From NCBI GenBank assembly GCA_002773795.1, contig PFAD01000018.1, forward strand, positions 88,682 through 152,681: 64,000 nucleotides of DNA, written 5' to 3'. The stretch comes from Chlamydiae bacterium CG10_big_fil_rev_8_21_14_0_10_42_34. Lineage in GTDB: Bacteria; Chlamydiota; Chlamydiia; Chlamydiales; SM23-39. This document shows, one piece after another, positions 1 to 64,000 of this stretch. Numbering within the stretch: position 1 is the first letter of the stretch; each line of letters begins with the position of its first letter. The notes under the pieces are model-generated. The model had not been told where the DNA came from. It saw only the letters and a list, made by a program, of their open reading frames with translations, and did no database searches. The position numbers and the translations under genes were made by a program.

Positions 1-38
1 TGGCATGATGTGGGACCCTTATCTTGCAATGAGGTACC

Positions 39-635
39 ATGATTCGATCTCTCATCCATAAGCTGTTTGAAATTGGCGCTGTTAAATTTGGCGAATTCAA
101 ACTCAAAAGCGGGATCACTTCCCCTATTTATATCGATTTACGCCTCACGATTTCAAATCCAAAGCTCATTGTAACAATCAGCGAGTTGATGCACGAAGCG
201 ATTCGGGGATGCAAAATGGACCTGATCTGTGGAGTTCCCTACACAGCGCTCCCGTTTGCAACGGCCATTTCGATCCAACACACCATCCCTATGGTTTTGC
301 GTCGCAAAGAGAAAAAAGAGTATGGCACTGGCAAACTCATTGAAGGGATCTATCAACCAGGTCAGCAATGTGTCATTATCGAAGATGTGATCACATCCGG
401 ACAAAGCATTTTTGAAACGATTGTCCCCCTCTCTAAAGAAGGGCTTGTCGTCGAAGATATTGTCGTTTTGGTCGATAGAGAGCAAGGGGGGAGAAAATAT
501 ATCGAAAGCAAAGGATTTAAGGTCCATCCCATTTGCACCATCACCATGATTGTCGATGAACTTTTAAAAGAAAAAAAGATCAATGAAGAGACTGCCCATT
601 CGGTCCAAGATTTTATTAGGAAAAACCAAGTATGA
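39..635 (+). CDS. pyrE: Orotate phosphoribosyltransferase, eukaryotic UMP-synthase type
   Basis: Joins orotate to PRPP to give OMP in de novo pyrimidine synthesis (cytosol). The PRPP motif VIIEDVITSG is at residues 112-121 and the catalytic loop RRKEKKEYGTG at 88-98. The length, 198 aa, is normal for a single-domain enzyme. The loop, the VDREQGG segment and the C-terminal VQDFIRKNQ resemble, from memory, the OPRT half and linker entry of animal bifunctional UMP synthase more than E. coli PyrE. GAGG sits just upstream of the ATG. The last 4 bases overlap the pyrF start, so the pair is translationally coupled. The function is secure; the eukaryotic affinity is judged by eye. Confidence 0.92.
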   Translation: MIRSLIHKLFEIGAVKFGEFKLKSGITSPIYIDLRLTISNPKLIVTISELMHEAIRGCKMDLICGVPYTALPFATAISIQHTIPMVLRRKEKKEYGTGKLIEGIYQPGQQCVIIEDVITSGQSIFETIVPLSKEGLVVEDIVVLVDREQGGRKYIESKGFKVHPICTITMIVDELLKEKKINEETAHSVQDFIRKNQV

Positions 636-1384
636 AACTCTCTTTTTTAAAAAGATCCTCTTTAACTTTGCATCCAACCGCCCAAAAGCTATTCAAGCTA
701 ATGTCGGAGAAAAAAACCAATCTCTGCATTGCCCTTGACGTTACAGAGCAAAATCAACTCCTAGAAATGGCAGACGAGCTGGGCCCAGAACTGTGCGTCT
801 TAAAAACACACGTCGACATCCTAAAAGACTTCACTCCCGACTTTGGAGATAAACTTAAACAAATTGCCAAAAAGCACCGTTTTTTTATTTTTGAAGATAG
901 AAAATTTGCAGATATTGGACAAACCGTCTCGTTGCAATATCACAAGGGCATTTACCAAATTGCCAAATGGGCAGACATTGTTAACGCGCACATTGTTCCA
1001 GGGCCAGGAATTATTGAAGGGCTAAAAGATGCATCTTTGCTCCTTCTTGCAGAAATGAGCTCAGCAGGAACCGTTGCAAAAGGGACCTACACCCGAAAAG
1101 CGGTCCTTCTGGCAGAAAAAAATCCAAAGACCGTGATGGGCTTTATCTGTTTAAAAAAAATCAGCCAAAAACCAGGCTTTATCCACTTTACTCCTGGCGT
1201 AAAATTAAAGCGGGGGAAAGATTCTTTAGGACAAAGATACCGCACAGTAGAAGAAGTCTTGATCAAAAATCAAAGCGACATCATCATAGTCGGCAGAGAT
1301 ATTACAACTGCGCAAAAACCATTAAAACAAGCGGCCCTTTATCGTGAAAGAGCCTGGGAAGCACATGTCCAAGCAATTTCCTAA
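632..1384 (+). CDS. pyrF: Orotidine-5'-phosphate decarboxylase, eukaryotic type
   Basis: Decarboxylates OMP to UMP. The catalytic Asp-Lys-Asp set is visible in EDRKFADIG (D89, K91, D94), with KTHVDIL at 58-65, HIVPGPGI in the middle and SDIIIVGRDI near the C terminus as phosphate-binding strand. These phrases match the ODCase half of eukaryotic UMP synthase closely, and the first 30 residues look like the UMPS inter-domain linker. The ATG overlaps the pyrE stop (ATGA). The 3' end overlaps the following glycosyltransferase by 20 bases. Length 250 aa is typical. Confidence 0.93.
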   Translation: MKLSFLKRSSLTLHPTAQKLFKLMSEKKTNLCIALDVTEQNQLLEMADELGPELCVLKTHVDILKDFTPDFGDKLKQIAKKHRFFIFEDRKFADIGQTVSLQYHKGIYQIAKWADIVNAHIVPGPGIIEGLKDASLLLLAEMSSAGTVAKGTYTRKAVLLAEKNPKTVMGFICLKKISQKPGFIHFTPGVKLKRGKDSLGQRYRTVEEVLIKNQSDIIIVGRDITTAQKPLKQAALYRERAWEAHVQAIS

Positions 1385-2318
1385 GATTTCAATCATCCTC
1401 CTTAACTGGAATGGGAAAAAAGATACGCTAGAATGCCTGAACTCTCTCAAAAAAGTCGACTACCCCAACTTTCAAACCATTGTCGTTGATAACGGCTCGA
1501 AAGACAACTCAATCGCAGAACTACGCGCCGCCCATCCACATCTCCCCATCTTAGAAAACGGGGCCAATCTCGGCTTTGCAGGGGGCAACAATCCTGGCAT
1601 TGAGTGGTCATTGCGCCACCATGCAGAGTGGATCTTACTCCTCAATAATGATACAACTGTCGATCCTCTTTTTCTTCGAGAGTTTCTCAATGCTGCAAAA
1701 GAAGAGCCTAAAGCAAAAATCTTAGGGGCTAAAATCCTCAAATACCATCAGCCGAATATCATCGATCATCTCGGTGGATTTTGGAATCGACAAAAAGCAG
1801 AATTTGAGTCTCCCGACTCAGGGCAAGCCGATCATCCCTACCTCAACATGAAAGAGGTCGATTACGTTTGTGGCGCCGCACTTTTCATGCATCGAAGCGT
1901 TCCCGAAACAATTGGTCTTCTCGAGCCAAATTTTTTCCTTTTTTGGGAAGAGACCGACTTTTGTTACCGCGCACGAAAAGCGGGCTTTGGCGTCTGGACA
2001 GCACCGCTTGCAAAAGTTTGGCATAAAGTATCTTCCTCCTTCACAGGAGGCAAGCCACAAATGCACTATTTTTGGTGGAGAAGTCGCCTCCTTTGGATCG
2101 AGCGTAACTGCCCCCATGACGAAAAAAAAGAACTTTATAAAAAAGTGATCTATCCAGAACTCATTAAAATGTTTAGACACTACCTTCTCAAATTTCTTTT
2201 ACCATCTACCCCCTCTCGAAAAGAGAAGGTTCGCCGCTATAAAGCAGGCTGTTTAGGGGCCCTTGATTTCTTCCGCCGTCGCTTTGGCAACAGCCCAAAG
2301 TGGCTTAATTCAAAATAA
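1365..2318 (+). CDS. Family 2 glycosyltransferase, rhamnosyltransferase-like
   Basis: A GT-A fold glycosyltransferase that probably adds a sugar from an NDP donor to a cell-envelope glycan on the cytoplasmic side. The N terminus ISIILLNWNGKKDTLECL and DNGSKDNS, then LGFAGGNN and LLNNDTTVDP (metal/NDP site), are typical of the WbbL-like rhamnosyltransferase branch. A dTDP-rhamnose gene set at 20466-22772 could supply the donor; that link is inference. ATG 1365 is chosen because GGGAA lies 4 bases upstream; a GTG 21 bases earlier is also open. It overlaps pyrF by 20 bases. Acceptor unknown. Confidence 0.8.
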   Translation: MSKQFPKISIILLNWNGKKDTLECLNSLKKVDYPNFQTIVVDNGSKDNSIAELRAAHPHLPILENGANLGFAGGNNPGIEWSLRHHAEWILLLNNDTTVDPLFLREFLNAAKEEPKAKILGAKILKYHQPNIIDHLGGFWNRQKAEFESPDSGQADHPYLNMKEVDYVCGAALFMHRSVPETIGLLEPNFFLFWEETDFCYRARKAGFGVWTAPLAKVWHKVSSSFTGGKPQMHYFWWRSRLLWIERNCPHDEKKELYKKVIYPELIKMFRHYLLKFLLPSTPSRKEKVRRYKAGCLGALDFFRRRFGNSPKWLNSK

Positions 2319-2347
2319 TAGACTTTAACTTCCAGTTAATTTATAAT
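2319..2347 (+). promoter_or_regulatory. Candidate promoter for the Ser/Pro-rich gene, little or no leader
   Basis: TAGACT (2319-2324), a 17-base spacer and a perfect TATAAT (2342-2347). The ATG is at 2357, only 9 bases past the -10 box, and no Shine-Dalgarno precedes it, so the transcript would have almost no 5' leader. Confidence 0.45.
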
Positions 2348-2356
2348 AACAAAACA

Positions 2357-3181
2357 ATGACATCAAACGTACAAATTATTTCAAATTACTTTTACGACGA
2401 ACACTCCGTCGAACAAGCCACTCGCCTATCTGTGACCGAAAAAAAAACAGATCATGTTGCATCCAGACTTCGCAATACAGATAACATGAGAGCCCCCTTA
2501 CAGGCTGCGCATAGCGCCCTCCGCAACGACCTAGGTTTTTCCCCAGATTCTCTCAACCCTAGTGAATCAGGCTCTCTCTCAAGTTCTCTTACTGACCCAA
2601 GCGAATCGAGTTCGTTCTTGGATTCTCTTGAAAACAGCCCCCTAGCGAAGGCCTTTAAGAACCTCAAGCTCCCCCAAAAAGATACAAATCTTTCTCACAA
2701 CCCATACGACACACCTCTACACCAACCTATGAGGAAACAGAGCGAACCAATAGTCCAAAAAGTTTCGGACCAACCTCAAGCAACGTCCAAGGCAGCCACA
2801 CGCGCACATGAGTTCTTTGCCTTTATGCAAGCTCCCAGAGAAAAGACCGCAAAACCACCTCAACCACCTAAACTTACTCCACTTCCACCAAAGCATCCTT
2901 CAACGGGAAAAGCTCCCGCAGAAGTCACCTCCTCGCTTCCAGAATCTGAACGAATTACCCCACCTCCTGGAGGAGTTTTAGCACTTTTGCGCGGCGATGA
3001 GACAAAGCAAATTACAAATCCCGATAGTTCTTCCGATGTTTGGAATAAAACCCTTTTCCCTAAAAGCGCAGAACAAACGCTGATCGTTTCTTTTAGAAAG
3101 AATGAAATAGAAAGACATTTTTCTCCTCCCCCAAATAGCTCTGAGCAGCCAATTAAGTTCTCTTCAAAGATTGTTTCTTGA
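2357..3181 (+). CDS. Ser/Pro-rich hypothetical protein upstream of the T3SS operon
   Basis: Not recognised. 274 aa, without a Sec signal peptide or membrane segment. The first third is Ser-rich (ESGSLSSSLTDPSESSS near residues 70-90); the rest is Pro/Lys-rich with stretches such as PPQPPKLTPLPPKHP, suggesting a largely disordered protein. It ends 102 bases before sctJ on the same strand and has its own probable promoter. Position and composition fit a secreted substrate or T3SS accessory protein, but no domain supports this; it could be an unrelated lineage-specific protein. Confidence 0.6.
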   Translation: MTSNVQIISNYFYDEHSVEQATRLSVTEKKTDHVASRLRNTDNMRAPLQAAHSALRNDLGFSPDSLNPSESGSLSSSLTDPSESSSFLDSLENSPLAKAFKNLKLPQKDTNLSHNPYDTPLHQPMRKQSEPIVQKVSDQPQATSKAATRAHEFFAFMQAPREKTAKPPQPPKLTPLPPKHPSTGKAPAEVTSSLPESERITPPPGGVLALLRGDETKQITNPDSSSDVWNKTLFPKSAEQTLIVSFRKNEIERHFSPPPNSSEQPIKFSSKIVS

Positions 3182-3223
3182 AAATCCAACAGCCCAAATG
3201 ATATAACTATACTTAGAGGGTAT

Positions 3224-3255
3224 CTATAAATTTAGCTTAGGTGTTAAATTTATAG
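3224..3255. repeat. Perfect 10-bp inverted repeat upstream of sctJ
   Basis: CTATAAATTT (3224-3233) and AAATTTATAG (3246-3255) are exact reverse complements around a 12-base loop, 28 bases before the sctJ ATG. There is no T-tract after it and the stem is AT-rich, so it is a poor terminator. An operator for the T3SS operon or a leader hairpin is more likely. Confidence 0.55.
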
Positions 3256-3283
3256 AAGTGACCTGATTAGGCTGTGTGAATTC

Positions 3284-4159
3284 ATGAAATCCATTTTCAA
3301 ACTCTTATTTCTTCTCTTGCTCGCTGGGTGTGCAGGAAACCAAGCAATTGTGAACAATGTCAATGAGAGAGAGGCCAACGAAATCGTAGTCTTCCTCGCA
3401 TCAAAAGGGATCGTGGCACAAAAAATTGCAGCGCCCACTTCGGCTACTGCAGCCGCTGCGCCTACAGACATGTTCAGCATCGCTGTAGATCCATCTCGCT
3501 CCACAGATGCAATGGCACTCCTCAATCAGTACGGACTGCCGAGAAGACAAGGGACAAATCTTTTAACTCTATTTGCAAAAGCGGGGTTAATGTCATCGGA
3601 CAAAGAAGAGACAATTCGCTATCAGGCAGGCCTTGCAGAACAGCTCAGCAACACAATTTGCAAAATCGACGGCGTCCTTGATGCCAATGTACAGCTCTCA
3701 TTTCCCCCATCAGATTTAAATCCCGCACCTGGCACGCCCCTTCCGAAAGTAACTGCTGCAGTGTATGTGAAACACCAGGGCGTTATGGAAGATCCAAACA
3801 GCCACATGGAAGTGAAGATCAAGCGCCTTTTAGCAGGAAGCGTTAATGGCTTAAGCTATGAAGATGTCGCGGTCATCTCAGATCGATCTCGCTTTGCAGA
3901 TATTACATTGCAAGTAGATGGAGAAATGATTGGGCCGAAAGCTTTACAGCAAACATATGTAAGTATTTGGGGCGTAATTTTAACAAAAAGCTCCCTTGCC
4001 CGATTCCGAACAATTTTCTTCTCATTTATTGTCCTTCTCCTCCTTTTTGGAGCAGCTATCGGATATCTTGTTTACAGATTCTATCCTTTGTTAAAAAAAC
4101 GAGAAGAGAAGACAGAAGTTCCCCCATCAGAAACGCCTCCACCAGGACCTAACATTTGA
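3284..4159 (+). CDS. sctJ: Type III secretion inner-membrane ring lipoprotein SctJ
   Basis: Forms the inner-membrane ring of the injectisome basal body (YscJ/PrgK/FliF family; CdsJ in Chlamydia). The signal peptide ends in lipobox LAGC with the lipidated Cys at residue 16. The two small ring-building domains follow (roughly residues 20-90 and 105-195, including VQLSFPPSDL), then a C-terminal membrane helix at about 243-266 and a basic cytosolic tail. 291 aa is within the family range. First gene of a six-gene T3SS run in the chlamydial order. No clear Shine-Dalgarno precedes the ATG. Confidence 0.93.
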   Translation: MKSIFKLLFLLLLAGCAGNQAIVNNVNEREANEIVVFLASKGIVAQKIAAPTSATAAAAPTDMFSIAVDPSRSTDAMALLNQYGLPRRQGTNLLTLFAKAGLMSSDKEETIRYQAGLAEQLSNTICKIDGVLDANVQLSFPPSDLNPAPGTPLPKVTAAVYVKHQGVMEDPNSHMEVKIKRLLAGSVNGLSYEDVAVISDRSRFADITLQVDGEMIGPKALQQTYVSIWGVILTKSSLARFRTIFFSFIVLLLLFGAAIGYLVYRFYPLLKKREEKTEVPPSETPPPGPNI

Positions 4160-4998
4160 AAAATCCCAGCGAAACAGTTCTCAAGGCCTTCTTGAGTCGC
4201 TGCGAGCCTGAAAAAAAAAGGGCGCTGGAAGGATTTTTACCAGATATAGAGCGCGCTCGCCTAGAAGACACCCCCGGATTTGCTGAAGAGATCGAACCCC
4301 AAAAGTTTGCAAATGGCAACCTTTGGGAAAAAGTCCACTGGTCTTGGTTTTTACCCACTTTAAAAACTTACGATGAAACAGAACAAAAGCTATTTCTATC
4401 AGCGCTAACTACCCATGCAGCTAAAAATTTAGCTAAAACACTCATGCTCTCTTCTTATGCGCAAGAAGTTACCCATGTTGCAAAAGACTATTTGCGCAAA
4501 GTCCTCATCGATAGTCTCATCGGACCACATGATCGCCTTCTCCCTGCAGAGTATCTCTCGAAAAGCCCCCTAAAAGGGCTGCTAAAACTTTCAAAAAACA
4601 AACTCACTCATATAATTGATCTCCTCTCTTTATATGATTTATCCGCAGAACTACGGCAAATTGTAGAGACAAAAATCCTGAAAAAAATCTACAGTCTCTT
4701 AACAGAGGAAGAGCGCACCTTCTTAAAAAAAGCGATGACGCATAAAGAGCACATGATCTTAGCTCGGATGGGGCTTGATCGATTCGATGGAACGGAAGAG
4801 ACACTTCGAACACTCCTCCACCGTAGAGGCCTCGCGCGCTTAGCTGCCGCTCTTTGCGGACAAGAACCCGACTTTATCTGGTATGTTTGTCACCAGTTAG
4901 ACATTGGCAGAGGGACTGCCCTTTTTAAACAATGTGCAAAAGACCCCATACCCGGTGTAACCGAGGCGATCATCGCCCAAGTAGAAGAGTTGCTATGA
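4156..4998 (+). CDS. T3SS-cluster protein in the position of Chlamydia CT560
   Basis: A 280-aa soluble, helix-rich protein without signal peptide or membrane helix, between sctJ and sctL exactly where Chlamydia carries CT560. The only sensible start is TTG at 4156, overlapping the sctJ stop (TTGA); the first internal Met is about 95 residues further in. The far end overlaps sctL by 4 bases. By position it is probably a cytosolic sorting-platform or basal-body accessory protein, perhaps a divergent SctK-type component; sequence alone does not prove this. Confidence 0.75.
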   Translation: MKNPSETVLKAFLSRCEPEKKRALEGFLPDIERARLEDTPGFAEEIEPQKFANGNLWEKVHWSWFLPTLKTYDETEQKLFLSALTTHAAKNLAKTLMLSSYAQEVTHVAKDYLRKVLIDSLIGPHDRLLPAEYLSKSPLKGLLKLSKNKLTHIIDLLSLYDLSAELRQIVETKILKKIYSLLTEEERTFLKKAMTHKEHMILARMGLDRFDGTEETLRTLLHRRGLARLAAALCGQEPDFIWYVCHQLDIGRGTALFKQCAKDPIPGVTEAIIAQVEELL

Positions 4999-5621
4999 AA
5001 AAGTTTTTTTTCCTTATTTCCGGCAAAGAAGTGCGTGTGGCGCCAGGAGAAAAAGTAATCCCTGCAAAAGAGTTTACAACTCTCAATAGTGCAAGCGAGC
5101 TTTTAAAAACTGTGAAAGAAGACGCTGCTGAATACATCGAAAAGACAACGGTTGAAGCTGAAAAAATAAAAGAGCTCGCTTTTCAAGAAGGGTTTCAAGA
5201 AGGACTCACCTCTTTAAACAAACACCTTTTTGAGTTAAATAAAGAGCTCAAGACCTTGCGAGAAGACATCCAAAAAAAAATCCTCCCCCTTTCACTAAAA
5301 GCTGCCAGAAAAATCATTGGTGAAGAGTTAAGGGTCCATCCCGATCGGATTGTCGACATCGTCCTCACCTCTTTAAAACCTGTAACTCAGCACCGAAAAA
5401 TCATCATCTATGTCAACAAAGCTGATTTACAAATGATCGAAGAGAGCAAGAGCAAAATCAAGAAGATATTCGAGCATCTCGAGAGTCTTTCGATCCAAGA
5501 ACGGGGCGATATTGAACCTGGGGGTTGCATGATAGAAACAGAAGCAGGTATTATCAATGCACAACTAGAAAACCAGTGGCGCGCTCTTGAGGCCGCCTTT
5601 GAATCCTTCATGAAAAAGTAA
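4995..5621 (+). CDS. sctL: T3SS stator protein SctL
   Basis: YscL/FliH-family stator linking the ATPase SctN to the sorting platform; CdsL (CT561) in Chlamydia. 208 aa from ATG 4995, which overlaps the preceding stop (ATGA). Residues about 50-100 are charged and heptad-like, as in the FliH coiled coil, with ARKIIGEELRVHPDRIVDIV following and a C-terminal domain ending in ERGDIEPGGCMIET, a typical FliH/YscL phrase. An upstream in-frame start at 4932 would overlap the neighbour by 67 bases and is rejected. Confidence 0.9.
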   Translation: MKKFFFLISGKEVRVAPGEKVIPAKEFTTLNSASELLKTVKEDAAEYIEKTTVEAEKIKELAFQEGFQEGLTSLNKHLFELNKELKTLREDIQKKILPLSLKAARKIIGEELRVHPDRIVDIVLTSLKPVTQHRKIIIYVNKADLQMIEESKSKIKKIFEHLESLSIQERGDIEPGGCMIETEAGIINAQLENQWRALEAAFESFMKK

Positions 5622-5623
5622 CT

Positions 5624-6403
5624 ATGCTAAAATGGATCTTTTGCCTCCTTCTCCTCATCTCACCACAACTGCAAGCACAAAGTGCAAAAGCTGCGCCGGC
5701 TCCTACATCACAGCTATCCGATTTGCCCGAAAGCAATAATCCCTCTATGGTGACAAAGCTTGCGGTCCTTGCAGGACTTTCTTTGCTCCCCTTTGCAATC
5801 ATGCTCCTCACCTCATTTATGAAGATCGTCGTTGTCTTATCTTTACTTAGAAACGCGCTCGGAGTGCAACAGACGCCGCCGAACCAGGTCTTGAATGGGA
5901 TTGCGCTCCTGATTACCCTTTATGTAATGTTTCCAACAGGGCTCCTCATGTACCAAGCGGCAGAAGGGGTGATTAAAACAAATCCACCAACCGATGTCCT
6001 CTCGAATAAAGCAGCTGTTTTTGTCGTAGATGTCGTTGATAAAGCAAAAGAGCCCTTAAGAGACTTTTTACAACGCAACTCCTCTGCAAAACACATGCAA
6101 AGCTTCCTTACACTGGCAACACGGATGTTCCCAGAACCGTTTAAAAAAGATCTCAAATCAAACGACTTTATCATTTTGATCCCCTCATTTATCACGAGCC
6201 AATTAAAAACAGCCTTTGAGATTGGGGTATTGATCTATTTGCCCTTTTTTGTAATCGATCTTGTCGTGTCAAACATTTTGCTTGCAATGGGGATGATGAT
6301 GTTATCTCCTTTGACAATTGCTTTGCCGATTAAGCTTCTTCTCCTCGTCATGGTTGACGGATGGACGGTTCTTGTTCAAGGCTTAGCTGTATCGTTTAGG
6401 TAA
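5624..6403 (+). CDS. sctR: T3SS export-gate protein SctR
   Basis: YscR/FliP-family component of the SctRST export gate in the inner membrane. A cleavable-looking signal (KWIFCLLLLISPQLQA) precedes a short linker, then the conserved LTSFMKIVVVLSLLRNALG and PPNQVLNGIALLITL blocks, and C-terminal helices including FEIGVLIYLPFFVIDLVVS and GMMMLSPLTIALPIK. 259 aa: the N-terminal extension makes it longer than Yersinia YscR, as in chlamydial homologues. Starts 2 bases after sctL. Confidence 0.95.
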   Translation: MLKWIFCLLLLISPQLQAQSAKAAPAPTSQLSDLPESNNPSMVTKLAVLAGLSLLPFAIMLLTSFMKIVVVLSLLRNALGVQQTPPNQVLNGIALLITLYVMFPTGLLMYQAAEGVIKTNPPTDVLSNKAAVFVVDVVDKAKEPLRDFLQRNSSAKHMQSFLTLATRMFPEPFKKDLKSNDFIILIPSFITSQLKTAFEIGVLIYLPFFVIDLVVSNILLAMGMMMLSPLTIALPIKLLLLVMVDGWTVLVQGLAVSFR

Positions 6404-6409
6404 AAAAAC

Positions 6410-6682
6410 ATGTTTGCAAATGAAATTTACTCCTTTAGCTACCAAGCATTGATTCTGATCCTCCTCCTATCAGGGCCTCCGATCATTATCAGTACAATCC
6501 TTGGTCTGATGGTGGCGATTTTTCAAGCAGCAACACAAATCCAAGAACAGACACTCTCTTTTACCGTAAAACTTTTTGCGGTAATATTCACACTGATCTT
6601 CCTTGGAGGATGGTTAGGTGGGATGGTTCTTCAGTTTGCAAATTCTGTTTTTTCAGCGATTTCGCGCGCAGGGGCAGGGTGA
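6410..6682 (+). CDS. sctS: T3SS export-gate protein SctS
   Basis: YscS/FliQ family, 90 aa with two membrane helices, a partner of SctR and SctT in the export gate. The phrase SGPPIIISTILGLMVAIFQA followed by ATQIQEQTL is the family signature. Its stop codon is shared with the GTG start of sctT (GTGA), so it is translationally coupled. Confidence 0.95.
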   Translation: MFANEIYSFSYQALILILLLSGPPIIISTILGLMVAIFQAATQIQEQTLSFTVKLFAVIFTLIFLGGWLGGMVLQFANSVFSAISRAGAG

Positions 6683-7545
6683 ATAATAGTCTATCAGCTA
6701 CAGACACCTACGTCTCCCTTCTCCTTTCAATGCCGAACCTACAGCCCGCAACCGTTTTATCTCTTTTCTTTTTAACTCTCGCGCGTGTTTTGCCCATCAT
6801 CGCAATTGCCCCTTTTTTGGGAGCGAAAAACATCCCCAGAGTTATACGGATGATGTTTAGCATCGCTCTCGTCGCTATTTTTCTCCCCCAAAACTTAATG
6901 ATGACGACGATGGATGTCCCCTTTAACCTCACCTTCATTGGGTATATGGCAAAAGAGCTTCTCATAGGAACTATTTTGGGCTTTCTTGCTTCCGTCCCCT
7001 TTTACATTGCGCAAATGGCAGGAAGTCTCATCGACCATCAGCGAGGAGCTTCCTCTTTGCAAGTGAGTGATCCGACAACACAGAGTCAAACTGGCCCTGT
7101 CGGGATTCTGTATAACTATGTTTTGATCGCCGTCTTTTTTGCTCTCAACGGTCCCTTTATCTTTCTCGATGGCGTTGCAAATTCATACAAACTTATCCCT
7201 GCAAGCGGCATCTTAAATCCAGCCCTATTTTCACTAAATACTGTTTTTTGGAAGCAAATGGTCGGACTGTTTTCAAAAATGATGACACTTGCGATCCAAC
7301 TAGCATCACCTGCTCTTATCGGGATTCTTGTAACCGATATGTTCTTAGGGATAGCGAACCGGCTAGCCCCCCAAGTTCAAATCGTCTTCCTTGGGATCTC
7401 CTTAAAATCTTGGGTGGGCATTGCAATGCTTGCCACAGCTTGGGCGCTCATCATTAAAGTGATGGGACAAGAAGCGATCGCCTGGACCAAAAACCTCAAC
7501 CAACTGATTATCCAAGTTGGCTACTACTTTACAAAGACAACATGA
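6679..7545 (+). CDS. sctT: T3SS export-gate protein SctT
   Basis: YscT/FliR family, about six membrane helices, completing the SctRST gate. The GTG at 6679 overlaps the sctS stop (GTGA) and gives 288 aa, the usual length; an earlier in-frame start at 6610 would add 23 residues lying wholly inside sctS. Conserved phrases include LARVLPIIAIAPFLGAKNIP at the N terminus and LVTDMFLGIANRLAPQVQI in the C-terminal third. The 3' end overlaps the next gene by ATGA. Confidence 0.94.
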   Translation: MNNSLSATDTYVSLLLSMPNLQPATVLSLFFLTLARVLPIIAIAPFLGAKNIPRVIRMMFSIALVAIFLPQNLMMTTMDVPFNLTFIGYMAKELLIGTILGFLASVPFYIAQMAGSLIDHQRGASSLQVSDPTTQSQTGPVGILYNYVLIAVFFALNGPFIFLDGVANSYKLIPASGILNPALFSLNTVFWKQMVGLFSKMMTLAIQLASPALIGILVTDMFLGIANRLAPQVQIVFLGISLKSWVGIAMLATAWALIIKVMGQEAIAWTKNLNQLIIQVGYYFTKTT

Positions 7546-7955
7546 ACGAACAAGATCAAAAGACCAGAAAAATCTGGATTACACTATTACTAATACAAGT
7601 ATCGCTTAACGCAATCTGTACGTTCTACGACCTATTTTTAGGCACTTCTCTAGAAGCAGCAAAACAGCGGCTTATCCCCCCACTAATAGCCTGTTCTTTC
7701 ACAACAGCACTATTAGTTGGTTAATTAATATATCGATGCGCATACAAGAAGCCCGGAACGAAATTTCTAATATTTCTTATTTATGGAACACCCTTCGCAT
7801 ATGGGATCTTACTGATTAACTGGATGAGTGGCAGACTCTCTTTGCCGAGCGATGTATTTCATATTGGTTATCTAATAACAGCTACCTTAGCGAGTATTTG
7901 GTGGTACAGCCTCCATCTGAAGATGAGAGTTATGAACATGAAGATGAAAGGCTAA
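7542..7955 (+). pseudogene. Four-helix membrane protein gene split by one in-frame stop
   Basis: ATG at 7542 overlaps the sctT stop (ATGA). The frame runs 60 codons, meets TAA at 7722-7724, then stays open in the same frame for 76 more codons to TAA at 7953. Two hydrophobic helices lie before the stop (about residues 12-34 and 46-60) and two after (FLIFLIYGTPFAYGILLINW, and a segment around ATLASIWWYSLHL). The halves therefore read as one roughly 136-residue four-helix protein with a nonsense mutation. It could also be a 60-aa two-helix protein with a decaying tail, or involve readthrough. Family not recognised. Confidence 0.6.
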
Positions 7956-8050
7956 CGCACCGATTACTTCATGCGGCGCCCCTACAAAAAAAATCAAAGC
8001 TCACACAATCAACGTTATTCTCCACAAAATGGGTCGTTATTGTGGAATAG

Positions 8051-8190
8051 ATTGAAGAACTCCTTCCTTAAAGGCAGGAGATTTTCTACGCAGGTATGGG
8101 AGGCAAATTCCTTGCCGCAATTGGACAGACAGCTCGCTTGAGCCCGCGCATGGAAGGTCGAGGATTAAATCCGAGCTGCCCGTTCAAAGT
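8051..8190 (+). other. Gene-free stretch with several stable hairpins, possible structured RNA or IS remnant
   Basis: The stretch 7956-8230 has no convincing gene. It holds a hairpin at 8060-8080 (five and three paired bases around one mismatch, loop TAA), a perfect hairpin GGCAA/TTGCC at 8102-8116, and a 7-bp long-range pairing of CAGCTCG (8130-8136) with CGAGCTG (8172-8178) enclosing GGAT/ATCC (8162-8172). The first hairpin recalls IS200/IS605 right-end hairpins and the later block recalls TnpB/IscB-associated RNAs, but no transposase or nuclease gene is adjacent. Transcription is unproven. Confidence 0.3.
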
Positions 8191-8230
8191 TTATAGACAC
8201 CAAGTGCTCCCCATAGATATACTTTTTCTA

Positions 8231-9250
8231 ATGAAAACCCTCCTCTCAACAAAATTATATTTCAGCCTTAACACCGAACTTTGTCTAGATATTTCAAAAA
8301 CAGGGGTTATTTTAGTTGATGAATCCATAGCCAAAACACACGGTAAAGCGCTTCAAAAAACTCTTGGCTATGAGATGATTGCTGTCCCATCGGGTGAGCG
8401 GAGCAAAACAAGGGAAACCAAGCAGCGCCTTGAAGATGAACTCCTAAGACGTAAAATCGGAAAAAAAACTCTTTTAATAGCGCTCGGAGGAGGAGTAACT
8501 ACTGACTTAGTCGGGTTTTTATCTTCTACCTACTTGCGCGGTGTTCCGCTCATTCTTATTCCAACGACATTGCTAGGAATGGTTGATGCAGCCATTGGCG
8601 GCAAGACGGGGGTCAATACCCCTTTCGGGAAAAACCTCATTGGCGCTCTTTATCCACCCGTTGCTGTCTTCATCGTCTTTGACTTTTTAAAAACACTCCC
8701 AGAAAAAGAGATAAAAAATGGCCTCAGCGAGATCTTAAAATATGGCCTCACTCACGACCCGATGATTTGGGAAATAAGCCTGAATGGAATTAATAAAGGT
8801 CTAATTGAAACATCGATTCGCTGTAAACTCAAAATTGTATCTCAAGATTATGATGAGAGATTGGGTCTAAGACATACTCTTAACTTTGGTCATACGGTGG
8901 GTCACGCGCTAGAACTCTTATCGAACTTTAAAATGAGTCACGGCGAAGCAGTTGCTCTAGGCTGCATGGCAGAAAGTTTCTTGAGTCATCTTTTAGGCTA
9001 TTTACCAACTCGTGATTTGGATGAGATCCTAGAGCGATACCAAAGATTAGGCTATGGGTTTAAACAGTTCGATCGAAAAGCCTTTTTTAACGCCCTGATG
9101 GTCGATAAAAAGGTGAAAAATGGATCACCGCGCTTCGTCCTTCTCGAAAAAATTGGGAAATGTGTCCCGTTTGAGGGAAGCTATTGCAAAGCGGTTGCAA
9201 TGGATGATCTAGAAAAAATGGTTGAGTGGATGCATGCAAATCAAAATTAG
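8231..9250 (+). CDS. aroB: 3-Dehydroquinate synthase
   Basis: Converts DAHP to 3-dehydroquinate, the second shikimate step, using NAD+ and a divalent metal. 339 aa from ATG 8231; an upstream in-frame ATG at 8096 would add 45 unrelated residues and is rejected. The NAD region LGGGVTTDLVGF (85-96) and IPTTLLGMVDAAIGGK (110-125) are clear. Metal ligands are expected at E167 (NGLSE), H221 (NFGHTVGH) and H237 (MSHGEA). First of four overlapping aro genes; the DAHP synthase and other steps must be elsewhere. Confidence 0.95.
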   Translation: MKTLLSTKLYFSLNTELCLDISKTGVILVDESIAKTHGKALQKTLGYEMIAVPSGERSKTRETKQRLEDELLRRKIGKKTLLIALGGGVTTDLVGFLSSTYLRGVPLILIPTTLLGMVDAAIGGKTGVNTPFGKNLIGALYPPVAVFIVFDFLKTLPEKEIKNGLSEILKYGLTHDPMIWEISLNGINKGLIETSIRCKLKIVSQDYDERLGLRHTLNFGHTVGHALELLSNFKMSHGEAVALGCMAESFLSHLLGYLPTRDLDEILERYQRLGYGFKQFDRKAFFNALMVDKKVKNGSPRFVLLEKIGKCVPFEGSYCKAVAMDDLEKMVEWMHANQN

Positions 9251-10532
9251 ACCGAGTAAATTAAGCGGCTCCATCGCAATTCCTAGTTCCAAATCACACA
9301 CGATCCGAGCTCTTATTTTCTCGATGATGGCCAAGGGGAAAAGCAAAATTTCAAATCCCCTTATCTCTCCTGATACATTTGCGATGCTTGATGCAATGAG
9401 ATCATTTGGCGCTAAAATCAAGATGGAAAATAAGAGCTTCATCGTAGAGGGGACAAACGGTAAGTTAAAGCCTGCAGATAACATCATCGAATGTGGCAAC
9501 TCTGGGCAAGTGTTACGCTTTATCGGCGCGCTTGCAGCGCTATTGCCCTCTTATACTGTTTTGACAGGGGATTTTTCAATCCGCCATAACAGACCCGTAG
9601 GCCCGCTACTGAGTGCGCTCACACAACTGGGAGCTTTTGCTACATCGACACGCTTAGATGGATACGCCCCCATCGTTATTAAAGGCCCCTTAAATAAAGA
9701 ATCGGCAACTCTCGATGGTTCAGATTCACAACCGGTGTCGGGGCTTTTGATGCTAGGAGCATTTATCCCCTTAGAGCTTTTCGTTACAAATCCGGGAGAA
9801 AAACCATGGGTGAATCTTACATTGAGTTGGTTTGACAAACTAGGCATTGCCTATGAGAATCGAAATTTTGAGCATTATAAAATGAAAGGTGGCGCTCAGC
9901 TAGATGGCTTTGATTCCTCTGTTGCGGCGGACTTTAGCTCGGCAGCATTTCCCATAGCTGCGGCCCTTCTCACAAACTCAGAAATTGGCTTGAAAAACAT
10001 CGATTTAACAGATGTTCAAGGAGACAAAGCGATCATTGGTATACTTAAGTCGATGGGGGCAACATTTGAAAGTCACGGATCATATTTCAAAATATTGCAA
10101 AGTGAGAAATTAAAGGGGGCGCGCATCGATGTGAACGATTTTATCGACGCTCTTCCCATCTTGGCAGTGATTGCTTGCTTTGCAAATAGCAAAACAGAGA
10201 TAGTCAATGGAGCCATTGCTAGAAAAAAAGAATCAGATCGAATCCATTGTATTGCACTTGAGTTAAAAAAAATGGGAGCAAATATCGAAGAGACGCCCGA
10301 TGGACTTATCATCTACCCATCAAAGTTATCCGGATCGATCCATTTAGACTCGCATAAAGATCACCGCATCGCAATGGCGCTCACTGTTGCAGCGCTTGCA
10401 TCTGAAGGAGAAAGCTTCATTGATGGAGTTGAGTGCGTTGAGAAAAGTTACCCCACCTTTTTTGATGATTTAAAACAACTTGGAGCACAAATAGAGACAT
10501 CCTTTGCAAAATCATTATGTGGTGTCTCATGA
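9234..10532 (+). CDS. aroA: 3-Phosphoshikimate 1-carboxyvinyltransferase (EPSP synthase)
   Basis: Transfers enolpyruvyl from PEP to shikimate-3-phosphate. 432 aa from ATG 9234, overlapping aroB by 17 bases; a TTG 12 bases earlier is also open. Substrate motifs include PSSKSHTIRAL near the N terminus, ECGNSGQVLRFIGAL, RHNRPVGPLL, DSQPVSGLLM, the AARKKESDRI-type block and KDHRIAMALTVAALA. Complete two-domain enzyme. Overlaps shikimate kinase by 4 bases. Confidence 0.95.
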   Translation: MQIKIRPSKLSGSIAIPSSKSHTIRALIFSMMAKGKSKISNPLISPDTFAMLDAMRSFGAKIKMENKSFIVEGTNGKLKPADNIIECGNSGQVLRFIGALAALLPSYTVLTGDFSIRHNRPVGPLLSALTQLGAFATSTRLDGYAPIVIKGPLNKESATLDGSDSQPVSGLLMLGAFIPLELFVTNPGEKPWVNLTLSWFDKLGIAYENRNFEHYKMKGGAQLDGFDSSVAADFSSAAFPIAAALLTNSEIGLKNIDLTDVQGDKAIIGILKSMGATFESHGSYFKILQSEKLKGARIDVNDFIDALPILAVIACFANSKTEIVNGAIARKKESDRIHCIALELKKMGANIEETPDGLIIYPSKLSGSIHLDSHKDHRIAMALTVAALASEGESFIDGVECVEKSYPTFFDDLKQLGAQIETSFAKSLCGVS

Positions 10533-11071
10533 ATTTAGCCCTTTTTGGCTTTAAGGCTTCTGGAAAAACGCATTTTGGAAAACTCCTAGCAAGCCATCTA
10601 CATAGACCCTTTGTCGACTTAGACGATCTCATCATAGAGCTTTACACAGAAAAAACGGGCAAGCGGCATAAGATAAAACAAATTTATAAGCTTTTAGGCG
10701 CCTCAGAGTTCAGAAGCCTCGAACATGCTGCAATTCAAAGTTTAAAAAATGTGGACAATTCGATCATTGCACTCGGTGGCGGCACAGTATTGGATAAGAA
10801 AAATGTGGAGCTGCTTATGGATGTAGCGGCACTTGTTTATCTAAAGGCAGGAGCAGAAAAACTAAAAAAACGGATTTTTCAAGATGAACTCCCCTCATTT
10901 TTCAACCCAAAAAATCCAGAAGAGTCTTTTTGGGAAATGATTCAAGAAAGAGAGCCTATTTACCGATCGATTCCAGCAAGTTGTGTGGATACAGATCTTC
11001 TTGATGAGCCAGGTGTCATTGCAAAACTCAATTCAATCTTACTATTAGAAGAAAGACCCAATGGCCTTTAA
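10529..11071 (+). CDS. aroK: Shikimate kinase
   Basis: Phosphorylates shikimate with ATP. 180 aa, an NMP-kinase-like P-loop enzyme: Walker A GFKASGKT at residues 7-14, shikimate-binding DLDDLI in the mid-20s to 30s, GASEFRSLEHAA, and IALGGGTVLD as the shikimate/Walker B region. ATG 10529 is preferred because it forms ATGA with the aroA stop; another ATG lies 12 bases upstream. The gene overlaps aroC by 11 bases. Confidence 0.92.
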   Translation: MNLALFGFKASGKTHFGKLLASHLHRPFVDLDDLIIELYTEKTGKRHKIKQIYKLLGASEFRSLEHAAIQSLKNVDNSIIALGGGTVLDKKNVELLMDVAALVYLKAGAEKLKKRIFQDELPSFFNPKNPEESFWEMIQEREPIYRSIPASCVDTDLLDEPGVIAKLNSILLLEERPNGL

Positions 11072-12158
11072 CGATTTCGGAAAAATCTTTCGGATTACCA
11101 CATTTGGCCAATCACACGGTGTAGCCATTGGCGTTGTCATCGATGGGTGTCCTTCGGGTCTTCCAATCACAAAAGAAGAGATCGATCGAGAACTTGCCTT
11201 CCGCGCGCCCGGGAATAACCCGTACGTCTCTCCTAGAAAAGAAAAAGATGAAGTAGAAATTCTCTCCGGCATCTTTGAAGGACAAACAACAGGAACCCCG
11301 ATTGCCCTTTTAATCCGCAACATGGATGCAGATTCGAGTAAGTACGAGTCAACCAAAGATCTTTACCGACCAGGACATGCAAATTTTACCTACCTACAAA
11401 AATATGGCATTTTTGACTACAGAGGTGGAGGAAGAGCGTCTGCAAGAGAAACTGTTGCAAGGGTTGCCGCAGGCGCTGTTGCCAAAAAACTCTTAAGCCA
11501 TTACGGCATTATGCTTTGCTCCTTCACAGCTGAACTTGGCGGCATTGCCATTGAACAGCCCCCCTTTAGTTGCCTTACAGAGCTGAAGGCAAAAGTTTTA
11601 AAAAGTGAGCTCTTTTGTCCGGATGAAAAGATCGAGGCGAAATGGAAGGAAAAAATCAATGAAGCAAAAGCGGACGGAGATTCCCTCGGTGCGATTTTGC
11701 AGGCAGTTGTGACAGGTCTTCCCGTAGGACTTGGCGATCCAGTCTATAGTAAACTCGAAGCCAATCTTGCCTCTGCCATGTTATCCATCCCTGCGACAAA
11801 AGGGTTTGAGATTGGAGCTGGCTTTTTAGCAGCAAAAATGAAAGGTTCAGAACATAACGATGCGTTTGGCACTGATGAATTCGGAAATGCGAGACCAGTC
11901 ACCAACTTTGCAGGTGGCACTTTAGGTGGCATTTCAACAGGACTTCCCTTAACCTTTCGAGTTGCATTCAAACCCACATCGAGCATTCAAAAGGTGCAAA
12001 AAACAGTCACTGTTCATGGAGAGGGAAAAGAATTTTCTCTTCCTCCTGGATCTAGACACGATCCATGCGTTGCGATCCGTGCAAATGCAATCATCGAGGC
12101 GATGAGCGCTCTTGTCCTTGCCGATGCTCTCTTACTTAATCGATGCGCAAAACTTTAA
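11061..12158 (+). CDS. aroC: Chorismate synthase
   Basis: Eliminates phosphate from EPSP to make chorismate, using reduced FMN. 365 aa, full length. Signatures: TTFGQSHGVAIGVVIDGCP at the N terminus, RPGHANFTYLQKYG, DYRGGGRASARETVARVAAG, and C-terminal NFAGGTLGGISTGLPL with RHDPCVAIRA. Last gene of the overlapping aroB-aroA-aroK-aroC operon; a 59-base gap follows. Confidence 0.96.
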   Translation: MAFNDFGKIFRITTFGQSHGVAIGVVIDGCPSGLPITKEEIDRELAFRAPGNNPYVSPRKEKDEVEILSGIFEGQTTGTPIALLIRNMDADSSKYESTKDLYRPGHANFTYLQKYGIFDYRGGGRASARETVARVAAGAVAKKLLSHYGIMLCSFTAELGGIAIEQPPFSCLTELKAKVLKSELFCPDEKIEAKWKEKINEAKADGDSLGAILQAVVTGLPVGLGDPVYSKLEANLASAMLSIPATKGFEIGAGFLAAKMKGSEHNDAFGTDEFGNARPVTNFAGGTLGGISTGLPLTFRVAFKPTSSIQKVQKTVTVHGEGKEFSLPPGSRHDPCVAIRANAIIEAMSALVLADALLLNRCAKL

Positions 12159-12217
12159 AATCCGTTTACTATATTTCGGACGCCCTTTATCGTATTTAAA
12201 AAATAATTTGAATTTCT

Positions 12218-12742
12218 ATGGCTTTAGCAGTAGTTGCCTCCTTTCCAATTGATGCCCCTTTTGTCCCGCGCTTTTTAGAAGAGATCATCGATAAAAAAGT
12301 GTGTCGCGTAGCGCTTAATACCTTAGAAGAGTTCGTCGATTGGCTCTTCAGCTGGATCTATATCCCATATCACAAACTATACACCGCAAAACTGGGACGC
12401 ATCCACACATTTAATGATGGGGATGTGAAACTCTACGACTGCACAATAGGTGGGATTGTATCCCTCCGGAACGATTGCATCTATCTGGGAGAAGGGGAGA
12501 TCAAATTCAATCGCAATCTTCAATTTAACATGGCTTTTACAAGAGAGGCAGGCGTTGATTTTGTCGTGATCGGAAATGATTCTTCTGTAGAAGAGGGGCA
12601 CTATCAAATTACAAGTCATGCCCCACAAGAGCCTTGCCACAAACGTTCAATGAGTGTTCGTTGGACTGTGAATACTGCTGAGCATTTTGTAGTTCCGACA
12701 CTTATTCATCAAAAGGCATACTTTGTAAAGCCCAAGTTGTAA
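12218..12742 (+). CDS. Hypothetical protein, 174 aa
   Basis: Not recognised. A soluble-looking protein with a hydrophobic N-terminal stretch (residues 1-10) too short for a clear signal peptide, an aromatic segment FVDWLFSWIYIPYHKLY at about 46-62 that could be an amphipathic membrane-binding helix, and a beta-rich C-terminal half. It begins 59 bases after aroC and is followed 5 bases later by another unknown gene, so the two are probably co-expressed. Confidence 0.6.
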   Translation: MALAVVASFPIDAPFVPRFLEEIIDKKVCRVALNTLEEFVDWLFSWIYIPYHKLYTAKLGRIHTFNDGDVKLYDCTIGGIVSLRNDCIYLGEGEIKFNRNLQFNMAFTREAGVDFVVIGNDSSVEEGHYQITSHAPQEPCHKRSMSVRWTVNTAEHFVVPTLIHQKAYFVKPKL

Positions 12743-12747
12743 TTTTT

Positions 12748-13242
12748 ATGGTTCCAACAAGTTCTTACATCCTTTCGCAAAAAATATTGCAGTTAGATCC
12801 CTCTTTGCAAAGGGTGATCCGAGATATCGATCAGGAAAAGCCTCTTGGTTATTGGGACCAAACAAAAGATTTAGCTTACTATGTGTGCAATGTTGAGTAT
12901 AGACAAATTAGAGATGCGCAAACGAGCAAAGTCCTTCGCATTTTTGCAAATATGAGTTGCTTTTTTGATCATACAGAAAAAAAGGTTGGGAATATCTCTG
13001 GTGATTACTTAACTCTAGAAGGGCGCAAGATTTTCTATCAGGTAAATGGAAAGACGTTTTTCTTAAAGAGAACTGATAGGACTCGCCGCTTTGAGCTTCA
13101 AGAGAATAAAGTAATCGTTGAGCACTATCAGGTGGGGGAAAAACTTGCTTCACGCATCTTTAAAACTTTTAACGATATTCATTACAAAACGGTCGAGGGA
13201 CACAACTCTGAGTCTTGTATACGTGCTGTATTGAAAACTTGA
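12748..13242 (+). CDS. Hypothetical protein, 164 aa, overlapping sufS tail-to-tail
   Basis: Not recognised. No signal peptide or membrane helix. It has an alternating charged/hydrophobic beta-like pattern in its C-terminal half. ATG 12748, 5 bases after the previous gene. Its last 61 bases overlap the 3' end of sufS on the opposite strand, so one of the two C termini may have been extended by loss of an earlier stop. Confidence 0.55.
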   Translation: MVPTSSYILSQKILQLDPSLQRVIRDIDQEKPLGYWDQTKDLAYYVCNVEYRQIRDAQTSKVLRIFANMSCFFDHTEKKVGNISGDYLTLEGRKIFYQVNGKTFFLKRTDRTRRFELQENKVIVEHYQVGEKLASRIFKTFNDIHYKTVEGHNSESCIRAVLKT

Positions 13243-14387
13243 ACAATTTCAGTAAGAGCTTTAACGAATCGATCTACTTCTTCAATCGTATTGTAAATTC
13301 CAAAAGAGACTCGAGCCACACTCGAGCGCCCAAACTTTTGCAAAAGGGGCTGCGCGCAAAGATGTCCTGATCGAATTGCGATATCTTTAAGATCGAGAAG
13401 TGTTGCTAAATCGAGGGGGTGAATGCCTTCAATGTAAAAAGTGATGATCGGCCCCTTTTCTGGAGCAGTTCCGATGATTTTTAAATTCGGAATATTTTGC
13501 ATCGCTTTAGTTGCATAGGCGGTAAGTGTGTCGTCATGGCGGTTTTCTTCGATAAATTCTAAAGCTGCCTTTAGGGCGATAACCGATCCAATGATCGGAG
13601 TGCCCGCTTCAAAGCGAAGAGGTGCGCTTTGATAGGTAGAGTCGAGCAAGTCAACTTTTTCAATCATATCGCCACCACCCTGGATTGGGGGCATTGACGC
13701 AAGTAGTTCTTTTTTTCCAAATAGAACACCTACACCTGTAGGTCCATAGCATTTATGCCCCGAAAATGCGTAAAAATCACAATTGAGCGCTCTTACATCG
13801 ATTTTTATATGAGGAGCTGCTTGCGCGCCGTCAACGAGAAGCTTTGCGCCAACAGCGTGAGCTGCTTTTCCGATCTCTGCAATTGGATTCATCGTCCCAG
13901 TCACATTTGAAACGTGAGCTAATGCCACGATTTTTGTCTTTGGGGTAATCGAGTTTTCCCACTGAAGGACTCCCCTCTCATCTACTTCGATGATTTTAAG
14001 AGCCGCGCCCGTTTGTTTTGCAACAATTTGCCACGGGACCATATTTGAATGGTGCTCCATTTCTGAAATGAGGATTTCATCTTCTGGCTTTAAGGTATTT
14101 CTAGCATAGCTTTGAGCCACCAGATTGATCGCATCGGTTGTTCCCCTCGTAAAGACAATTTCATCAGCTGATGCATTCAAAAATCGGGCTGCTGTTTCTC
14201 GCGTTTCGTTATATTGCTCAGTGGATCTGATCGCGCCTTTGTAAATTGCGCGATGGACCGTAGCATAGTCTTCAGAATAAAACTTTGTTAACGCATCGAT
14301 CACACATTTTGGCTTATGCGCTGTTGCAGCACTATCGAGGTAGATTAAATTGGGATGTTTTTTAAATATGGGAAATTCATCGCGCAT
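13182..14387 (-). CDS. sufS: Cysteine desulfurase SufS
   Basis: PLP enzyme that takes sulfur from cysteine for Fe-S cluster assembly. 401 aa. The PLP lysine is K212 in FSGHKCYGPTG and the persulfide cysteine C344 in IRSGHLCAQPL; VDGAQAAPH supplies the cofactor Asp. The N terminus FPIFKKHPNLIYLDSAATA is typical of the group II SufS/CsdA type. Last gene of sufB-sufC-sufD-sufS, overlapping sufD by 11 bases. No sufE/sufU lies beside it. The 3' end overlaps a convergent unknown gene by 61 bases. Confidence 0.95.
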   Translation of the reverse strand: MRDEFPIFKKHPNLIYLDSAATAHKPKCVIDALTKFYSEDYATVHRAIYKGAIRSTEQYNETRETAARFLNASADEIVFTRGTTDAINLVAQSYARNTLKPEDEILISEMEHHSNMVPWQIVAKQTGAALKIIEVDERGVLQWENSITPKTKIVALAHVSNVTGTMNPIAEIGKAAHAVGAKLLVDGAQAAPHIKIDVRALNCDFYAFSGHKCYGPTGVGVLFGKKELLASMPPIQGGGDMIEKVDLLDSTYQSAPLRFEAGTPIIGSVIALKAALEFIEENRHDDTLTAYATKAMQNIPNLKIIGTAPEKGPIITFYIEGIHPLDLATLLDLKDIAIRSGHLCAQPLLQKFGRSSVARVSFGIYNTIEEVDRFVKALTEIVQVFNTARIQDSELCPSTVL

Positions 14388-15498
14388 GATCTAAGATCTC
14401 CTTACAAAATCCATTGATCAACCACTGTCTAGCTTGTTCAAGTCCAAGGCCGCGCGATCTTAAGTAAAAGAGCTCTTCTTCATTGAGCCTTCCCACAGTT
14501 GCCCCGTGAGATGCTTTTACATCATCTGCAAAAATCTCAAGATTTGGCTTTGCATTTGTCGACGCTTCATCACTTAAGACGAGATTATTATTGAGCTGGT
14601 AGGCTTGCGTTTTTTGAGCAATCGGTTTTACATGAATTTTCCCTTCAAAGGAGAACTTACTTTTATCTTTTAAAACACTTTTAAAGTGCTGTCTGGAATA
14701 GGTGTGGGGTGCTGCGTGCTCAACATTTGCGTGAATATGTGATTCAGCAGATTTTTCCAAACAAGCAAGGCCATAAAGCTCAGTTTGTGCGTTTTCTTCA
14801 GCAAGCTGGACTTTCATCGAGGTTCTGATTTTTTTACCTAAAAATACCGCCTTAAACTTTCCATCTCTTTTCACTGTAGAGCGGATCGCTTGAAAATGCC
14901 CTTCTGCATGGTCGCAAAAATCAACGTTTGCTCCTATGTCTAACACAAAATCAATCACGCTATTTGAAAAAGAACTGCTGCCCGAAGAGTTTTGAGTTAA
15001 TTTCAACTCCGCATTTCGACCTAAGTATATATGTAGACGTGGCGTTGCCATCTCCCCATCTGTATAAATATGAGTGAGATGTAAAGCAGCTTTACAGTTC
15101 GGAGGAAGATAAAGAAAAGCGCCGCGTCCTTGAAAAGCGCCATTTAACGCAGCAAAGGGATCTGTCTCTTCCTTCGTTAATTTAGCAATACGGGTCTTTA
15201 AAAATAGCCCATAGGAACGAGCTGCTTTATCAAGAGGAAGACACACCAATGGTGTCGGAATCGATGATAGAGCTTCTTCAAAAAATCCATCGACAAAGAC
15301 AAAACCATCTTTAGGCTCTGTTATGATCTGTTTACGAGTGGCAAGTTTGGGAAATTCAAAATGTTTAGATACATATTGAAAGGCCTCTTGCTTTGGCTTT
15401 GGCAAACCAATTTCCTCAAAGCGCTCCCAACTCTTTTGACGAATCGTCATTAGAGGATCTTTGGGATCGAGAAGATCTGCCCAAAATTCTTTAAGCAT
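14377..15498 (-). CDS. sufD: Fe-S assembly scaffold subunit SufD
   Basis: Forms the SufBC2D scaffold with SufB and SufC. 373 aa with the right-handed beta-helix region in the middle and the family C terminus: VKASHGATVGRLNEEELFYL then RSRGLGLEQARQWLINGF, parallel to the end of SufB. Its ATG overlaps the sufC stop by 8 bases. Paralogous to the neighbouring SufB. Confidence 0.93.
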   Translation of the reverse strand: MLKEFWADLLDPKDPLMTIRQKSWERFEEIGLPKPKQEAFQYVSKHFEFPKLATRKQIITEPKDGFVFVDGFFEEALSSIPTPLVCLPLDKAARSYGLFLKTRIAKLTKEETDPFAALNGAFQGRGAFLYLPPNCKAALHLTHIYTDGEMATPRLHIYLGRNAELKLTQNSSGSSSFSNSVIDFVLDIGANVDFCDHAEGHFQAIRSTVKRDGKFKAVFLGKKIRTSMKVQLAEENAQTELYGLACLEKSAESHIHANVEHAAPHTYSRQHFKSVLKDKSKFSFEGKIHVKPIAQKTQAYQLNNNLVLSDEASTNAKPNLEIFADDVKASHGATVGRLNEEELFYLRSRGLGLEQARQWLINGFCKEILDHAR

Positions 15499-16183
15499 AG
15501 CCCTTCTCTTCTAGCTCAAGTGCAAGTTCAGGTCCGCCTGTTCTGACAATTTTTCCATCAGCCAAGACGTGGACAAAATCGGGGCGGATGTAATCGAGAA
15601 GTCTTTGGTAGTGGGTAATCACTAAAAGGGCGTTATCAGAGCGTCTCATCGCGTTAACCCCTTTTGCAACAATGCGCATCGCATCAATATCGAGTCCTGA
15701 ATCTGTCTCATCAAGGATCGCCAGATCGGGATTAAATAGAGCCATTTGTAAGATCTCGTTGCGTTTTTTCTCTCCGCCAGAAAACCCTTCATTTATGTTG
15801 CGATCTAAAAACTCTGCGCGAATTTCAAGTTCTTTCATTTTCTCTTCAATGTTTCCCTCTTTTTCTTGCGCTTTCATTGCAGCTTCAAGAAATTGGCGGT
15901 TTGTCACCCCTGAAATCTCTAGTGGATATTGAAAACTCATGAAAAGGCCAGCGCGAGCACGATCCTCAGGGCACATTTCAAGTAAATTTTGCCCCTTAAA
16001 CCAAACTTCACCACTTGTCACTTCATAAGACGGGTGGCCTGCTAAAATTTTTGCCAACGTCGATTTACCTGCACCGTTCGGCCCCATGATGGCATGGATT
16101 TGACCTTTTTCAATCGACAGATTTAGCCCCTTTAAAATGGGCTTACTATCCACACTTACACAAAGATCTTTGATCTCGATCAT
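15491..16183 (-). CDS. sufC: Fe-S assembly ATPase SufC
   Basis: ABC-type ATPase of the SufBC2D complex. From ATG 16183 (230 aa) it begins 1 base after the sufB stop; a longer form from 16204 would overlap sufB by 20 bases. Walker A GPNGAGKST at residues 34-42, signature FSGGEKKR and Walker B LAILDETDSGLD are intact, as is the switch-region ITHYQRLL typical of SufC. Confidence 0.96.
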   Translation of the reverse strand: MIEIKDLCVSVDSKPILKGLNLSIEKGQIHAIMGPNGAGKSTLAKILAGHPSYEVTSGEVWFKGQNLLEMCPEDRARAGLFMSFQYPLEISGVTNRQFLEAAMKAQEKEGNIEEKMKELEIRAEFLDRNINEGFSGGEKKRNEILQMALFNPDLAILDETDSGLDIDAMRIVAKGVNAMRRSDNALLVITHYQRLLDYIRPDFVHVLADGKIVRTGGPELALELEEKGYA

Positions 16184-16184
16184 A

Positions 16185-17597
16185 TTATCCCACTGAGTTT
16201 TCAAGTTTTAATGCGAGGAGCTTTTGCGCCTCTTGAGCAAACTCAAGGGGCAATTCTTTAATCACATCCTTACAAAAGCCATTCACGATCAAATTGATCG
16301 CATCCTCGCGGGCAATCCCTCTGCTTTGTAGGTAAAAAATTTGTTCTTCATTCATTTTCGAAGTCGATGCTTCGTGCTCTACATGTGCTGTCGAATTCGC
16401 AGCTTCAATATAAGGGAATGTATTTGCAGAGCATTGGTTTCCAACTAACATCGAATCGCACTGCGTATAATTTCTTGCATTCGTTGCTTTCGGTACAATT
16501 TTCACAAGACCGCGATAGCTATTATGCGACTCATCGGCCGAAATCCCTTTTGAAATGATGGTCGACTTTGTATCTTTTCCGATATGGATCATCTTTGTTC
16601 CAGTATCAGCCTGCATCTTCCCGTTGGTCAATGCGACAGAGTAAAACTCACCGACAGAGCGATCTCCTCTTAAAATACAACTCGGGTATTTCCACGTAAT
16701 TGCAGCGCCCACTTCGACTTGTGTCCAAGCGATCTTAGCATCTTCAAGAGCAAGGCCCCGCTTCGTGACAAAGTTATAAATCCCCCCTTTGCCAGTCTTT
16801 GGGTCCCCTGCATACCAGTTTTGCACTGTAGAGTACTTAATTTCAGAGCGATCTTTTGCCACAAGTTCGACAACCGCTGCATGAAGCTGGTTCGTATCAA
16901 AAGCCGGAGCTGTACACCCTTCCAGATAGCTCACAGATGAGTCCTCTTCGGCAATAATGAGCGTCCTTTCAAATTGACCTGTTTCTTTCTCGTTAATCCT
17001 AAAATAGGTAGATAACTCTATCGGACACTTGACCCCTTTGGGAATATAGACAAACGAACCATCAGAAAAGACCGCAGAATTCAGCGCTGCAAAGAAATTA
17101 TCTCCAATAGGGACAACTGTTCCCAAGTACTCTTCAATCAGCTCGGGATACTTCTTCATGGCCTCAGAGATAGAGCAAAGGACCACACCCGCATCAACAA
17201 GTTTTTTCTGAAAAGTAGTCCCAATCGAGACCGAATCAAAGACAACATCGACCGCTACGTTCGTGAGCCGCTTTTGCTCATCGAGGGGGATCCCCAGTTT
17301 TTCAAAGGTTTTTAAGATCTCTGGGTCGACCTCATCCAGACTTTCAAGCCTCGGTTTTGACTTAGGCTCAGCATAGTAAGAAATTTCTTGATAATTGATC
17401 GGGGGGTAATCGACATTAGACCAGAGAGGCTCTTCCATCTCTTGCCACTTTTTAAAGGCTTTAAGTCTAAATTTGAGCATGAATTCAGGTTCCCCCTTGC
17501 GGGCTGAAATAGCTCTGATCGTCTCTTCGCTTAGTCCCTTAGGAAAAACCTCAGACTCAATGGGGGTCGTAAACCCGTATTTATAATCTGTTTTCAT
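16185..17597 (-). CDS. sufB: Fe-S assembly scaffold SufB
   Basis: Core scaffold on which the cluster forms. 470 aa, full length, with family blocks [65 protein letters not shown] and the C-terminal [20 protein letters not shown]. First gene of the suf operon; the 98-base gap to 17696 must hold its promoter, diverging from the next gene. Confidence 0.96.
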
Positions 17598-17658
17598 ATG
17601 AATGTGGGTGATTTTACCTCACCTACCCATTCAACGTCAACCCATTAGAACCTAACAA

Positions 17659-17687
17659 TTGTTAATTACGCAAATAATCATTATAAT
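17659..17687 (+). promoter_or_regulatory. Near-consensus promoter giving a leaderless transcript
   Basis: TTGTTA (17659-17664), 17-base spacer, TATAAT (17682-17687). The ATG at 17696 starts 9 bases after the last base of the -10 box, where the +1 base would fall. No ribosome-binding site is present. Confidence 0.6.
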
Positions 17688-17695
17688 TAAGTTAT

Positions 17696-17986
17696 ATGAG
17701 AAAAAACCACCACAATGAACTGCCAATTCGCTCTAAAGTAGAGATGCTAAAAGACATTAGCCTAATCATCCAATACCTACATCAAGGCAAAAGGGCAGAG
17801 GCTGACCTTTTAATCAGCGACCTGAAGACCCGCTCGATCTTCTTCGACGGGGATGTGCAAAGAGACGTCCTCATCTTCTCAGAGCAAGTCCATTTCCAGT
17901 ATGACTACGACCCATGGCATAAAGTCACCCCTTACGTCCAGAAAGCAGCAGACAAACTCATAGAAGACTTAGGGTTTAATATTTAA
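17696..17986 (+). CDS. Hypothetical protein, 96 aa, probably leaderless
   Basis: Not recognised. A charged, soluble, helix-rich 96-aa protein without signal peptide or membrane segment. The near-consensus promoter directly before the ATG suggests strong expression of a leaderless mRNA. Next Met at residue 17 has no better translation signal. The gene is separated from the NfeD-like gene by 25 bases, so read-through into it is possible. Confidence 0.6.
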   Translation: MRKNHHNELPIRSKVEMLKDISLIIQYLHQGKRAEADLLISDLKTRSIFFDGDVQRDVLIFSEQVHFQYDYDPWHKVTPYVQKAADKLIEDLGFNI

Positions 17987-18011
17987 TCTCTCCCTGCTAT
18001 GATCTTTGTTT

Positions 18012-18545
18012 ATGTTTGATAAAGATCATCTTTTTTGGTTTTGTGCGCTTGCTGGAACTGGAATGTTTTTAATCCAATTCCTCTTATACTTTGTCGTTGG
18101 TGATCTCGAAGACACAGATGACAGCTCCTCGCAGAACTTCAAGTGGCTCTCAAAACAGGCTCTCACAGGCTTTTTAATGATGTTTGGCTGGACCAGCCTT
18201 ACCTGCAAAAATGAGCTTGATTACTCAACTCTCACATCAACAATCGTTGCGACCCTCATCGGCGCTTTGACCATGTTCATTACCGGGCTCATTTTCAAAT
18301 TGGCGAGAAGCTTAAAAAGTTCTGGCACTGTCTTTAACATCGATGATGCTATTGGCAAAGAGGGATCCATCTATCAAAGAATTCCCAAAGGCGGCGTTGG
18401 CAAAGTCACCATTTCCCTTCAAGATTTCACCCATGAAATCAATGCGATATCACTTGGTGATGAAGAAATTGATTCTTTTCGCCAAGTACAGATTATAAAA
18501 AAAGTCGATGAGCACACAGTGCAAGTCGTCCCTACAAATAGGTAA
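18012..18545 (+). CDS. NfeD-like membrane protein paired with flotillin
   Basis: 177 aa. Two or three hydrophobic helices in the first 100 residues (LFWFCALAGTGMFLIQFLLY, and a segment around TIVATLIGALTMFITGL), then a soluble C-terminal domain of about 70 residues with a small beta-barrel pattern (AIGKEGSIYQRIPKGGVGKV) like the OB-fold of short NfeD proteins. It lies 3 bases before a flotillin gene, the classic NfeD-flotillin pairing. ATG 18012 is chosen over a TTG 6 bases earlier. Confidence 0.72.
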   Translation: MFDKDHLFWFCALAGTGMFLIQFLLYFVVGDLEDTDDSSSQNFKWLSKQALTGFLMMFGWTSLTCKNELDYSTLTSTIVATLIGALTMFITGLIFKLARSLKSSGTVFNIDDAIGKEGSIYQRIPKGGVGKVTISLQDFTHEINAISLGDEEIDSFRQVQIIKKVDEHTVQVVPTNR

Positions 18546-18548
18546 TTT

Positions 18549-19907
18549 ATGGATTTCGAAATCTCCTTTTTAACAGCTTCGGTTGTCTCTTTTCTTTTAT
18601 TTGTTTTTTCAACCGTGTATTTCCTCGCAAAGCTATACCGGCGATGCCCATCAAACAAAATCCTCGTGGTTTATGGCCGTGTAGGTGGCAGCCGCACTGT
18701 TCAGTGCTACCATGGAGGAGGAACTTTTGTATGGCCCTTGATTCAAGGGTGCGCATTTTTGGATCTAACGCCAAGAACGATTCACATCCCTCTTAAAGGG
18801 GCTCTTTCTCACCAAAACATCCGCGTCAACGTGCCAAGCACATTTACTGTAGCAGTAGGACTCACTCCTGATGTGATGAATAATGCGGCAGTCCGCATGC
18901 TCGATCTCGATCACCGCGGCATTGAGTCGATGGCAACAGAGATCATCATTGGCCAGCTTAGACTTACCGTCGCAGGGCTTCGCATTGAAGAGATCAACCA
19001 AGATCGCGAGCGCTTTTTGGAATCGATCAAGAAAAACATCGAGCCAGAACTACACAAAATTGGCCTGACGCTCCTCAACGTAAACATTACAGACATCACC
19101 GATGAATCTGAATACATCGAAAGCATCGGGAAAAAAGCGTCAGCAACTGCTGTCAATCAGGCAAAAATTGACGTAGCTGAGCAAGAAAAGCAAGGGGATA
19201 TTGGGAAAGCTTTAGCAGAAAGAGACCGCCGTATTTCTGTCGCAGCCTACAATGCTGCTGCTGTCAAAGGGGAAAATGAGTCCAAAGCGGAAATGGCCCT
19301 TACGAATGCGACACTTGCCGAAAAAGAGGCGCAAGCGAGCCAAAGAAGCCAAGTTGCAGCGCAACAAGCTGAAACTGAAATCCAAAGAGCACGTGCATTG
19401 GCTCAAGCACAGCTTCTCCAAACAGAACAGATTATTCCTGAAGAAATTCGAAAGAAGAAAGTTGAAATTGAGGCTGCTGCAGAAGCTCAGTGTAGGGTTT
19501 TGAATGCACGCGGAGAAGCAGAAGCTATTTTAGCGATCAAACAAGCGGAAGCTGAAGGGATCCAAAAGCTTCTCGATGCGAAAGCAAAAGGATATAAGCA
19601 GTTAGTGGAAGCGTGCGGCAGTGATGCGAAAAGTGCATCAACCATGCTCCTCATCGAAAAATTAGAAGAAATTGTCAAACTACAAACTGAGGCGATCAAA
19701 AACATTAAGATCGACAAAATCACTGTTTGGGATAGTGGCAATAATACGGGAGATCCTTCAAAAGGAGGAACCACTTCAAACTTTATCAGTCAGTTTGTAA
19801 AGTCGCTCCCATCATTGCACGATGTGACTGCAATGGCAGGCCTTGAACTTCCTCCCTATCTTGGGAAAGTAACAGCAAATGTAGAAGAGCCTGTTTTAAG
19901 AAAGTAA
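18549..19907 (+). CDS. Flotillin-like SPFH-domain protein
   Basis: 452 aa. An N-terminal hydrophobic anchor (SFLLFVFSTVYFLAKLY), an SPFH/band-7 domain at about residues 40-200 (NKILVVYGRVGG, FVWPLIQGCAFLDLTPRTI) and a long Ala/Glu-rich coiled coil at about 200-390 with repeated EAE motifs, as in flotillin/YuaG. Flotillins scaffold membrane microdomains. Co-transcribed with the NfeD-like gene; a strong terminator follows within 10 bases. Confidence 0.88.
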   Translation: MDFEISFLTASVVSFLLFVFSTVYFLAKLYRRCPSNKILVVYGRVGGSRTVQCYHGGGTFVWPLIQGCAFLDLTPRTIHIPLKGALSHQNIRVNVPSTFTVAVGLTPDVMNNAAVRMLDLDHRGIESMATEIIIGQLRLTVAGLRIEEINQDRERFLESIKKNIEPELHKIGLTLLNVNITDITDESEYIESIGKKASATAVNQAKIDVAEQEKQGDIGKALAERDRRISVAAYNAAAVKGENESKAEMALTNATLAEKEAQASQRSQVAAQQAETEIQRARALAQAQLLQTEQIIPEEIRKKKVEIEAAAEAQCRVLNARGEAEAILAIKQAEAEGIQKLLDAKAKGYKQLVEACGSDAKSASTMLLIEKLEEIVKLQTEAIKNIKIDKITVWDSGNNTGDPSKGGTTSNFISQFVKSLPSLHDVTAMAGLELPPYLGKVTANVEEPVLRK

Positions 19908-19916
19908 GATTTTTTA

Positions 19917-19943
19917 GGGGGGATATCCTCCCCCCTTTTTTTT
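19917..19943 (+). terminator. Rho-independent terminator after the flotillin gene
   Basis: GGGGGG (19917-19922) pairs with CCCCCC (19930-19935) and is followed by eight T (19936-19943). It ends the flotillin transcript; the T-tract reaches the stop codon of the opposing gene. Confidence 0.85.
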
Positions 19944-20451
19944 ATCCAGCTGCCTTAAGTTTTTCTTTTCGATGCTGCTCAATCACCTGCTGAACTACAG
20001 ATCTCAATGATTTTTTTTCGGGAGAAAGTTCGATAATTGTTCTATTGTTAACAGTGCGCTGCGTAGCCACTCCTCCATGAACATGGATTTCGATGTTATT
20101 CACTACTTTTGCATCACGATCTTTTCGGCACTGATTGACGAGATAAGCAATCCCAAGGGCGCCCACTATTTTACTCGTCCAAGAAAGTTGATCCCAACCA
20201 AACCAAAAAACACCGCTCGCAGCAGAATATACCTTTGATGCGGCACCACTTACAACATCTTGAACAATGTGAGTCTCTGTAAATGGCAACTTACTTTCAT
20301 TGAGCGCAATCGGGTTCATCACGGATGAAAAAACTTCCGTAGTTTTATCGCTAAAAATCGTGTTACTTGACGATGAGATCCAATTGTAAAGCAATTGTCC
20401 TGCACACAATGCAGTTGTGTAAGAAAACCAACCATCCACTTTCCCAAGCAT
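19942..20451 (-). CDS. Hypothetical protein, 169 aa
   Basis: Not recognised. ATG 20451 is chosen because GGGAG lies 7 bases upstream; a GTG at 20481 would overlap rmlB. The middle holds an aromatic, weakly hydrophobic stretch (FWFGWDQLSWTSKIVGALGIAYLV) that may be one membrane helix, and the C terminus is basic (VVQQVIEQHRKEKLKAAG). It follows rmlB by 14 bases on the same strand but has no visible link to rhamnose synthesis. Confidence 0.6.
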   Translation of the reverse strand: MLGKVDGWFSYTTALCAGQLLYNWISSSSNTIFSDKTTEVFSSVMNPIALNESKLPFTETHIVQDVVSGAASKVYSAASGVFWFGWDQLSWTSKIVGALGIAYLVNQCRKDRDAKVVNNIEIHVHGGVATQRTVNNRTIIELSPEKKSLRSVVQQVIEQHRKEKLKAAG

Positions 20452-20465
20452 ACTTTGACTCCCAG

Positions 20466-21434
20466 TTAAGACGCGTACCACCGAATTGTTCGGAGGAGAC
20501 CTTCATTCAAATTTATTTTGGGGCGCCAGTCTAATTCATTTTCGATTTTAAATGAATTAATTGCGTAACGGTAGTCGTGACCAGGTCGATCTTGGACAAA
20601 TCGGATCAACGAATGGTAGTCCCCTGGCCTTTCTTTTTGCATTAAATCGATCAAAAGTTGAAGCAATTCTAAATTGCTAAGCTCAGTGTTTCCACCAATA
20701 TCATAGACTTCATCTCTTCTCCCTTTTTGCAAAATACGCCAAACAGCTTCTGCATGATCATCTACGTAAATCCAGTCGCGAATATTGCTGCCTCTCCCAT
20801 AAACAGGCAGAGGCTTTTTTTTCAGACAATTATGAATCATGAGCGGAATGAATTTTTCTCTGTTTTGACAAGGACCATAATTATTGCTGCAGTGAGACAT
20901 TGTCGTAGACAAGCGGTACGTTTGTGCAAATGCCCGAACGAGATGATCGGACGCTGCTTTTGATGCAGAGTATGGAGAGTTGGGCCTATAGGCAGAAATT
21001 TCGCTAAAAGAGCCACTCTCTCCTAAAGATCCATACACCTCATCTGTTGAAATATGGTGAAAATGAACGTGGGGAAATTTCTTAACAGCTTCCAGAAGAG
21101 ATAAAGTCCCCAACACATTCGTCTCGATAAAAGGTGATGCCGAAGCAATGCTACGATCCACATGGGTTTCTGCGGCAAAATGGACCACCATGTCGATTTC
21201 ACAATCTAACAGAAGCTTTTCAACGAGTGCTTGATTGCGAATATCTCCTTGCACAAAGCGGTATCTCGGATGATTTTCAAACCCTTTGAGAAAATCGAGA
21301 TTCGCCGCATATGTCAAAAGGTCATAATTGAGAATGCGCCCAGTAAATTCAGGCAATTTGAGAAGATAGCGGATAAATGCAGAGCCGATAAATCCGGCTC
21401 CACCTGTTACAAGTAAACTGGTAGTTGGGCGCAT
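20466..21434 (-). CDS. rmlB: dTDP-glucose 4,6-dehydratase
   Basis: Makes dTDP-4-keto-6-deoxyglucose, the first committed step to dTDP-rhamnose. 322 aa from ATG 21434 (a TTG 27 bases earlier is open). NAD motif TGGAGFIGS at the N terminus, VHFAAETHVDRS, catalytic STDEVYG and the YSASKAASDHLV Tyr/Lys pair, then NNYGPCQNREKFIPLMI and GRGSNIRDWIYVDDH. Overlaps the 3' end of rmlD by 28 bases. Confidence 0.95.
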   Translation of the reverse strand: MRPTTSLLVTGGAGFIGSAFIRYLLKLPEFTGRILNYDLLTYAANLDFLKGFENHPRYRFVQGDIRNQALVEKLLLDCEIDMVVHFAAETHVDRSIASASPFIETNVLGTLSLLEAVKKFPHVHFHHISTDEVYGSLGESGSFSEISAYRPNSPYSASKAASDHLVRAFAQTYRLSTTMSHCSNNYGPCQNREKFIPLMIHNCLKKKPLPVYGRGSNIRDWIYVDDHAEAVWRILQKGRRDEVYDIGGNTELSNLELLQLLIDLMQKERPGDYHSLIRFVQDRPGHDYRYAINSFKIENELDWRPKINLNEGLLRTIRWYAS

Positions 21435-22249
21435 AAATAATCTCTTAATCCTTCTCGCCAAGAACGAATCGAAACATGGCGCTCAATTTTAGTCGTATCA
21501 AAAGCAGAGTAAATGGGCCTTTTGCAAGGTGAGGGAAATGTTGAGCTGGGCACAGCAATGATCGACTCTGTAACAACAGGAAGGCCTAGCAAAAGAGCCT
21601 CAGAGCGCAAAGCAAGACCAAACTCATACTTTGTAGCCACACCGGTATTTGCATATTGATAAAGCCCTTTAAGGTGGCCAAGCTGTAAAAGAGCCCCTGC
21701 TAAATCGGGAGCATAGGTAAAGCGCCCCCATTGATCGTCCGTTAGGCGAACCTCTTTTTGCGTCTGGAGCATGTGTAAAAGTTTTGAGACGAAATTATTT
21801 CCTTTGCCACCAAAAATTCCCGAGGTTCTAATCACACACTGGCCAAAGGAGAGGACTTTTTGTTCCCCTTCAAGCTTCGTTTGTCCATAGTAATTACAAG
21901 GCCCAACAGGATCATTTTCTGTTTGCGGCTTTTTCACATTGCCTGCGAACACATAATCAGTGGAAATATGAATTAAATCAGCCCCGATTTCTTGAGCAAT
22001 AAGGGAGAGATTTTCTGGCCCCCTCACATTAGCTAAATAGGCCTCTTCCCTTCTTTGCTCAGCAGCATCTACCTGAGAAAATGCGGCGCAATTGATGATT
22101 CGGGTAATGCCCTGATTTTCCCCTACAAACGCCCTTAGAGCCTCGAAATTAGAAATCTCGAGTTCATGGCCTGATAAAATAGCTTTTTGCCCACATTTCA
22201 AGGCGAGGGCCGAACCTAAAAGACCTTTAGCACCTAAAATCCACAACAC
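21407..22249 (-). CDS. rmlD: dTDP-4-dehydrorhamnose reductase
   Basis: Reduces dTDP-4-keto-rhamnose to dTDP-rhamnose. 280 aa, extended SDR with LGAKGLLGSAL at the N terminus, HISTDYVFAG and the YYGQTKLEGE catalytic Tyr/Lys. GTG at 22249 is the likely start: AGGAG lies about 8 bases upstream. It overlaps rmlC by 23 bases. Confidence 0.93.
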   Translation of the reverse strand: MLWILGAKGLLGSALALKCGQKAILSGHELEISNFEALRAFVGENQGITRIINCAAFSQVDAAEQRREEAYLANVRGPENLSLIAQEIGADLIHISTDYVFAGNVKKPQTENDPVGPCNYYGQTKLEGEQKVLSFGQCVIRTSGIFGGKGNNFVSKLLHMLQTQKEVRLTDDQWGRFTYAPDLAGALLQLGHLKGLYQYANTGVATKYEFGLALRSEALLLGLPVVTESIIAVPSSTFPSPCKRPIYSAFDTTKIERHVSIRSWREGLRDYLCAQLPVYL

Positions 22250-22772
22250 CTTGAATCTCCTCGTAAAATGGACTTATCTGGTCGCGCATTGATAGAATCG
22301 GATTAGTAACTGGCCATGCAATTTTAAAAGAGGGATCATTCCAACGAATTGAGCGCTCAGTATTCGGGTTATACGGGTTGCTCACTTTATACTGGACAAG
22401 AGCTGATGGAGACAACACACAAAAACCGTGGGCAAATCCTTTAGGAATGAAGAATTGATCGTGAGTTTGATCATCTAAAAAAATAGCTTCCCACTGCATG
22501 TAGGTGGGAGAATGAGGCCGAATATCGACAGCGACATCCCAAATTTTTCCACTCAGGCAACTGATGAGTTTATCTTGCCCTGGGTCAGACTGAAAATGGA
22601 GAGCTCGAATCGTCCCTTGCCGAGAAAAGGAGACATTGTCTTGGACAAAACTGACCCCAAGCTTTAAATAGAGCTTTTCACTATAGCTTTCAAAAAAAAA
22701 GCCACGCTCGTCTTGAAATAGACGCGGCGTAATTACTTTGAGCCCACTTAACTTAAGATCTCTTACCTGCAT
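22227..22772 (-). CDS. rmlC: dTDP-4-dehydrorhamnose 3,5-epimerase
   Basis: Epimerises C3 and C5 of the keto sugar. 181 aa cupin fold with DERGFFFESYSEK, FVQDNVSFS, the catalytic-base region IRALHFQ, and FFIPKGFAHGFCVLS. No Shine-Dalgarno is visible; instead a 16-base perfect palindrome spans the start codon. It follows pgeF by 18 bases, giving the likely operon pgeF-rmlC-rmlD-rmlB. rmlA (thymidylyltransferase) is not in this window. Confidence 0.94.
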   Translation of the reverse strand: MQVRDLKLSGLKVITPRLFQDERGFFFESYSEKLYLKLGVSFVQDNVSFSRQGTIRALHFQSDPGQDKLISCLSGKIWDVAVDIRPHSPTYMQWEAIFLDDQTHDQFFIPKGFAHGFCVLSPSALVQYKVSNPYNPNTERSIRWNDPSFKIAWPVTNPILSMRDQISPFYEEIQGVVDFRC

Positions 22773-22779
22773 GCAGGTA
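22764..22779. repeat. 16-bp perfect palindrome over the rmlC start codon
   Basis: TACCTGCATGCAGGTA is its own reverse complement and is centred on the rmlC ATG (minus strand). It could fold over the start codon in mRNA or be a dimeric operator; it could also be chance. Confidence 0.5.
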
Positions 22780-22790
22780 TTTTTATCGAA

Positions 22791-23543
22791 TTAGCCTTTC
22801 AATGCAACTACTGTTCCATGGCGGCCTGTATCTTTTTCCCTTCTATGAGAAAAATAATCCTTCTCATTGCAATGGGTACAGATCTCGGTAATCTCTATAT
22901 TTTTATCTAAAATCCCTAAAGAAGAGAGCTGCTTTCTCCCAATTGCCCAAAAATCAAAGTAATTCGGACTTGTTTGAAAGGCCCAAAAATCTTGGGGAAG
23001 CTCTTGCTTATAGTTTTTATACTCCGCATGGTCAGGTCCCAGTGATGGCGAAATACAAACGATGATGTTTTGAGGTTGAGTCCCTATATCTCTTTGCATC
23101 GCTTCAAGAAGTCTTGCGTAGATATTTTGAACAAGGCCTCTCCATCCAGCATGAGCAACTCCTACAGCTTCATGGACAGGATCATAGAAAATAGCTGCCT
23201 GACAATCAGCATGAGTCACTCCAAGTCCAACATTTTTCTCCGTCGTAAATACTGCATCCGCTTGTGCTACTTTATCCATATTTTTCGGAGTAATTCTTTC
23301 CACATTCATCCCATGAGTTTGATGAGGAAAAATAAGTTTAGGGACATTCATTGCTTTTCGAATGAGCTCTCGATTTGTCTGAATCGCTTCAGCCTTGTCG
23401 CTTGCCCCATTTCCCACATTGAGCGAAGAACATGCCCCGTGACTCACACCGCCGTGGCGCAAAAAAACGCCGTGCTGAACATGAGGGAAGGATTCGAGTA
23501 AATCAAACTCCAACCACTGCATTTTTGCCTTATCAAATTCCAT
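22791..23543 (-). CDS. pgeF: Multicopper-oxidase-like purine nucleoside phosphorylase / PgeF (YfiH family)
   Basis: YfiH/laccase-domain family: reported in bacteria as a peptidoglycan-editing amidase acting on misincorporated L-Ser muropeptides, and as a purine nucleoside phosphorylase in the same fold. 250 aa with HGVFLRHGGVS, FPHQTHG, THADCQAAIFYDP (metal Cys), VAHAGWRG and a Cys-rich end TEICTHCNEKDYFSHRRE. GGGAG lies 6 bases before the ATG. First gene of the rml operon. Confidence 0.87.
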   Translation of the reverse strand: MEFDKAKMQWLEFDLLESFPHVQHGVFLRHGGVSHGACSSLNVGNGASDKAEAIQTNRELIRKAMNVPKLIFPHQTHGMNVERITPKNMDKVAQADAVFTTEKNVGLGVTHADCQAAIFYDPVHEAVGVAHAGWRGLVQNIYARLLEAMQRDIGTQPQNIIVCISPSLGPDHAEYKNYKQELPQDFWAFQTSPNYFDFWAIGRKQLSSLGILDKNIEITEICTHCNEKDYFSHRREKDTGRHGTVVALKG

Positions 23544-23648
23544 AAAATTCTCCCAACCATTCCCAAATTTATTCCAGGGATACTGTTTAAAAAAAATTAA
23601 CCTCTATCCCTATCTATCAAATTCTGAATTCAGTTAATATAAAAATCG

Positions 23649-24572
23649 ATGGAACAAGAAAAAACCCCGCCGCGTCTTACCCTCGGAATTTGTATATCCC
23701 TCTTTGCTTATATTTTTTTCGTCATAGCAAGCTCGCTCGTATTTAGCTTTAAAAAGCAGTTCCCAACAATCCAAATTATTTTCATTTTAAATTGCATCAG
23801 CTTGATTTGCATTGCCCCGATTTCATTACGAAAAGGTCCTAAATATCTGCACACCTCCGTTCTGCCAATACACCTTCTTCGAGATATTTCCGGACTGATC
23901 AGCTATTACCTCTATTTTGTAGCGATTCGATATCTGAATTTAACAGATGCAACAACCCTTAACTACTGCGCCCCTTTTTTTGTCCCCATTGTTTGGTGGA
24001 TTTGGATGCGAGAAAAGATCGACTTGCACGTATGGTGGTCTATTATTGTCGGCTTCATTGGAGTTGCCGTCATATTAAATCCAACAAAACAGATTTTCCA
24101 AGAAGGATTCGTTTTTGGTCTATTCGCAGGAATTGGATCATCGGTTGCATTTGCAGCACTCCGCGTCCTTAATTTGAAAAGAGAGCCCATGAGTAGGACT
24201 CTTTTTTACTATTTTTTCTTTGGCACTATGATCAGCGCTCCATTTGCCTGGCTATATTGGGTTCAGCCGAGCTGGATTCAGTGGGCGAAAATGCTGGGAG
24301 TTGGCACCTCCACAGTGATTGCCCAAATGCTCCTCACGGTTGCCTATAGATACGGAACCGCCTCATTCCTCTCGCCCCTTGGATATTCTACAGTGATCTA
24401 CGCTGCGATCAGCAGCTGGCTTGTATTCAACACTCCTCCAACTATGCGCTCCCTTGTCGGAACGCTCCTCATCATCATTGGAGGAACTTTGACATTCATC
24501 TTAAAAAAGAAGCCAGAAAGTATTGCGAAAACATTCGAGATTCCAAAGCCTAAAGAAAAGCCCCCTCTTTAG
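23649..24572 (+). CDS. EamA/DMT-family membrane transporter
   Basis: 307 aa with about ten hydrophobic helices and two EamA-like halves (IRYLNLTDATTLNYCAPFFV in the first, MLLTVAYRYGTASFLSPLGY in the second). DMT proteins export or import metabolites in the inner membrane; intracellular relatives include S-adenosylmethionine transporters. The substrate cannot be read from sequence, although a SAM decarboxylase-like gene lies 0.5 kb downstream. The C-terminal tail is basic. Confidence 0.85.
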   Translation: MEQEKTPPRLTLGICISLFAYIFFVIASSLVFSFKKQFPTIQIIFILNCISLICIAPISLRKGPKYLHTSVLPIHLLRDISGLISYYLYFVAIRYLNLTDATTLNYCAPFFVPIVWWIWMREKIDLHVWWSIIVGFIGVAVILNPTKQIFQEGFVFGLFAGIGSSVAFAALRVLNLKREPMSRTLFYYFFFGTMISAPFAWLYWVQPSWIQWAKMLGVGTSTVIAQMLLTVAYRYGTASFLSPLGYSTVIYAAISSWLVFNTPPTMRSLVGTLLIIIGGTLTFILKKKPESIAKTFEIPKPKEKPPL

Positions 24573-24585
24573 AAGGTGAAGGGGC
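24552..24585 (-). terminator. Terminator for the small exported-protein gene, inside the DMT gene end
   Basis: Read on the minus strand, GCCCC (24585-24581) pairs with GGGGC at 24564-24560, followed by TTTTCTTT (24559-24552). The stem sits on the stop codon of the convergent transporter gene. On the plus strand no T-tract follows. Confidence 0.55.
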
Positions 24586-24596
24586 ATTAAAAAGAG

Positions 24597-24938
24597 TTAG
24601 CGATCGCGCTTTAATTCAGCTTCCATCGCTTTTTGTGCAGCACTTTTTTGATTTGCAGCAACCGTTTCGGCATCGAGTCCTTCAATTACTTTGCTCGCAG
24701 CGCTTTTTCTTTTTTTCGATTGCGAATCGCTTTGATTTTCCACTTCACTTGTGCAGCGTCCGCATCCACCGTCCGACCTTCTTCTACCCCTAGTGTCATC
24801 GCTACTATCATCGTTTGCAGGCTTTGTACATCTGGTCATTGCTAGCTCTTGATTTGCAGTATTCGGCGTCTGACCTGAAGTACAAACACCCGCAACAAAT
24901 GCTACAGCTACAAGCTTTAGTAAGTTATATTTCTTCAT
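24597..24938 (-). CDS. Small exported protein, charged and low-complexity
   Basis: 113 aa from ATG 24938, which has AGGAG 9 bases upstream; a longer start at 25010 adds a non-signal-like extension and is rejected. The first 20 residues form a Sec signal (MKKYNLLKLVAVAFVAGVC); the Cys is not in a good lipobox. The mature part is hydrophilic, rich in Asp/Arg/Ser, with RGRRRSDGGCGRC, then a helical QKSAAQKAMEAELKRDR end. Function unknown. Confidence 0.65.
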   Translation of the reverse strand: MKKYNLLKLVAVAFVAGVCTSGQTPNTANQELAMTRCTKPANDDSSDDTRGRRRSDGGCGRCTSEVENQSDSQSKKRKSAASKVIEGLDAETVAANQKSAAQKAMEAELKRDR

Positions 24939-25076
24939 GTAACATTTCTCCTTAAAAAAAAATTTGAATTTTCTTGTGTATACTACGAACGTACTCAAGA
25001 TATCCATCAAATTTCAATATATTTTTTACTGATGATCGTGCATAGTGATGGCTTTTTAACAGTTAGGTGATTTGAG

Positions 25077-25508
25077 ATGGCTCAGATATTTTTAATTATT
25101 CTCTCATTTCTTTTGAACTTCCCTGTTCATGCACAAGATTACACGTTTAAAGGAAAACATTTCGTCGCAAGTTATTTAGACTGCGATCCGAATTCTATTT
25201 CCGATTTCGAAAGTTTAATTCAAGCCATGAACAGCGCTGTAAGCGCATCAGGGGCTACAATTCTCGATCAAACTCACTATGTTTTCCCTCCCGATGGCCT
25301 CACAATTGTCTATCTGCTTTCTGAAAGCCACGCAAGTCTCCATACATATCCAGAACATAGAGCCTGTTTCGTCGATTTATTCACATGTGGCGACCATTGT
25401 TCTTCTAAAAAATTTGATGAAGTTTTACGCAAATACCTCCGACCTAAACAGGTAAATGATCGTCTATTCACCCGCTCTGAAGAAGTAGAAGATCTATTAG
25501 CCCGCTAG
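25077..25508 (+). CDS. speD: S-adenosylmethionine decarboxylase-like protein with an N-terminal export signal
   Basis: 143 aa. The SpeD core is plain: self-cleavage motif SESHASLHTYPE with pyruvoyl-forming Ser84 (E83-S84-H85), and FTCGD with catalytic Cys104. SpeD normally makes decarboxylated SAM for spermidine synthesis in the cytosol. Here residues 1-19 (MAQIFLIILSFLLNFPVHA) form a typical Sec signal with an AXA-like VHA cleavage site, and the enzyme domain begins directly after it. AGGTGA precedes the ATG, so this start looks genuine. No speE is nearby. The last codons lie in a large inverted repeat. Confidence 0.82.
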   Translation: MAQIFLIILSFLLNFPVHAQDYTFKGKHFVASYLDCDPNSISDFESLIQAMNSAVSASGATILDQTHYVFPPDGLTIVYLLSESHASLHTYPEHRACFVDLFTCGDHCSSKKFDEVLRKYLRPKQVNDRLFTRSEEVEDLLAR

Positions 25509-25648
25509 GCAAAAATGAGACAAAGTGCGCGAGCGAGGCAAAGCGTTCCGAAGGAGGAGGCCATGGTTACACCATGGCCGACAATAGAGGATCAATATGG
25601 CAAAGCAGCCAGCTAAGCAATTTGCCTCATTTTTGCCTAGCGGGTTAA
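25497..25648. repeat. 152-bp inverted-repeat element with nested palindrome
   Basis: Arms 25497-25528 and 25617-25648 are reverse complements at 29 of 32 positions (core CCCGCTAGGCAAAAATGAG). Near the centre GGCCATGGT (25559-25567) and ACCATGGCC (25571-25579) form a perfect 9-bp hairpin. The left arm includes the speD stop codon. It has no coding content. A MITE-like mobile palindrome or a very large terminator are the options; no target-site duplication was identified. Confidence 0.7.
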
Positions 25649-25697
25649 TAACTTTTCGTTAGTGCCGAGAACTTCAAAAACAGCTATGATACACAGA

Positions 25698-26537
25698 ATG
25701 AAAAAGCTGATCACACTTCTTTTCTTAATCGCGCTCAGCATATCGACTGCAAAAGGGCTCCACTTTCTAAAAGATGGCTTCAGCGTCCGTCGGATCCATA
25801 GCTTAAATATCTACACCCAAGAGAATTGGAATTCTGAAATTGAAAAAATTCTAGCTCAACCATTTCGCTATGTAGGACGAGGCAGACAGTGCTTTGCCTT
25901 TGAAAGTCATGATCAAAAATATGTCCTTAAATTACCAAGAACAGACATTTACAAAACTCCCCTTTGGGTCCGCTCTCTACCTCTAAAAAAAACCCGCAGA
26001 GCGCTTGAAAAAAGGCACAATGATAAAAAACAGTTCTTCCTAAAGAGCTTGGCAATTGCAAGAGATGAACTCAAAGATCAAACGGGATTAATCACGGTCC
26101 ATTTGGGACAAAGTCCATCAAGAGAAAAGCTCACCCTCATAGACCAACTCAACTGCAAACACACCCTCATTCTTGGGAAAACATCGTTTATCCTTCAGAA
26201 AAAATGGCCTCTTTTGATGCAAAGTTTTTCTCAAGCGCTAGAAAACAACGAAATAGATCAGGCAAAAAAAATTCTCGACGCACTCACAGATGCAATCATC
26301 GCAAGATCTGAAAAAGGGATCTTCAACAAAGATCCCTCCTTTTTAAGAAATTATGGGTTTGATGGAGAAAAAGCCTACTCTATTGACATTGGGACCTTTT
26401 GCAAAAAAGAAGAACTAGACCCTTTGCAAGCCCCCCAAAAATCAATCGATTACTCAACGGGGCCCATTCGAGACTGGCTTGCAAAAACAAGCCCTGAGAT
26501 GCTCTCATATCTAAACGAAAAGCTCGCATCGAGATAG
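25698..26537 (+). CDS. Exported protein-kinase-fold protein
   Basis: 279 aa from ATG 25698 (an ATG at 25686 is also open). Residues 1-18 form a Sec signal (MKKLITLLFLIALSISTA). The mature part has a kinase-like layout: Gly-rich VGRGRQCFAF (59-68), VLKLP with K78 as candidate ATP lysine, and D212...N218 then D230-I-G, echoing the catalytic-loop Asp/Asn and the DFG Asp. Similar phrasing occurs in bacterial lipopolysaccharide/aminoglycoside-type kinases. If active it would act outside the cytoplasm or in the host. Family assignment is by motif only. Confidence 0.6.
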   Translation: MKKLITLLFLIALSISTAKGLHFLKDGFSVRRIHSLNIYTQENWNSEIEKILAQPFRYVGRGRQCFAFESHDQKYVLKLPRTDIYKTPLWVRSLPLKKTRRALEKRHNDKKQFFLKSLAIARDELKDQTGLITVHLGQSPSREKLTLIDQLNCKHTLILGKTSFILQKKWPLLMQSFSQALENNEIDQAKKILDALTDAIIARSEKGIFNKDPSFLRNYGFDGEKAYSIDIGTFCKKEELDPLQAPQKSIDYSTGPIRDWLAKTSPEMLSYLNEKLASR

Positions 26538-26661
26538 ACTTAAAATCTACTGCGATCCTTAAAAAGCGTCACAACTTTTTCAGTTAAAAATTAAAGAAAT
26601 ACCTATAGACTTTTCCTTTTCTTTGCTACCTTTACAAAAGGTTTTCAGACGGACTGTATTT

Positions 26662-27327
26662 ATGAAAAACACCCTAAAATGGCTTATGAAAATCTATTTA
26701 GTAGTTCCGCTAACTCTATTTGGACAGATCAACTCCAATGGGGACTACCAACTTTGGCAGTGGGATTTTCTTAAATACCAAATAACTGACGAATGGACTC
26801 TTTTTACAACGCTTAATGCCCGTTGGGGCAATCAAATCTCTCAGCTATTTTACGGCTATATACAACCTCAAATTGTTTACTCTCCCCAAAAATGGGTAGC
26901 GATTGCTCCAGGATACCGACAAGCCGCAAGAAGAACCCCTCTTACTTCATCACACTGGATCCCTGAATACATCCCCCTTGCAGATATCACATTTTATGCA
27001 AAGCCTGGCAAGTGGGAAATCCATAACCGCAATAGAGTTGAGTACACGATCTCTGAAATTACCGATTTCCCTTGGCTTTTTCGGACGCGCCTTCGCTTTT
27101 ATCTTCCCGTCCACTGGACTTCTCTTAAAATCCGCCCCTTTTTCGACAACGAAATTTTTTGGAGACAAGCAGCAGGGATCAACGAAGACCGATTGTCTGC
27201 CGGATTTAAAATGATCTTTTCAGACAATTGGGGATCAGATATTTATTACATGGCCCGTTTCCATGCAGCGGAACCCCACTGGGTTTACCAAAATGTATTT
27301 AATTTTACGATTAACATGAAATATTGA
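26662..27327 (+). CDS. Outer-membrane beta-barrel protein, DUF2490-like
   Basis: 221 aa from ATG 26662, with a signal peptide ending near LTLFGQ. The mature chain alternates aromatic and polar residues in short strands (LFYGYIQPQIVYSP, FTINMKY at the C terminus ending in Tyr), as in outer-membrane barrels. The pattern of residues such as EWTLFTTLNARWG, RNRVEYT and LRFYLP is that of DUF2490. It is the first gene of a seven-gene overlapping operon. Role unknown. Confidence 0.7.
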   Translation: MKNTLKWLMKIYLVVPLTLFGQINSNGDYQLWQWDFLKYQITDEWTLFTTLNARWGNQISQLFYGYIQPQIVYSPQKWVAIAPGYRQAARRTPLTSSHWIPEYIPLADITFYAKPGKWEIHNRNRVEYTISEITDFPWLFRTRLRFYLPVHWTSLKIRPFFDNEIFWRQAAGINEDRLSAGFKMIFSDNWGSDIYYMARFHAAEPHWVYQNVFNFTINMKY

Positions 27328-28033
27328 GGTTCCTATCCCCACAGTAATCGGACTTATCCCTTGCTACAATGTAGAAAGATACTGCTGCAATGTAATTAAA
27401 CAGACCCTTAAGTGCGTTTCTAAGCTGATTTTAATCGATGATGGCTCTACAGATGGAACTGGTAAGATTTTAAAAAACTTTGCTCATCAATTTCCCGATC
27501 AAGTTCACTTGATTGTTTTCCCTAAAAACAAAGGGAAAGGAACAGCTTTACTTCACGGCATCGAATATGCGGTAAATAACCTGGAATTTCAAACCTTAGT
27601 CACCCTCGATTCAGATGGGCAACATAACCCGTCAGAAATTCAAAAGATTACAGCATGTATTGACCAAGGAGCCCAACTTGTGATTGGAACTCGCAATTTT
27701 GAAAAAATGCCCCTGCGAAGCCGATTTGCCAATACACTCATCTCATTTCTTCTAAAACGCCTCTACCCAAAGGCCCCCTTAGACAACCAATCGGGGTTCC
27801 GAGGAATCAGTCATAGTCTCGCAAAAAAAATTGCAAAAAATGTAACAGGATCGCGCTATGAAATGGAGTTCCGATGCATCCTTTTGGCCCTAAGAGATGG
27901 GGATCTAATCATTCAATGCCCCATAGAGACAATCTACATAGACCAAAATAGATCATCACACTTTTCAAAAATCAAAGATTCATACCGAATCCTTTCTGTT
28001 TTATTCCATCACTGGAGGAAAAAGCTTATATGA
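27323..28033 (+). CDS. Family 2 glycosyltransferase (dolichol-phosphate-mannose-synthase-like) lacking a standard start codon
   Basis: The GT2 N-terminal strand VIGLIPCYNVE and DDGSTDGTGKIL, then LDSDGQHNP (metal-binding DxD-type) and GSRYEMEF, are intact. The open frame reaches back only to 27320 and contains no ATG, GTG or TTG before IPCYN. The first near-cognate is ATT at 27323, overlapping the previous stop as ATTGA, which mimics the ATGA couplings throughout this operon (236 aa). Initiation at the in-frame TTG 27509 would delete the nucleotide-binding strand. Likely transfers a sugar to a lipid carrier. Confidence 0.7.
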   Translation: MEVPIPTVIGLIPCYNVERYCCNVIKQTLKCVSKLILIDDGSTDGTGKILKNFAHQFPDQVHLIVFPKNKGKGTALLHGIEYAVNNLEFQTLVTLDSDGQHNPSEIQKITACIDQGAQLVIGTRNFEKMPLRSRFANTLISFLLKRLYPKAPLDNQSGFRGISHSLAKKIAKNVTGSRYEMEFRCILLALRDGDLIIQCPIETIYIDQNRSSHFSKIKDSYRILSVLFHHWRKKLI

Positions 28034-29325
28034 AATCACTTTTTTTAGAACTAAACGAATTTAATTTTGATCTGCTTAAAGAAGCTGGCAATGAATTAGA
28101 CCTAAAAAATCTAAAACGCCTCTGTTCATTTTATAAAAGCGACACATGGACAGAAGATACTTATGAAAGCGACTATTTGGATCCTTGGGTTCAGTGGGTC
28201 TCTGTTCACACGGGACTCCCCTCCTCTCAACATAAAGTTAAACACCTCGGAGATGTAACCAATCTCCAAACTGAACAGCTCTGGGAAAAGCTATCAGAGT
28301 GTGGGGTTTCCAGCGGGATTTGGTGCGCTATGAACGCAACGCGTGGCAAAGCAGACCAGTGCCTATTTTTCCTACCTGATCTTTGGACCGCATCAGAAAG
28401 AGCTTACCCAGAAGAACTGAATGTCCTTCTAGACCCACTTCGCGCAACATCAAAAAATTACACAAGTAAGCGCAAGCTTGAATACCTAAAGGATGCGAGA
28501 AAGTTTTTGACTCTATTTAAGAAAAATGGACTTTTAGGAAGTTTTATAAAAAAAACGGTTAAGGTAATTTTAGATGCTATACGGTTTCGATTTAAGCCTT
28601 TTGTCTTCATCTCCTTTACTGACGATCTTTCTGCAAACCTTTTTCTGAAGTATAAAAAGCGCTATAACCCAGATTTTTCAATCCTATTTCTCAACTGCCT
28701 AGCCCACTTACAGCACCACCAATGGAAAAACCGGAAAATTAAGAAAAGTGATCCACTAGCTCACGGATTTCGGACAATTGATCGTATTTTGGGAATGCTT
28801 TTTGATCAATTGGGCCCCAATGATCTAATCATCGTCACAAATGCATTTTCCCAAAAAAACACAAGTGATGAAAAACCTTGGATCCTCTATCGACAAATCG
28901 ATCAGAAAAAATTCTTAGAGGCAATGGGTCTTCACCATGTATCGGTTGAATCGCATATGACGCACGATGCCCACCTCACCTTCCCAAGCGCTGAACTGGC
29001 AGAGAAGGGACAAATACTCCTTGAAGGCATCCGCATTCAAGGAGACCCACTTTTCCTCGTTGAAGCCTACCCAGATGAGCCGACAAAACTTTTCTATCGG
29101 ATTCAATTTACCGATGAATTGCGTCATGACGCTTATTTTGTCTCACAAGGCAAAAGTTTTTCTTTCTTTGATCTTTTTACAGCGATTGTCAAGAGAACAG
29201 GACGCCATACTCAAGGAGGGACACTTCTCTGCAACCAGGAAAAATTTCCTCCAAAATTAGCCAATCATGAAATATCCAGTATCATCTTGGATTTATATCC
29301 TCTTTCGGAGATACAAAAAGTATGA
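28030..29325 (+). CDS. Alkaline-phosphatase-superfamily-like protein
   Basis: 431 aa, cytosolic-looking. Fold features resemble type I phosphodiesterase/AlkP proteins: LELNEFNFDLL at the N terminus, WVQWVSVHTGLPSSQHKVKHLGD in the position of the nucleophile block, NCLAHLQHHQW, ANDLIIVTNAFSQ-like strand and a final GRHTQGGTLL metal-His-like segment. Enzymes of this superfamily move phosphoryl or phosphoethanolamine-type groups, so glycan or lipid-carrier modification is possible. Overlaps neighbours by ATGA on both sides. Assignment tentative. Confidence 0.5.
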   Translation: MKSLFLELNEFNFDLLKEAGNELDLKNLKRLCSFYKSDTWTEDTYESDYLDPWVQWVSVHTGLPSSQHKVKHLGDVTNLQTEQLWEKLSECGVSSGIWCAMNATRGKADQCLFFLPDLWTASERAYPEELNVLLDPLRATSKNYTSKRKLEYLKDARKFLTLFKKNGLLGSFIKKTVKVILDAIRFRFKPFVFISFTDDLSANLFLKYKKRYNPDFSILFLNCLAHLQHHQWKNRKIKKSDPLAHGFRTIDRILGMLFDQLGPNDLIIVTNAFSQKNTSDEKPWILYRQIDQKKFLEAMGLHHVSVESHMTHDAHLTFPSAELAEKGQILLEGIRIQGDPLFLVEAYPDEPTKLFYRIQFTDELRHDAYFVSQGKSFSFFDLFTAIVKRTGRHTQGGTLLCNQEKFPPKLANHEISSIILDLYPLSEIQKV

Positions 29326-29672
29326 CAGACGAAAGTAACAACGGACTTCCTCCTGAGATTTTTCAAGAGCTCTTAAAAAAATATAAAGAGTCTCTCCCCG
29401 AGCGAATGAATGGATTTAATCATGCCATCCAACTACTAAAAAAAAATCCCTCGAAGGAAAACCTTACTCAGGTGAGATTTTTTGTTCATAAATTTGCAGG
29501 AAATGCGGGAACTTATGGATATCAAACGGTGACTGATCTTTGTAAATCATGGGATGCTAAACTCAGTGAAATGATGAATCAATTTCCAAACTGCAAACTC
29601 GATGAGTCCCTTTTTAATGAACTCGATGCCCTATTTAAAAAAATTCAGGAGCAATTTTCTCATGGGAAATAA
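29322..29672 (+). CDS. HPt phosphotransfer protein
   Basis: 116 aa four-helix HPt module. The phosphorylated His is H56 in VHKFAGNAGTYGY (HxxxG with following Gly). It would pass phosphate between the hybrid kinase at 36091 and the receivers at 29662 or 35696. ATGA overlap with the gene before and an 11-base overlap with the receiver after it. Confidence 0.85.
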   Translation: MTDESNNGLPPEIFQELLKKYKESLPERMNGFNHAIQLLKKNPSKENLTQVRFFVHKFAGNAGTYGYQTVTDLCKSWDAKLSEMMNQFPNCKLDESLFNELDALFKKIQEQFSHGK

Positions 29673-30042
29673 AATACTAGCAGTTGATGATGATCAAGAC
29701 CTTTTACACTTAATCGCAACAACTCTTAAGTCTCAAAATTTTGAAGTTGAAACAATAGCAAATGGAAGAGAAGCCATTGCATACCTGTCTGACCAAGCAA
29801 ATGCAGAGAAAATTGGCCTGCTCATCCTAGATAGAATGCTTCCAGATATGGATGGTCTTGATATCCTTAAGTTTGTTTTAGAAAAATATCCAAATAAAAT
29901 CGCCGTTCTTATCCTATCAGCGCTTTCATCAGAAAAAGATACTTTAGAAGGGTTAAAGCGCGGCGCAGTTGACTATATGACAAAACCATTTAGCATCAAT
30001 GTGCTTTTGCAAAAAGCAAAACAACTAATTAATAAAACATGA
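29662..30042 (+). CDS. Single-domain response regulator (CheY-like)
   Basis: 126 aa receiver with no output domain. Acidic pocket D9-D10, phospho-acceptor D57 in LILDRMLPD, then ILSALSS and the conserved Lys in YMTKPF. ATG 29662 overlaps the HPt gene by 11 bases; an earlier start would lie inside HPt. Probably a phosphate relay or a protein-binding switch for the neighbouring synthase or HEAT protein. Confidence 0.9.
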   Translation: MGNKILAVDDDQDLLHLIATTLKSQNFEVETIANGREAIAYLSDQANAEKIGLLILDRMLPDMDGLDILKFVLEKYPNKIAVLILSALSSEKDTLEGLKRGAVDYMTKPFSINVLLQKAKQLINKT

Positions 30043-31058
30043 CCTATTTACCCCTACTCATTAACTTCTTAGCGGCAGAGGTGTCAATTCTTCTTTTTCT
30101 TATAATTGTAATTTTAATCCACCGTCTAATTCTTTATTTCAAGGTTAAATTCTCAAGAAAAAGAAATGCAATCCTGTCTCAGTTTTTTCTAAATCTGTTA
30201 GAAAAAAATACTCCTTTTGATATCAACAACTATCCCGGAAAAAAAAGTTGGAAAAAACTCACTTTAGAGATTTTTGAGGCCTTTGATCGACGCTTAAAAG
30301 GAGATGAGTGGGTATCCCTCAAAAACAAAGCCTGCGAGGTGCTACTGCTAGATACAGCGCGTAAATGGGCTAAAAGCATTTTCTGGCTTAAACGCAATTT
30401 TGCAGCCCGTGTATTTGCCATCTACTGTCTCCCAATTGATGAACCTTTAATTTTAAAGCTCATGGATGATCATAAGTTTTTAATTCGAAGTCCCGCTTCC
30501 CTTGCTGCAATCCACCTAGAAAGTTCTCATGGAGTTGAGAAAATCTTACATGCAATTAGCGATGAGTATGGATTTGCCCAGTTTTTTTATCGGGATGCTC
30601 TTCTTTCAGGCTCTACAAAAGTGCTTGAAATCATGACACAACTGGCCACGAATCCTATACTTCACAAAACAATTTTAGATATTTTGGGGTCAAAGTCATG
30701 GGGGAAAACAATTTTGTTTCTTAAAAATGATCTTATATCTTCAGACCCAGAGATCCATTATTTAGCTTTAAGAGCGTTAATTCGAAACCTTTTGCCCGAT
30801 AGTTACCCCTATTTTCATGCTGCTGCCACCAATGAAAATCCCAAAATTCGAGCTGTTGGAATTGAAGGTCTTTCTCTATTTCTTGGAGAAAATCCGTGGG
30901 AAGTTTTGGAAAAAGCGCTGCAAGATCCTGTTTGGGCCGTTCGCGTTGAAGCTGGGAAAACGCTCAAATCTGGCGGGGAAAAAGGGTTAGAGATCCTTAA
31001 AAGGCAAGAAAATCCCATAGCAAAAGAAGCAGCAAATTACGCATTGGTTTTCGGATGA
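30039..31058 (+). CDS. Membrane-anchored HEAT-repeat protein
   Basis: 339 aa. One N-terminal helix (VSILLFLIIVILIHRLIL, about residues 15-32), a basic stretch, then alpha-helical repeats of HEAT/PBS-lyase type: FLIRSPASLAAIHLESSHGV, DPEIHYLALRALI, NPKIRAVGIEGLS, DPVWAVRVEAGKTL. Such repeats bind protein partners; directly before a processive glycosyltransferase it is likely a regulatory or scaffolding subunit. ATGA overlaps on both sides. Confidence 0.8.
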   Translation: MTYLPLLINFLAAEVSILLFLIIVILIHRLILYFKVKFSRKRNAILSQFFLNLLEKNTPFDINNYPGKKSWKKLTLEIFEAFDRRLKGDEWVSLKNKACEVLLLDTARKWAKSIFWLKRNFAARVFAIYCLPIDEPLILKLMDDHKFLIRSPASLAAIHLESSHGVEKILHAISDEYGFAQFFYRDALLSGSTKVLEIMTQLATNPILHKTILDILGSKSWGKTILFLKNDLISSDPEIHYLALRALIRNLLPDSYPYFHAAATNENPKIRAVGIEGLSLFLGENPWEVLEKALQDPVWAVRVEAGKTLKSGGEKGLEILKRQENPIAKEAANYALVFG

Positions 31059-32482
31059 CCTTTCAAGAATTTTTACCCTGGATTGACTTTGGATTTCTCG
31101 CTTATTTCTCATTTATCAATCTGTTTTATACTTTTTTCCTCCTTCTCGGCGCTTTTAAAATTTTTAAGCGCATCAAAGAGGTAAAAGAAGAAGACACCTC
31201 TGCAATACTTAGCTCTAACTCGCTCCCTTCAATCCTGTTTGTCATGCCTATGTACAATGAAGCTGAAAATATTGTTTCCAATATTTTCAACCTCCTCTCC
31301 ATTTCATATCGTTATAAACAAATCATCGCTGTAAACGACGGATCAACAGATAATACGTATGAGCTTTTACAAAAAGCATTTGACCTCATAGAAATCCCAA
31401 AATACTACGTTGATGAGCTTCCCACGCAAAAAATCAAAGCTGTTTATCGAAGTAAATCTTATCCAGAAGTGATCGTTATTGATAAAGAACGAGGAGGTAA
31501 GTTTGATGCTATCAACTCTGCTGTAAATGCGGCTCACAATCCATTTTTTGTCGTCCTTGATGCAGACACATTTCTCGATAGCAAGGGCTTTGAAGCATTG
31601 ATTCGTCCGATTTTGACAACGCCTCAAACGATTGCTGTAGGAGCTACCGTAAGGATTCTTAATGGATGCACAATTGAATTTAACCGGATTTCAACAACTG
31701 CTTTTCCTAAAGACTTTCTGCCTGCAGTACAAAGCTTAGAGTACTTAAGAGCGTTTTTACTTAGGCAAGGATTTGATGCAATCAATGGAAATTTCATCGT
31801 TTCAGGGGCATTTTCTATTTTTCCTCGCGATCTCATCGTCCAAGTAGGAGGATTTGCCCCAACAGTTGGCGAAGATGTAGAAATTATTACGCGCCTTCAT
31901 CGGATTATGAGGAAATCTAAAACCCCATATAAAATTAAATACTTGCCAGATCCAGTCGCTTGGACAGTAGCTCCTGGCCATATAAAAGGGCTCAGCAAAC
32001 AAAGAATCAACTGGCATTTTGGCCTTTTACAAACAATTTGGTTTCATAAAACCATCTGCTTTAATCCAAAATATACTGGCCTAGGGCTATTTGGATTCCC
32101 TTTTTGGCTGTTTGGAGAGGCCTTAGAGCCTTGTATCGAAACACTAGCTTGGATCTATGTATTCATCGCTTGGGGATTGGGCGTTTTAAATGTTCCCTTT
32201 TTCTTAATGTTCCTTGCAGTCAGCTTTGGTTATACAGCACTTTACACATTTTTCAGTCTCGCTATCGAAGAATTTGGGTTTAGAAAGTACCCATCACTAA
32301 GAAACTTAATCATGCTAGTCACCTCAAATTTGCTAGAAAACATTGGTTATCGTCAGATTACTGTCTACTGGCGGCTTAGAAGCTTTTGTCGCTTCTTTGC
32401 AAAGTTTAAGGAGACGAGGAAAACCTCTCGCTATATTAACGATCTTGTTGAACAAGCGCTTTTAAAATTGCCAAAGAAATGA
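31055..32482 (+). CDS. Processive membrane glycosyltransferase (PgaC/BcsA-like)
   Basis: 475 aa. One N-terminal helix, a GT2 catalytic domain (MPMYNEAENIV, VNDGSTDNTYELL, VVLDADTFLD, GAFSIF, GEDVEIITRLHR) and QRINW, a variant of the QxxRW polymer-binding motif, then about four C-terminal membrane helices. This is the layout of cellulose, PNAG and hyaluronan synthases: it would polymerise and translocate a polysaccharide across the inner membrane. Polymer unknown. Last gene of the operon; its final 21 bases overlap the convergent porin gene. Confidence 0.85.
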   Translation: MTFQEFLPWIDFGFLAYFSFINLFYTFFLLLGAFKIFKRIKEVKEEDTSAILSSNSLPSILFVMPMYNEAENIVSNIFNLLSISYRYKQIIAVNDGSTDNTYELLQKAFDLIEIPKYYVDELPTQKIKAVYRSKSYPEVIVIDKERGGKFDAINSAVNAAHNPFFVVLDADTFLDSKGFEALIRPILTTPQTIAVGATVRILNGCTIEFNRISTTAFPKDFLPAVQSLEYLRAFLLRQGFDAINGNFIVSGAFSIFPRDLIVQVGGFAPTVGEDVEIITRLHRIMRKSKTPYKIKYLPDPVAWTVAPGHIKGLSKQRINWHFGLLQTIWFHKTICFNPKYTGLGLFGFPFWLFGEALEPCIETLAWIYVFIAWGLGVLNVPFFLMFLAVSFGYTALYTFFSLAIEEFGFRKYPSLRNLIMLVTSNLLENIGYRQITVYWRLRSFCRFFAKFKETRKTSRYINDLVEQALLKLPKK

Positions 32483-34321
32483 TCCCGTAACGTGCCAGTC
32501 GCGGTAGGGTAGTGACTCATAAAAGTAGCCTCCCTCAACTATTAATCTCATTGTGTCGCGATAGCGGGCTGTAAGAGATGATGAAAACCAGTTGGCGAAT
32601 AAATACTGTCTCGGGGCTACGAAAATAAAATTTCCGATTGGTTGAAAAAGATTATATGTTGTTTTCCAGCGATGGTAATAAGAATTTTCCCAAGTAATGC
32701 ACGATGAAAGGGGGATTTTAACTCTACATCCTATGGTGTTTTTCAGCTGCTGTTTGAACGAGTAGTAATTCTGTGATAATTGATCAAAGTGGCCGTGCTC
32801 AAATTCATAGAGTGCGGTTACATACTCGCTCAGGAAAGGGACTCCACAGCGCGCTATTGCTTTTTCCGTATTTTCCCAATTTTTTAAATTATCGCGGATA
32901 AAAATATGGCTCACCCAAGCTTCCACTTCAGGCTTTAACGTTACATCGAGGCGATACCCATAGCCGCCTGTTAGATAATCTGTTCTCAAAAGACGTGATG
33001 TAAAGTTAGAAAAATCCTTAATCACAAATGATTCTGTGTGGGCATCGACAGCAAAGAGTTGCCGCTCGCTATTATAAAGCAATCCTGTACCTGGCTCAAA
33101 ACGATCTGTTTTCTTAAATGGATAACCGACATCTTGCCAGCCCCAAGCCTCAAAAGCTCTTGCAGATACATTCCAGCGCCAATTTTTAGCAAAAAAGAAA
33201 CTGGAGGTTACCTCCCCTCCCGTCAAATACATCGAGTAGTTAACCCCAATCGGTGGATAGATATCATTTTCTCTTTGGTGATAATAGATCTGCTTTAAAT
33301 CAAGTCTCCAACGATTAGTCACCGGCACCAAAATATGGACAGCATTTAGAAAGTAATAATCTTTGACAACAGGGGCTAAAAGGCTTGGGTCATCTTCTTT
33401 TGCATCTGAGTAAAGCGTCTCGATGTAAAGAGCGCACCTTGTATGAGATTTCACATCAAAAAGCTCCGCCCAATAGTTATCGTCCGCAGGGTCATCGTCG
33501 ACAAGCCACTGAAATTCTGTTTGAGCTGCAAAATAGTCCAGCTCTGCAACATGAAGACGCGCTTTTTCCCTCCGAGCCTCTTTATGATTAGGGTTCTCTG
33601 CTAAAATTTCTTGAAAATGTCTTTTTGCGTCACTGTTTTTCCCTTGCCTCTTATAAACTAAAGCAAGTCCCATTTTAGCATCTTGGTTTTCCGGAAAACG
33701 CGAAAAGATCTCTTCAGCATCCCCAAAGTGCTCTTTCCAAAGGTAAATATATCCAAGCTGAACCTCTGCATCGCTATATTGCGGAGCAAGCTCCAAGCAC
33801 TGCTTTAAAACTTTTTCAGCCTCATCCCATCTCTTTGTTCGGGCAAGGGCCCTGCCGAGATAAAATAGAGTGTCGGCATTTGAAGGCTCGCAATCATTGA
33901 TGATGGTATAGATCTGCACCACCTCTTCTTGTTTTTTCTCATCTTGCGCCCACTGAGCCCCTATTTCTCGAAGCCCCTCTACCGTGTTCGCATCGCAAGG
34001 CCTTTGCTTTTCAGCCTGTAAAAAATAAGAGTAAGCAAAACCAAAATTGCCCTCCCACAAAAATAAAAAACCAAGCTGAATCTTACTTTGCGCTAGCAGA
34101 GGATCTAAGTGGATCGCTTTTTCTAAGCTCTTCTTTGCCCCTTCGCGATCTCCCTCTTCAATTTGGACAAGCGCCCATTCATACCATTGGTCTGCTGTTT
34201 GGGGATCTGGATACTCTGCAAAGACTTGTTCGCTCTCAGGTGGGCGAACAATGGGAGAGGAGATCGCAAAAGCGCAGCATGCAAGAGATAAAAATAGAGC
34301 CAGGCTACTCTTGTGTTTCAT
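32462..34321 (-). CDS. TPR plus outer-membrane beta-barrel protein (PgaA/BcsC/YaiO-like)
   Basis: 619 aa. Signal peptide (residues 1-19), TPR repeats at about 40-280 (YEWALVQIEEGDREGAKKSL, FYLGRALARTKRWDEAEKVL, and later copies), then a C-terminal beta-barrel of about 320 residues rich in Tyr/Trp and ending in Phe (TGSFLWQF). This is the architecture of exopolysaccharide exporters PgaA and BcsC and of YaiO. It is opposite the PgaC-like synthase and is the natural export partner. Overlaps the CHASE-PAS gene by 17 bases. Confidence 0.8.
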   Translation of the reverse strand: MKHKSSLALFLSLACCAFAISSPIVRPPESEQVFAEYPDPQTADQWYEWALVQIEEGDREGAKKSLEKAIHLDPLLAQSKIQLGFLFLWEGNFGFAYSYFLQAEKQRPCDANTVEGLREIGAQWAQDEKKQEEVVQIYTIINDCEPSNADTLFYLGRALARTKRWDEAEKVLKQCLELAPQYSDAEVQLGYIYLWKEHFGDAEEIFSRFPENQDAKMGLALVYKRQGKNSDAKRHFQEILAENPNHKEARREKARLHVAELDYFAAQTEFQWLVDDDPADDNYWAELFDVKSHTRCALYIETLYSDAKEDDPSLLAPVVKDYYFLNAVHILVPVTNRWRLDLKQIYYHQRENDIYPPIGVNYSMYLTGGEVTSSFFFAKNWRWNVSARAFEAWGWQDVGYPFKKTDRFEPGTGLLYNSERQLFAVDAHTESFVIKDFSNFTSRLLRTDYLTGGYGYRLDVTLKPEVEAWVSHIFIRDNLKNWENTEKAIARCGVPFLSEYVTALYEFEHGHFDQLSQNYYSFKQQLKNTIGCRVKIPLSSCITWENSYYHRWKTTYNLFQPIGNFIFVAPRQYLFANWFSSSLTARYRDTMRLIVEGGYFYESLPYRDWHVTGSFLWQF

Positions 34322-35699
34322 GCGAAATTCCCATAAACCCTATCAACTCTCCCTTATTGTTTTTCAGCTCTTGGATATTTAAAGAAACAGCTACTCTCGA
34401 CTGATCTTTGCGAATGTAGTGCCACTTTTTCTCATCAGGAATTCCTTTTTGCGCAAGGAAAGCAAACACTTCAAAACCAGGGGCTATTTGTCTGCCAAAA
34501 AGAGTCGATAGCTCCTTTGCCCTTTCATCCATCTCTTTTGGATCGTGGAAAATAACTGGCGTTGTTTTGCCAATGACTTCCTCTGCTTTATATCCAAGTA
34601 ATTTTTCTGCGGCTTTATTGAAGATTACAATCTTTCCCTTCTCATCTGAACAGATCACACAATCATTCATATGGTTTAAAAGCGCCTGACGAATAGAGCA
34701 TGCCTGAGCTCCTTGCTGCTCTATTTTTTCTGCATCCTCGGTTAAAATCACTTTTTCCTTATAGGCAAAATAGATCAGGATCATAAGCAGCAAAGTTGTT
34801 AAAAGGCCACTTAGCAATAAAACTGTTGGGTAAGCATATCTGATTCCCACTTTGTACCCAGGACCGGAACTGAAGACAAGAGTTAAATCCACGCCGCCTA
34901 AAGTCATTTCGTAAGTATCGCTAAAAATAGGGTTTTCATCAGGGCTTGGCAAGCGAGCAACAATGATCTGGGTCGGGTCTGCTATTTTACCGCGATAGAT
35001 CTGATAGTTGACATCTTTTAGACCCAGCTCGCGTGCCAGTAAATCAGTTGAAGATTTAAAGTTGATCAAAGCGACAATCCAGCCTATATTTCCTGCAGAT
35101 TTATTGATCGGAATTAAAAGGCTCAAAATCCCTTTATTTAATCGCACTTTACTCAGCTCAATTGGATCCGTTAGGATCATTTCTTCAGAAGATCTCGCTT
35201 TTTTAGTCGCCTCAGAAATAGCTGAGTCTTGGTTTAGGTCCAATCCTATGTAGCTGCTATACTTTTGGGGAAATGTGTAGACAACAGGGAGATAAACTGA
35301 AGCCTCTTTCACAGGCCAGATCTTGAAATCAGGCGTCCCTCGAGAACGGATCTTTTCAACCTCTGCGCCCATTTGCTCCTTTGAGATCTTCTGGACAAAT
35401 CCTAAAAGTTCAATAGAGGGAAACCTATCCCAAAGCGCTAAAGAAGAGACGTATGATTGCCACTCGTTTTGATCTACGATTTCAGAAGAGAGAAAAAATC
35501 CCCGCAGCGATTTCAGGATTACCTGGTAGGTAAAAAAGCGATTTTTCAAAGAAAAATAAAAGCTCTGCGACTGGTGGTAGAAGTCAATTCGCTTCGCCTG
35601 AATTTGCTCATCTATCGCCTGTCTAAAAACAAGATAGGATGTCAAAGACCCCACAATAGCGATAAGAGAGATAAAAAAATATGATTTCCAGTTCTTCAC
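34305..35699 (-). CDS. CHASE-PAS sensor protein without a kinase domain
   Basis: 464 aa. An N-terminal helix (FFISLIAIVGSLTSYLVF), an extracytoplasmic CHASE domain at about 40-260 (LRGFFLSSE, FPSIELLGFVQKI, YLPVVYTFPQ), a second helix near 290-315, then one PAS domain (DCVICSDEKGKIVIFNKAA, LLGYKAEEVIGKTTPVIFH) and the PAC tail, where it stops. No HisKA, GGDEF or EAL output follows. The GTG start overlaps the receiver stop (GTGA). It probably senses a small ligand and signals through a partner, perhaps the hybrid kinase encoded upstream. Confidence 0.8.
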   Translation of the reverse strand: MKNWKSYFFISLIAIVGSLTSYLVFRQAIDEQIQAKRIDFYHQSQSFYFSLKNRFFTYQVILKSLRGFFLSSEIVDQNEWQSYVSSLALWDRFPSIELLGFVQKISKEQMGAEVEKIRSRGTPDFKIWPVKEASVYLPVVYTFPQKYSSYIGLDLNQDSAISEATKKARSSEEMILTDPIELSKVRLNKGILSLLIPINKSAGNIGWIVALINFKSSTDLLARELGLKDVNYQIYRGKIADPTQIIVARLPSPDENPIFSDTYEMTLGGVDLTLVFSSGPGYKVGIRYAYPTVLLLSGLLTTLLLMILIYFAYKEKVILTEDAEKIEQQGAQACSIRQALLNHMNDCVICSDEKGKIVIFNKAAEKLLGYKAEEVIGKTTPVIFHDPKEMDERAKELSTLFGRQIAPGFEVFAFLAQKGIPDEKKWHYIRKDQSRVAVSLNIQELKNNKGELIGFMGISHETQE

Positions 35700-36088
35700 T
35701 TTACCAAGTACTTTGCCATTTTCTGTCTTAATTCATCTAGCAGAATTGGCTTTGAGATAAAATCATCAACTCCCACCTTGACACAATTTTTCTTATCTTC
35801 GTCTAAGATACTTGCCGTCAAGGCGATAATCGGCACCCTCTTTCCATCTTTTTCTGCAGCCCGAATCTCTTTTGTAGCAGAGATCCCATCTTTATTCGGC
35901 ATGCGGATATCCATAAAGATTAGGTCGAAAGGTTCTTTTTGATACATCTCAATCACTTGATTTCCATCTTCAGCAAATTGGACTGAGCAGTTCATTAAGC
36001 CAAGGATATCTCTCATTAGCTCGCGCCCTAAAGGGTCATCTTCAGCAACCAAAATCTTTTTTCCTGTAAAACAGGTTTTCCAATCCAT
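35696..36088 (-). CDS. Single-domain response regulator
   Basis: 130 aa receiver: acidic pair in LVAEDDPLGRELM, phospho-acceptor Asp in LIFMDIRMPNKDG (residue about 61), LTAS and the Lys in FISKPI. Of the type usually fused to the C terminus of hybrid kinases; here it is separate, 2 bases after the kinase gene, with AAGGA 5 bases before its ATG. It may replace the degenerate receiver of the kinase. Confidence 0.92.
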   Translation of the reverse strand: MDWKTCFTGKKILVAEDDPLGRELMRDILGLMNCSVQFAEDGNQVIEMYQKEPFDLIFMDIRMPNKDGISATKEIRAAEKDGKRVPIIALTASILDEDKKNCVKVGVDDFISKPILLDELRQKMAKYLVK

Positions 36089-36090
36089 AT

Positions 36091-38598
36091 TTATCCTTTC
36101 TCAAGGCTTTTGAAAAGCTCGCTAGGAACTATTGGCCTGACGAGCGTCCCTAAAATTTCTTCAGACAACAGGCCTTCTTCTTTATCTGTTATCAAAAAGC
36201 TCTTTTTTTGCCGAGCTTGATAAATTTGTCTCGCCACATCCAGTGAGCTCACAACAGCTACTTCATACTCTGCGTTTTGATCGCTTTTCACTTGAGCTCC
36301 CCAATCTGTTAGATACTTTTGTAAAATTTCGCGTTCTTTCTCTTTTTCATCGACAAGCAAGATCTCTTTTTTACCTAAAGAGTAGTTGCTGGCAGCCTCT
36401 AAAGGCCCCATCTTAAAAGGAATCTCAAACCAAAAATCAGATCCTTTTCCCGTCTCGCTTTCAACGCCAATTTCACCGCCCATTAACTCGACTAATTTCT
36501 TGCAAATCGAAAGACCAAGCCCGACGCCTCCATATTTTCGCACCTGAGAACTTTCAAGCTGAGAAAACTTTTGAAATAGTTTTTGTTGATCTTCTTGAGA
36601 GATCCCAATCCCTGTGTCAATGACATCAAAACGGATCAACAAAACGTGGTCGGTTTGTCCTTTGACTTGAAAACGCAAGTGCAAAGAACCCTGATCTGTA
36701 AATTTTAAAGAGTTTGTTCCTAAATTTGTAATGATTTGATAAAGTCTTGTGGGATCTGTCATCACTTGGGCAACAGGCTGAGAAGGACACTCGACATAAA
36801 GATCCATTTTTTTCTCTTTTGCCTTCAAAAATAAATTATCTGCCGACTTTTTCAAAATAAAGAAAAGATCCGTTGGAGCATACTCTAAATTGACTCCTCC
36901 TGCCTCAATTTTTGAAAAATCTAAAATGTCGCTAATTAAATTCAACAATAAATTGCCTGCATAGATGATCCGATCAATATATTTCTTCTGTATTTCATTT
37001 ACTTGCATCTCTTGCAAAAGCTGCACCGTTCCCAAAATCGCATTAAGAGGCGTTCTAATTTCATGGGTCATGGTCGCTAAAAAGACCCCCTTGGCCACAC
37101 TTGCCGATTCCGCTTTTGCACTTGCCTCTTTCAGCTGAAGATTCACATTTTCCAGATTCTTTTTCTCATCTCTTAAATTTTGCCCTAAAAAGACCATCAC
37201 TCCTGCAATTAAAGTCGCAAGAAGCCCGGTTAAAAGCAAAGTAACGTGAACTTCTTTATATTCGGGAATCTTGATGTTTTCTGTGACAAAAAGCTGCAAT
37301 TTCCAAGGAGCGATCGTTTCATGAATTACATATTCAAAAGGATTACCCCTTAAAATTGTAGAAGAGCCCCCTGAATAGAGCAGCTCATCGTCAAAGAAGA
37401 TAGAAATAAAATAGTCTCCCAGCTGTAGCTCATTGATTTCAAAGTCTAGCAATGAAGCCATTTCGATCCTGCCTGCCAAAATACCGCTAAACTCATAATT
37501 GACTATAAGGGGGAAATAGGTGAGAAGGAAGCCTTTATGTTCTGAAGGAATGGTTACAACAGCCCCCGCTTTCAAAGCTGCTATCTGATCAGGGCCGAGC
37601 AAGTTTCCATTACGACTTAATTGCCCGAGGCCTCTTCTCATCTCTTTTAGCTTCTTAAAATCCTTATCATAAATTGCAATAGCATCTAACCCAACCAGCT
37701 CATTTACATAATTTGTAGAATCTATTTCCCATAGTTTTTCAGAGTAACCTCCAAGAGCATTCCACCGGTCTGCCATTCTTTGGAGCGCTCGCACCTCTTC
37801 TACAATCTTCTGTTCCATCACTGCCTTGAGATACTTCGCCTTTTCCTCTGCAATTGCCTCTATCGCGTTATGCTCTTGTGTGCGAAATACCTGCCAAGTT
37901 GTAAGTGTTGCGAAAAGAAAACCCACCATTACGCTGATTGGCAGAACAAAGCGCCCGAACGGCAGCGAGAGATTTAACTTAGCTCCATAAATGAAACAAG
38001 CCGTCCCCAAAATAAAGCAGCAAACAGAGGTGTGAACCGCCATCCGAGCAAAGTCGGTCCAACCTAGCTCCGCTTCTAAGCCGGTGACATGACCCATAAT
38101 GCTCACGATCGCTACACTCACCACCAAAGTGCTAAGGATTAAAGCAATGGGGATAAAAAAGACCCCCTTTTTATAATTGAGAAAAAAAATGGATATTGCA
38201 GAAGCTGTTAGGGCCCCTGCTGTATTAAAGGCCATCCTGCCAGGGAATTTCATTGAATTGGGAAGATCGTATGTTTGAAACAACTCATCGACCCATAAAT
38301 TCTGGCCGCTAATGTATTGGGCCAAGACGATAAAGGCAAGAGCTCCTCCCAAAAAGGAGAAAATCTTCGACAGTCGTGCAAGGTCCAGACCTAAAAAAGC
38401 AAGAGCAAGCCCTATTGAAAAGAGCGAAAACGCCGTATTGAACTGCATGGCGACAAAATTTGGGCGAACCTGAATAAGCGCTACGCTATGGATTTTCCAG
38501 CCAACCATCACAGAAAATCCGACGAGCGCGACCAGTAGACCTGCTATCAGCAGCATCCATCGATCCCAAGTCAGCTCAAAAAAAATTTTTCTGTTCAA
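36091..38598 (-). CDS. Hybrid sensor histidine kinase with degenerate receiver
   Basis: 835 aa from TTG 38598 (AAGG 7 bases upstream). About seven N-terminal helices form a MASE-like membrane sensor (1-240), then a periplasmic CHASE-like part ending in a helix near 450-470, a coiled coil, HisKA with phospho-His H512 in MTHEIRTPLNAILG, and HATPase_c with NLGTNSLKFTD, DTGIGI and GGVGLGLSI. The C-terminal 110 residues keep the receiver fold (ILLVDEKEKEREILQKYL) but the acceptor strand reads VAVVSS with no Asp. Probable top of the phosphorelay. Confidence 0.9.
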   Translation of the reverse strand: MNRKIFFELTWDRWMLLIAGLLVALVGFSVMVGWKIHSVALIQVRPNFVAMQFNTAFSLFSIGLALAFLGLDLARLSKIFSFLGGALAFIVLAQYISGQNLWVDELFQTYDLPNSMKFPGRMAFNTAGALTASAISIFFLNYKKGVFFIPIALILSTLVVSVAIVSIMGHVTGLEAELGWTDFARMAVHTSVCCFILGTACFIYGAKLNLSLPFGRFVLPISVMVGFLFATLTTWQVFRTQEHNAIEAIAEEKAKYLKAVMEQKIVEEVRALQRMADRWNALGGYSEKLWEIDSTNYVNELVGLDAIAIYDKDFKKLKEMRRGLGQLSRNGNLLGPDQIAALKAGAVVTIPSEHKGFLLTYFPLIVNYEFSGILAGRIEMASLLDFEINELQLGDYFISIFFDDELLYSGGSSTILRGNPFEYVIHETIAPWKLQLFVTENIKIPEYKEVHVTLLLTGLLATLIAGVMVFLGQNLRDEKKNLENVNLQLKEASAKAESASVAKGVFLATMTHEIRTPLNAILGTVQLLQEMQVNEIQKKYIDRIIYAGNLLLNLISDILDFSKIEAGGVNLEYAPTDLFFILKKSADNLFLKAKEKKMDLYVECPSQPVAQVMTDPTRLYQIITNLGTNSLKFTDQGSLHLRFQVKGQTDHVLLIRFDVIDTGIGISQEDQQKLFQKFSQLESSQVRKYGGVGLGLSICKKLVELMGGEIGVESETGKGSDFWFEIPFKMGPLEAASNYSLGKKEILLVDEKEKEREILQKYLTDWGAQVKSDQNAEYEVAVVSSLDVARQIYQARQKKSFLITDKEEGLLSEEILGTLVRPIVPSELFKSLEKG

Positions 38599-38625
38599 GT
38601 CAAAGCCTTCTAGATTTCATTTTGT

Positions 38626-40977
38626 CTAATGACCCCACTTCCAATTGCGGATCTCCGGCAAATCTTCCCCATATTTTTGCACATACTCTTTGTGTTCACT
38701 TCGTTTGTCACGAAGCCATCGTGTTACGTGAGCAGCTTTTGCTCCCAATTTTTCAACCCGCTCGATGACATCTGAGGCTAAATGGAATCGATCGATATCA
38801 TTGAGCACGCACATATCAAATGGCGTTGTTGTCGTCCCCTCTTCTTTGTAACCGCGAACATGGATCCTTTGATTTGCTCTTCGGTAAACAATTCGATGAA
38901 TGAGCCATGGATATCCATGAAAAGCAAAAATAATAGGTTTATCTTTTGTGAACATTAAATCGTAATCTTTATCACTAATTCCATGAGGGTGTTCAACTTG
39001 GGGCTGCAGCGTCATGAGATCGACCACATTGACCACTCTGATTTTTAAATCGGGGAAGTGATTTTTTAGGATTTCTACAGCTGCGAGCGTCTCTATAGTT
39101 GGGACATCACCTGCACAAGCCATTACGACATCTGGATCATTTCCCTCATCGGTGCTCGCCCAATCCCAAATCCCTAACCCTGCGGTGCAGTGCCTTACGG
39201 CTGACTCCATGTCGAGCCATTGCGGACTCGGCTGCTTGCCCGCCACGATCACGTTGATGTAATTGCGACTTTTTAAGCAGTGATTCGTGACCGACAAAAG
39301 AGTGTTCGCATCGGGGGGGAGATAAACGCGGACAACGTGCGATTTTTTATTCACTACATGATCGATAAAACCAGGATCTTGATGGCTAAAGCCGTTGTGA
39401 TCTTGGCGCCAAACGTGTGATGTGAGTAGGTAATTGAGCGAGGCGATGGGCCTTCTCCATGGAATATCATTGCATACTTTAAGCCATTTAGCATGCTGAT
39501 TGAACATCGAATCGATAATATGGATAAACGCCTCATAGCAAGAAAACAGGCCGTGTCTTCCTGTGAGAAGATACCCTTCGAGCCAACCTTGACATAGGTG
39601 CTCACTCAACACTTCCATGACTCTGCCATCTGGCGAGACATGGTCGTCCGTTTTCAATACAACAGCAGTCGATACACGCTCCGTGATATCAAAAAGGGCG
39701 GTCAATCGGTTTGAGGCCGTCTCATCGGGGCCAAAGATGCGGAAATTGTGCGCATCCCAATTTTGTTTCATAATATCGCGCAGAAAATCTCCCATGATGC
39801 GGGTCGATTCACCAAAATCTGCGCCTGGATGTTTTACGGCAAACGCATACTTTCTAAAGTCGGGCATATTGAGATCATGAAGAAGCAGTCCTCCATTAGC
39901 ATGAGGATTAGCCCCCATTCTCTGAATGCCTTTAGGAGCGAGGTCGGCAAGGTCAGCAATGAGTTTTCCCTTTTCATCAAAGAGTTTTTCAGGCTGATAG
40001 CTTCTCATCCACTTTTCTAAGATCTTGATGTGCTCCGGCTTTTCTCTTAACTCAGAGAGAGGCACCTGATGGGCTCGAAAGGTCCCCTCGATCGGGATGC
40101 CGTCGACTACTTTAGGCCCAGTCCACCCTTTGGGTGTTTTGAAGACGATCATGGGCCATGAGGGGCGCTTTTTAAAACCATCACTTCTGGCTTGTTTTTG
40201 AATTTGGTGGATCTCTTCTATGACAGTATCCAATGTTTGAGCCAGCTCTTGATGCACTTTTTCAGGATCATCCCCTTCTACAAAATAGGGCTTATATCCA
40301 TAGCCTACAAAAAGAGATTTGAGCTCTTCTTGAGAAATGCGAGCCAGCACTGTAGGCTCTGCAATTTTATAGCCATTGAGGTGCAAGATCGGAAGCACCG
40401 CGCCATCGCGAACTGGATTGAGAAACTTATTTGAGTGCCAACTTGTAGCTAAAGCACCCGTCTCCGCCTCTCCATCGCCAACGACGCATGCAGCAATGAG
40501 ATCTGGATTGTCGAACACCGCTCCATAGGCGTGGGCAAGGCTGTAGCCGAGCTCGCCTCCTTCATTGATAGATCCGGGCGTTTCTGGTGCCACGTGGCTT
40601 GGAATGCCTCCTGGAAATGAAAATTGGGTAAACAGCTTTTTCAGCCCCGCTTCATCTTGCGGAATATTTGGGTAAAATTCACTATAAGTTCCTTCCAAAT
40701 AGGTATTGGCCACAAGACCCGGCCCACCATGGCCGGGGCCTGTGATATAGATCATGTTCAAATTTTGCTCTTTGATGATCCGATTCAAGTGAACGTAGAT
40801 GAAATTGAGTCCTGGCGTCGTTCCCCAGTGGCCTAAAAGGCGCGGCTTGATGTGATCGATAGTGAGGGGCTTTTTTAAAAGGGGATTATCATAGAGATAG
40901 ATCTGGCCTACCGACAAGTAGTTGGCAGCGCGCCAATAGGCGTCCATTTTTTCTAACAGCTCTCGGGACAAAGTCAC
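38626..40977 (-). CDS. xfp: Xylulose-5-phosphate/fructose-6-phosphate phosphoketolase
   Basis: ThDP enzyme splitting xylulose-5-P or fructose-6-P with phosphate to acetyl phosphate plus a C3 or C4 sugar phosphate. 783 aa, full length, with [15 protein letters not shown], ThDP motif [16 protein letters not shown], and the [20 protein letters not shown] block. The start is GTG 40977 with AGGT 6 bases upstream. Acetate kinase diverges from it across 53 bases, so acetyl phosphate can yield ATP. It is 27 bases upstream of the histidine kinase on the same strand. Confidence 0.96.
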
Positions 40978-41030
40978 AGTTTACCTTTTTTCTCGCATAG
41001 TAGATTTTTTTTTGTTATTTGGGAACTTAT

Positions 41031-42116
41031 ATGCAGATCTTAGTCCTGAATCGAGGCTCTAGTAGCGTAAAATTAAGCCTCTATGACTTTAAAGCAGCGC
41101 CAAAAGAGCCGATTGCTCCCCATTGGGAGGATAAAATCGAGTGGAAAAATGTTTGGGATCAAGGCTCGATTGAAAAAGAGCTGAGCGCAAAATTAAAAGA
41201 TAAGCGGTTCGATTGCATCGGCCACAGAGTCGTTCATGGAGGCAGGAAGTATCAGAAAAGCACGCTCATCAATAAAGAAGTCAAAGAAGAGATCAGAAAA
41301 CTTGCAGACTTAGCCCCGCTTCACAACTTAGCAGATTTAGAGGGGATTGAAATTTTTGAAAAGCTCTTCCCGAAATGTCCTCAAGTTGCCGTCTTTGACA
41401 CTGCGTTTCACCACACAATGGCGCCTGAAGCTATCGTCTATCCGGGACCTTACGAGTGGTTTGAAAAAGGGATTCAAAAGTATGGATTTCATGGGACAAG
41501 TTTTCAATACTGCACGAAAAGAGCGCAGCATCTTTTAAAAAAATTACCAGAAAAGATGGTCATTTGCCATTTGGGATCAGGCGCCTCTTTATGCGCGGTA
41601 AAAAATGGGAAAAGCATCGACACGACCATGGGATTTACTCCGCTAGATGGGCTCATGATGGATACCCGATCGGGCAACGTGGATCCCGGGATTTTACTCC
41701 ATTTATTAAAGACGCAGTCAGTAGAGGACCTATCGACAGATCTCTATGAAAAATCGGGCCTTTTGGGCCTGTCTGGCATTTCAAGCGATATGAGAGATGT
41801 TTTAGAGGCGTCTGTAACTAACCCAAGAGCAAAACTGAGTCTCGATGTCTATTTGCACCGGCTTTGCTCGATGATCGGCTCGATGATTGGCTCTTTAAAT
41901 GGGATTGATACTCTGGTTTTCACAGCGGGCATTGGAGAAAACTCCACCTACATTCAAGATGAGGTGTGCAAACGCCTTTGCTTTTTGGGCATTCATTTAA
42001 AAAAACAAAGGGACAAAGGGATCATCTCTTCGCCCGATTCTAAAGTGACTGTTTTACTCATCCACACGCAAGAGGCCTTTGAAATTGCGCTGCAAACCTT
42101 TGAACAAATGGGATAA
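41031..42116 (+). CDS. ackA: Acetate kinase
   Basis: Converts acetyl phosphate and ADP to acetate and ATP. 361 aa from ATG 41031 (GGGAA 6 bases upstream). Signatures: LVLNRGSSSVKLSL, GHRVVHGG, VFDTAFHHTM, YGFHGTSFQY, CHLGSGASL, TMGFTPLDGLMMDTRSG and FTAGIGENS. The neighbours give the route: phosphoketolase makes acetyl phosphate, this enzyme harvests it. Followed 3 bases later by the H+-ATPase. Confidence 0.96.
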   Translation: MQILVLNRGSSSVKLSLYDFKAAPKEPIAPHWEDKIEWKNVWDQGSIEKELSAKLKDKRFDCIGHRVVHGGRKYQKSTLINKEVKEEIRKLADLAPLHNLADLEGIEIFEKLFPKCPQVAVFDTAFHHTMAPEAIVYPGPYEWFEKGIQKYGFHGTSFQYCTKRAQHLLKKLPEKMVICHLGSGASLCAVKNGKSIDTTMGFTPLDGLMMDTRSGNVDPGILLHLLKTQSVEDLSTDLYEKSGLLGLSGISSDMRDVLEASVTNPRAKLSLDVYLHRLCSMIGSMIGSLNGIDTLVFTAGIGENSTYIQDEVCKRLCFLGIHLKKQRDKGIISSPDSKVTVLLIHTQEAFEIALQTFEQMG

Positions 42117-42119
42117 TTG

Positions 42120-44519
42120 ATGGATCCATTTTTTATTTCTTCAGATGAAGCTCAAAGCATCTCTATTGATGCATTGATTGAAAAGCTTCATAGCTCAAAA
42201 GAGGGTCTGAGCACAACGGATGCCGAAAACAGGCAAAAATTATATGGACCCAATAGCATTGTGGAGAAAAAAGAGTCGGCGCTTTTAAAATTCCTCCAAT
42301 ATTTCTGGGGACCCATTCCTTGGATGATCGAATTTGCCGCGATTTTGTCAGCTATCCTTCACCATTGGTCGAATTTAATCATCATTCTCGTTCTTCTTTT
42401 AATGAATGGTCTCATTGGCTTTTTCATCGAATTTAAAGCGGGCAATGCCATTGAGGCGTTGAAGAAAAATTTATCGATAAAAAGTTTAGTCAAACGCGAT
42501 GGAAAATGGGATGAAATTGACTCTTCTAAACTTGTCCCTGGAGATGTGATCCGTGTTCGCTTGGGAAATATTATTTCTGCCGACGCAAAATTATTGGACG
42601 GGGATTATCTCACGGTAGATCAGTCTTCGCTGACGGGAGAGTCCTTACCTGTAACAAAAAAAATCGGTGACATCGTCTACTCTGGATCCATTGCAAAGCA
42701 AGGAGAAATGCAAGCTGTAGTCACATCGATTGGAGAGCATACTTTCTTTGGGAAAACAGCCAAGCTCGTAGAAGGCGCTGGAACTATTTCTCACTTTCAA
42801 AAAGCAGTCATGCACATTGGAAAATATCTTATTTATATCAGTTTGGTTTTAGCCTGTGTGCTGATCGTCGTTCAATTCTTAAGAGGAAACTCCTTCCTAG
42901 AGCTTATTCAATTTGTCCTCATTTTGGTCATTGCATCGATTCCTGTAGCCCTTCCGGCAGTCCTTTCGGTCACGATGGCACTCGGCGCGTTGAAACTTTC
43001 AAAAATGAAAGCGTACGTCACAAAACTTGAATCGATCGAAGAAATGGCGGGCGTTGACGTCCTTTGCTCGGATAAGACAGGGACCCTTACGCAAAATAAA
43101 TTAAAGCTAGGGGAGCCGATCACGTTTCGAAATGGCAATCCAGATACGCTTCTCATTTGCGGTTGTCTTGCTTCGGAAGTAGAAAATAAAGATCCGATCG
43201 ATTTGGCAATTGTTGGTGGCTACCCAAAAGACGATCTCTTGAAAAATTATAAAAGAGTCAAATTCACCCCGTTTGATCCGATCATAAAAAGATCAGAAGC
43301 TACGCTTATTGCACCTGAGGGAAACACCTTTTTTGCTACCAAGGGAGCACCTCAAGTGATCCTCTCCCTCTGCCACCTAGATTCTACTTTGGAATTGGAA
43401 GTTCAAAAGATGATCGATACAATGGCCCAAAAAGGGTATAGAACCTTAGGGGTTGCAAGTAGTGGCGACGACAAAAAAACTTGGCAATTTTTAGGCCTAT
43501 TGACTCTATCAGATCCACTTCGAGAAGATTCAAAAGAGACGATCAAACAAGCAGTTGGCTATGGCATTCATGTAAAGATGTTGACGGGAGACCATATAGC
43601 CATTGCCAAAGAGATCGCCCATGAACTCGACATGGGAGGAAATATTCGCCCAGCAACAGATTTAGAAAGTCTAGGAGATAAAATCGATGAGGTCGATGGA
43701 TTTGCCCAGGTTTTTCCTGAACACAAATACAAAATTGTCCAATCATTACAAAATGCAAAGCACATTGTAGCAATGACTGGAGATGGTGTGAACGATTCTC
43801 CAGCGCTTAAGCAAGCAGATGTAGGCATTGCCGTAAGTGGCGCAACAGATGCCGCAAGAGCTGCCGCATCTCTTGTGTTAACGGAGCCTGGCCTTTCAGT
43901 AATTATCAAAGCGATCGAAGAGGCAAGGCGGATTTTTGAGAGGATGAATAGCTATTCGGTTTACCGAATTTCAGAGACGATCCGCATCATGTTATTTATG
44001 GTCTCTTGCATCTTGGTTTATAATTTTTATCCAGTAACAGCTCTCATGATTATTCTTTTGGCGCTCCTCAACGATCTCCCCATCATGACAATTGCCTACG
44101 ACCATACCCTCTTGGAACAAAAACCTGTCCAATGGAAAATGAAAAAGGTCCTTACAGTAGCAACCGTTTTGGGTCTGATTGGAGTTTTTGAAACCTTTCT
44201 CCTCATCGTCCTTGTTAAAACGTACCTAACCTTGAGCTTACCTGAGTTGCAGTCATTAGTTTTCCTGAAACTATCGATTGCAGGCCATTTAACTCTTTTT
44301 GTAGTGAGAACTAAAAAAGCCTTTTATCGAAGCCCTTTCCCTTCCCCTATTTTGCTCTCGGCCATTATTGGCACACAAATACTTGCCGCGCTGTTTGTCG
44401 GCTTTGGGATCATTATCACAGCGATCCCTTGGGCCTACATCGGTTATCTATGGCTCTACGCCCTTTTCTGGATGTTCGTTGAAGATACTGTCAAAACAAG
44501 GTTTTTGTACCGCTCTTGA
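42120..44519 (+). CDS. P-type (type IIIA) plasma-membrane H+-ATPase
   Basis: 799 aa. Cytoplasmic N terminus, TM helices 1-2, actuator domain with LTGES, phosphorylation motif SDKTGTLT (D318), nucleotide domain, MTGDGVNDSPAL hinge and six C-terminal helices. GDYLTVDQSSLTGESLPVTK and the IPVALPAVLSVTMALGA helix are those of the fungal/plant Pma1 and archaeal proton pumps, not K+ or Ca2+ pumps. It would use ATP to build proton-motive force or hold internal pH. It lies 3 bases after ackA; an in-frame TTG immediately precedes the ATG. Confidence 0.9.
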   Translation: MDPFFISSDEAQSISIDALIEKLHSSKEGLSTTDAENRQKLYGPNSIVEKKESALLKFLQYFWGPIPWMIEFAAILSAILHHWSNLIIILVLLLMNGLIGFFIEFKAGNAIEALKKNLSIKSLVKRDGKWDEIDSSKLVPGDVIRVRLGNIISADAKLLDGDYLTVDQSSLTGESLPVTKKIGDIVYSGSIAKQGEMQAVVTSIGEHTFFGKTAKLVEGAGTISHFQKAVMHIGKYLIYISLVLACVLIVVQFLRGNSFLELIQFVLILVIASIPVALPAVLSVTMALGALKLSKMKAYVTKLESIEEMAGVDVLCSDKTGTLTQNKLKLGEPITFRNGNPDTLLICGCLASEVENKDPIDLAIVGGYPKDDLLKNYKRVKFTPFDPIIKRSEATLIAPEGNTFFATKGAPQVILSLCHLDSTLELEVQKMIDTMAQKGYRTLGVASSGDDKKTWQFLGLLTLSDPLREDSKETIKQAVGYGIHVKMLTGDHIAIAKEIAHELDMGGNIRPATDLESLGDKIDEVDGFAQVFPEHKYKIVQSLQNAKHIVAMTGDGVNDSPALKQADVGIAVSGATDAARAAASLVLTEPGLSVIIKAIEEARRIFERMNSYSVYRISETIRIMLFMVSCILVYNFYPVTALMIILLALLNDLPIMTIAYDHTLLEQKPVQWKMKKVLTVATVLGLIGVFETFLLIVLVKTYLTLSLPELQSLVFLKLSIAGHLTLFVVRTKKAFYRSPFPSPILLSAIIGTQILAALFVGFGIIITAIPWAYIGYLWLYALFWMFVEDTVKTRFLYRS

Positions 44520-44588
44520 ACTTATAAGGACCTCTTTCGTCCTCAAAAATCCAACATATACCCCTAACAGTAAATATGTTGCGCGATT

Positions 44589-44634
44589 TGCCTTGTAAAA
44601 CTTGCCACTGATACACAAAAATGCCTTGTAAAAC
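44589..44634 (+). repeat. 13-bp direct repeat next to the ATPase remnant
   Basis: TGCCTTGTAAAAC occurs at 44589-44601 and 44622-44634. The second copy extends into a small hairpin CTTGT/ACAAG (44625-44637). It lies in the 142-base gap between the H+-ATPase and the gutted ATPase gene, where I see no other signal. It may mark a past rearrangement. Confidence 0.45.
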
Positions 44635-44661
44635 AAGCATCTGAATGGTTGTTTTAGAGGA

Positions 44662-44928
44662 ATGAAAAGGGATCTAGAAGCGGACCTTGTCCGCTGGAAA
44701 AACCATAAAAGATTTATGCCCCTCCTCTTAACAGGGGCTAGGCAGGTCGGAAAAAGCTACCTCATCGACAAGTTTGGGGAGGAGCACTTCGAACATTGCG
44801 CCACCATTAATTTCGAAAGAAATCCTGAGTATAAAAGCTGCTTCAAAAACCTCGATCCCAAAGAAATTGTCAAAGCCATTCCATTCTATATGATTGAGCA
44901 ACTCCCCCGCCTTGTTACTCAATGTTAG
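44662..44928 (+). pseudogene. Remnant of an AAA_14/DUF4143-type ATPase with internal deletion
   Basis: 88 aa against roughly 380-430 for the family. Residues 1-70 match the N terminus of these archaeal/bacterial ATPases: LVRWKNHKRFMPLLLTGARQ, Walker A GARQVGKS, then the INFERNP strand. The last residues IPFYMIEQLPRLV look like the extreme C terminus of the same family, fused after LDPKEI. So the middle (Walker B, most of the AAA domain and the DUF4143 domain) seems to have been deleted in frame. Non-functional as an ATPase. Confidence 0.65.
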
Positions 44929-44965
44929 GCAGTGTTTTTTTTCTTCGATGTCTTATAATGGGAAA

Positions 44966-45661
44966 ATGATTCAAGAAAAGCTCATTGGAGCAGTTCTATT
45001 GATGGGGGGCGTAGGAACTCGCTTTGGGAGCTGCATCCCTAAGCAATTTCACCCCCTTTCAGGCAAAAAAGTCTACCAGCATGCTCTCGATACCATGTTA
45101 GCATCGGCCCTTTTCGACGAGATCATTTTGACAGTCCCTCCTGATTATATAGATCTACATCACGAGAATCTAACGATCATACAAGGGGGTAAAACGAGAC
45201 AAGAATCTTCGTTTTTAGCCCTCCAAGCGTTTCAAAAAAAAATAGACATTGTCCTCATTCACGATGCAGTGCGTCCCTTTGTTTCAAAAAAAATTTTGGA
45301 AGACAATGTTTTAGGGGCCATTCAATGGGGAGCTGTTGACACGTGCATTGCAACATTTGACACCTTAGTTCACGCCCCAAATAAAAAATCGATCTCTTCA
45401 ATCCCACCAAGAGAGCAGTTTTTAAGAGGGCAAACGCCTCAAACCTTTCGAATGGACTGGATTTTACAGGCCCATGAAAAAGCCCTCCTTGACGGAATCG
45501 AAAATGCAACAGATGACTGTCAGCTTGTATTACGGCAAGACAGACCCATTCACATTGTGCAAGGCGAAGAGCGCAACTTAAAAATCACAACCGAGCTCGA
45601 CCTACTCATCGCCGAAACCTATTTCGCAACTACCCATTCGGGGTATTGTAATTATAAATAA
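44966..45661 (+). CDS. ispD: 2-C-methyl-D-erythritol 4-phosphate cytidylyltransferase
   Basis: Activates MEP with CTP in the non-mevalonate isoprenoid pathway. 231 aa from ATG 44966; ATG 44948 is an alternative. CTP-binding MGGVGTRFGSCIPKQFHPL at the N terminus (usual GxGxRxG...PKQF pattern), VLIHDAVRPFVS, and RGQTPQTFRMDWI with ATDDCQLV. Its last 32 bases overlap the end of the convergent secreted-protein gene. Confidence 0.92.
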   Translation: MIQEKLIGAVLLMGGVGTRFGSCIPKQFHPLSGKKVYQHALDTMLASALFDEIILTVPPDYIDLHHENLTIIQGGKTRQESSFLALQAFQKKIDIVLIHDAVRPFVSKKILEDNVLGAIQWGAVDTCIATFDTLVHAPNKKSISSIPPREQFLRGQTPQTFRMDWILQAHEKALLDGIENATDDCQLVLRQDRPIHIVQGEERNLKITTELDLLIAETYFATTHSGYCNYK

Positions 45662-46406
45662 AGAGGACCTGCTCTACTTGTTCGGGTGTGACAACAACTG
45701 TCTGCGTTTGTTGAAAATAGGGGGGGAAATAATCAATCCGAATTAGGCTATTATCGACCGATATAGCTGTTATATTTTTCAAAAGCCCATTGGGAATTTG
45801 AGGATTAAATGGACCTGACAAATTGGTCTGAATCCAGATTTGAGTAAGCGCAGTTCTTTGAAACGAAGAGCTTGTTTTCAGCTGATTTACAGCGGAGACT
45901 ATGTCTGCTGCTCTTTGTTTTGGATCGACCGAAAAGTAAGGGTAGACGCCTCCCGTAAAGTTGGATGAAAATGAAGTGCTATTCGACGGCTGATTATATC
46001 TCGTGGGGACGTAGACCAAATCCATAAACTGCTCTACGGGAAGAACTATATATTGCGGACGAGAAGAAAACCTCTGATTGATATAAGTCACAATCAAAAG
46101 TGTATTGTGAGTGGTTTGAGTCAAGCTCTGAACAAATGAGATCATCCCCTTATTGTCGTTGGGATATTGGTAAGGTGTATACGGCAAACTTGGGAGCTTT
46201 GTTTGGAAAAGAATTTGAGGATATTCAGCACCTGTTGCATGAGAAAGTGATGAGGAGTTAAAGGTATTTACAATTTCAGCCCCTCTTTGCGCGCAATCTG
46301 TCGGATAAAATATCGTCTGACCAGTAGCTGCTAAAGCAACCACTGCGCCTGATGCAACCGAAAATACAGGGACCCAAAACATCAACAATAAAAACCGATA
46401 GACCAT
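45630..46406 (-). CDS. Secreted protein with a tandem-duplicated domain
   Basis: Not recognised. 258 aa from ATG 46406, preceded by AGAGGTG at 5 bases; another ATG lies 15 bases upstream. A Sec signal covers residues 1-27. Two halves repeat the same layout: QRGAEIVNTFN...ILFQTKL...VLPVEQFMDLVYVPTRYN (39-138) and QRAADIVSAVN...IWIQTNL...VVTPEQVEQVLFIYNYN (163-254). The repeats are diverged, so the duplication is old. Possibly a periplasmic or surface binding protein. Confidence 0.65.
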   Translation of the reverse strand: MVYRFLLLMFWVPVFSVASGAVVALAATGQTIFYPTDCAQRGAEIVNTFNSSSLSHATGAEYPQILFQTKLPSLPYTPYQYPNDNKGMISFVQSLTQTTHNTLLIVTYINQRFSSRPQYIVLPVEQFMDLVYVPTRYNQPSNSTSFSSNFTGGVYPYFSVDPKQRAADIVSAVNQLKTSSSFQRTALTQIWIQTNLSGPFNPQIPNGLLKNITAISVDNSLIRIDYFPPYFQQTQTVVVTPEQVEQVLFIYNYNTPNG

Positions 46407-46456
46407 GAAAACACCTCTCATAAAAAATAAGTGAGAAATGTACGAGCTCGACGCCT

Positions 46457-47668
46457 TTACATCAAGAAATATTTTGACTGGAAAAATTCCCTGACAACAG
46501 CGAAATGCCCTTCAAGTGCAGAGTCTTTTATGGCTCTCAGAATAGTATTCAAGTTTAAATCTCTAAACCTGCGAGTTTCTGCAATTGCCTGAACAACACT
46601 GAGATGACCATTACCTGCTGCTTTACACAATGCCCAACCGATTTCATCTATATTAATTTCATTAAATCGCATTGATCTAATGATCAGCTGGACTACTTTT
46701 AAGTGTCCCTTACTAGCAGAAGCAATGAGCGCACGCTCAAGATCGTTTACAGATATTTTGTTAAATGAAAGAAGGACGTTAACAATCCGTTTTAAACCAT
46801 AAAAAGATGCACTCACCAAAGTATCTTTTCTCATCGTCCTTACTATCTTTTTGCAATATTGAGAACTTAATGCGCTCTCTATATACTTCAAAGGAATCGT
46901 ACGAAAGCTTCCTGAATCAATGATTACCTTTACGATTTCTCCAAAGCCCTTTTTACAAGCAAACTTTAATGCTTTGCCCAAATTTTCTGCAGATATGAAT
47001 TCAAACAAATCCGATTGAATGAGTTTCACTATTGTTTCGAAGTTCCCTAATTTGGCTTGAGATGAAAAAATACGACCTAAATCACGGCCCTGTAATTCTG
47101 TTAAATTTACGATTTCTGGCGGATAGAGTTGATCCACATCACCCAGTTCTAACGTTCTAATCTCAGCTAAAAAAGGCAAATTCTCACGAATCCAATATCG
47201 GACCTGTTTCGCTTTTTGATCATCTGATTCTATTTCGCGAAGCTGCTTGATAAAATTTCGCGCAGTATATGAGGAGAAATTTTCCGGAAAAACAGAGACA
47301 ATTTTTTCAAAAAACGAATAGAGCACCTTGCTTTTTTGTTTTAATACCTCTTTTCCCAATTCATTTTTTTGTTTGTAAGAAAGGGATTCCATCGAATCTT
47401 TAAATAAGTTGTTTTGTGGCAAAATGGTCATTTCTTTTCGAAGTATTCGATCGACAATTTGAATGACCTCAATAGGTGAAGTAGCCCTTCGAGCTACTTT
47501 TCCAATCAAAGTCCCCTCACCCATTTTCAGAAAATCATCCATTAACAAACTTTCCGCCCAGACCGGGGCATTCTTATGGGTGCACCGCAATGATTTTCTC
47601 TCTTGAGGCGGCAAAAAGGTGCCAACATAAGCCTTTACATCCCCTGGCAATCCCGAAAATAAAGTCAT
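46457..47668 (-). CDS. F-box and ankyrin-repeat protein, candidate host-directed effector
   Basis: 403 aa, no Sec signal. Residues about 3-40 read as an F-box (LFSGLPGDVKAYVGTFLP then ERKSLRCTHK). After a helical linker, ankyrin-like repeats occupy about 210-400 (ALIASASKGHLKVVQLII, ALCKAAGNGHLSVVQAIA, AIKDSALEGHFAVVREFF). F-box proteins recruit targets to the eukaryotic SCF ubiquitin ligase via Skp1, so this is likely a T3SS effector; that is inference. A TATAAT on the minus strand (47701-47696) lies 27 bases before the ATG. AT-rich upstream region. Confidence 0.75.
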   Translation of the reverse strand: MTLFSGLPGDVKAYVGTFLPPQERKSLRCTHKNAPVWAESLLMDDFLKMGEGTLIGKVARRATSPIEVIQIVDRILRKEMTILPQNNLFKDSMESLSYKQKNELGKEVLKQKSKVLYSFFEKIVSVFPENFSSYTARNFIKQLREIESDDQKAKQVRYWIRENLPFLAEIRTLELGDVDQLYPPEIVNLTELQGRDLGRIFSSQAKLGNFETIVKLIQSDLFEFISAENLGKALKFACKKGFGEIVKVIIDSGSFRTIPLKYIESALSSQYCKKIVRTMRKDTLVSASFYGLKRIVNVLLSFNKISVNDLERALIASASKGHLKVVQLIIRSMRFNEINIDEIGWALCKAAGNGHLSVVQAIAETRRFRDLNLNTILRAIKDSALEGHFAVVREFFQSKYFLM

Positions 47669-47899
47669 AATTATAAATCCGCATTAGTTTTATTAATTAT
47701 ATCAAAATGTTAAGTATAATTAAACATTAATTTGCAATTCAGATGCGACTAAAAATGAGTGACATATATACATAAACGAACTCAAAAATTGGGAGTTTGA
47801 CAAGGGGGTTTTGCACGAAAGCCACACAAAACTATCAATTTAAACCCTAGTGTCAAATAATAATTTTTCTTATATAAGTATGTATTGGGAGAAACCCAT

Positions 47900-49600
47900 T
47901 TGAGATCCGTGTTGCCCATTATTTTCTGGCTTCTTCTTGCAGTTTGCCATGCAAGCCCTGAAGAAATAGATCCGCCTATTTCTCAAGAGGAGCTGCCCTC
48001 AGATTCTTCAAAAAAACAAAGAGCTTCCTCCATTCCTGAACACACAATTCAGGCGATCATCTTAGTCAATTCTAAAGCAGAACTTCTTGAGGTAGATTCT
48101 TTACAAGGGCTCTATGGCCTAAAGATAAAAGATGTCCCTATCCCTGGCACCAAATCTGCATTGAACGCAAAACTTACCCCCCTTTACTACAATCAAAAGT
48201 TCACTCAAAAAAATGTGACTCAAATCAAAAAAGCGATCACTGAATTTTACGAAGAAAATGGGCTCCCTTTTGTTTTAGTTTCCGTCCCTTCACAGAACAT
48301 CACCAAAGGGGTGCTACAATTAGTTGTGCAAGAGAGCAAGATTGGAAAACTCGAATTTGTTGGTAACAAGTGGGCTCCGACAAAAATGGTTAGCAAATAT
48401 CTAACTCTCAAAGAGGGTGACTCAATTAGACAAAACGCTCTTTTGAAAGATCTCGATTTTATGAATCGCAACCCATTTAGAAGGGTGAGTCTGATCTACA
48501 GTCAAGGAGATACCAAAAATACGACCAACCTAACCTTTGATGTTGATGCACGCAAACCATACCGATTTTATACAGGTGTTGACGACACAGGGGTTCCTAC
48601 GACTGGAAGAGGACGCGTTTTTGCAGGATTTTGTTGGGATCAGATGTTTCAGCTCGATCACATGCTCTTGTTCCAATATACAACGAACTATGAATCGAGC
48701 AAATTTCATGCCTATACGGTTCAATATACAGCGTATCTCCCTTGGGAAGCTGTCCTAAATCTTTTTGGAGGCTATTCATCGGTTCATGCGCATCTCCCTT
48801 ATCCCGATCGCTCAAATCATGGACAAAGTGGACAAGCATCTCTACGCTATCACACCCCATTTGCGCCAAACCGATCACTCATCCATGAATTCATTGCAGG
48901 GGCCGATTGGAAAATCACAGACAATACCGTTGAGTATGTCGATACCGTCTTTCCTGTCTTCGCTCAGGCGATAAACATCTCTCAAGGGGTTCTTGGCTAT
49001 GTTTGTAAGTACCAAAAAGAAAAGACAGCTGTCGAATCGGGAATTGAGATGTTTTTTTCCCCGGGGGAAATTCTCCCTGGTCAATCGAATGCTGATTTTG
49101 AGTCTCTCAGGCCTGGCGCAAAAAATACATGGGTCTATTTCAACGGACATCTCTCTTATGAAAAGATGTTTTCTTCTTTCACCTATCAATTCTACTTCAA
49201 AGGGCAAGCTTCTACAGAATCTCTCATCCCAATGGTTCAACTGGGCATTGGGGGATATGGGAGTGTAAGAGGATATGATGAGAGACAAATGAGTGTCGAC
49301 ACAGGAATGTTTGTGAGCAACGAGCTGAGAGCTCCTGGATTTTCTATTTTCCGCTCTAAGCAGCCCCATCAAGACAAAATGCAATTTCTCATCTTCTTTG
49401 ATGTGGGAGGTGGCGCTGATTACAACAAGATCTTTTCGATCAAGCCACACAACTATCTAATGGGAGCAGGCCCTGGGGTTCGCTACCACTTTGGACAGTT
49501 TTTAACAGCACGCCTAGATTGGGGCATCAAGCTCCACCATCAAGAAGGATTTACTGGAGGAAACAGCATGTTCCACTTCAGCGTCATTGGTAGTTATTAA
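47900..49600 (+). CDS. Two-partner secretion outer-membrane transporter TpsB (FhaC/ShlB family)
   Basis: 566 aa from TTG 47900, chosen because GGGAGA lies 6 bases upstream; TTG 47885 is also open. Signal peptide (SVLPIIFWLLLAVCHA), linker, two POTRA-like domains at about 45-225 (YYNQKFTQKNVTQIKKAITE, LEFVGNKW), then a 16-strand-type barrel. VRGYDER near residue 460 is the conserved VRG motif of Omp85/TpsB. It should secrete the giant TpsA encoded head-on from 62135 and perhaps the second TpsA at 63650. Confidence 0.92.
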   Translation: MRSVLPIIFWLLLAVCHASPEEIDPPISQEELPSDSSKKQRASSIPEHTIQAIILVNSKAELLEVDSLQGLYGLKIKDVPIPGTKSALNAKLTPLYYNQKFTQKNVTQIKKAITEFYEENGLPFVLVSVPSQNITKGVLQLVVQESKIGKLEFVGNKWAPTKMVSKYLTLKEGDSIRQNALLKDLDFMNRNPFRRVSLIYSQGDTKNTTNLTFDVDARKPYRFYTGVDDTGVPTTGRGRVFAGFCWDQMFQLDHMLLFQYTTNYESSKFHAYTVQYTAYLPWEAVLNLFGGYSSVHAHLPYPDRSNHGQSGQASLRYHTPFAPNRSLIHEFIAGADWKITDNTVEYVDTVFPVFAQAINISQGVLGYVCKYQKEKTAVESGIEMFFSPGEILPGQSNADFESLRPGAKNTWVYFNGHLSYEKMFSSFTYQFYFKGQASTESLIPMVQLGIGGYGSVRGYDERQMSVDTGMFVSNELRAPGFSIFRSKQPHQDKMQFLIFFDVGGGADYNKIFSIKPHNYLMGAGPGVRYHFGQFLTARLDWGIKLHHQEGFTGGNSMFHFSVIGSY

Positions 49601-49641
49601 CCCGTAGCCGGCCGTTGTCAATTGTTTAGGCCGCGGGTTAA
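49597..49641. terminator. Inverted repeat between convergent tpsB and tpsA
   Basis: TTAACCCG...CGGCC (49597-49613, with a 4-base bulge) pairs with GGCCGCGGGTTAA (49629-49641). The stop codons of both genes lie in the arms. There is no strong T-tract, but position suggests a bidirectional transcription end. The TTAACCCG arm end resembles the ends of the 25497-25648 element. Confidence 0.55.
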
Positions 49642-52600
49642 TATTGATCGTAGTTCAACAACGTAGATTCAAAAAACAGCTTTGCTTCAAGCTCTTCGGG
49701 GTTGATCGCAAGGCTCTTTTCATTTAATGGACCATTTGGACTAAGCATCCCCTCTCTTTTATAATCCGCTCCAGCTAAAAAGTGGATCATTGGAGAAAGG
49801 TATTTTCCCCCTATATTATTTAAAATAGGCGTAGATTTACGCATTTGAAGATAGATTGTCGGTGCTTTAATCGTTAAATTTTCTGTAGCAACCATATCGC
49901 TTAATATTGCGCTCGATTCTAGATCGAGATCAATACTGCCAAGCACCGTCATCGACTCATAAGGGCCCATAATGAGTCTATCCGCTTGGATCATCACATC
50001 ATTGCCCTCTAAGCTGCTCGTGATTGTAGCCACACCTGCCGCGCGAACTCTTCCGGCAGAAAGGGTAACCGTGCCCCCGATCCCTTTGATCGTTCCAGAG
50101 CCCCCTTTTGCAATCATATTTCCCCTGCCTGTCTGATCTTTTTGCAGTTGGATTATCCCTTTAGCAATTCCATCTTGAATCTCACTTGTTGGCTGTAAGG
50201 TAATGCTTCCTGCATTGCCGCCTGTTGTATGGCCATCACCACCCGAGGTATCTACATGCTGAACTAAAATCGATCCCAAAGTAGATGTAATGACAACATC
50301 TCCGCCATCTATTCCAATTCTTCGATTGTTTGCGCTCCCCTTTGTAATGATTTGAGAAAAGCAAGCATCTGTTTCTGCGCTACAATAAAATGTCCCGCCA
50401 TCTTTTTGCCCAGACAGGTCAATATCTCCCAAAACAGTCACATTCGAGCCCAAAGCACGACATGCCAAGTCAAAATTACCGGTAATTGTGTGCTTGAAAA
50501 GGATCCCATTATCCCCACAATTTAAAAAGTCGCCTTGAGACTGCAATGCAACAGGGCCGTCATACACAAGAGGACCGTTTTGTACTCCATGAGAGCCATT
50601 CACCGAAATAAATCCACCCTGTACATGCAAATAGTCAAGGAGTGCATCGACTCCAACTTGGTCTTTAAATGTGATAGAGCCACTCCCGCTAAAAAGGGCC
50701 ATTCCACAAGGACCCTGAACGGGTTGATTGAAAACAATGTCTCCATTGCTTGTTTTTGAATCCAAAGTCACATCTGCGATCAAACGAACATTTGAATGAA
50801 ATGAAATGGGACCTTTCTGAACAATAATATCTGCTCCCAGTGAAACAGGACCAGAGCCGCTTTGAACAAATGTACCAGACAGTTCAACTTTACTTTGATC
50901 AGAAATTTTCAACAAATCGCAATTGTTAATTGTAAGCGGTCCTTCTTTTTCTGTAAGGACACCTTGGCAAAGCGTAATCGCAGATCCAGTCAACGTGATT
51001 CCCTGAGGACCCAATGTTTGAATCTTCCCATCATATACGCCTGATCCCGATCCTTTTTGTGTAAGACTTTGCGCAGTAATTGCTCTTGTTTGAATCTTTT
51101 GATTTGAAATGAGTGTGAGCGTACTTAACGGACCGTCCACAAAAGAGCCAAGAATAATTTCCCCTTCATCTGCCTTTAAAGTTAGCTCTTTATTTACAAA
51201 AAGATTCCCTCCAAATGCAATCGAACCCTCAGAGCTCGCCTCAATCAATAAAGGCGTAAGATTATTGATAGTTGTTGGAACAGATCCTTTAACAGCAAGT
51301 GAGTGTGCTTGAATCCCGCAAACATCTGGCCCAACAACTACAGCTGAGCAAGTTTCACTAACCGCTATGTCATTTAGAGGCAGACTTCGTCCAATATCTG
51401 CTCCAAATACGATGTTTTTTGGAGTAATCAACTCAAGGTTATATGGCCCATCTACCGTATTTAAAAAGGAGATATCACCTCCACTAGACTGCAAGCATAA
51501 ATCGCGATCGAGCAAGAGCTTACCAGAGAAGAAAATCGGCTGATCGCTTGTTGTGATATCAGCTCCAATGAAAACATCACCGCTCCCTTTTTGAGTAAAT
51601 CCACACGCTTTGACTAATTTTGTGTGAATTGCACAATTAGAAGTTAGTGTTAACGAGCCCTTTGGCACATCGATAGCATCGGATAACGTGATGCTTCCTT
51701 GATCTGTGGTTAATGCAAGCTCATCCGCTCCTTGGATCTTGCCCCCAAATGCAAGGGAACCAACAAGACCCGCATCAACAGTCAGTAATCCTTTATTTTT
51801 AAATACCGAAGGGACGTCCCCTTCAACGATCAGTGAATTTAATTGCACCTCAGAAACTGACTCGCCTATAACTAGATGTTTATTGCAATGCGCCACGACC
51901 AACCCTTGAAGTCGCGTTGCAGCTCCAATATTTCCACAAAAGAGGATATCGCTCTTTTCTGAAGTTAATTTCAGAAAGTAGGAGCCATCAACTGTGTTTG
52001 CAAATGCAATATCGGCAGCACCAGAGCTTAAAGCAACATCTTGTACAAGCGAAACAGGTCCTGTGAAATGGATCGGATGATCTAAAGCTGTAAGATCTGC
52101 TCCAATGCAAGTGAGGCCTAATCCTTTTTGAATAAACGACCCAGATAGTTCCATTTTCCCTAAAAGGGTTAATCGCCCTGAGTTATTGATTTCAAAGGGG
52201 CCGCTGTCTTCAGTTGCCATTTCATGAAGCGTAATCGCAGATCCAGTTATAGAAATTCCCCGAGAACCCAATGTTTGAATCTTCCCATCATATAGACTTG
52301 ATCCCGACCCTTTTTGTGTAAGACTTTGCGCTGTAATTGCTTTTGTTTGAATCATGTGATTTGAAACTAAAGTCAAATCTGCATGAGAGCCCTTTACAGC
52401 CTCTTCGAGGACAATTTTTCCGCTATCTGCAAGTAGCGTCAAGTCTGATTTTGTACAAAGGGTTCCTCCAAATGCGAGCGAACCCAAAGAGCCTACATCA
52501 ATTGTAAGTGGCTTAACATTGTTCATTTCTGTGGGAACTTTCCCTTGAACTGTAAATGCGCTTGCCTGCACTGAAGTGACTTCGGTATCTATCAAAACTT

Positions 52601-55600
52601 TTTGGCTTTCAGGATGAATTGTAACTCTTCCGAGACGCGCTGTGTCTCCAAGATTTTTAGAAAAGATTACATTTTTACCCGCTGAAACCTTCAAATTATA
52701 GGACCCATCTAAAGTGTTTTCGAAAGCAATATCTCCACTATTTGATACTAAAGAGGTATCACCAACTAAGACCGTTGGGCTTGCAAAAGAGATTGAATCG
52801 GTAGTTGTTGTAATCATTCCGGCAATAGAAACTGTCCCTGTACCCCTTTGGACAAAGGGTCCGGTTAAAAACATGTTTGCAGTGAGGATTAAATCGCCCG
52901 AGTGATTGATTGTAAAAGGTCCATTCGAACCTGTAGCTACAGATGCTTTGATCGTGATCTTCGATCCCGACAAATTGATCCCCGCTGCACCACTTGTCGT
53001 AATTACATCTTTATATTCTCCTGATCCAGCCCCTTTTTGGGTCAATGTGCTAGCTGTGATTCCGCCTGATCGAACCGACTGATTTGAAACCACGACAAGG
53101 TCTTTAAGAGGGCCCTTCACACCGCCCTTCAAATGGATACTTCCCTTGTCCGTGACTAAAGTAAGGTCTTGCTTTCCAGCATTTGTCCCGTAAACCACAC
53201 CGCCAAATATAATCGATCCAGACTGTCCTACATCAATGGTTAGCGTATCCATATTATTCAATATGGTTGGGACAAAGCCTTTAACCAGAAAAGATTTTGC
53301 CTGAATATGTTGAACCGACTTCCCTACACAAAGGCTATGAGCACCTTCATCGATGACTATCTCTTTAAGAACTGTTGTACTTCCAACATTTCCATTGAAG
53401 GTGATTTTCCCTCCGGCACTTTTTAGCCTGAGCGTTTCAGCACCTATATTTGTCCCATTAACAGGAGAATTAAATGTGATATCTGCTGAACCTGAATCGA
53501 AATGAACCGAGCTAAGAAGTTGAATGTTTCCTGAAAAATAGACGGCATGATCATCTGTTTTCAGTTGGGCGCCAATAAATACAGGTCCCGCCCCTTTTTG
53601 TGTAAATTCTCCACTCAAATCCATATCGGCAAGAATTGTCAAAGCCTCTAAATTTTCAATTGTGACAGACCCTTTACCTTTTGTGATTACAGCTTCATTC
53701 ATTACAATTGTAGATCCGGACAAATGGATCTCATTTGCAAAAATCTTCCCATCATAGGTGCTCGAAGCTGTGCCTGTTTGAGCAAGCGAGCTTGCATGGA
53801 TATCTTTGCAGTAAATCAGGCCATTTGAGCTGAGGCTCAAGGATCCTGGCATTTGCACTTTTGGTCCCGCAAATGTAATACTCCCTTGATCTGCGAGCAA
53901 ATGTAACCCTTCAGCCCCTTCGATATTGCCGCCAAAAAGGGCAGAGCCGTCTCTTCCCAAATCGACAGTTAGAGGTGCTGTATTATAAAAGTGACTTGGG
54001 ACAGATCCAGATACTGTAAGTGAATTTACCCCAATATGGGTCACAGCTTCTCCAACATGAAACCTCCCGCAACTATCCGCAATGAACAATCCCTTTAGAG
54101 GCGCTATTTCCCCCACATTTGCATCTAATGCAACAACTCCTGACTTTGCATTTAAATTCAAATAATGAGGTCCATTGATTGTCCGATTAAAATGAATATC
54201 ACCCTTGCTCGCATTCAAAGTAAGCTCTTCTACAAGCTCGACATCTCCAGAAAAGTGTAAACCTTTCGCATCGATCCCTTTTGCAATTGATACCGAGCCT
54301 AAGCCTGTTTGATCAAAAGATGCGTTCACATTTAACTTTTGCAAAATGGTTAAAGATCCAGAATGATCAATTGTGACCGCCCCTTCAGAAGTTATTGGAG
54401 CATGAAGTGTAATATCGGATCCTGATAAAGAGATCCCCTCTAGACTGCTAACAGAAATTTTTCCAAAATATGCGCTCGAGCCGATCCCTTTTTGGATTAA
54501 CTGCTTTGCTGTAATCTCTGATGTTTGAATTGAATTGTTTGAAACTAAAGTGAGCTCGCCATCGAGTCTTTCTACTGCCTTAGATAAAGTAATGCTACCC
54601 AAATCTGTGATTAAGCTAAGTCCTGACACTCCTTGAAGGGTTCCCCCAAATGCAATCGAGCCTTCCTTATCTGCATAAATCGACAGGCGCTCAAAATTAC
54701 TCAATACAGTAGGAACGAGCTCCGCGACATGCATTGAATTTGCTTTGATCTGTGTAACGGCCTTGCCAATAAAAACCCTTGCGCAATCAGGTGTAATGAC
54801 AAGACTTTCAAGAGGAGATACATCTCCTATATTTGCATTGCAAACTACATCGCCTTTTCCAGAGGATATCTTTAGATGATGGGCGCCATCTACCCGATTG
54901 GCAAAAGTGACACCGCCTTCATTTGATTTTAAAAAGACATCTCCAACAAGTTCAACATCGCTTGCAAAATAGATTGGACCTGTTGGCGCAACCATGTCAC
55001 TGCCAATTGCTACTGAATTTGCAGTAATAAAGATCCCCTTATCTCCACTCACATCAATTTTTCCCCCAAACTCACTCCTCGAGGAACCTTCTTGAAGAAG
55101 TCTTTGGGCTGCTATTGCATCTGTGCGAACATCTCCATTCGATGAGATTGAAAGGGTATTTAAAACTCCCTTTTCTCCAATCGGATGAGCGAAGTGAAGT
55201 GTCCCTAAATCAACATTTACCGATAACGATGCATCTATTGCATTCAAATCTCGATCAAAAAAGATGGAACCGTTTTCATCTGTAGAGATCGTTACCATGT
55301 TTGCTAAAAGTTGTACGGGGCTAAAAAAGTGAATATCGCCCCCACCTGATGAAATCAGTGCATCTGCAATCGCGATACTTTTTTCTTTTGTCTGGAAGCT
55401 GATCTGACCCTTTGTTTCAATTTTACAAGCTTTTCCAGAAAGGAACGCTCCAAAGCCTTTTTCGCTTGATCCCTCAATTGAAATATCTCCATCTTCACTT
55501 GTAAAAGGGGCATCATTCAAACAAAATCCAGCACTTTTTTCCCCATCTCCTCCATAGACATTCACAGACACATTTTTAGAGGCTGCAAACATAGCTGCAA

Positions 55601-58600
55601 CATGAAGTCCGTGACTCTCATCTCCTTTTCCTCCGCCACACTCAGAAAAAACAACATTTCCTAAAGTCTTAGGTTTCCAATCGGCTGTAATTGAAACTCC
55701 GTGAGAGAGCTCTTTTGTTGCGTAACTTTTACCACAAAGCTTAATCGAACCTGTATGACTAAAGATTGGGTTTGGAGCTGATAAGTGGATTCCAAAAGAT
55801 GCACCATCCGATTCGCCAGAAATTCCATTTAGCACAATTGGGCCATCTATCGTGCTCATCGCCCCTTTAGCGATAACAATTCCGTGAGCTGCACCCTTTT
55901 CGGCCATAGATCTCGCATCAACTAAAATAGACTTACCCGTTCCGCGTGTTGTAAAATCTGCACCTTGATAAAACCCGACGCTCCCTTCACCCACTCCCGA
56001 CTCAATCGCGTTGCATATGATGTTGCCATCTGTTGAAAAAGAGGCGCCTAGATGAACTCCATGACTTGCAAAGCCAGATCCACCAGAACATTTTGAAAAT
56101 CTAACATCACCCGATGTAAGCGCATCCCAGTCGGATTCAATACTCACTCCAAACGAACGATCCCCTGTTGCAAGACTCGTCCCTGATAAAGTGATTTCTC
56201 CCTCATTGCTAACAACTGCGGAAGGGGCCTTTTCGAATAAAATTCCTACGCTTGAGCCACTAGCGCCTTTTGGGACAGCTCCTGTAATAAAGACGTTCCC
56301 ATCTTCAGGAGAATCGATCGTTGCATTTTTTACGAATACTCCGTGAGATTCATTCGTGCTTAAGTTTGAAGAAACTCCATATAAAGAGACCTGCCCGCCC
56401 AAACGGTTTGTAACTTTTGCATCTGCATCGAGGAAAATCCCATGGTTTTCAGATCCAACGCCACCGGCTTTTGCCTCGATAGAAAGATGACTCGATGTGA
56501 TCAACTTCCCACCGTTTATATAAAATCCGTAGTTACGATCGGTCCCAGCCCCAGAATAAACCTCTATAGCGGAAATAGTCGGGGCTTTTAAGACAGATTC
56601 ACTGCATATGATCACACCATAATTATCAGATCCGGTAGATCCGGCAACAATTTGATCAAAGAGGATCGATGCTTGCTTGCCTGAAAGGGGGCTTTTTGTT
56701 CTGTCGATTGAAGAGTTCAGATAGACCCCGCTATTTTTGGCCCCGCCAGATCCCCCTCTACATTCTGTAAATGAAAACGCCCCATTTCCACTATGAAATA
56801 CAAATGTCTTTTCAGAATAAACGCCACAATGACTTCCCCCTACACCGGAGCCTCCAATCCCTGTGAGAAGGACATTTGAGAGAGAATTTTCTGTCGCTGC
56901 AATATGAATGGACCCACCGGATGTGAAAATCCCATGGTTTTGCGCGCCTAAACTACCACCTGTTCCATAAATTGAAAGAGTTGACCCATTTTTTCCAGTT
57001 CCATTTACAGTCACTTCCGCATCTTCAAATGCGACTCCATAATGTCTTCCAGAGGTCCCTGCTCCACCAATCCCATTTAAGATTACAGTCGCGGTAGAAC
57101 TCTCATCCATTCCAGCCGTTAATCTACCTCCAGCTAAGTAAATCCCATGGTTGTTGGCTCCAGAAGAGCTCGGATCTTTGCCTCCAATCCCATTTAAATA
57201 AATGATCCCTTTTGTATCTAAAACACAAAGCGATCCTTTATCCATCACGATTCCACAACTGATTGAGTGCGCGTCAGAGCCATTTCCCCCTTTTCCCTGA
57301 ATCGAAATCAAATCCTTAGCTTCAACACTGGCTCCATTGATATAAAATCCATGATGCTTCGAAGTTCCCACTCCACCAAATACATTGGTTGCATAAATTG
57401 TTGGAGCGCTGATGGATCCAGAAACTAACTGAACACCGTGACAATTTGTTTTCCCAAAACCTCCAGAAATTTGATTGAAAAGTAGCTTTGCTGATGGCTC
57501 TGACAAACAGATGCTAGGTCCATCGATATAAACACCCGTGGCAGATGCGGGACCTTTCCCTCCTTGGCAATCGGAAAACTTAAAATAGTTTGATCCATGA
57601 TAAAGGTAAGTTCCGCCAGACAAATAAACGCCAAAACTATCTCCCTTTTCGCATGCACCTCCAATCCCGGTCAAAACAACAGTCGAATGATCTGTTCCTG
57701 TCTGCAAAGTCCCATCTTCAATATGAATCCCATGGCTTACTCCGCCAATCCCCTTTAACCGAATTGAACCTCCAGTGTGTCTCGCATCTCCAGATAAAAT
57801 TTCACCGCCTGTGAGATATATCCCTTTTCCCTTATTTCCTTTTGCGCTGAGTTCAATCATTGGATTCGACGATGAAGAACCCATTGTTCCTCCGGTCATC
57901 ATCACTCCAAATAACTCTCCTTCAATATCAACTCCTGCAATCTGATTTGCATCGATCGTGCCCGAATGAATCTGAAGGCCTCCACGAATATGGGTAAAAT
58001 GAATAGAGCTATTTTTTCCTGGAAAAGAAGAATTAGATCGATCGATATCTCCTTCGACAAGCACCATTCCATCGCAATTTGTTACTGTAAACGCCCCATT
58101 TCCGCTGTGATCTAATGTAAAGTTAGAAAAGTGAACGCCATAATGGTCCCCCTCAACACCTAAGCCCCCATTTCCCGAAAAAGTGATCTTCGCATCCGAG
58201 TCTTTTGATCTTCCTGCAACTACATTTGTCTTCCCCAATACAATCCCGCAATTACGCGATCCTTTTTCCTCCGCAATGCCGCCACCGGTTCCGTAAAAAG
58301 TGATGCATCCTTGATCCCCAATTGCAATTTTTCCCCCTGTTGCGACAATCCCGTGATTTTCACTAGAACCTACGCCACCTGTTGCAGTGATTGAAATTGC
58401 TGAGCTACAAAAATCAGAGCTTGATCCAAACGTCCCATCGCTTAAGTAAAATCCGTGATTGCGACTCGATCCAATCCCACCTTGCGCTCTTTGAACTGTA
58501 ATTTCTTTGGCCAGCACGACACCTTTGCTTACAAAAACACCGTGATTATCCGTTCCTGATCCACTCGATCCACCTACGCCATCAATCAAAAGCCCAGAGA

Positions 58601-61600
58601 CCCCTTTTACGGCAATTTCGCTTCCTGCAAAATTCACCCCAGCATGAGAGCCTGCCTGCCCAAAACCACCCACGCCAACCAATTCAATTGCAGCAGTTGA
58701 GTCCCCTCTTTTTCCGGCCTTTAAGACTCCACTTTTTAGTAAAATCCCGCAGTTATTCGATCCCTTATTCGTTGCAATGCCCCCTCCAGTTCCGTGAACA
58801 GTAATTGAACCTTGATCACCCGTTTGAATTGCGCCGCCCTCTAAGGAAACTCCATAGTTTGAATCCATAGCAAAAGAACCACTTCCGCCATTTGCTGAAA
58901 TCGTGATCACTGTGTCATAAAAATCTAAAGAGGATCCAAAGGTTCCCTTTGTAATGAGAAATCCGCTATTTCTACTCGTTCCACTTCCCCCTTGAGCCCT
59001 TATTACATCGATTACTTTTGCGCTCACAGCACCATTGCTTACAAAAACGCCGTGGTTATTTGTCTCAACTACATTTTGCTTCATCGAAGAGCCGCCCAAG
59101 CCATCAATAGTGATGGCTCCATTTGCAACAATTTCTGCCCCTGCAAAATGAATTCCGATATGAGATCCCTCTTCTCCTGCACCGCCAATCCCTACAAGCT
59201 CTGCCGATCCCGCAATCAATGCCCCACTGCTAAGACGAATTCCTGAATTATTGAATCCTTTCCCATCAGCAGATCCTCCCCCAGTTCCATTTAGAACAAT
59301 GACCCCCTCAGAAGTTTGCAAAACACCTTGAGTCAACAATATCCCTACGTTATCGCTCTGAGACCCTTCGGCAGAGCCTCCTTTTGCCTGTAAGGAAATC
59401 GACTGGTTAAATATTTTGGAACCAACGGTTCCCGCATCGATATGAAATCCGTAGTTTTTATCTTTCCCCTTTCCCCCTGACACATTGAGGGCAACAATGT
59501 GTGGTGCGCTTAAATTCCCAGAGTGGGTAATGACAACACCACAATGACTCCCTTCCCCTGATCCCCCTTCAATATCCTCGAAAATAATGGATGCTTCTGG
59601 ACCTGGATTCATCGATTTTGTCCGATCGATGTTACTTCGAACCACTACCCCTTGATTTCCAGATCCTCCAGAGCCGCCTCTACATCCTGCAAAAGAAAAC
59701 GCTCCATTGCCGTCGTGATGAATGGATTGACTTGCACAAATCACACCGCAGTGATTTCCTCCCTCGCCAGTTCCTCCAATGCCTTTAAAAATCACTTTAG
59801 CAACGTCTTTCGCCTCAGCTAAAACGCGAATGGGGCCACCTAATGACAAGATTCCGGTATTGCCCGATCCACCATCTCCACCCGTTCCTGTAACTCCTAA
59901 TGCAAGTCCGTCATCTCCTTTTCCACGAATAGCAATTTCAGATCCATTCATCACAACGCCAATGTGACCCCCATCACTGCCAACGCCGCCAAAACCCTCT
60001 AAAATAATTGCCGCATTAGAGTGTAGATCAACACCTGCACTTACATTCCCACCAATTAGATTAATGCCGTGATTATTTAATCCTTTACTTGCAGCATTGC
60101 CTCCACCTGTTCCAAAGAGGTGAATCGTCCCCTTGTCTCCCGTTTGAATCGTCCCGAAATCAAACATGATGCCGCAATTATTGCTTAAAGAAGACGTGCC
60201 TGCGCCTCCTTTGGCTTGTAAAGATATCGATCTATTTGAATTTGAACCGAAAGGGCCTCCTTGAATATAAAAACCGTGATTTCCGTTCACGCCATTTCCG
60301 CCATAGACATTTGTTGCAGAAATAATAGGCGCATCGACTTTACCTAAGACAAAAACTCCATAATTATTTGAGCCCGAAGAGCCGCCATAAATATGATCAA
60401 AAAGGATTTCTCCCTCATTTGTTTGAACTTTAGCGCCACCGACCACATTAACTAAAACACCATAATTATTTCCGCTAGACCCATTTCCTCCATGACACTG
60501 TTGAAATGTAATATTGCCTAACTTTGAAACAATCGGAGCATTGACGACAACACCTGCACCATCGTAGCTATTGCCTTGCAAAATGATATTTCCCCCCATC
60601 GTTGCAAGACAACTTTCTACATGAATGCCCTTATATGCGCCTTTGGCAGTCCCGTTTGATTGAAGAAAAATAGCATCAAATCCTGTTTCTTCAGATCGAC
60701 TCGTAATTTGAGCATTTACGGTAAGATTTCCTTCAGCAATCAGATGAAGCTGAGAAGGGGCGCTCCAAACAATGGGGCTATTGATAGTGATCGTGCCCGC
60801 ATCTGAGGTTATCCAGCTCGAAAATGATTTTGTATCGATGACGACATCGCCACAATTTAAATTCTCTCCAAGGATTGCAGCGCTAATTGTCGTTGGCGCA
60901 TTTGAACGAAACGCGTACGCGCCCATCCCATTTGGGTTGATTACGTTTTCTGAATCGCGATCAGAAATAATGAGATTAATGGGATCTAAAAGAAGTGTTC
61001 CCGCAACTCCAAAAGGAGCTCTTCGATCGACAATCCCTTGAAAATCGAGAGTTTTCCCCGACACTTCAACAAATCCGCCATCTCCTCCAAAAAATCCGCC
61101 TCTTGCGCTAATTTTTCCATGACACACCGTCTGATTATCGGCCCACACAATCACTTTGCCGCCATCGCCATGATCAATTGCATCGGCTAAAATCATCACA
61201 CCTTGATCAACACACGTCCTTTGAGAGTTTTTAACACGCGAGTTATTCCCTTGAAAGTCACCCCCAATTAAAACGGTTCCGCCCCCATTTTTTCCGCAAA
61301 CATCGATCTTCGCTGTATCTACAAGATGAACCTCATCACCCAAAACATGAACACTTCCTCCAATGCCACTTTCATTTCTTGCAAAAAGATCCCCTTCCAC
61401 CTCACAAGATCCATCTGCAGCAACGAGATAAATTTCACCGCCCCTCTCTTCAATGGCAAATGCTTCAATCATCCCATCGTGACGTATTGCTTTCCCATAA
61501 GGGGATCCATCTTGGATCTCTTGGACTAGATCCTTTGTTAAAGCGGCCCGAATATAGATCCGATTTTCCCCTTTGGGCTCAATCAACACAACAGATCCGC

Positions 61601-62135
61601 TAACAAGACCTACTCTAGATGCAAAAAGTTCGCCTGAGTTTTCAACCGTGCGTCCAATTAAAAAAATGTTCCCATTTTTGCAGCACACTTTGCCTTGATT
61701 GACAACTCCACCCTCACTATTTCCTTGGAAATGTAGAGCTCTTTCATCGAGATAATCTTGGGTGAGTAGATCTAAAGTGGAGCCGATAAAACTTGCTGCT
61801 TCAATTTCAGCATGCGGGCCAATTAAAATTCCGTTGGGATTGATAAGATAAACAGATCCGTTTGATGAAAGCCTCCCTAAAAGCTCACTACCTTCATTTC
61901 CAATAACGCGGTTGATAAAGGAAGAATTGATGCCCGCTTGCTCGAAGATCACATGCTCATCAGGGCCTATTGAAAAACTATCCCAATTTGCAGATCCGCG
62001 CTCTAAGCTTTTAATCAACAAATGTCCATCATCAACTGTGGACACATTCACATTCCCATCACTCCCTTGAAAGCCTGTCGGCAAAGCGAGTAGAGGAGAT
62101 ATTGCCAAAACAAAAATTGAGCAAACTTTTCGCAT
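49638..62135 (-). CDS. Giant filamentous haemagglutinin-like adhesin (TpsA), 4165 aa
   Basis: Signal peptide (residues 1-18), then a TPS secretion domain at about 20-260 with NPNGIL at 99-104, recognised by TpsB POTRA domains. Residues about 260-480 are a transition. About 480-2210 is a Gly/Asn/His-rich array with units like NNHGI..GG and GTGGG. About 2280-3810 is a second array of ~240-aa units (TQKGSGSS, VPTxxNN, GSLAFGG). About 3810-4165 forms the C terminus; no pretoxin, CdiA-type toxin or autotransporter barrel is seen. The whole should fold as a long beta-helix on the cell surface. It is convergent to tpsB rather than in its operon. AAGGG lies a few bases before the ATG. Confidence 0.92.
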   Translation of the reverse strand: MRKVCSIFVLAISPLLALPTGFQGSDGNVNVSTVDDGHLLIKSLERGSANWDSFSIGPDEHVIFEQAGINSSFINRVIGNEGSELLGRLSSNGSVYLINPNGILIGPHAEIEAASFIGSTLDLLTQDYLDERALHFQGNSEGGVVNQGKVCCKNGNIFLIGRTVENSGELFASRVGLVSGSVVLIEPKGENRIYIRAALTKDLVQEIQDGSPYGKAIRHDGMIEAFAIEERGGEIYLVAADGSCEVEGDLFARNESGIGGSVHVLGDEVHLVDTAKIDVCGKNGGGTVLIGGDFQGNNSRVKNSQRTCVDQGVMILADAIDHGDGGKVIVWADNQTVCHGKISARGGFFGGDGGFVEVSGKTLDFQGIVDRRAPFGVAGTLLLDPINLIISDRDSENVINPNGMGAYAFRSNAPTTISAAILGENLNCGDVVIDTKSFSSWITSDAGTITINSPIVWSAPSQLHLIAEGNLTVNAQITSRSEETGFDAIFLQSNGTAKGAYKGIHVESCLATMGGNIILQGNSYDGAGVVVNAPIVSKLGNITFQQCHGGNGSSGNNYGVLVNVVGGAKVQTNEGEILFDHIYGGSSGSNNYGVFVLGKVDAPIISATNVYGGNGVNGNHGFYIQGGPFGSNSNRSISLQAKGGAGTSSLSNNCGIMFDFGTIQTGDKGTIHLFGTGGGNAASKGLNNHGINLIGGNVSAGVDLHSNAAIILEGFGGVGSDGGHIGVVMNGSEIAIRGKGDDGLALGVTGTGGDGGSGNTGILSLGGPIRVLAEAKDVAKVIFKGIGGTGEGGNHCGVICASQSIHHDGNGAFSFAGCRGGSGGSGNQGVVVRSNIDRTKSMNPGPEASIIFEDIEGGSGEGSHCGVVITHSGNLSAPHIVALNVSGGKGKDKNYGFHIDAGTVGSKIFNQSISLQAKGGSAEGSQSDNVGILLTQGVLQTSEGVIVLNGTGGGSADGKGFNNSGIRLSSGALIAGSAELVGIGGAGEEGSHIGIHFAGAEIVANGAITIDGLGGSSMKQNVVETNNHGVFVSNGAVSAKVIDVIRAQGGSGTSRNSGFLITKGTFGSSLDFYDTVITISANGGSGSFAMDSNYGVSLEGGAIQTGDQGSITVHGTGGGIATNKGSNNCGILLKSGVLKAGKRGDSTAAIELVGVGGFGQAGSHAGVNFAGSEIAVKGVSGLLIDGVGGSSGSGTDNHGVFVSKGVVLAKEITVQRAQGGIGSSRNHGFYLSDGTFGSSSDFCSSAISITATGGVGSSENHGIVATGGKIAIGDQGCITFYGTGGGIAEEKGSRNCGIVLGKTNVVAGRSKDSDAKITFSGNGGLGVEGDHYGVHFSNFTLDHSGNGAFTVTNCDGMVLVEGDIDRSNSSFPGKNSSIHFTHIRGGLQIHSGTIDANQIAGVDIEGELFGVMMTGGTMGSSSSNPMIELSAKGNKGKGIYLTGGEILSGDARHTGGSIRLKGIGGVSHGIHIEDGTLQTGTDHSTVVLTGIGGACEKGDSFGVYLSGGTYLYHGSNYFKFSDCQGGKGPASATGVYIDGPSICLSEPSAKLLFNQISGGFGKTNCHGVQLVSGSISAPTIYATNVFGGVGTSKHHGFYINGASVEAKDLISIQGKGGNGSDAHSISCGIVMDKGSLCVLDTKGIIYLNGIGGKDPSSSGANNHGIYLAGGRLTAGMDESSTATVILNGIGGAGTSGRHYGVAFEDAEVTVNGTGKNGSTLSIYGTGGSLGAQNHGIFTSGGSIHIAATENSLSNVLLTGIGGSGVGGSHCGVYSEKTFVFHSGNGAFSFTECRGGSGGAKNSGVYLNSSIDRTKSPLSGKQASILFDQIVAGSTGSDNYGVIICSESVLKAPTISAIEVYSGAGTDRNYGFYINGGKLITSSHLSIEAKAGGVGSENHGIFLDADAKVTNRLGGQVSLYGVSSNLSTNESHGVFVKNATIDSPEDGNVFITGAVPKGASGSSVGILFEKAPSAVVSNEGEITLSGTSLATGDRSFGVSIESDWDALTSGDVRFSKCSGGSGFASHGVHLGASFSTDGNIICNAIESGVGEGSVGFYQGADFTTRGTGKSILVDARSMAEKGAAHGIVIAKGAMSTIDGPIVLNGISGESDGASFGIHLSAPNPIFSHTGSIKLCGKSYATKELSHGVSITADWKPKTLGNVVFSECGGGKGDESHGLHVAAMFAASKNVSVNVYGGDGEKSAGFCLNDAPFTSEDGDISIEGSSEKGFGAFLSGKACKIETKGQISFQTKEKSIAIADALISSGGGDIHFFSPVQLLANMVTISTDENGSIFFDRDLNAIDASLSVNVDLGTLHFAHPIGEKGVLNTLSISSNGDVRTDAIAAQRLLQEGSSRSEFGGKIDVSGDKGIFITANSVAIGSDMVAPTGPIYFASDVELVGDVFLKSNEGGVTFANRVDGAHHLKISSGKGDVVCNANIGDVSPLESLVITPDCARVFIGKAVTQIKANSMHVAELVPTVLSNFERLSIYADKEGSIAFGGTLQGVSGLSLITDLGSITLSKAVERLDGELTLVSNNSIQTSEITAKQLIQKGIGSSAYFGKISVSSLEGISLSGSDITLHAPITSEGAVTIDHSGSLTILQKLNVNASFDQTGLGSVSIAKGIDAKGLHFSGDVELVEELTLNASKGDIHFNRTINGPHYLNLNAKSGVVALDANVGEIAPLKGLFIADSCGRFHVGEAVTHIGVNSLTVSGSVPSHFYNTAPLTVDLGRDGSALFGGNIEGAEGLHLLADQGSITFAGPKVQMPGSLSLSSNGLIYCKDIHASSLAQTGTASSTYDGKIFANEIHLSGSTIVMNEAVITKGKGSVTIENLEALTILADMDLSGEFTQKGAGPVFIGAQLKTDDHAVYFSGNIQLLSSVHFDSGSADITFNSPVNGTNIGAETLRLKSAGGKITFNGNVGSTTVLKEIVIDEGAHSLCVGKSVQHIQAKSFLVKGFVPTILNNMDTLTIDVGQSGSIIFGGVVYGTNAGKQDLTLVTDKGSIHLKGGVKGPLKDLVVVSNQSVRSGGITASTLTQKGAGSGEYKDVITTSGAAGINLSGSKITIKASVATGSNGPFTINHSGDLILTANMFLTGPFVQRGTGTVSIAGMITTTTDSISFASPTVLVGDTSLVSNSGDIAFENTLDGSYNLKVSAGKNVIFSKNLGDTARLGRVTIHPESQKVLIDTEVTSVQASAFTVQGKVPTEMNNVKPLTIDVGSLGSLAFGGTLCTKSDLTLLADSGKIVLEEAVKGSHADLTLVSNHMIQTKAITAQSLTQKGSGSSLYDGKIQTLGSRGISITGSAITLHEMATEDSGPFEINNSGRLTLLGKMELSGSFIQKGLGLTCIGADLTALDHPIHFTGPVSLVQDVALSSGAADIAFANTVDGSYFLKLTSEKSDILFCGNIGAATRLQGLVVAHCNKHLVIGESVSEVQLNSLIVEGDVPSVFKNKGLLTVDAGLVGSLAFGGKIQGADELALTTDQGSITLSDAIDVPKGSLTLTSNCAIHTKLVKACGFTQKGSGDVFIGADITTSDQPIFFSGKLLLDRDLCLQSSGGDISFLNTVDGPYNLELITPKNIVFGADIGRSLPLNDIAVSETCSAVVVGPDVCGIQAHSLAVKGSVPTTINNLTPLLIEASSEGSIAFGGNLFVNKELTLKADEGEIILGSFVDGPLSTLTLISNQKIQTRAITAQSLTQKGSGSGVYDGKIQTLGPQGITLTGSAITLCQGVLTEKEGPLTINNCDLLKISDQSKVELSGTFVQSGSGPVSLGADIIVQKGPISFHSNVRLIADVTLDSKTSNGDIVFNQPVQGPCGMALFSGSGSITFKDQVGVDALLDYLHVQGGFISVNGSHGVQNGPLVYDGPVALQSQGDFLNCGDNGILFKHTITGNFDLACRALGSNVTVLGDIDLSGQKDGGTFYCSAETDACFSQIITKGSANNRRIGIDGGDVVITSTLGSILVQHVDTSGGDGHTTGGNAGSITLQPTSEIQDGIAKGIIQLQKDQTGRGNMIAKGGSGTIKGIGGTVTLSAGRVRAAGVATITSSLEGNDVMIQADRLIMGPYESMTVLGSIDLDLESSAILSDMVATENLTIKAPTIYLQMRKSTPILNNIGGKYLSPMIHFLAGADYKREGMLSPNGPLNEKSLAINPEELEAKLFFESTLLNYDQY
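50690..55130 (-). repeat. Protein-coding tandem array B in tpsA, seven units
   Basis: Units of about 700-740 bases, each carrying in order a QKG-type block, KI(x)TxxxxGIxLTGS, INNSG, GADL/ITT, NTVDGxYNL, VPTxxNN, PLTIDVG and GSLAFGG. QKG-type blocks lie near 55085, 54490, 53760, 53020, 52295, 51590 and 51040. The unit starting near 51590 is about 185 bases shorter. The last copies are the most alike, so they are recent. Confidence 0.8.
55500..60700 (-). repeat. Protein-coding array A in tpsA, nested short and long repeats
   Basis: A short unit of about 25-45 residues (N-x-G-I/V-x-x-x-G-G type) is embedded in larger blocks, each containing GNGAFSF-like, IDRTKS-like and IxGGxG segments. GNGAFSF-like blocks sit near 59700, 58100 and 56770, so the higher-order period is roughly 1.3-1.6 kb. 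All are in frame and keep the reading frame open. Confidence 0.75.
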
Positions 62136-62267
62136 GTCTGGCCCTTGCTAAATAGGCTGATTATGTACATTTACCTATTTATCAAAAATAAATTTTACAT
62201 CTTTGCAGAACTTCAAATCGGAGATGGACCTTTTGGCACGCTTTAACGTCAAGTATAGATTTTAAAC

Positions 62268-62296
62268 TTGAAAAGTTATCAAAAACAGTGTATTCT
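62268..62296 (+). promoter_or_regulatory. Candidate promoter of the F-box/LRR gene
   Basis: TTGAAA (62268-62273), 17-base spacer, TATTCT (62291-62296); the ATG at 62326 gives a leader of about 20 bases. The rest of the 190-base divergent gap to tpsA holds AT-rich sequence with a possible minus-strand promoter (TTGATA and TAATCA, 16 apart). Confidence 0.45.
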
Positions 62297-62325
62297 ATTT
62301 GTTTTCCTCGAACCCACGAGATTGC

Positions 62326-63540
62326 ATGTCAATTATTGGATTACCAGATGGATGTCTAACAAAAATCCTCACTTTTTCCGCAAACCCTCAGGCAGCTATT
62401 GCATGCAAAGATTTCCAAGAGCAGATGCCCTTTGTTTGGAAAGAAGTCGTTGAAGCCTATATATCTGATCCAAGCGTTCGTAGATTTATTCCTATTTCCC
62501 CTGAAGAAACTTGCTCAAAAAAAGTGCAGGAAACGTACAAAAACATAAAAAATTTAGCCAAAACCTCTATTTTACCACAGCCAAGCGATTTAGCCGTAAA
62601 AGGCGCTGCGCAAAAACTCAACTCATTCATTATTTTTTTTAATAAAGTACAAGAGCAAATCCCAGAAGAACACAGACCCAGGTTTAAAGAAGAAGATCAT
62701 TTACAAAGAAATTCTCACATTAGAGCCTGGATGCAAGAGCACCCAGAATTATTAGACAAAATCTCTGAATTACGTTTTGCTAAAGAGTTAGCATTTGATA
62801 GCGTACCAGATGAAATAACAATGCTAAAAAACCTACAAATCCTTGATCTTAGTAACACAGATATTGAATTTATCCCAGATGGCTTTGAATTTCCCTCTCT
62901 CCTCGAGTTTCACTTAAAAAATACTCGCGTGCGTACTTTGCCTGAAGATTTTAATCCGCCTCGATTAGTTGCCCTATTTCTCGATGATTCGCCTATTGAA
63001 AACTTGCCTGAGGGGTTCCATCCGGCAGAGCTGAAGATGTGCAGTCTTAATGGGACTAAAATCCAATCATTAGGGCTTTCTGTACCACAACTCAGACAGC
63101 TCAACCTCAATAACACACCCTTTACGCATTTTCCCGAAGACTTCAACGCTCCGGAGTTACGGATTTTAAATCTTAGCGACACCCCATCATTTCGAACTTT
63201 TCCAGAAAACTTCAATCCACTAAAGTTATGGAACCTAAATCTCTCGAATTCTGGTTTTGTGGAGCTTCCTTCACATTGTACTTTACCAGATCTATCGGTA
63301 GCTGATTTCAGCTATACTCGCTTTGCATCTTTTCCCGAGCATGTCAGATTACAAAAGATAAGAACACTTTTACTTGCTAAATCAAACATTCAAAATTTGC
63401 CACTTAACCTACCCTGTGTTGAAGCGTTAGATATACGCTTTACCCCGATCCAAATCAAACCAACAGATCTCAAAGCTCCCCGCCTTGCGCAATTTGGCTT
63501 TAAAGATCGAGTATTTCAAGTGAGACCTTCAAACGCTTAG
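62326..63540 (+). CDS. F-box-like and leucine-rich-repeat protein, candidate host-directed effector
   Basis: 404 aa from ATG 62326 (a TTG 27 bases earlier is open). Residues about 3-35 resemble an F-box (IIGLPDGCLTKILTF, then AIACKDFQEQMPFVWKEV). A helical region follows, then about eleven LRRs of roughly 22 residues from about 160 to the end (LQILDLSNTDIEFIPDGF, LRQLNLNNTPFTHFPEDF, LWNLNLSNSGFVELPS). No Sec signal. F-box/LRR is the plan of eukaryotic SCF substrate receptors, so a T3SS effector acting on ubiquitination is likely but unproven. Confidence 0.75.
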   Translation: MSIIGLPDGCLTKILTFSANPQAAIACKDFQEQMPFVWKEVVEAYISDPSVRRFIPISPEETCSKKVQETYKNIKNLAKTSILPQPSDLAVKGAAQKLNSFIIFFNKVQEQIPEEHRPRFKEEDHLQRNSHIRAWMQEHPELLDKISELRFAKELAFDSVPDEITMLKNLQILDLSNTDIEFIPDGFEFPSLLEFHLKNTRVRTLPEDFNPPRLVALFLDDSPIENLPEGFHPAELKMCSLNGTKIQSLGLSVPQLRQLNLNNTPFTHFPEDFNAPELRILNLSDTPSFRTFPENFNPLKLWNLNLSNSGFVELPSHCTLPDLSVADFSYTRFASFPEHVRLQKIRTLLLAKSNIQNLPLNLPCVEALDIRFTPIQIKPTDLKAPRLAQFGFKDRVFQVRPSNA

Positions 63541-63649
63541 TTGCTTCAATATATTTTGCGAATCTAGAAACTTTTTCCATAGATAACTTTCAGTTTGTTA
63601 GCTATAAGAAAGTAAGCTGGAGACCCCTTATGGTAGGGATGAGGTTGAC

Positions 63650-64000
63650 GTGCGCATTTTTTGTTCTATTTTCCTTCTTGCGATATCGCCCCTACTTTCC
63701 CTTCCAACGGGCATGCAAAATGTTGAAGGAGAGGTAGCTGCGCCTATTTTAAATGAAGATGGCTCCCTCTTGATCAAAAGTGGAGAGAGGAGCTCGGCTG
63801 ATTGGGATAGTTTTTCTATTGGCCCAAATGAGCACGTGATCTTTGAGCAGGCAAGTGTAAACTCTTCATTCTTAAACCGTGTCATCGGTAACGAGGGTAG
63901 TGAGCTTTTAGGGCGGCTCTCATCAAACGGATCGATCTTTCTCATCAATCCCAACGGAATTTTAATCGGCCCATCGGCAGAAATTGAAGCGGCTAGCTTC
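63650..64000 (+). CDS. Second TpsA (haemagglutinin-like) gene, N terminus only, cut by window edge
   Basis: Begins with GTG 63650 (GAGG 5 bases upstream; no other start codon exists in the frame before the upstream stop at 63605). The 117 visible codons encode a signal peptide (CSIFLLAISPLLSLP) and the first part of a TPS domain with LINPNGILIGP. Over 81 aligned residues it differs from the 4165-aa TpsA at 11 positions by eye. It is on the opposite strand to that gene, pointing out of the window. Complete length unknown. Confidence 0.85.
   Translation, partial: MRIFCSIFLLAISPLLSLPTGMQNVEGEVAAPILNEDGSLLIKSGERSSADWDSFSIGPNEHVIFEQASVNSSFLNRVIGNEGSELLGRLSSNGSIFLINPNGILIGPSAEIEAASF

What the first reader, a model, noticed from the sequence alone, without database searches (positions are those of the whole stretch)
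26662..38598. Polysaccharide synthesis and export system with its own phosphorelay
Two convergent operons bring together an outer-membrane barrel, a lipid-carrier-type GT2, an AlkP-like enzyme, HPt, two stand-alone receivers, a membrane HEAT protein, a PgaC/BcsA-like synthase, a TPR-barrel porin, a CHASE-PAS sensor and a hybrid kinase. Plus-strand genes from 27323 to 32482 overlap without gaps. Parts resemble PNAG or cellulose machines, but the composition is not one I recognise, and exopolysaccharide is unexpected in an intracellular chlamydia. This is my leading candidate for an undescribed system.
Basis: partly seen in the sequence, partly recalled or inferred. Interest (0 to 1): 0.85.

Follow-up and report, generated by a model that had tools for sequence, protein, structure and literature searches.

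The report
Phosphorelay-gated polysaccharide synthesis and export machine
This stretch of a chlamydial genome carries a compact gene set that likely makes a sugar polymer and is predicted to push it out of the cell under the likely control of a bacterial phosphate relay, and its core gene pair sits side by side in many other bacteria and in a salt-loving archaeon.

Summary
In detail: two convergent gene rows (26662-38598) encode every part listed, with 4-11 bp overlaps on the plus strand. The core is a receiver (RR1), a membrane-anchored HEAT protein and a processive GT2 synthase. HEAT occurs in 31 of 232 Chlamydiota genomes and the synthase in 30; 29 have both. Outside the phylum, HEAT lies within 3.5 kb upstream of the synthase in 59 of 72 loci, and eight more encode both as one long protein. 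A Mesorhizobium plasmid has an ATP-binding protein, two receivers, YaiO barrel, HEAT, GT2 and HPt; a haloarchaeal plasmid has receiver, HEAT and GT2 without a barrel. The window's TPR protein is predicted to form a 16-strand barrel whose best structural matches are BcsC, PgaA and PelB. The genome has no PilZ match and only a degenerate GGDEF, so c-di-GMP control is unlikely. A His-Asp-His-Asp relay is complete on sequence. Inferred: RR1 docks on HEAT to switch the synthase. In 17 of 63 receivers upstream of HEAT or synthase the phospho-Asp is Glu. It fails PNAG and cellulose tests. GT2a, AlkP and DUF2490 look like a linked accessory cassette. Ten full-text searches listed no description. New variant of a known kind.

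The parts
26662..27327 (+). DUF2490 protein, possible outer-membrane barrel; accessory
   Evidence: PF10677 80.8 bits; same order DUF2490-GT2a-AlkP in L199
27323..28033 (+). GT2a, small polyprenyl-phosphate-type glycosyltransferase; start uncertain (ATT); accessory
   Evidence: PF00535 86.4 bits; best NCBIfam PpgS 72.5 against a cut-off of 370; next to AlkP in 8 of 8 loci where that side is on the contig
28030..29325 (+). AlkP-superfamily-like protein, no signal peptide seen by eye; accessory
   Evidence: PF01663 21.9 bits, below cut-off; 9 of 232 Chlamydiota genomes at E <= 1e-20, 6 of them with HEAT; AlkP-HPt fusion P0055
29322..29672 (+). HPt phosphotransfer protein, motif VHKFAGNAG
   Evidence: PF01627 30.5 bits; the only Hpt match in the genome at E <= 0.001
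29662..30042 (+). RR1, receiver without output domain, phospho-Asp in LILDRMLPD
   Evidence: PF00072 85.6 bits; receiver within three genes upstream of HEAT in 23 of 34 fetched chlamydial loci and within 6 kb upstream of the synthase in 58 of 72 others
30039..31058 (+). HEAT protein with N-terminal membrane helix; predicted synthase partner
   Evidence: HEAT_2, HEAT structures by profile; 31 of 232 genomes; fused to GT2 elsewhere
31055..32482 (+). GT2b, processive-type membrane synthase; D95, D169/D171, D274, Q316 R317 W320
   Evidence: these residues invariant in 17 of 17 aligned; PgaC_IcaA 115.6 bits against a cut-off of 422.3; a relative's fold is like hyaluronan synthase and BcsA
32462..34321 (-). 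TPR + predicted 16-strand barrel, export porin
34305..35699 (-). CHASE-PAS sensor without kinase or other output domain
   Evidence: PF03924 87.2 bits, PAS_9 49.9
35696..36088 (-). RR2, receiver without output domain
   Evidence: PF00072 101.5 bits; phospho-Asp in DLIFMDIRMP
36091..38598 (-). Membrane histidine kinase, HisKA + HATPase, with receiver-like tail that lacks the phospho-Asp region

Best explanation
The cluster encodes a receiver (RR1), a HEAT protein and a GT2 synthase beside a TPR-barrel protein, a histidine kinase, a second receiver and an HPt, and together these would likely make a sugar polymer, are predicted to export it through the barrel, and would likely switch the synthase by a His-Asp-His-Asp relay. 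Shown on sequence or by conservation: the genes and motifs, the tight coupling of HEAT and GT2 (mostly with a receiver) across phyla, natural HEAT-GT2 fusions, and the phospho-acceptor residues of kinase (THEIRTP), RR2, HPt and RR1. Predicted: GT2b polymerises in the hyaluronan-synthase/BcsA manner and the HEAT solenoid, held by one N-terminal membrane helix, sits on its cytosolic face. Inferred: CHASE-PAS and the kinase sense an envelope signal, phosphate goes from kinase to RR2 to HPt to RR1, and phosphorylated RR1 (which has no other output) docks on HEAT and activates or opens the synthase, taking the place that c-di-GMP holds in cellulose and PNAG machines. The sugar is unknown; an N-acetylhexosamine or its uronic acid is my best guess from relatives. 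GT2a, AlkP and DUF2490 are a linked cassette that may modify or prime the product.
For: HEAT in 31/232 (E <= 1e-3) and GT2b in 30/232 (E <= 1e-30) Chlamydiota genomes, 29 shared, Fisher p 1.9e-33 without correction for relatedness. HEAT within 3.5 kb upstream of GT2b in 59 of 72 non-chlamydial loci, 0 of 72 with HEAT elsewhere in the stretch held; receiver upstream in 58 of 72. Natural fusions. Third-party annotation: ATP-binding protein, two response regulators, YaiO, HEAT, GT2 and Hpt on a Mesorhizobium plasmid, Hpt beside HEAT and a GT2 annotated in two pieces in Devosia, sensor kinases, receiver, HEAT and GT2 in Haloarcula without barrel. Folds. Own genome: no PilZ match, one GGDEF match with a broken motif, a single HPt, 2 of 5 receivers here. 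Site of phosphorylation in 63 receivers: Asp 46, Glu 17.
Against: No product has been seen for any member. No REC-HEAT fusion turned up in the 72 non-chlamydial loci. 11 of 34 fetched chlamydial loci have no receiver within three genes upstream of HEAT; for five of them (L034, L035, L037, L041, L042) at least 4.8 kb of upstream sequence is held, so this is not a contig end, while two (L051, L061) hold under 350 bases. Three loci of the window's own family (L036, L038, L042) have a GGDEF gene nearby instead (CZB-GGDEF by Pfam in L036), so c-di-GMP may act in some members. In three loci HEAT and synthase lie apart (L040, L041, L043). In 17 of 63 loci the receiver has no Asp to phosphorylate. The fold of HEAT + GT2 was made from a distant fusion, not from the window's own proteins, and no complex was modelled. 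A Bacteroides plasmid copy shows no receiver or barrel in view, and Legionella, Deinococcus and Planococcus copies show no receiver.
Confidence: 0.58

Rival explanations
1. Polymer synthesis and export are real, but the phosphorelay controls something else and merely shares the neighbourhood; HEAT is a structural partner of the synthase.
For: No REC-HEAT fusion; receiver absent in 11 of 34 fetched chlamydial loci, five of them with ample upstream sequence, and without Asp in 17 of 63; kinase and relay genes vary from locus to locus.
Against: RR1 and RR2 have no output domain; a receiver lies upstream in 58 of 72 loci outside the phylum; Hpt comes with the module in Mesorhizobium and Devosia too.
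Confidence: 0.24
2. Two neighbouring but separate systems: receiver-HEAT-GT2b makes an exported polymer, while DUF2490-GT2a-AlkP makes a lipid-linked or other surface glycan of its own. This is compatible with the best explanation for the core.
For: GT2a-AlkP occurs without a HEAT match in G131, G191 and G192 (the first two genomes are 63 and 70% complete, the third 97%). The word-based protein search listed 495 AlkP homologues against 9 for HEAT, though that search misses fast-changing families and in whole genomes HEAT (31) is commoner than AlkP (9).
Against: 6 of 9 AlkP genomes have HEAT (Fisher p 2e-4, uncorrected); AlkP is fused to HPt in P0055; a TPR-barrel gene lies beside AlkP in L036, L038, L198, L199.
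Confidence: 0.35
3. A divergent PNAG or cellulose operon.
For: GT2b's best NCBIfam match is PgaC/IcaA; the TPR protein touches PgaA and BcsC models; the barrel fold matches both.
Against: Scores far below cut-offs (115.6 of 422.3; 41.3 of 366.65; CelA 37.5 of 699.1); no PgaB, PgaD, BcsB or PilZ family among the 10 cluster proteins scanned, no PilZ match in the genome; HEAT and receiver are parts of neither as far as I know.
Confidence: 0.08
4. c-di-GMP controls the machine as in known synthase systems, and the relay only feeds a diguanylate cyclase.
For: Relatives' upstream receivers often carry GGDEF, with a GGEEF motif in L074, L082, L099, L106, L109, L133; GGDEF neighbours in three chlamydial loci.
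Against: In this genome the only GGDEF match reads APDDG where GG(D/E)EF is expected and PilZ is not found; of the 23 receiver proteins beside chlamydial HEAT genes 0 have the motif.
Confidence: 0.08

Closest known systems
PNAG system PgaABCD
   Same: GT2 synthase closest to PgaC among named models; TPR + 16-strand barrel like PgaA by predicted fold
   Different: No PgaB or PgaD family found in the cluster proteins scanned; HEAT protein and receivers instead; scores far under cut-offs
Cellulose synthase complex BcsA/BcsC
   Same: Processive membrane GT2 fold in a relative and TPR-barrel exit porin
   Different: No PilZ, no BcsB; phosphorelay parts in place of c-di-GMP
Hyaluronan/heparosan-type synthases
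   Different: Operon with HEAT partner, receiver and export barrel
Unnamed receiver-HEAT-GT2 operons (Mesorhizobium, Devosia, Erythrobacter, Caulobacteraceae, Bacillota, Bacteroidota, Spirochaetota, Haloarcula and others)
   Same: Same core genes; Mesorhizobium has ATP-binding protein, two receivers, YaiO barrel, HEAT, GT2 and Hpt
   Different: The chlamydial window adds CHASE-PAS, DUF2490, GT2a and AlkP, and splits the genes over two convergent rows

Membership tests
Synthase-dependent polysaccharide export (general kind) | Membrane GT2 with D, DxD, ED and QxxRW motifs | tested here: met
   D95, D169, D171, D274, Q316, R317, W320 invariant in 17 of 17
Synthase-dependent polysaccharide export (general kind) | TPR domain plus outer-membrane barrel pore | tested here: met
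Synthase-dependent polysaccharide export (general kind) | c-di-GMP-binding regulatory domain or co-polymerase | tested here: not met
   No PilZ match in the genome; only a degenerate GGDEF; other c-di-GMP-binding folds were not tested
Synthase-dependent polysaccharide export (general kind) | Periplasmic modification enzymes | tested here: inconclusive
   AlkP-like protein shows no signal peptide by eye; no deacetylase or lyase family among the 10 proteins scanned
Synthase-dependent polysaccharide export (general kind) | A secreted polymer | not testable with these tools
   Needs culture and chemistry
PNAG (Pga) | PgaC and PgaA equivalog scores, PgaB deacetylase | tested here: not met
   115.6 of 422.3; 41.3 of 366.65 bits; no deacetylase family in 10 of the 11 cluster proteins
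Cellulose (Bcs) | CelA/BcsA equivalog score, PilZ, BcsB | tested here: not met
   37.5 of 699.1 bits; no PilZ match; no BcsB family in the cluster proteins scanned
Multistep phosphorelay | His kinase, receiver, HPt, receiver with their phospho-acceptor residues | tested here: met
   Residues present in HK, RR2, HPt, RR1
Multistep phosphorelay | Phosphotransfer among these four | not testable with these tools
   Needs purified proteins
Receiver-HEAT-GT2 module (as defined here) | Receiver, HEAT and GT2b as successive genes | tested here: met
   29662-32482; relatives

The most novel reading that the evidence does not exclude
A broad, unnamed class of polysaccharide synthase, shared by bacteria and haloarchaea, in which a response-regulator receiver is a working subunit: it docks on a HEAT arm of the synthase and, by phosphorylation or by a built-in Glu in place of the phospho-Asp, gates polymerisation. 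The relay acts on the enzyme itself, not on transcription, and takes the part that c-di-GMP plays elsewhere; chlamydiae use it to coat their surface.
Probability: 0.36. Interest if true: 0.85.

Novelty: new variant of a known kind. Interest (0 to 1): 0.72.

Why it matters
If right, it adds a class to the five synthase-dependent polysaccharides counted in a 2020 survey (PMC7112194, passages read), with a different control principle, and it is present in culturable bacteria where it can be deleted today. It also gives several chlamydial lineages a predicted secreted polysaccharide, which bears on how their infectious forms survive outside or attach to host cells. The repeated Asp-to-Glu change in receivers near the synthase gives a direct test of whether a receiver can be a permanently active enzyme subunit.

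Tried and rejected
PNAG and cellulose membership: rejected on scores and missing partners. c-di-GMP control in this genome: not favoured. AlkP in solved structures by sequence: no match at E <= 1, so its chemistry stays open. HEAT and AlkP in PHROGs: none at E <= 0.001. Phage records: 3 matches to GT2b at E <= 1e-20, one covering 83% of it on an unannotated faecal record; not followed up. Foreign origin by G+C: cluster 0.406 against 0.425 for the window, 1-kb windows varying by 0.024; no clear outlier. Promoter and terminator scans were at or below shuffle level and decide nothing. A REC-HEAT fusion was looked for in the 72 non-chlamydial loci and not found.

Papers: ten searches listed no paper that by title or abstract describes HEAT + GT2 + receiver operons or an exopolysaccharide in Chlamydiota. 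Searches listed every hit (2, 1, 8, 3) and one search had none; some searches showed only the top part of 23, 27,480, 691, 29 and 1,738 hits. Passages were read in PMC7112194, PMC6367360, PMC12419801, PMC3826837 and PMC3174227, whose HEAT mentions, where present, were unrelated; other papers were seen as listings only. Subscription journals and preprints are mostly not in that library, so a description may exist there.

Limits of the counts: the 72 non-chlamydial loci are from the best 80 of 205 relatives, so they are biased towards close kin. Of the 13 without a HEAT match upstream, L072 lies at a contig start; eight (L112, L118, L120, L124, L126, L127, L142, L144) are 944-1021-residue proteins with GT2 at the end (Pfam HEAT shown for L120 only; the others were aligned with it); L103 and L139 may be the same; L087 and L110 are unexplained. 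The phospho-site count began with 65 pieces: within two genes of HEAT in Chlamydiota, within five genes of the synthase elsewhere, so not all are direct neighbours (L083 is 3 kb off). Two pieces (L127, L129) were the end of another protein, not a receiver, and are left out of the 63; the receivers that do lie next to HEAT-GT2 in those two loci also read Glu. A first motif search for GGDEF in chlamydial receiver proteins used too narrow a pattern and was repeated. High-G+C loci gave spurious frames in the greedy gene call, so counts outside the phylum use six-frame profile hits.
Full report
What is there. Two convergent gene rows occupy 26662-38598. The plus row is DUF2490, GT2a, AlkP-like, HPt, RR1, HEAT, GT2b, with ends overlapping by 4-11 bp; the minus row is histidine kinase, RR2, CHASE-PAS, TPR-barrel; the rows overlap by 21 bp where they meet. 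Pfam confirms the domains (RR2), with the AlkP call weak. RR1 and RR2 are receivers and nothing else, the CHASE-PAS protein ends after PAS, and the kinase's tail resembles a receiver but lacks the phospho-Asp region.

Conserved core inside Chlamydiota. HEAT is found in 31 of 232 genomes (30 of 145 genera; E <= 1e-3) and GT2b in 30 of 232 (E <= 1e-30). They share 29 genomes; the three exceptions are G063 and G142 (HEAT only) and G080 (synthase only). In G142 and G080 the match starts within 120 bases of a contig end, and in G063 the gene beside HEAT runs off the contig. Fisher's test gives 1.9e-33, not corrected for kinship. Of 35 HEAT matches, 28 (27 of the 34 fetched loci, and the window) have GT2b within five genes, in a few on the other strand; of the other seven, L037, L055, L059 and L063 lie at or near contig ends and L040, L041 and L043 have no synthase nearby. 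In 19 fetched loci HEAT and GT2b are neighbours on one strand with gaps of -17 to +9 bp. A receiver lies upstream of HEAT on the same strand within three genes in 23 of 34 fetched loci; of the 11 without, five hold at least 4.8 kb upstream, so the absence is real there. TPR proteins with some likeness to the window's are present in 25 of 34, some of these being weak matches. In many loci the receiver is the last domain of a 500-800 residue protein with HPt, further receivers and a GGDEF-like domain; none of the 23 has a GG(D/E)EF motif.

Conserved core outside. A scan of one genome per species found 205 relatives of the synthase, of which the best 80 were kept, 72 of them non-chlamydial. HEAT lies within 3.5 kb upstream on the same strand in 59 of 72 and nowhere else in those stretches; a receiver lies upstream within 6 kb in 58 of 72; a TPR-barrel match within 6 kb in 30 of 72. 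In Clostridia and Spirochaetota, HEAT and GT2 are one protein of 944-1021 residues (HEAT_2 in L120 at 6.5e-9). As a check against other people's annotation, I searched plasmids with the Caulobacter zeae synthase (L075), a relative of the window's: 14 records matched and I opened 9. HEAT is annotated directly upstream in 8 of 9, and in the ninth (Emticicia) an unnamed protein stands there; a response regulator stands upstream in 5 of 9, a YaiO or TPR protein beside the pair in 6 of 9, Hpt in 2 of 9. Mesorhizobium ciceri has, in one stretch, an ATP-binding protein (probably the kinase), two response regulators, YaiO barrel, HEAT, GT2 and Hpt. Haloarcula, an archaeon without an outer membrane, has receiver, HEAT and GT2 with sensor kinases and no barrel. 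Against a tidy picture: the Bacteroides copy shows neither receiver nor barrel in view, and Deinococcus, Legionella and Planococcus copies show no receiver.

Origin. In a quick tree of 100 synthases the chlamydial ones lie on one side of a branch with support 98 once L119, itself a chlamydia, is counted with them. Sampling was seeded with chlamydial sequences and the search was short, so this is weak evidence for one old origin in the phylum. Within the window's own family at least three sub-branches occur, and two genomes of one genus carry different ones, so there has been loss or exchange.

Control. The genome has five receiver matches, two of them here, one HPt, here, six HATPase matches, probably not all sensor kinases, no PilZ match and one GGDEF match that reads APDDG where the motif is expected. 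So a relay kinase, RR2, HPt, RR1 is complete on sequence and c-di-GMP control is unlikely in this organism. Because RR1 has no output domain and a receiver gene travels with HEAT and GT2 across phyla, I infer that RR1 acts by binding HEAT. In 63 receivers taken from upstream of HEAT or the synthase, the phospho site is Asp in 46 and Glu in 17; Glu occurs in chlamydial, bacteroidotal, alphaproteobacterial, clostridial and spirochaetal loci. A fixed acid could mimic phosphate, which fits a receiver that is needed as a part even where it is not switched; it could equally mean that the receiver has lost its function there.

Product and accessories. Relatives carry nucleotide-sugar dehydrogenases (6 loci) and SDR epimerases (8 loci) (families shown for three and one of these), a GH18 gene beside HEAT in 5 loci (Pfam for one), and a GGDEF gene in 3 (CZB-GGDEF by Pfam for one). 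The window's genome has one nucleotide-sugar dehydrogenase match, on another contig. The sugar stays a guess. AlkP is in 9 of 232 Chlamydiota genomes at E <= 1e-20, 6 with HEAT (p 2e-4). GT2a stands beside it in 8 of 8 loci where that side is on the contig. One database protein is AlkP fused to HPt. L199 repeats DUF2490-GT2a-AlkP convergent to a TPR-barrel-like and a PAS protein, as in the window. So this cassette is linked, but it also occurs where no HEAT was found.

Known or new. A 2020 survey counts five synthase-dependent polysaccharides and defines the kind by synthase, c-di-GMP subunit, modification enzymes and TPR plus pore (PMC7112194, passages). The window has the first and last and replaces the second. 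Ten searches of 5.39 million open papers, five of them showing only their top hits, listed no description of the HEAT-GT2-receiver operon. I file it as a new variant of a known kind.

Noticed in passing
L031, L043, L047, L055, L057, L059, L064 and ten non-chlamydial loci: The receiver upstream of HEAT or synthase carries Glu at the phospho-Asp position in 17 of 63 cases, in several lineages, with the catalytic Lys kept.
   Followed up: partly
L196:3761-5056: A receiver in one open frame with an NAD-dependent sugar epimerase/dehydratase, beside HPt-AlkP-GT2a-RR2-HK; could be a real fusion or a lost stop between two genes.
   Followed up: no
L112:6522-8504, L124:1599-3644: Proteins upstream of HEAT-GT2 fusions join an ODP metallo-beta-lactamase-like domain to GGDEF and a receiver, perhaps an oxygen-linked sensor.
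   Followed up: no
L031:11297-12622 and L057, L059, L060, L064: GH18-family (chitinase-like) gene near HEAT and its receiver in five chlamydial loci (Pfam for L031 only).
   Followed up: partly
window 34305-35699: CHASE-PAS membrane protein without any output domain, overlapping the RR2 gene; sensor apparently split from its kinase.
   Followed up: no
window 47885-49600 and 49638-62135: A POTRA/barrel-like gene beside a 4165-residue repetitive protein, looking like a two-partner secretion pair (by eye).
   Followed up: no
window 20466-22772: Three genes that look like rmlB, rmlD, rmlC for dTDP-rhamnose (by eye), 4 kb from the cluster.
   Followed up: no
window 38626-42116: Phosphoketolase-like and acetate-kinase-like genes next to the kinase row (by eye); the first is only 27 bp from the kinase gene.
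   Followed up: no
L175:920-3859 (own genome, contig 14): Replicative helicase DnaB with what looks like an intein (by eye).
   Followed up: no
L202, Haloarcula plasmid: Receiver-HEAT-GT2 module in a haloarchaeon, with two sensor kinases and no barrel.
   Followed up: partly
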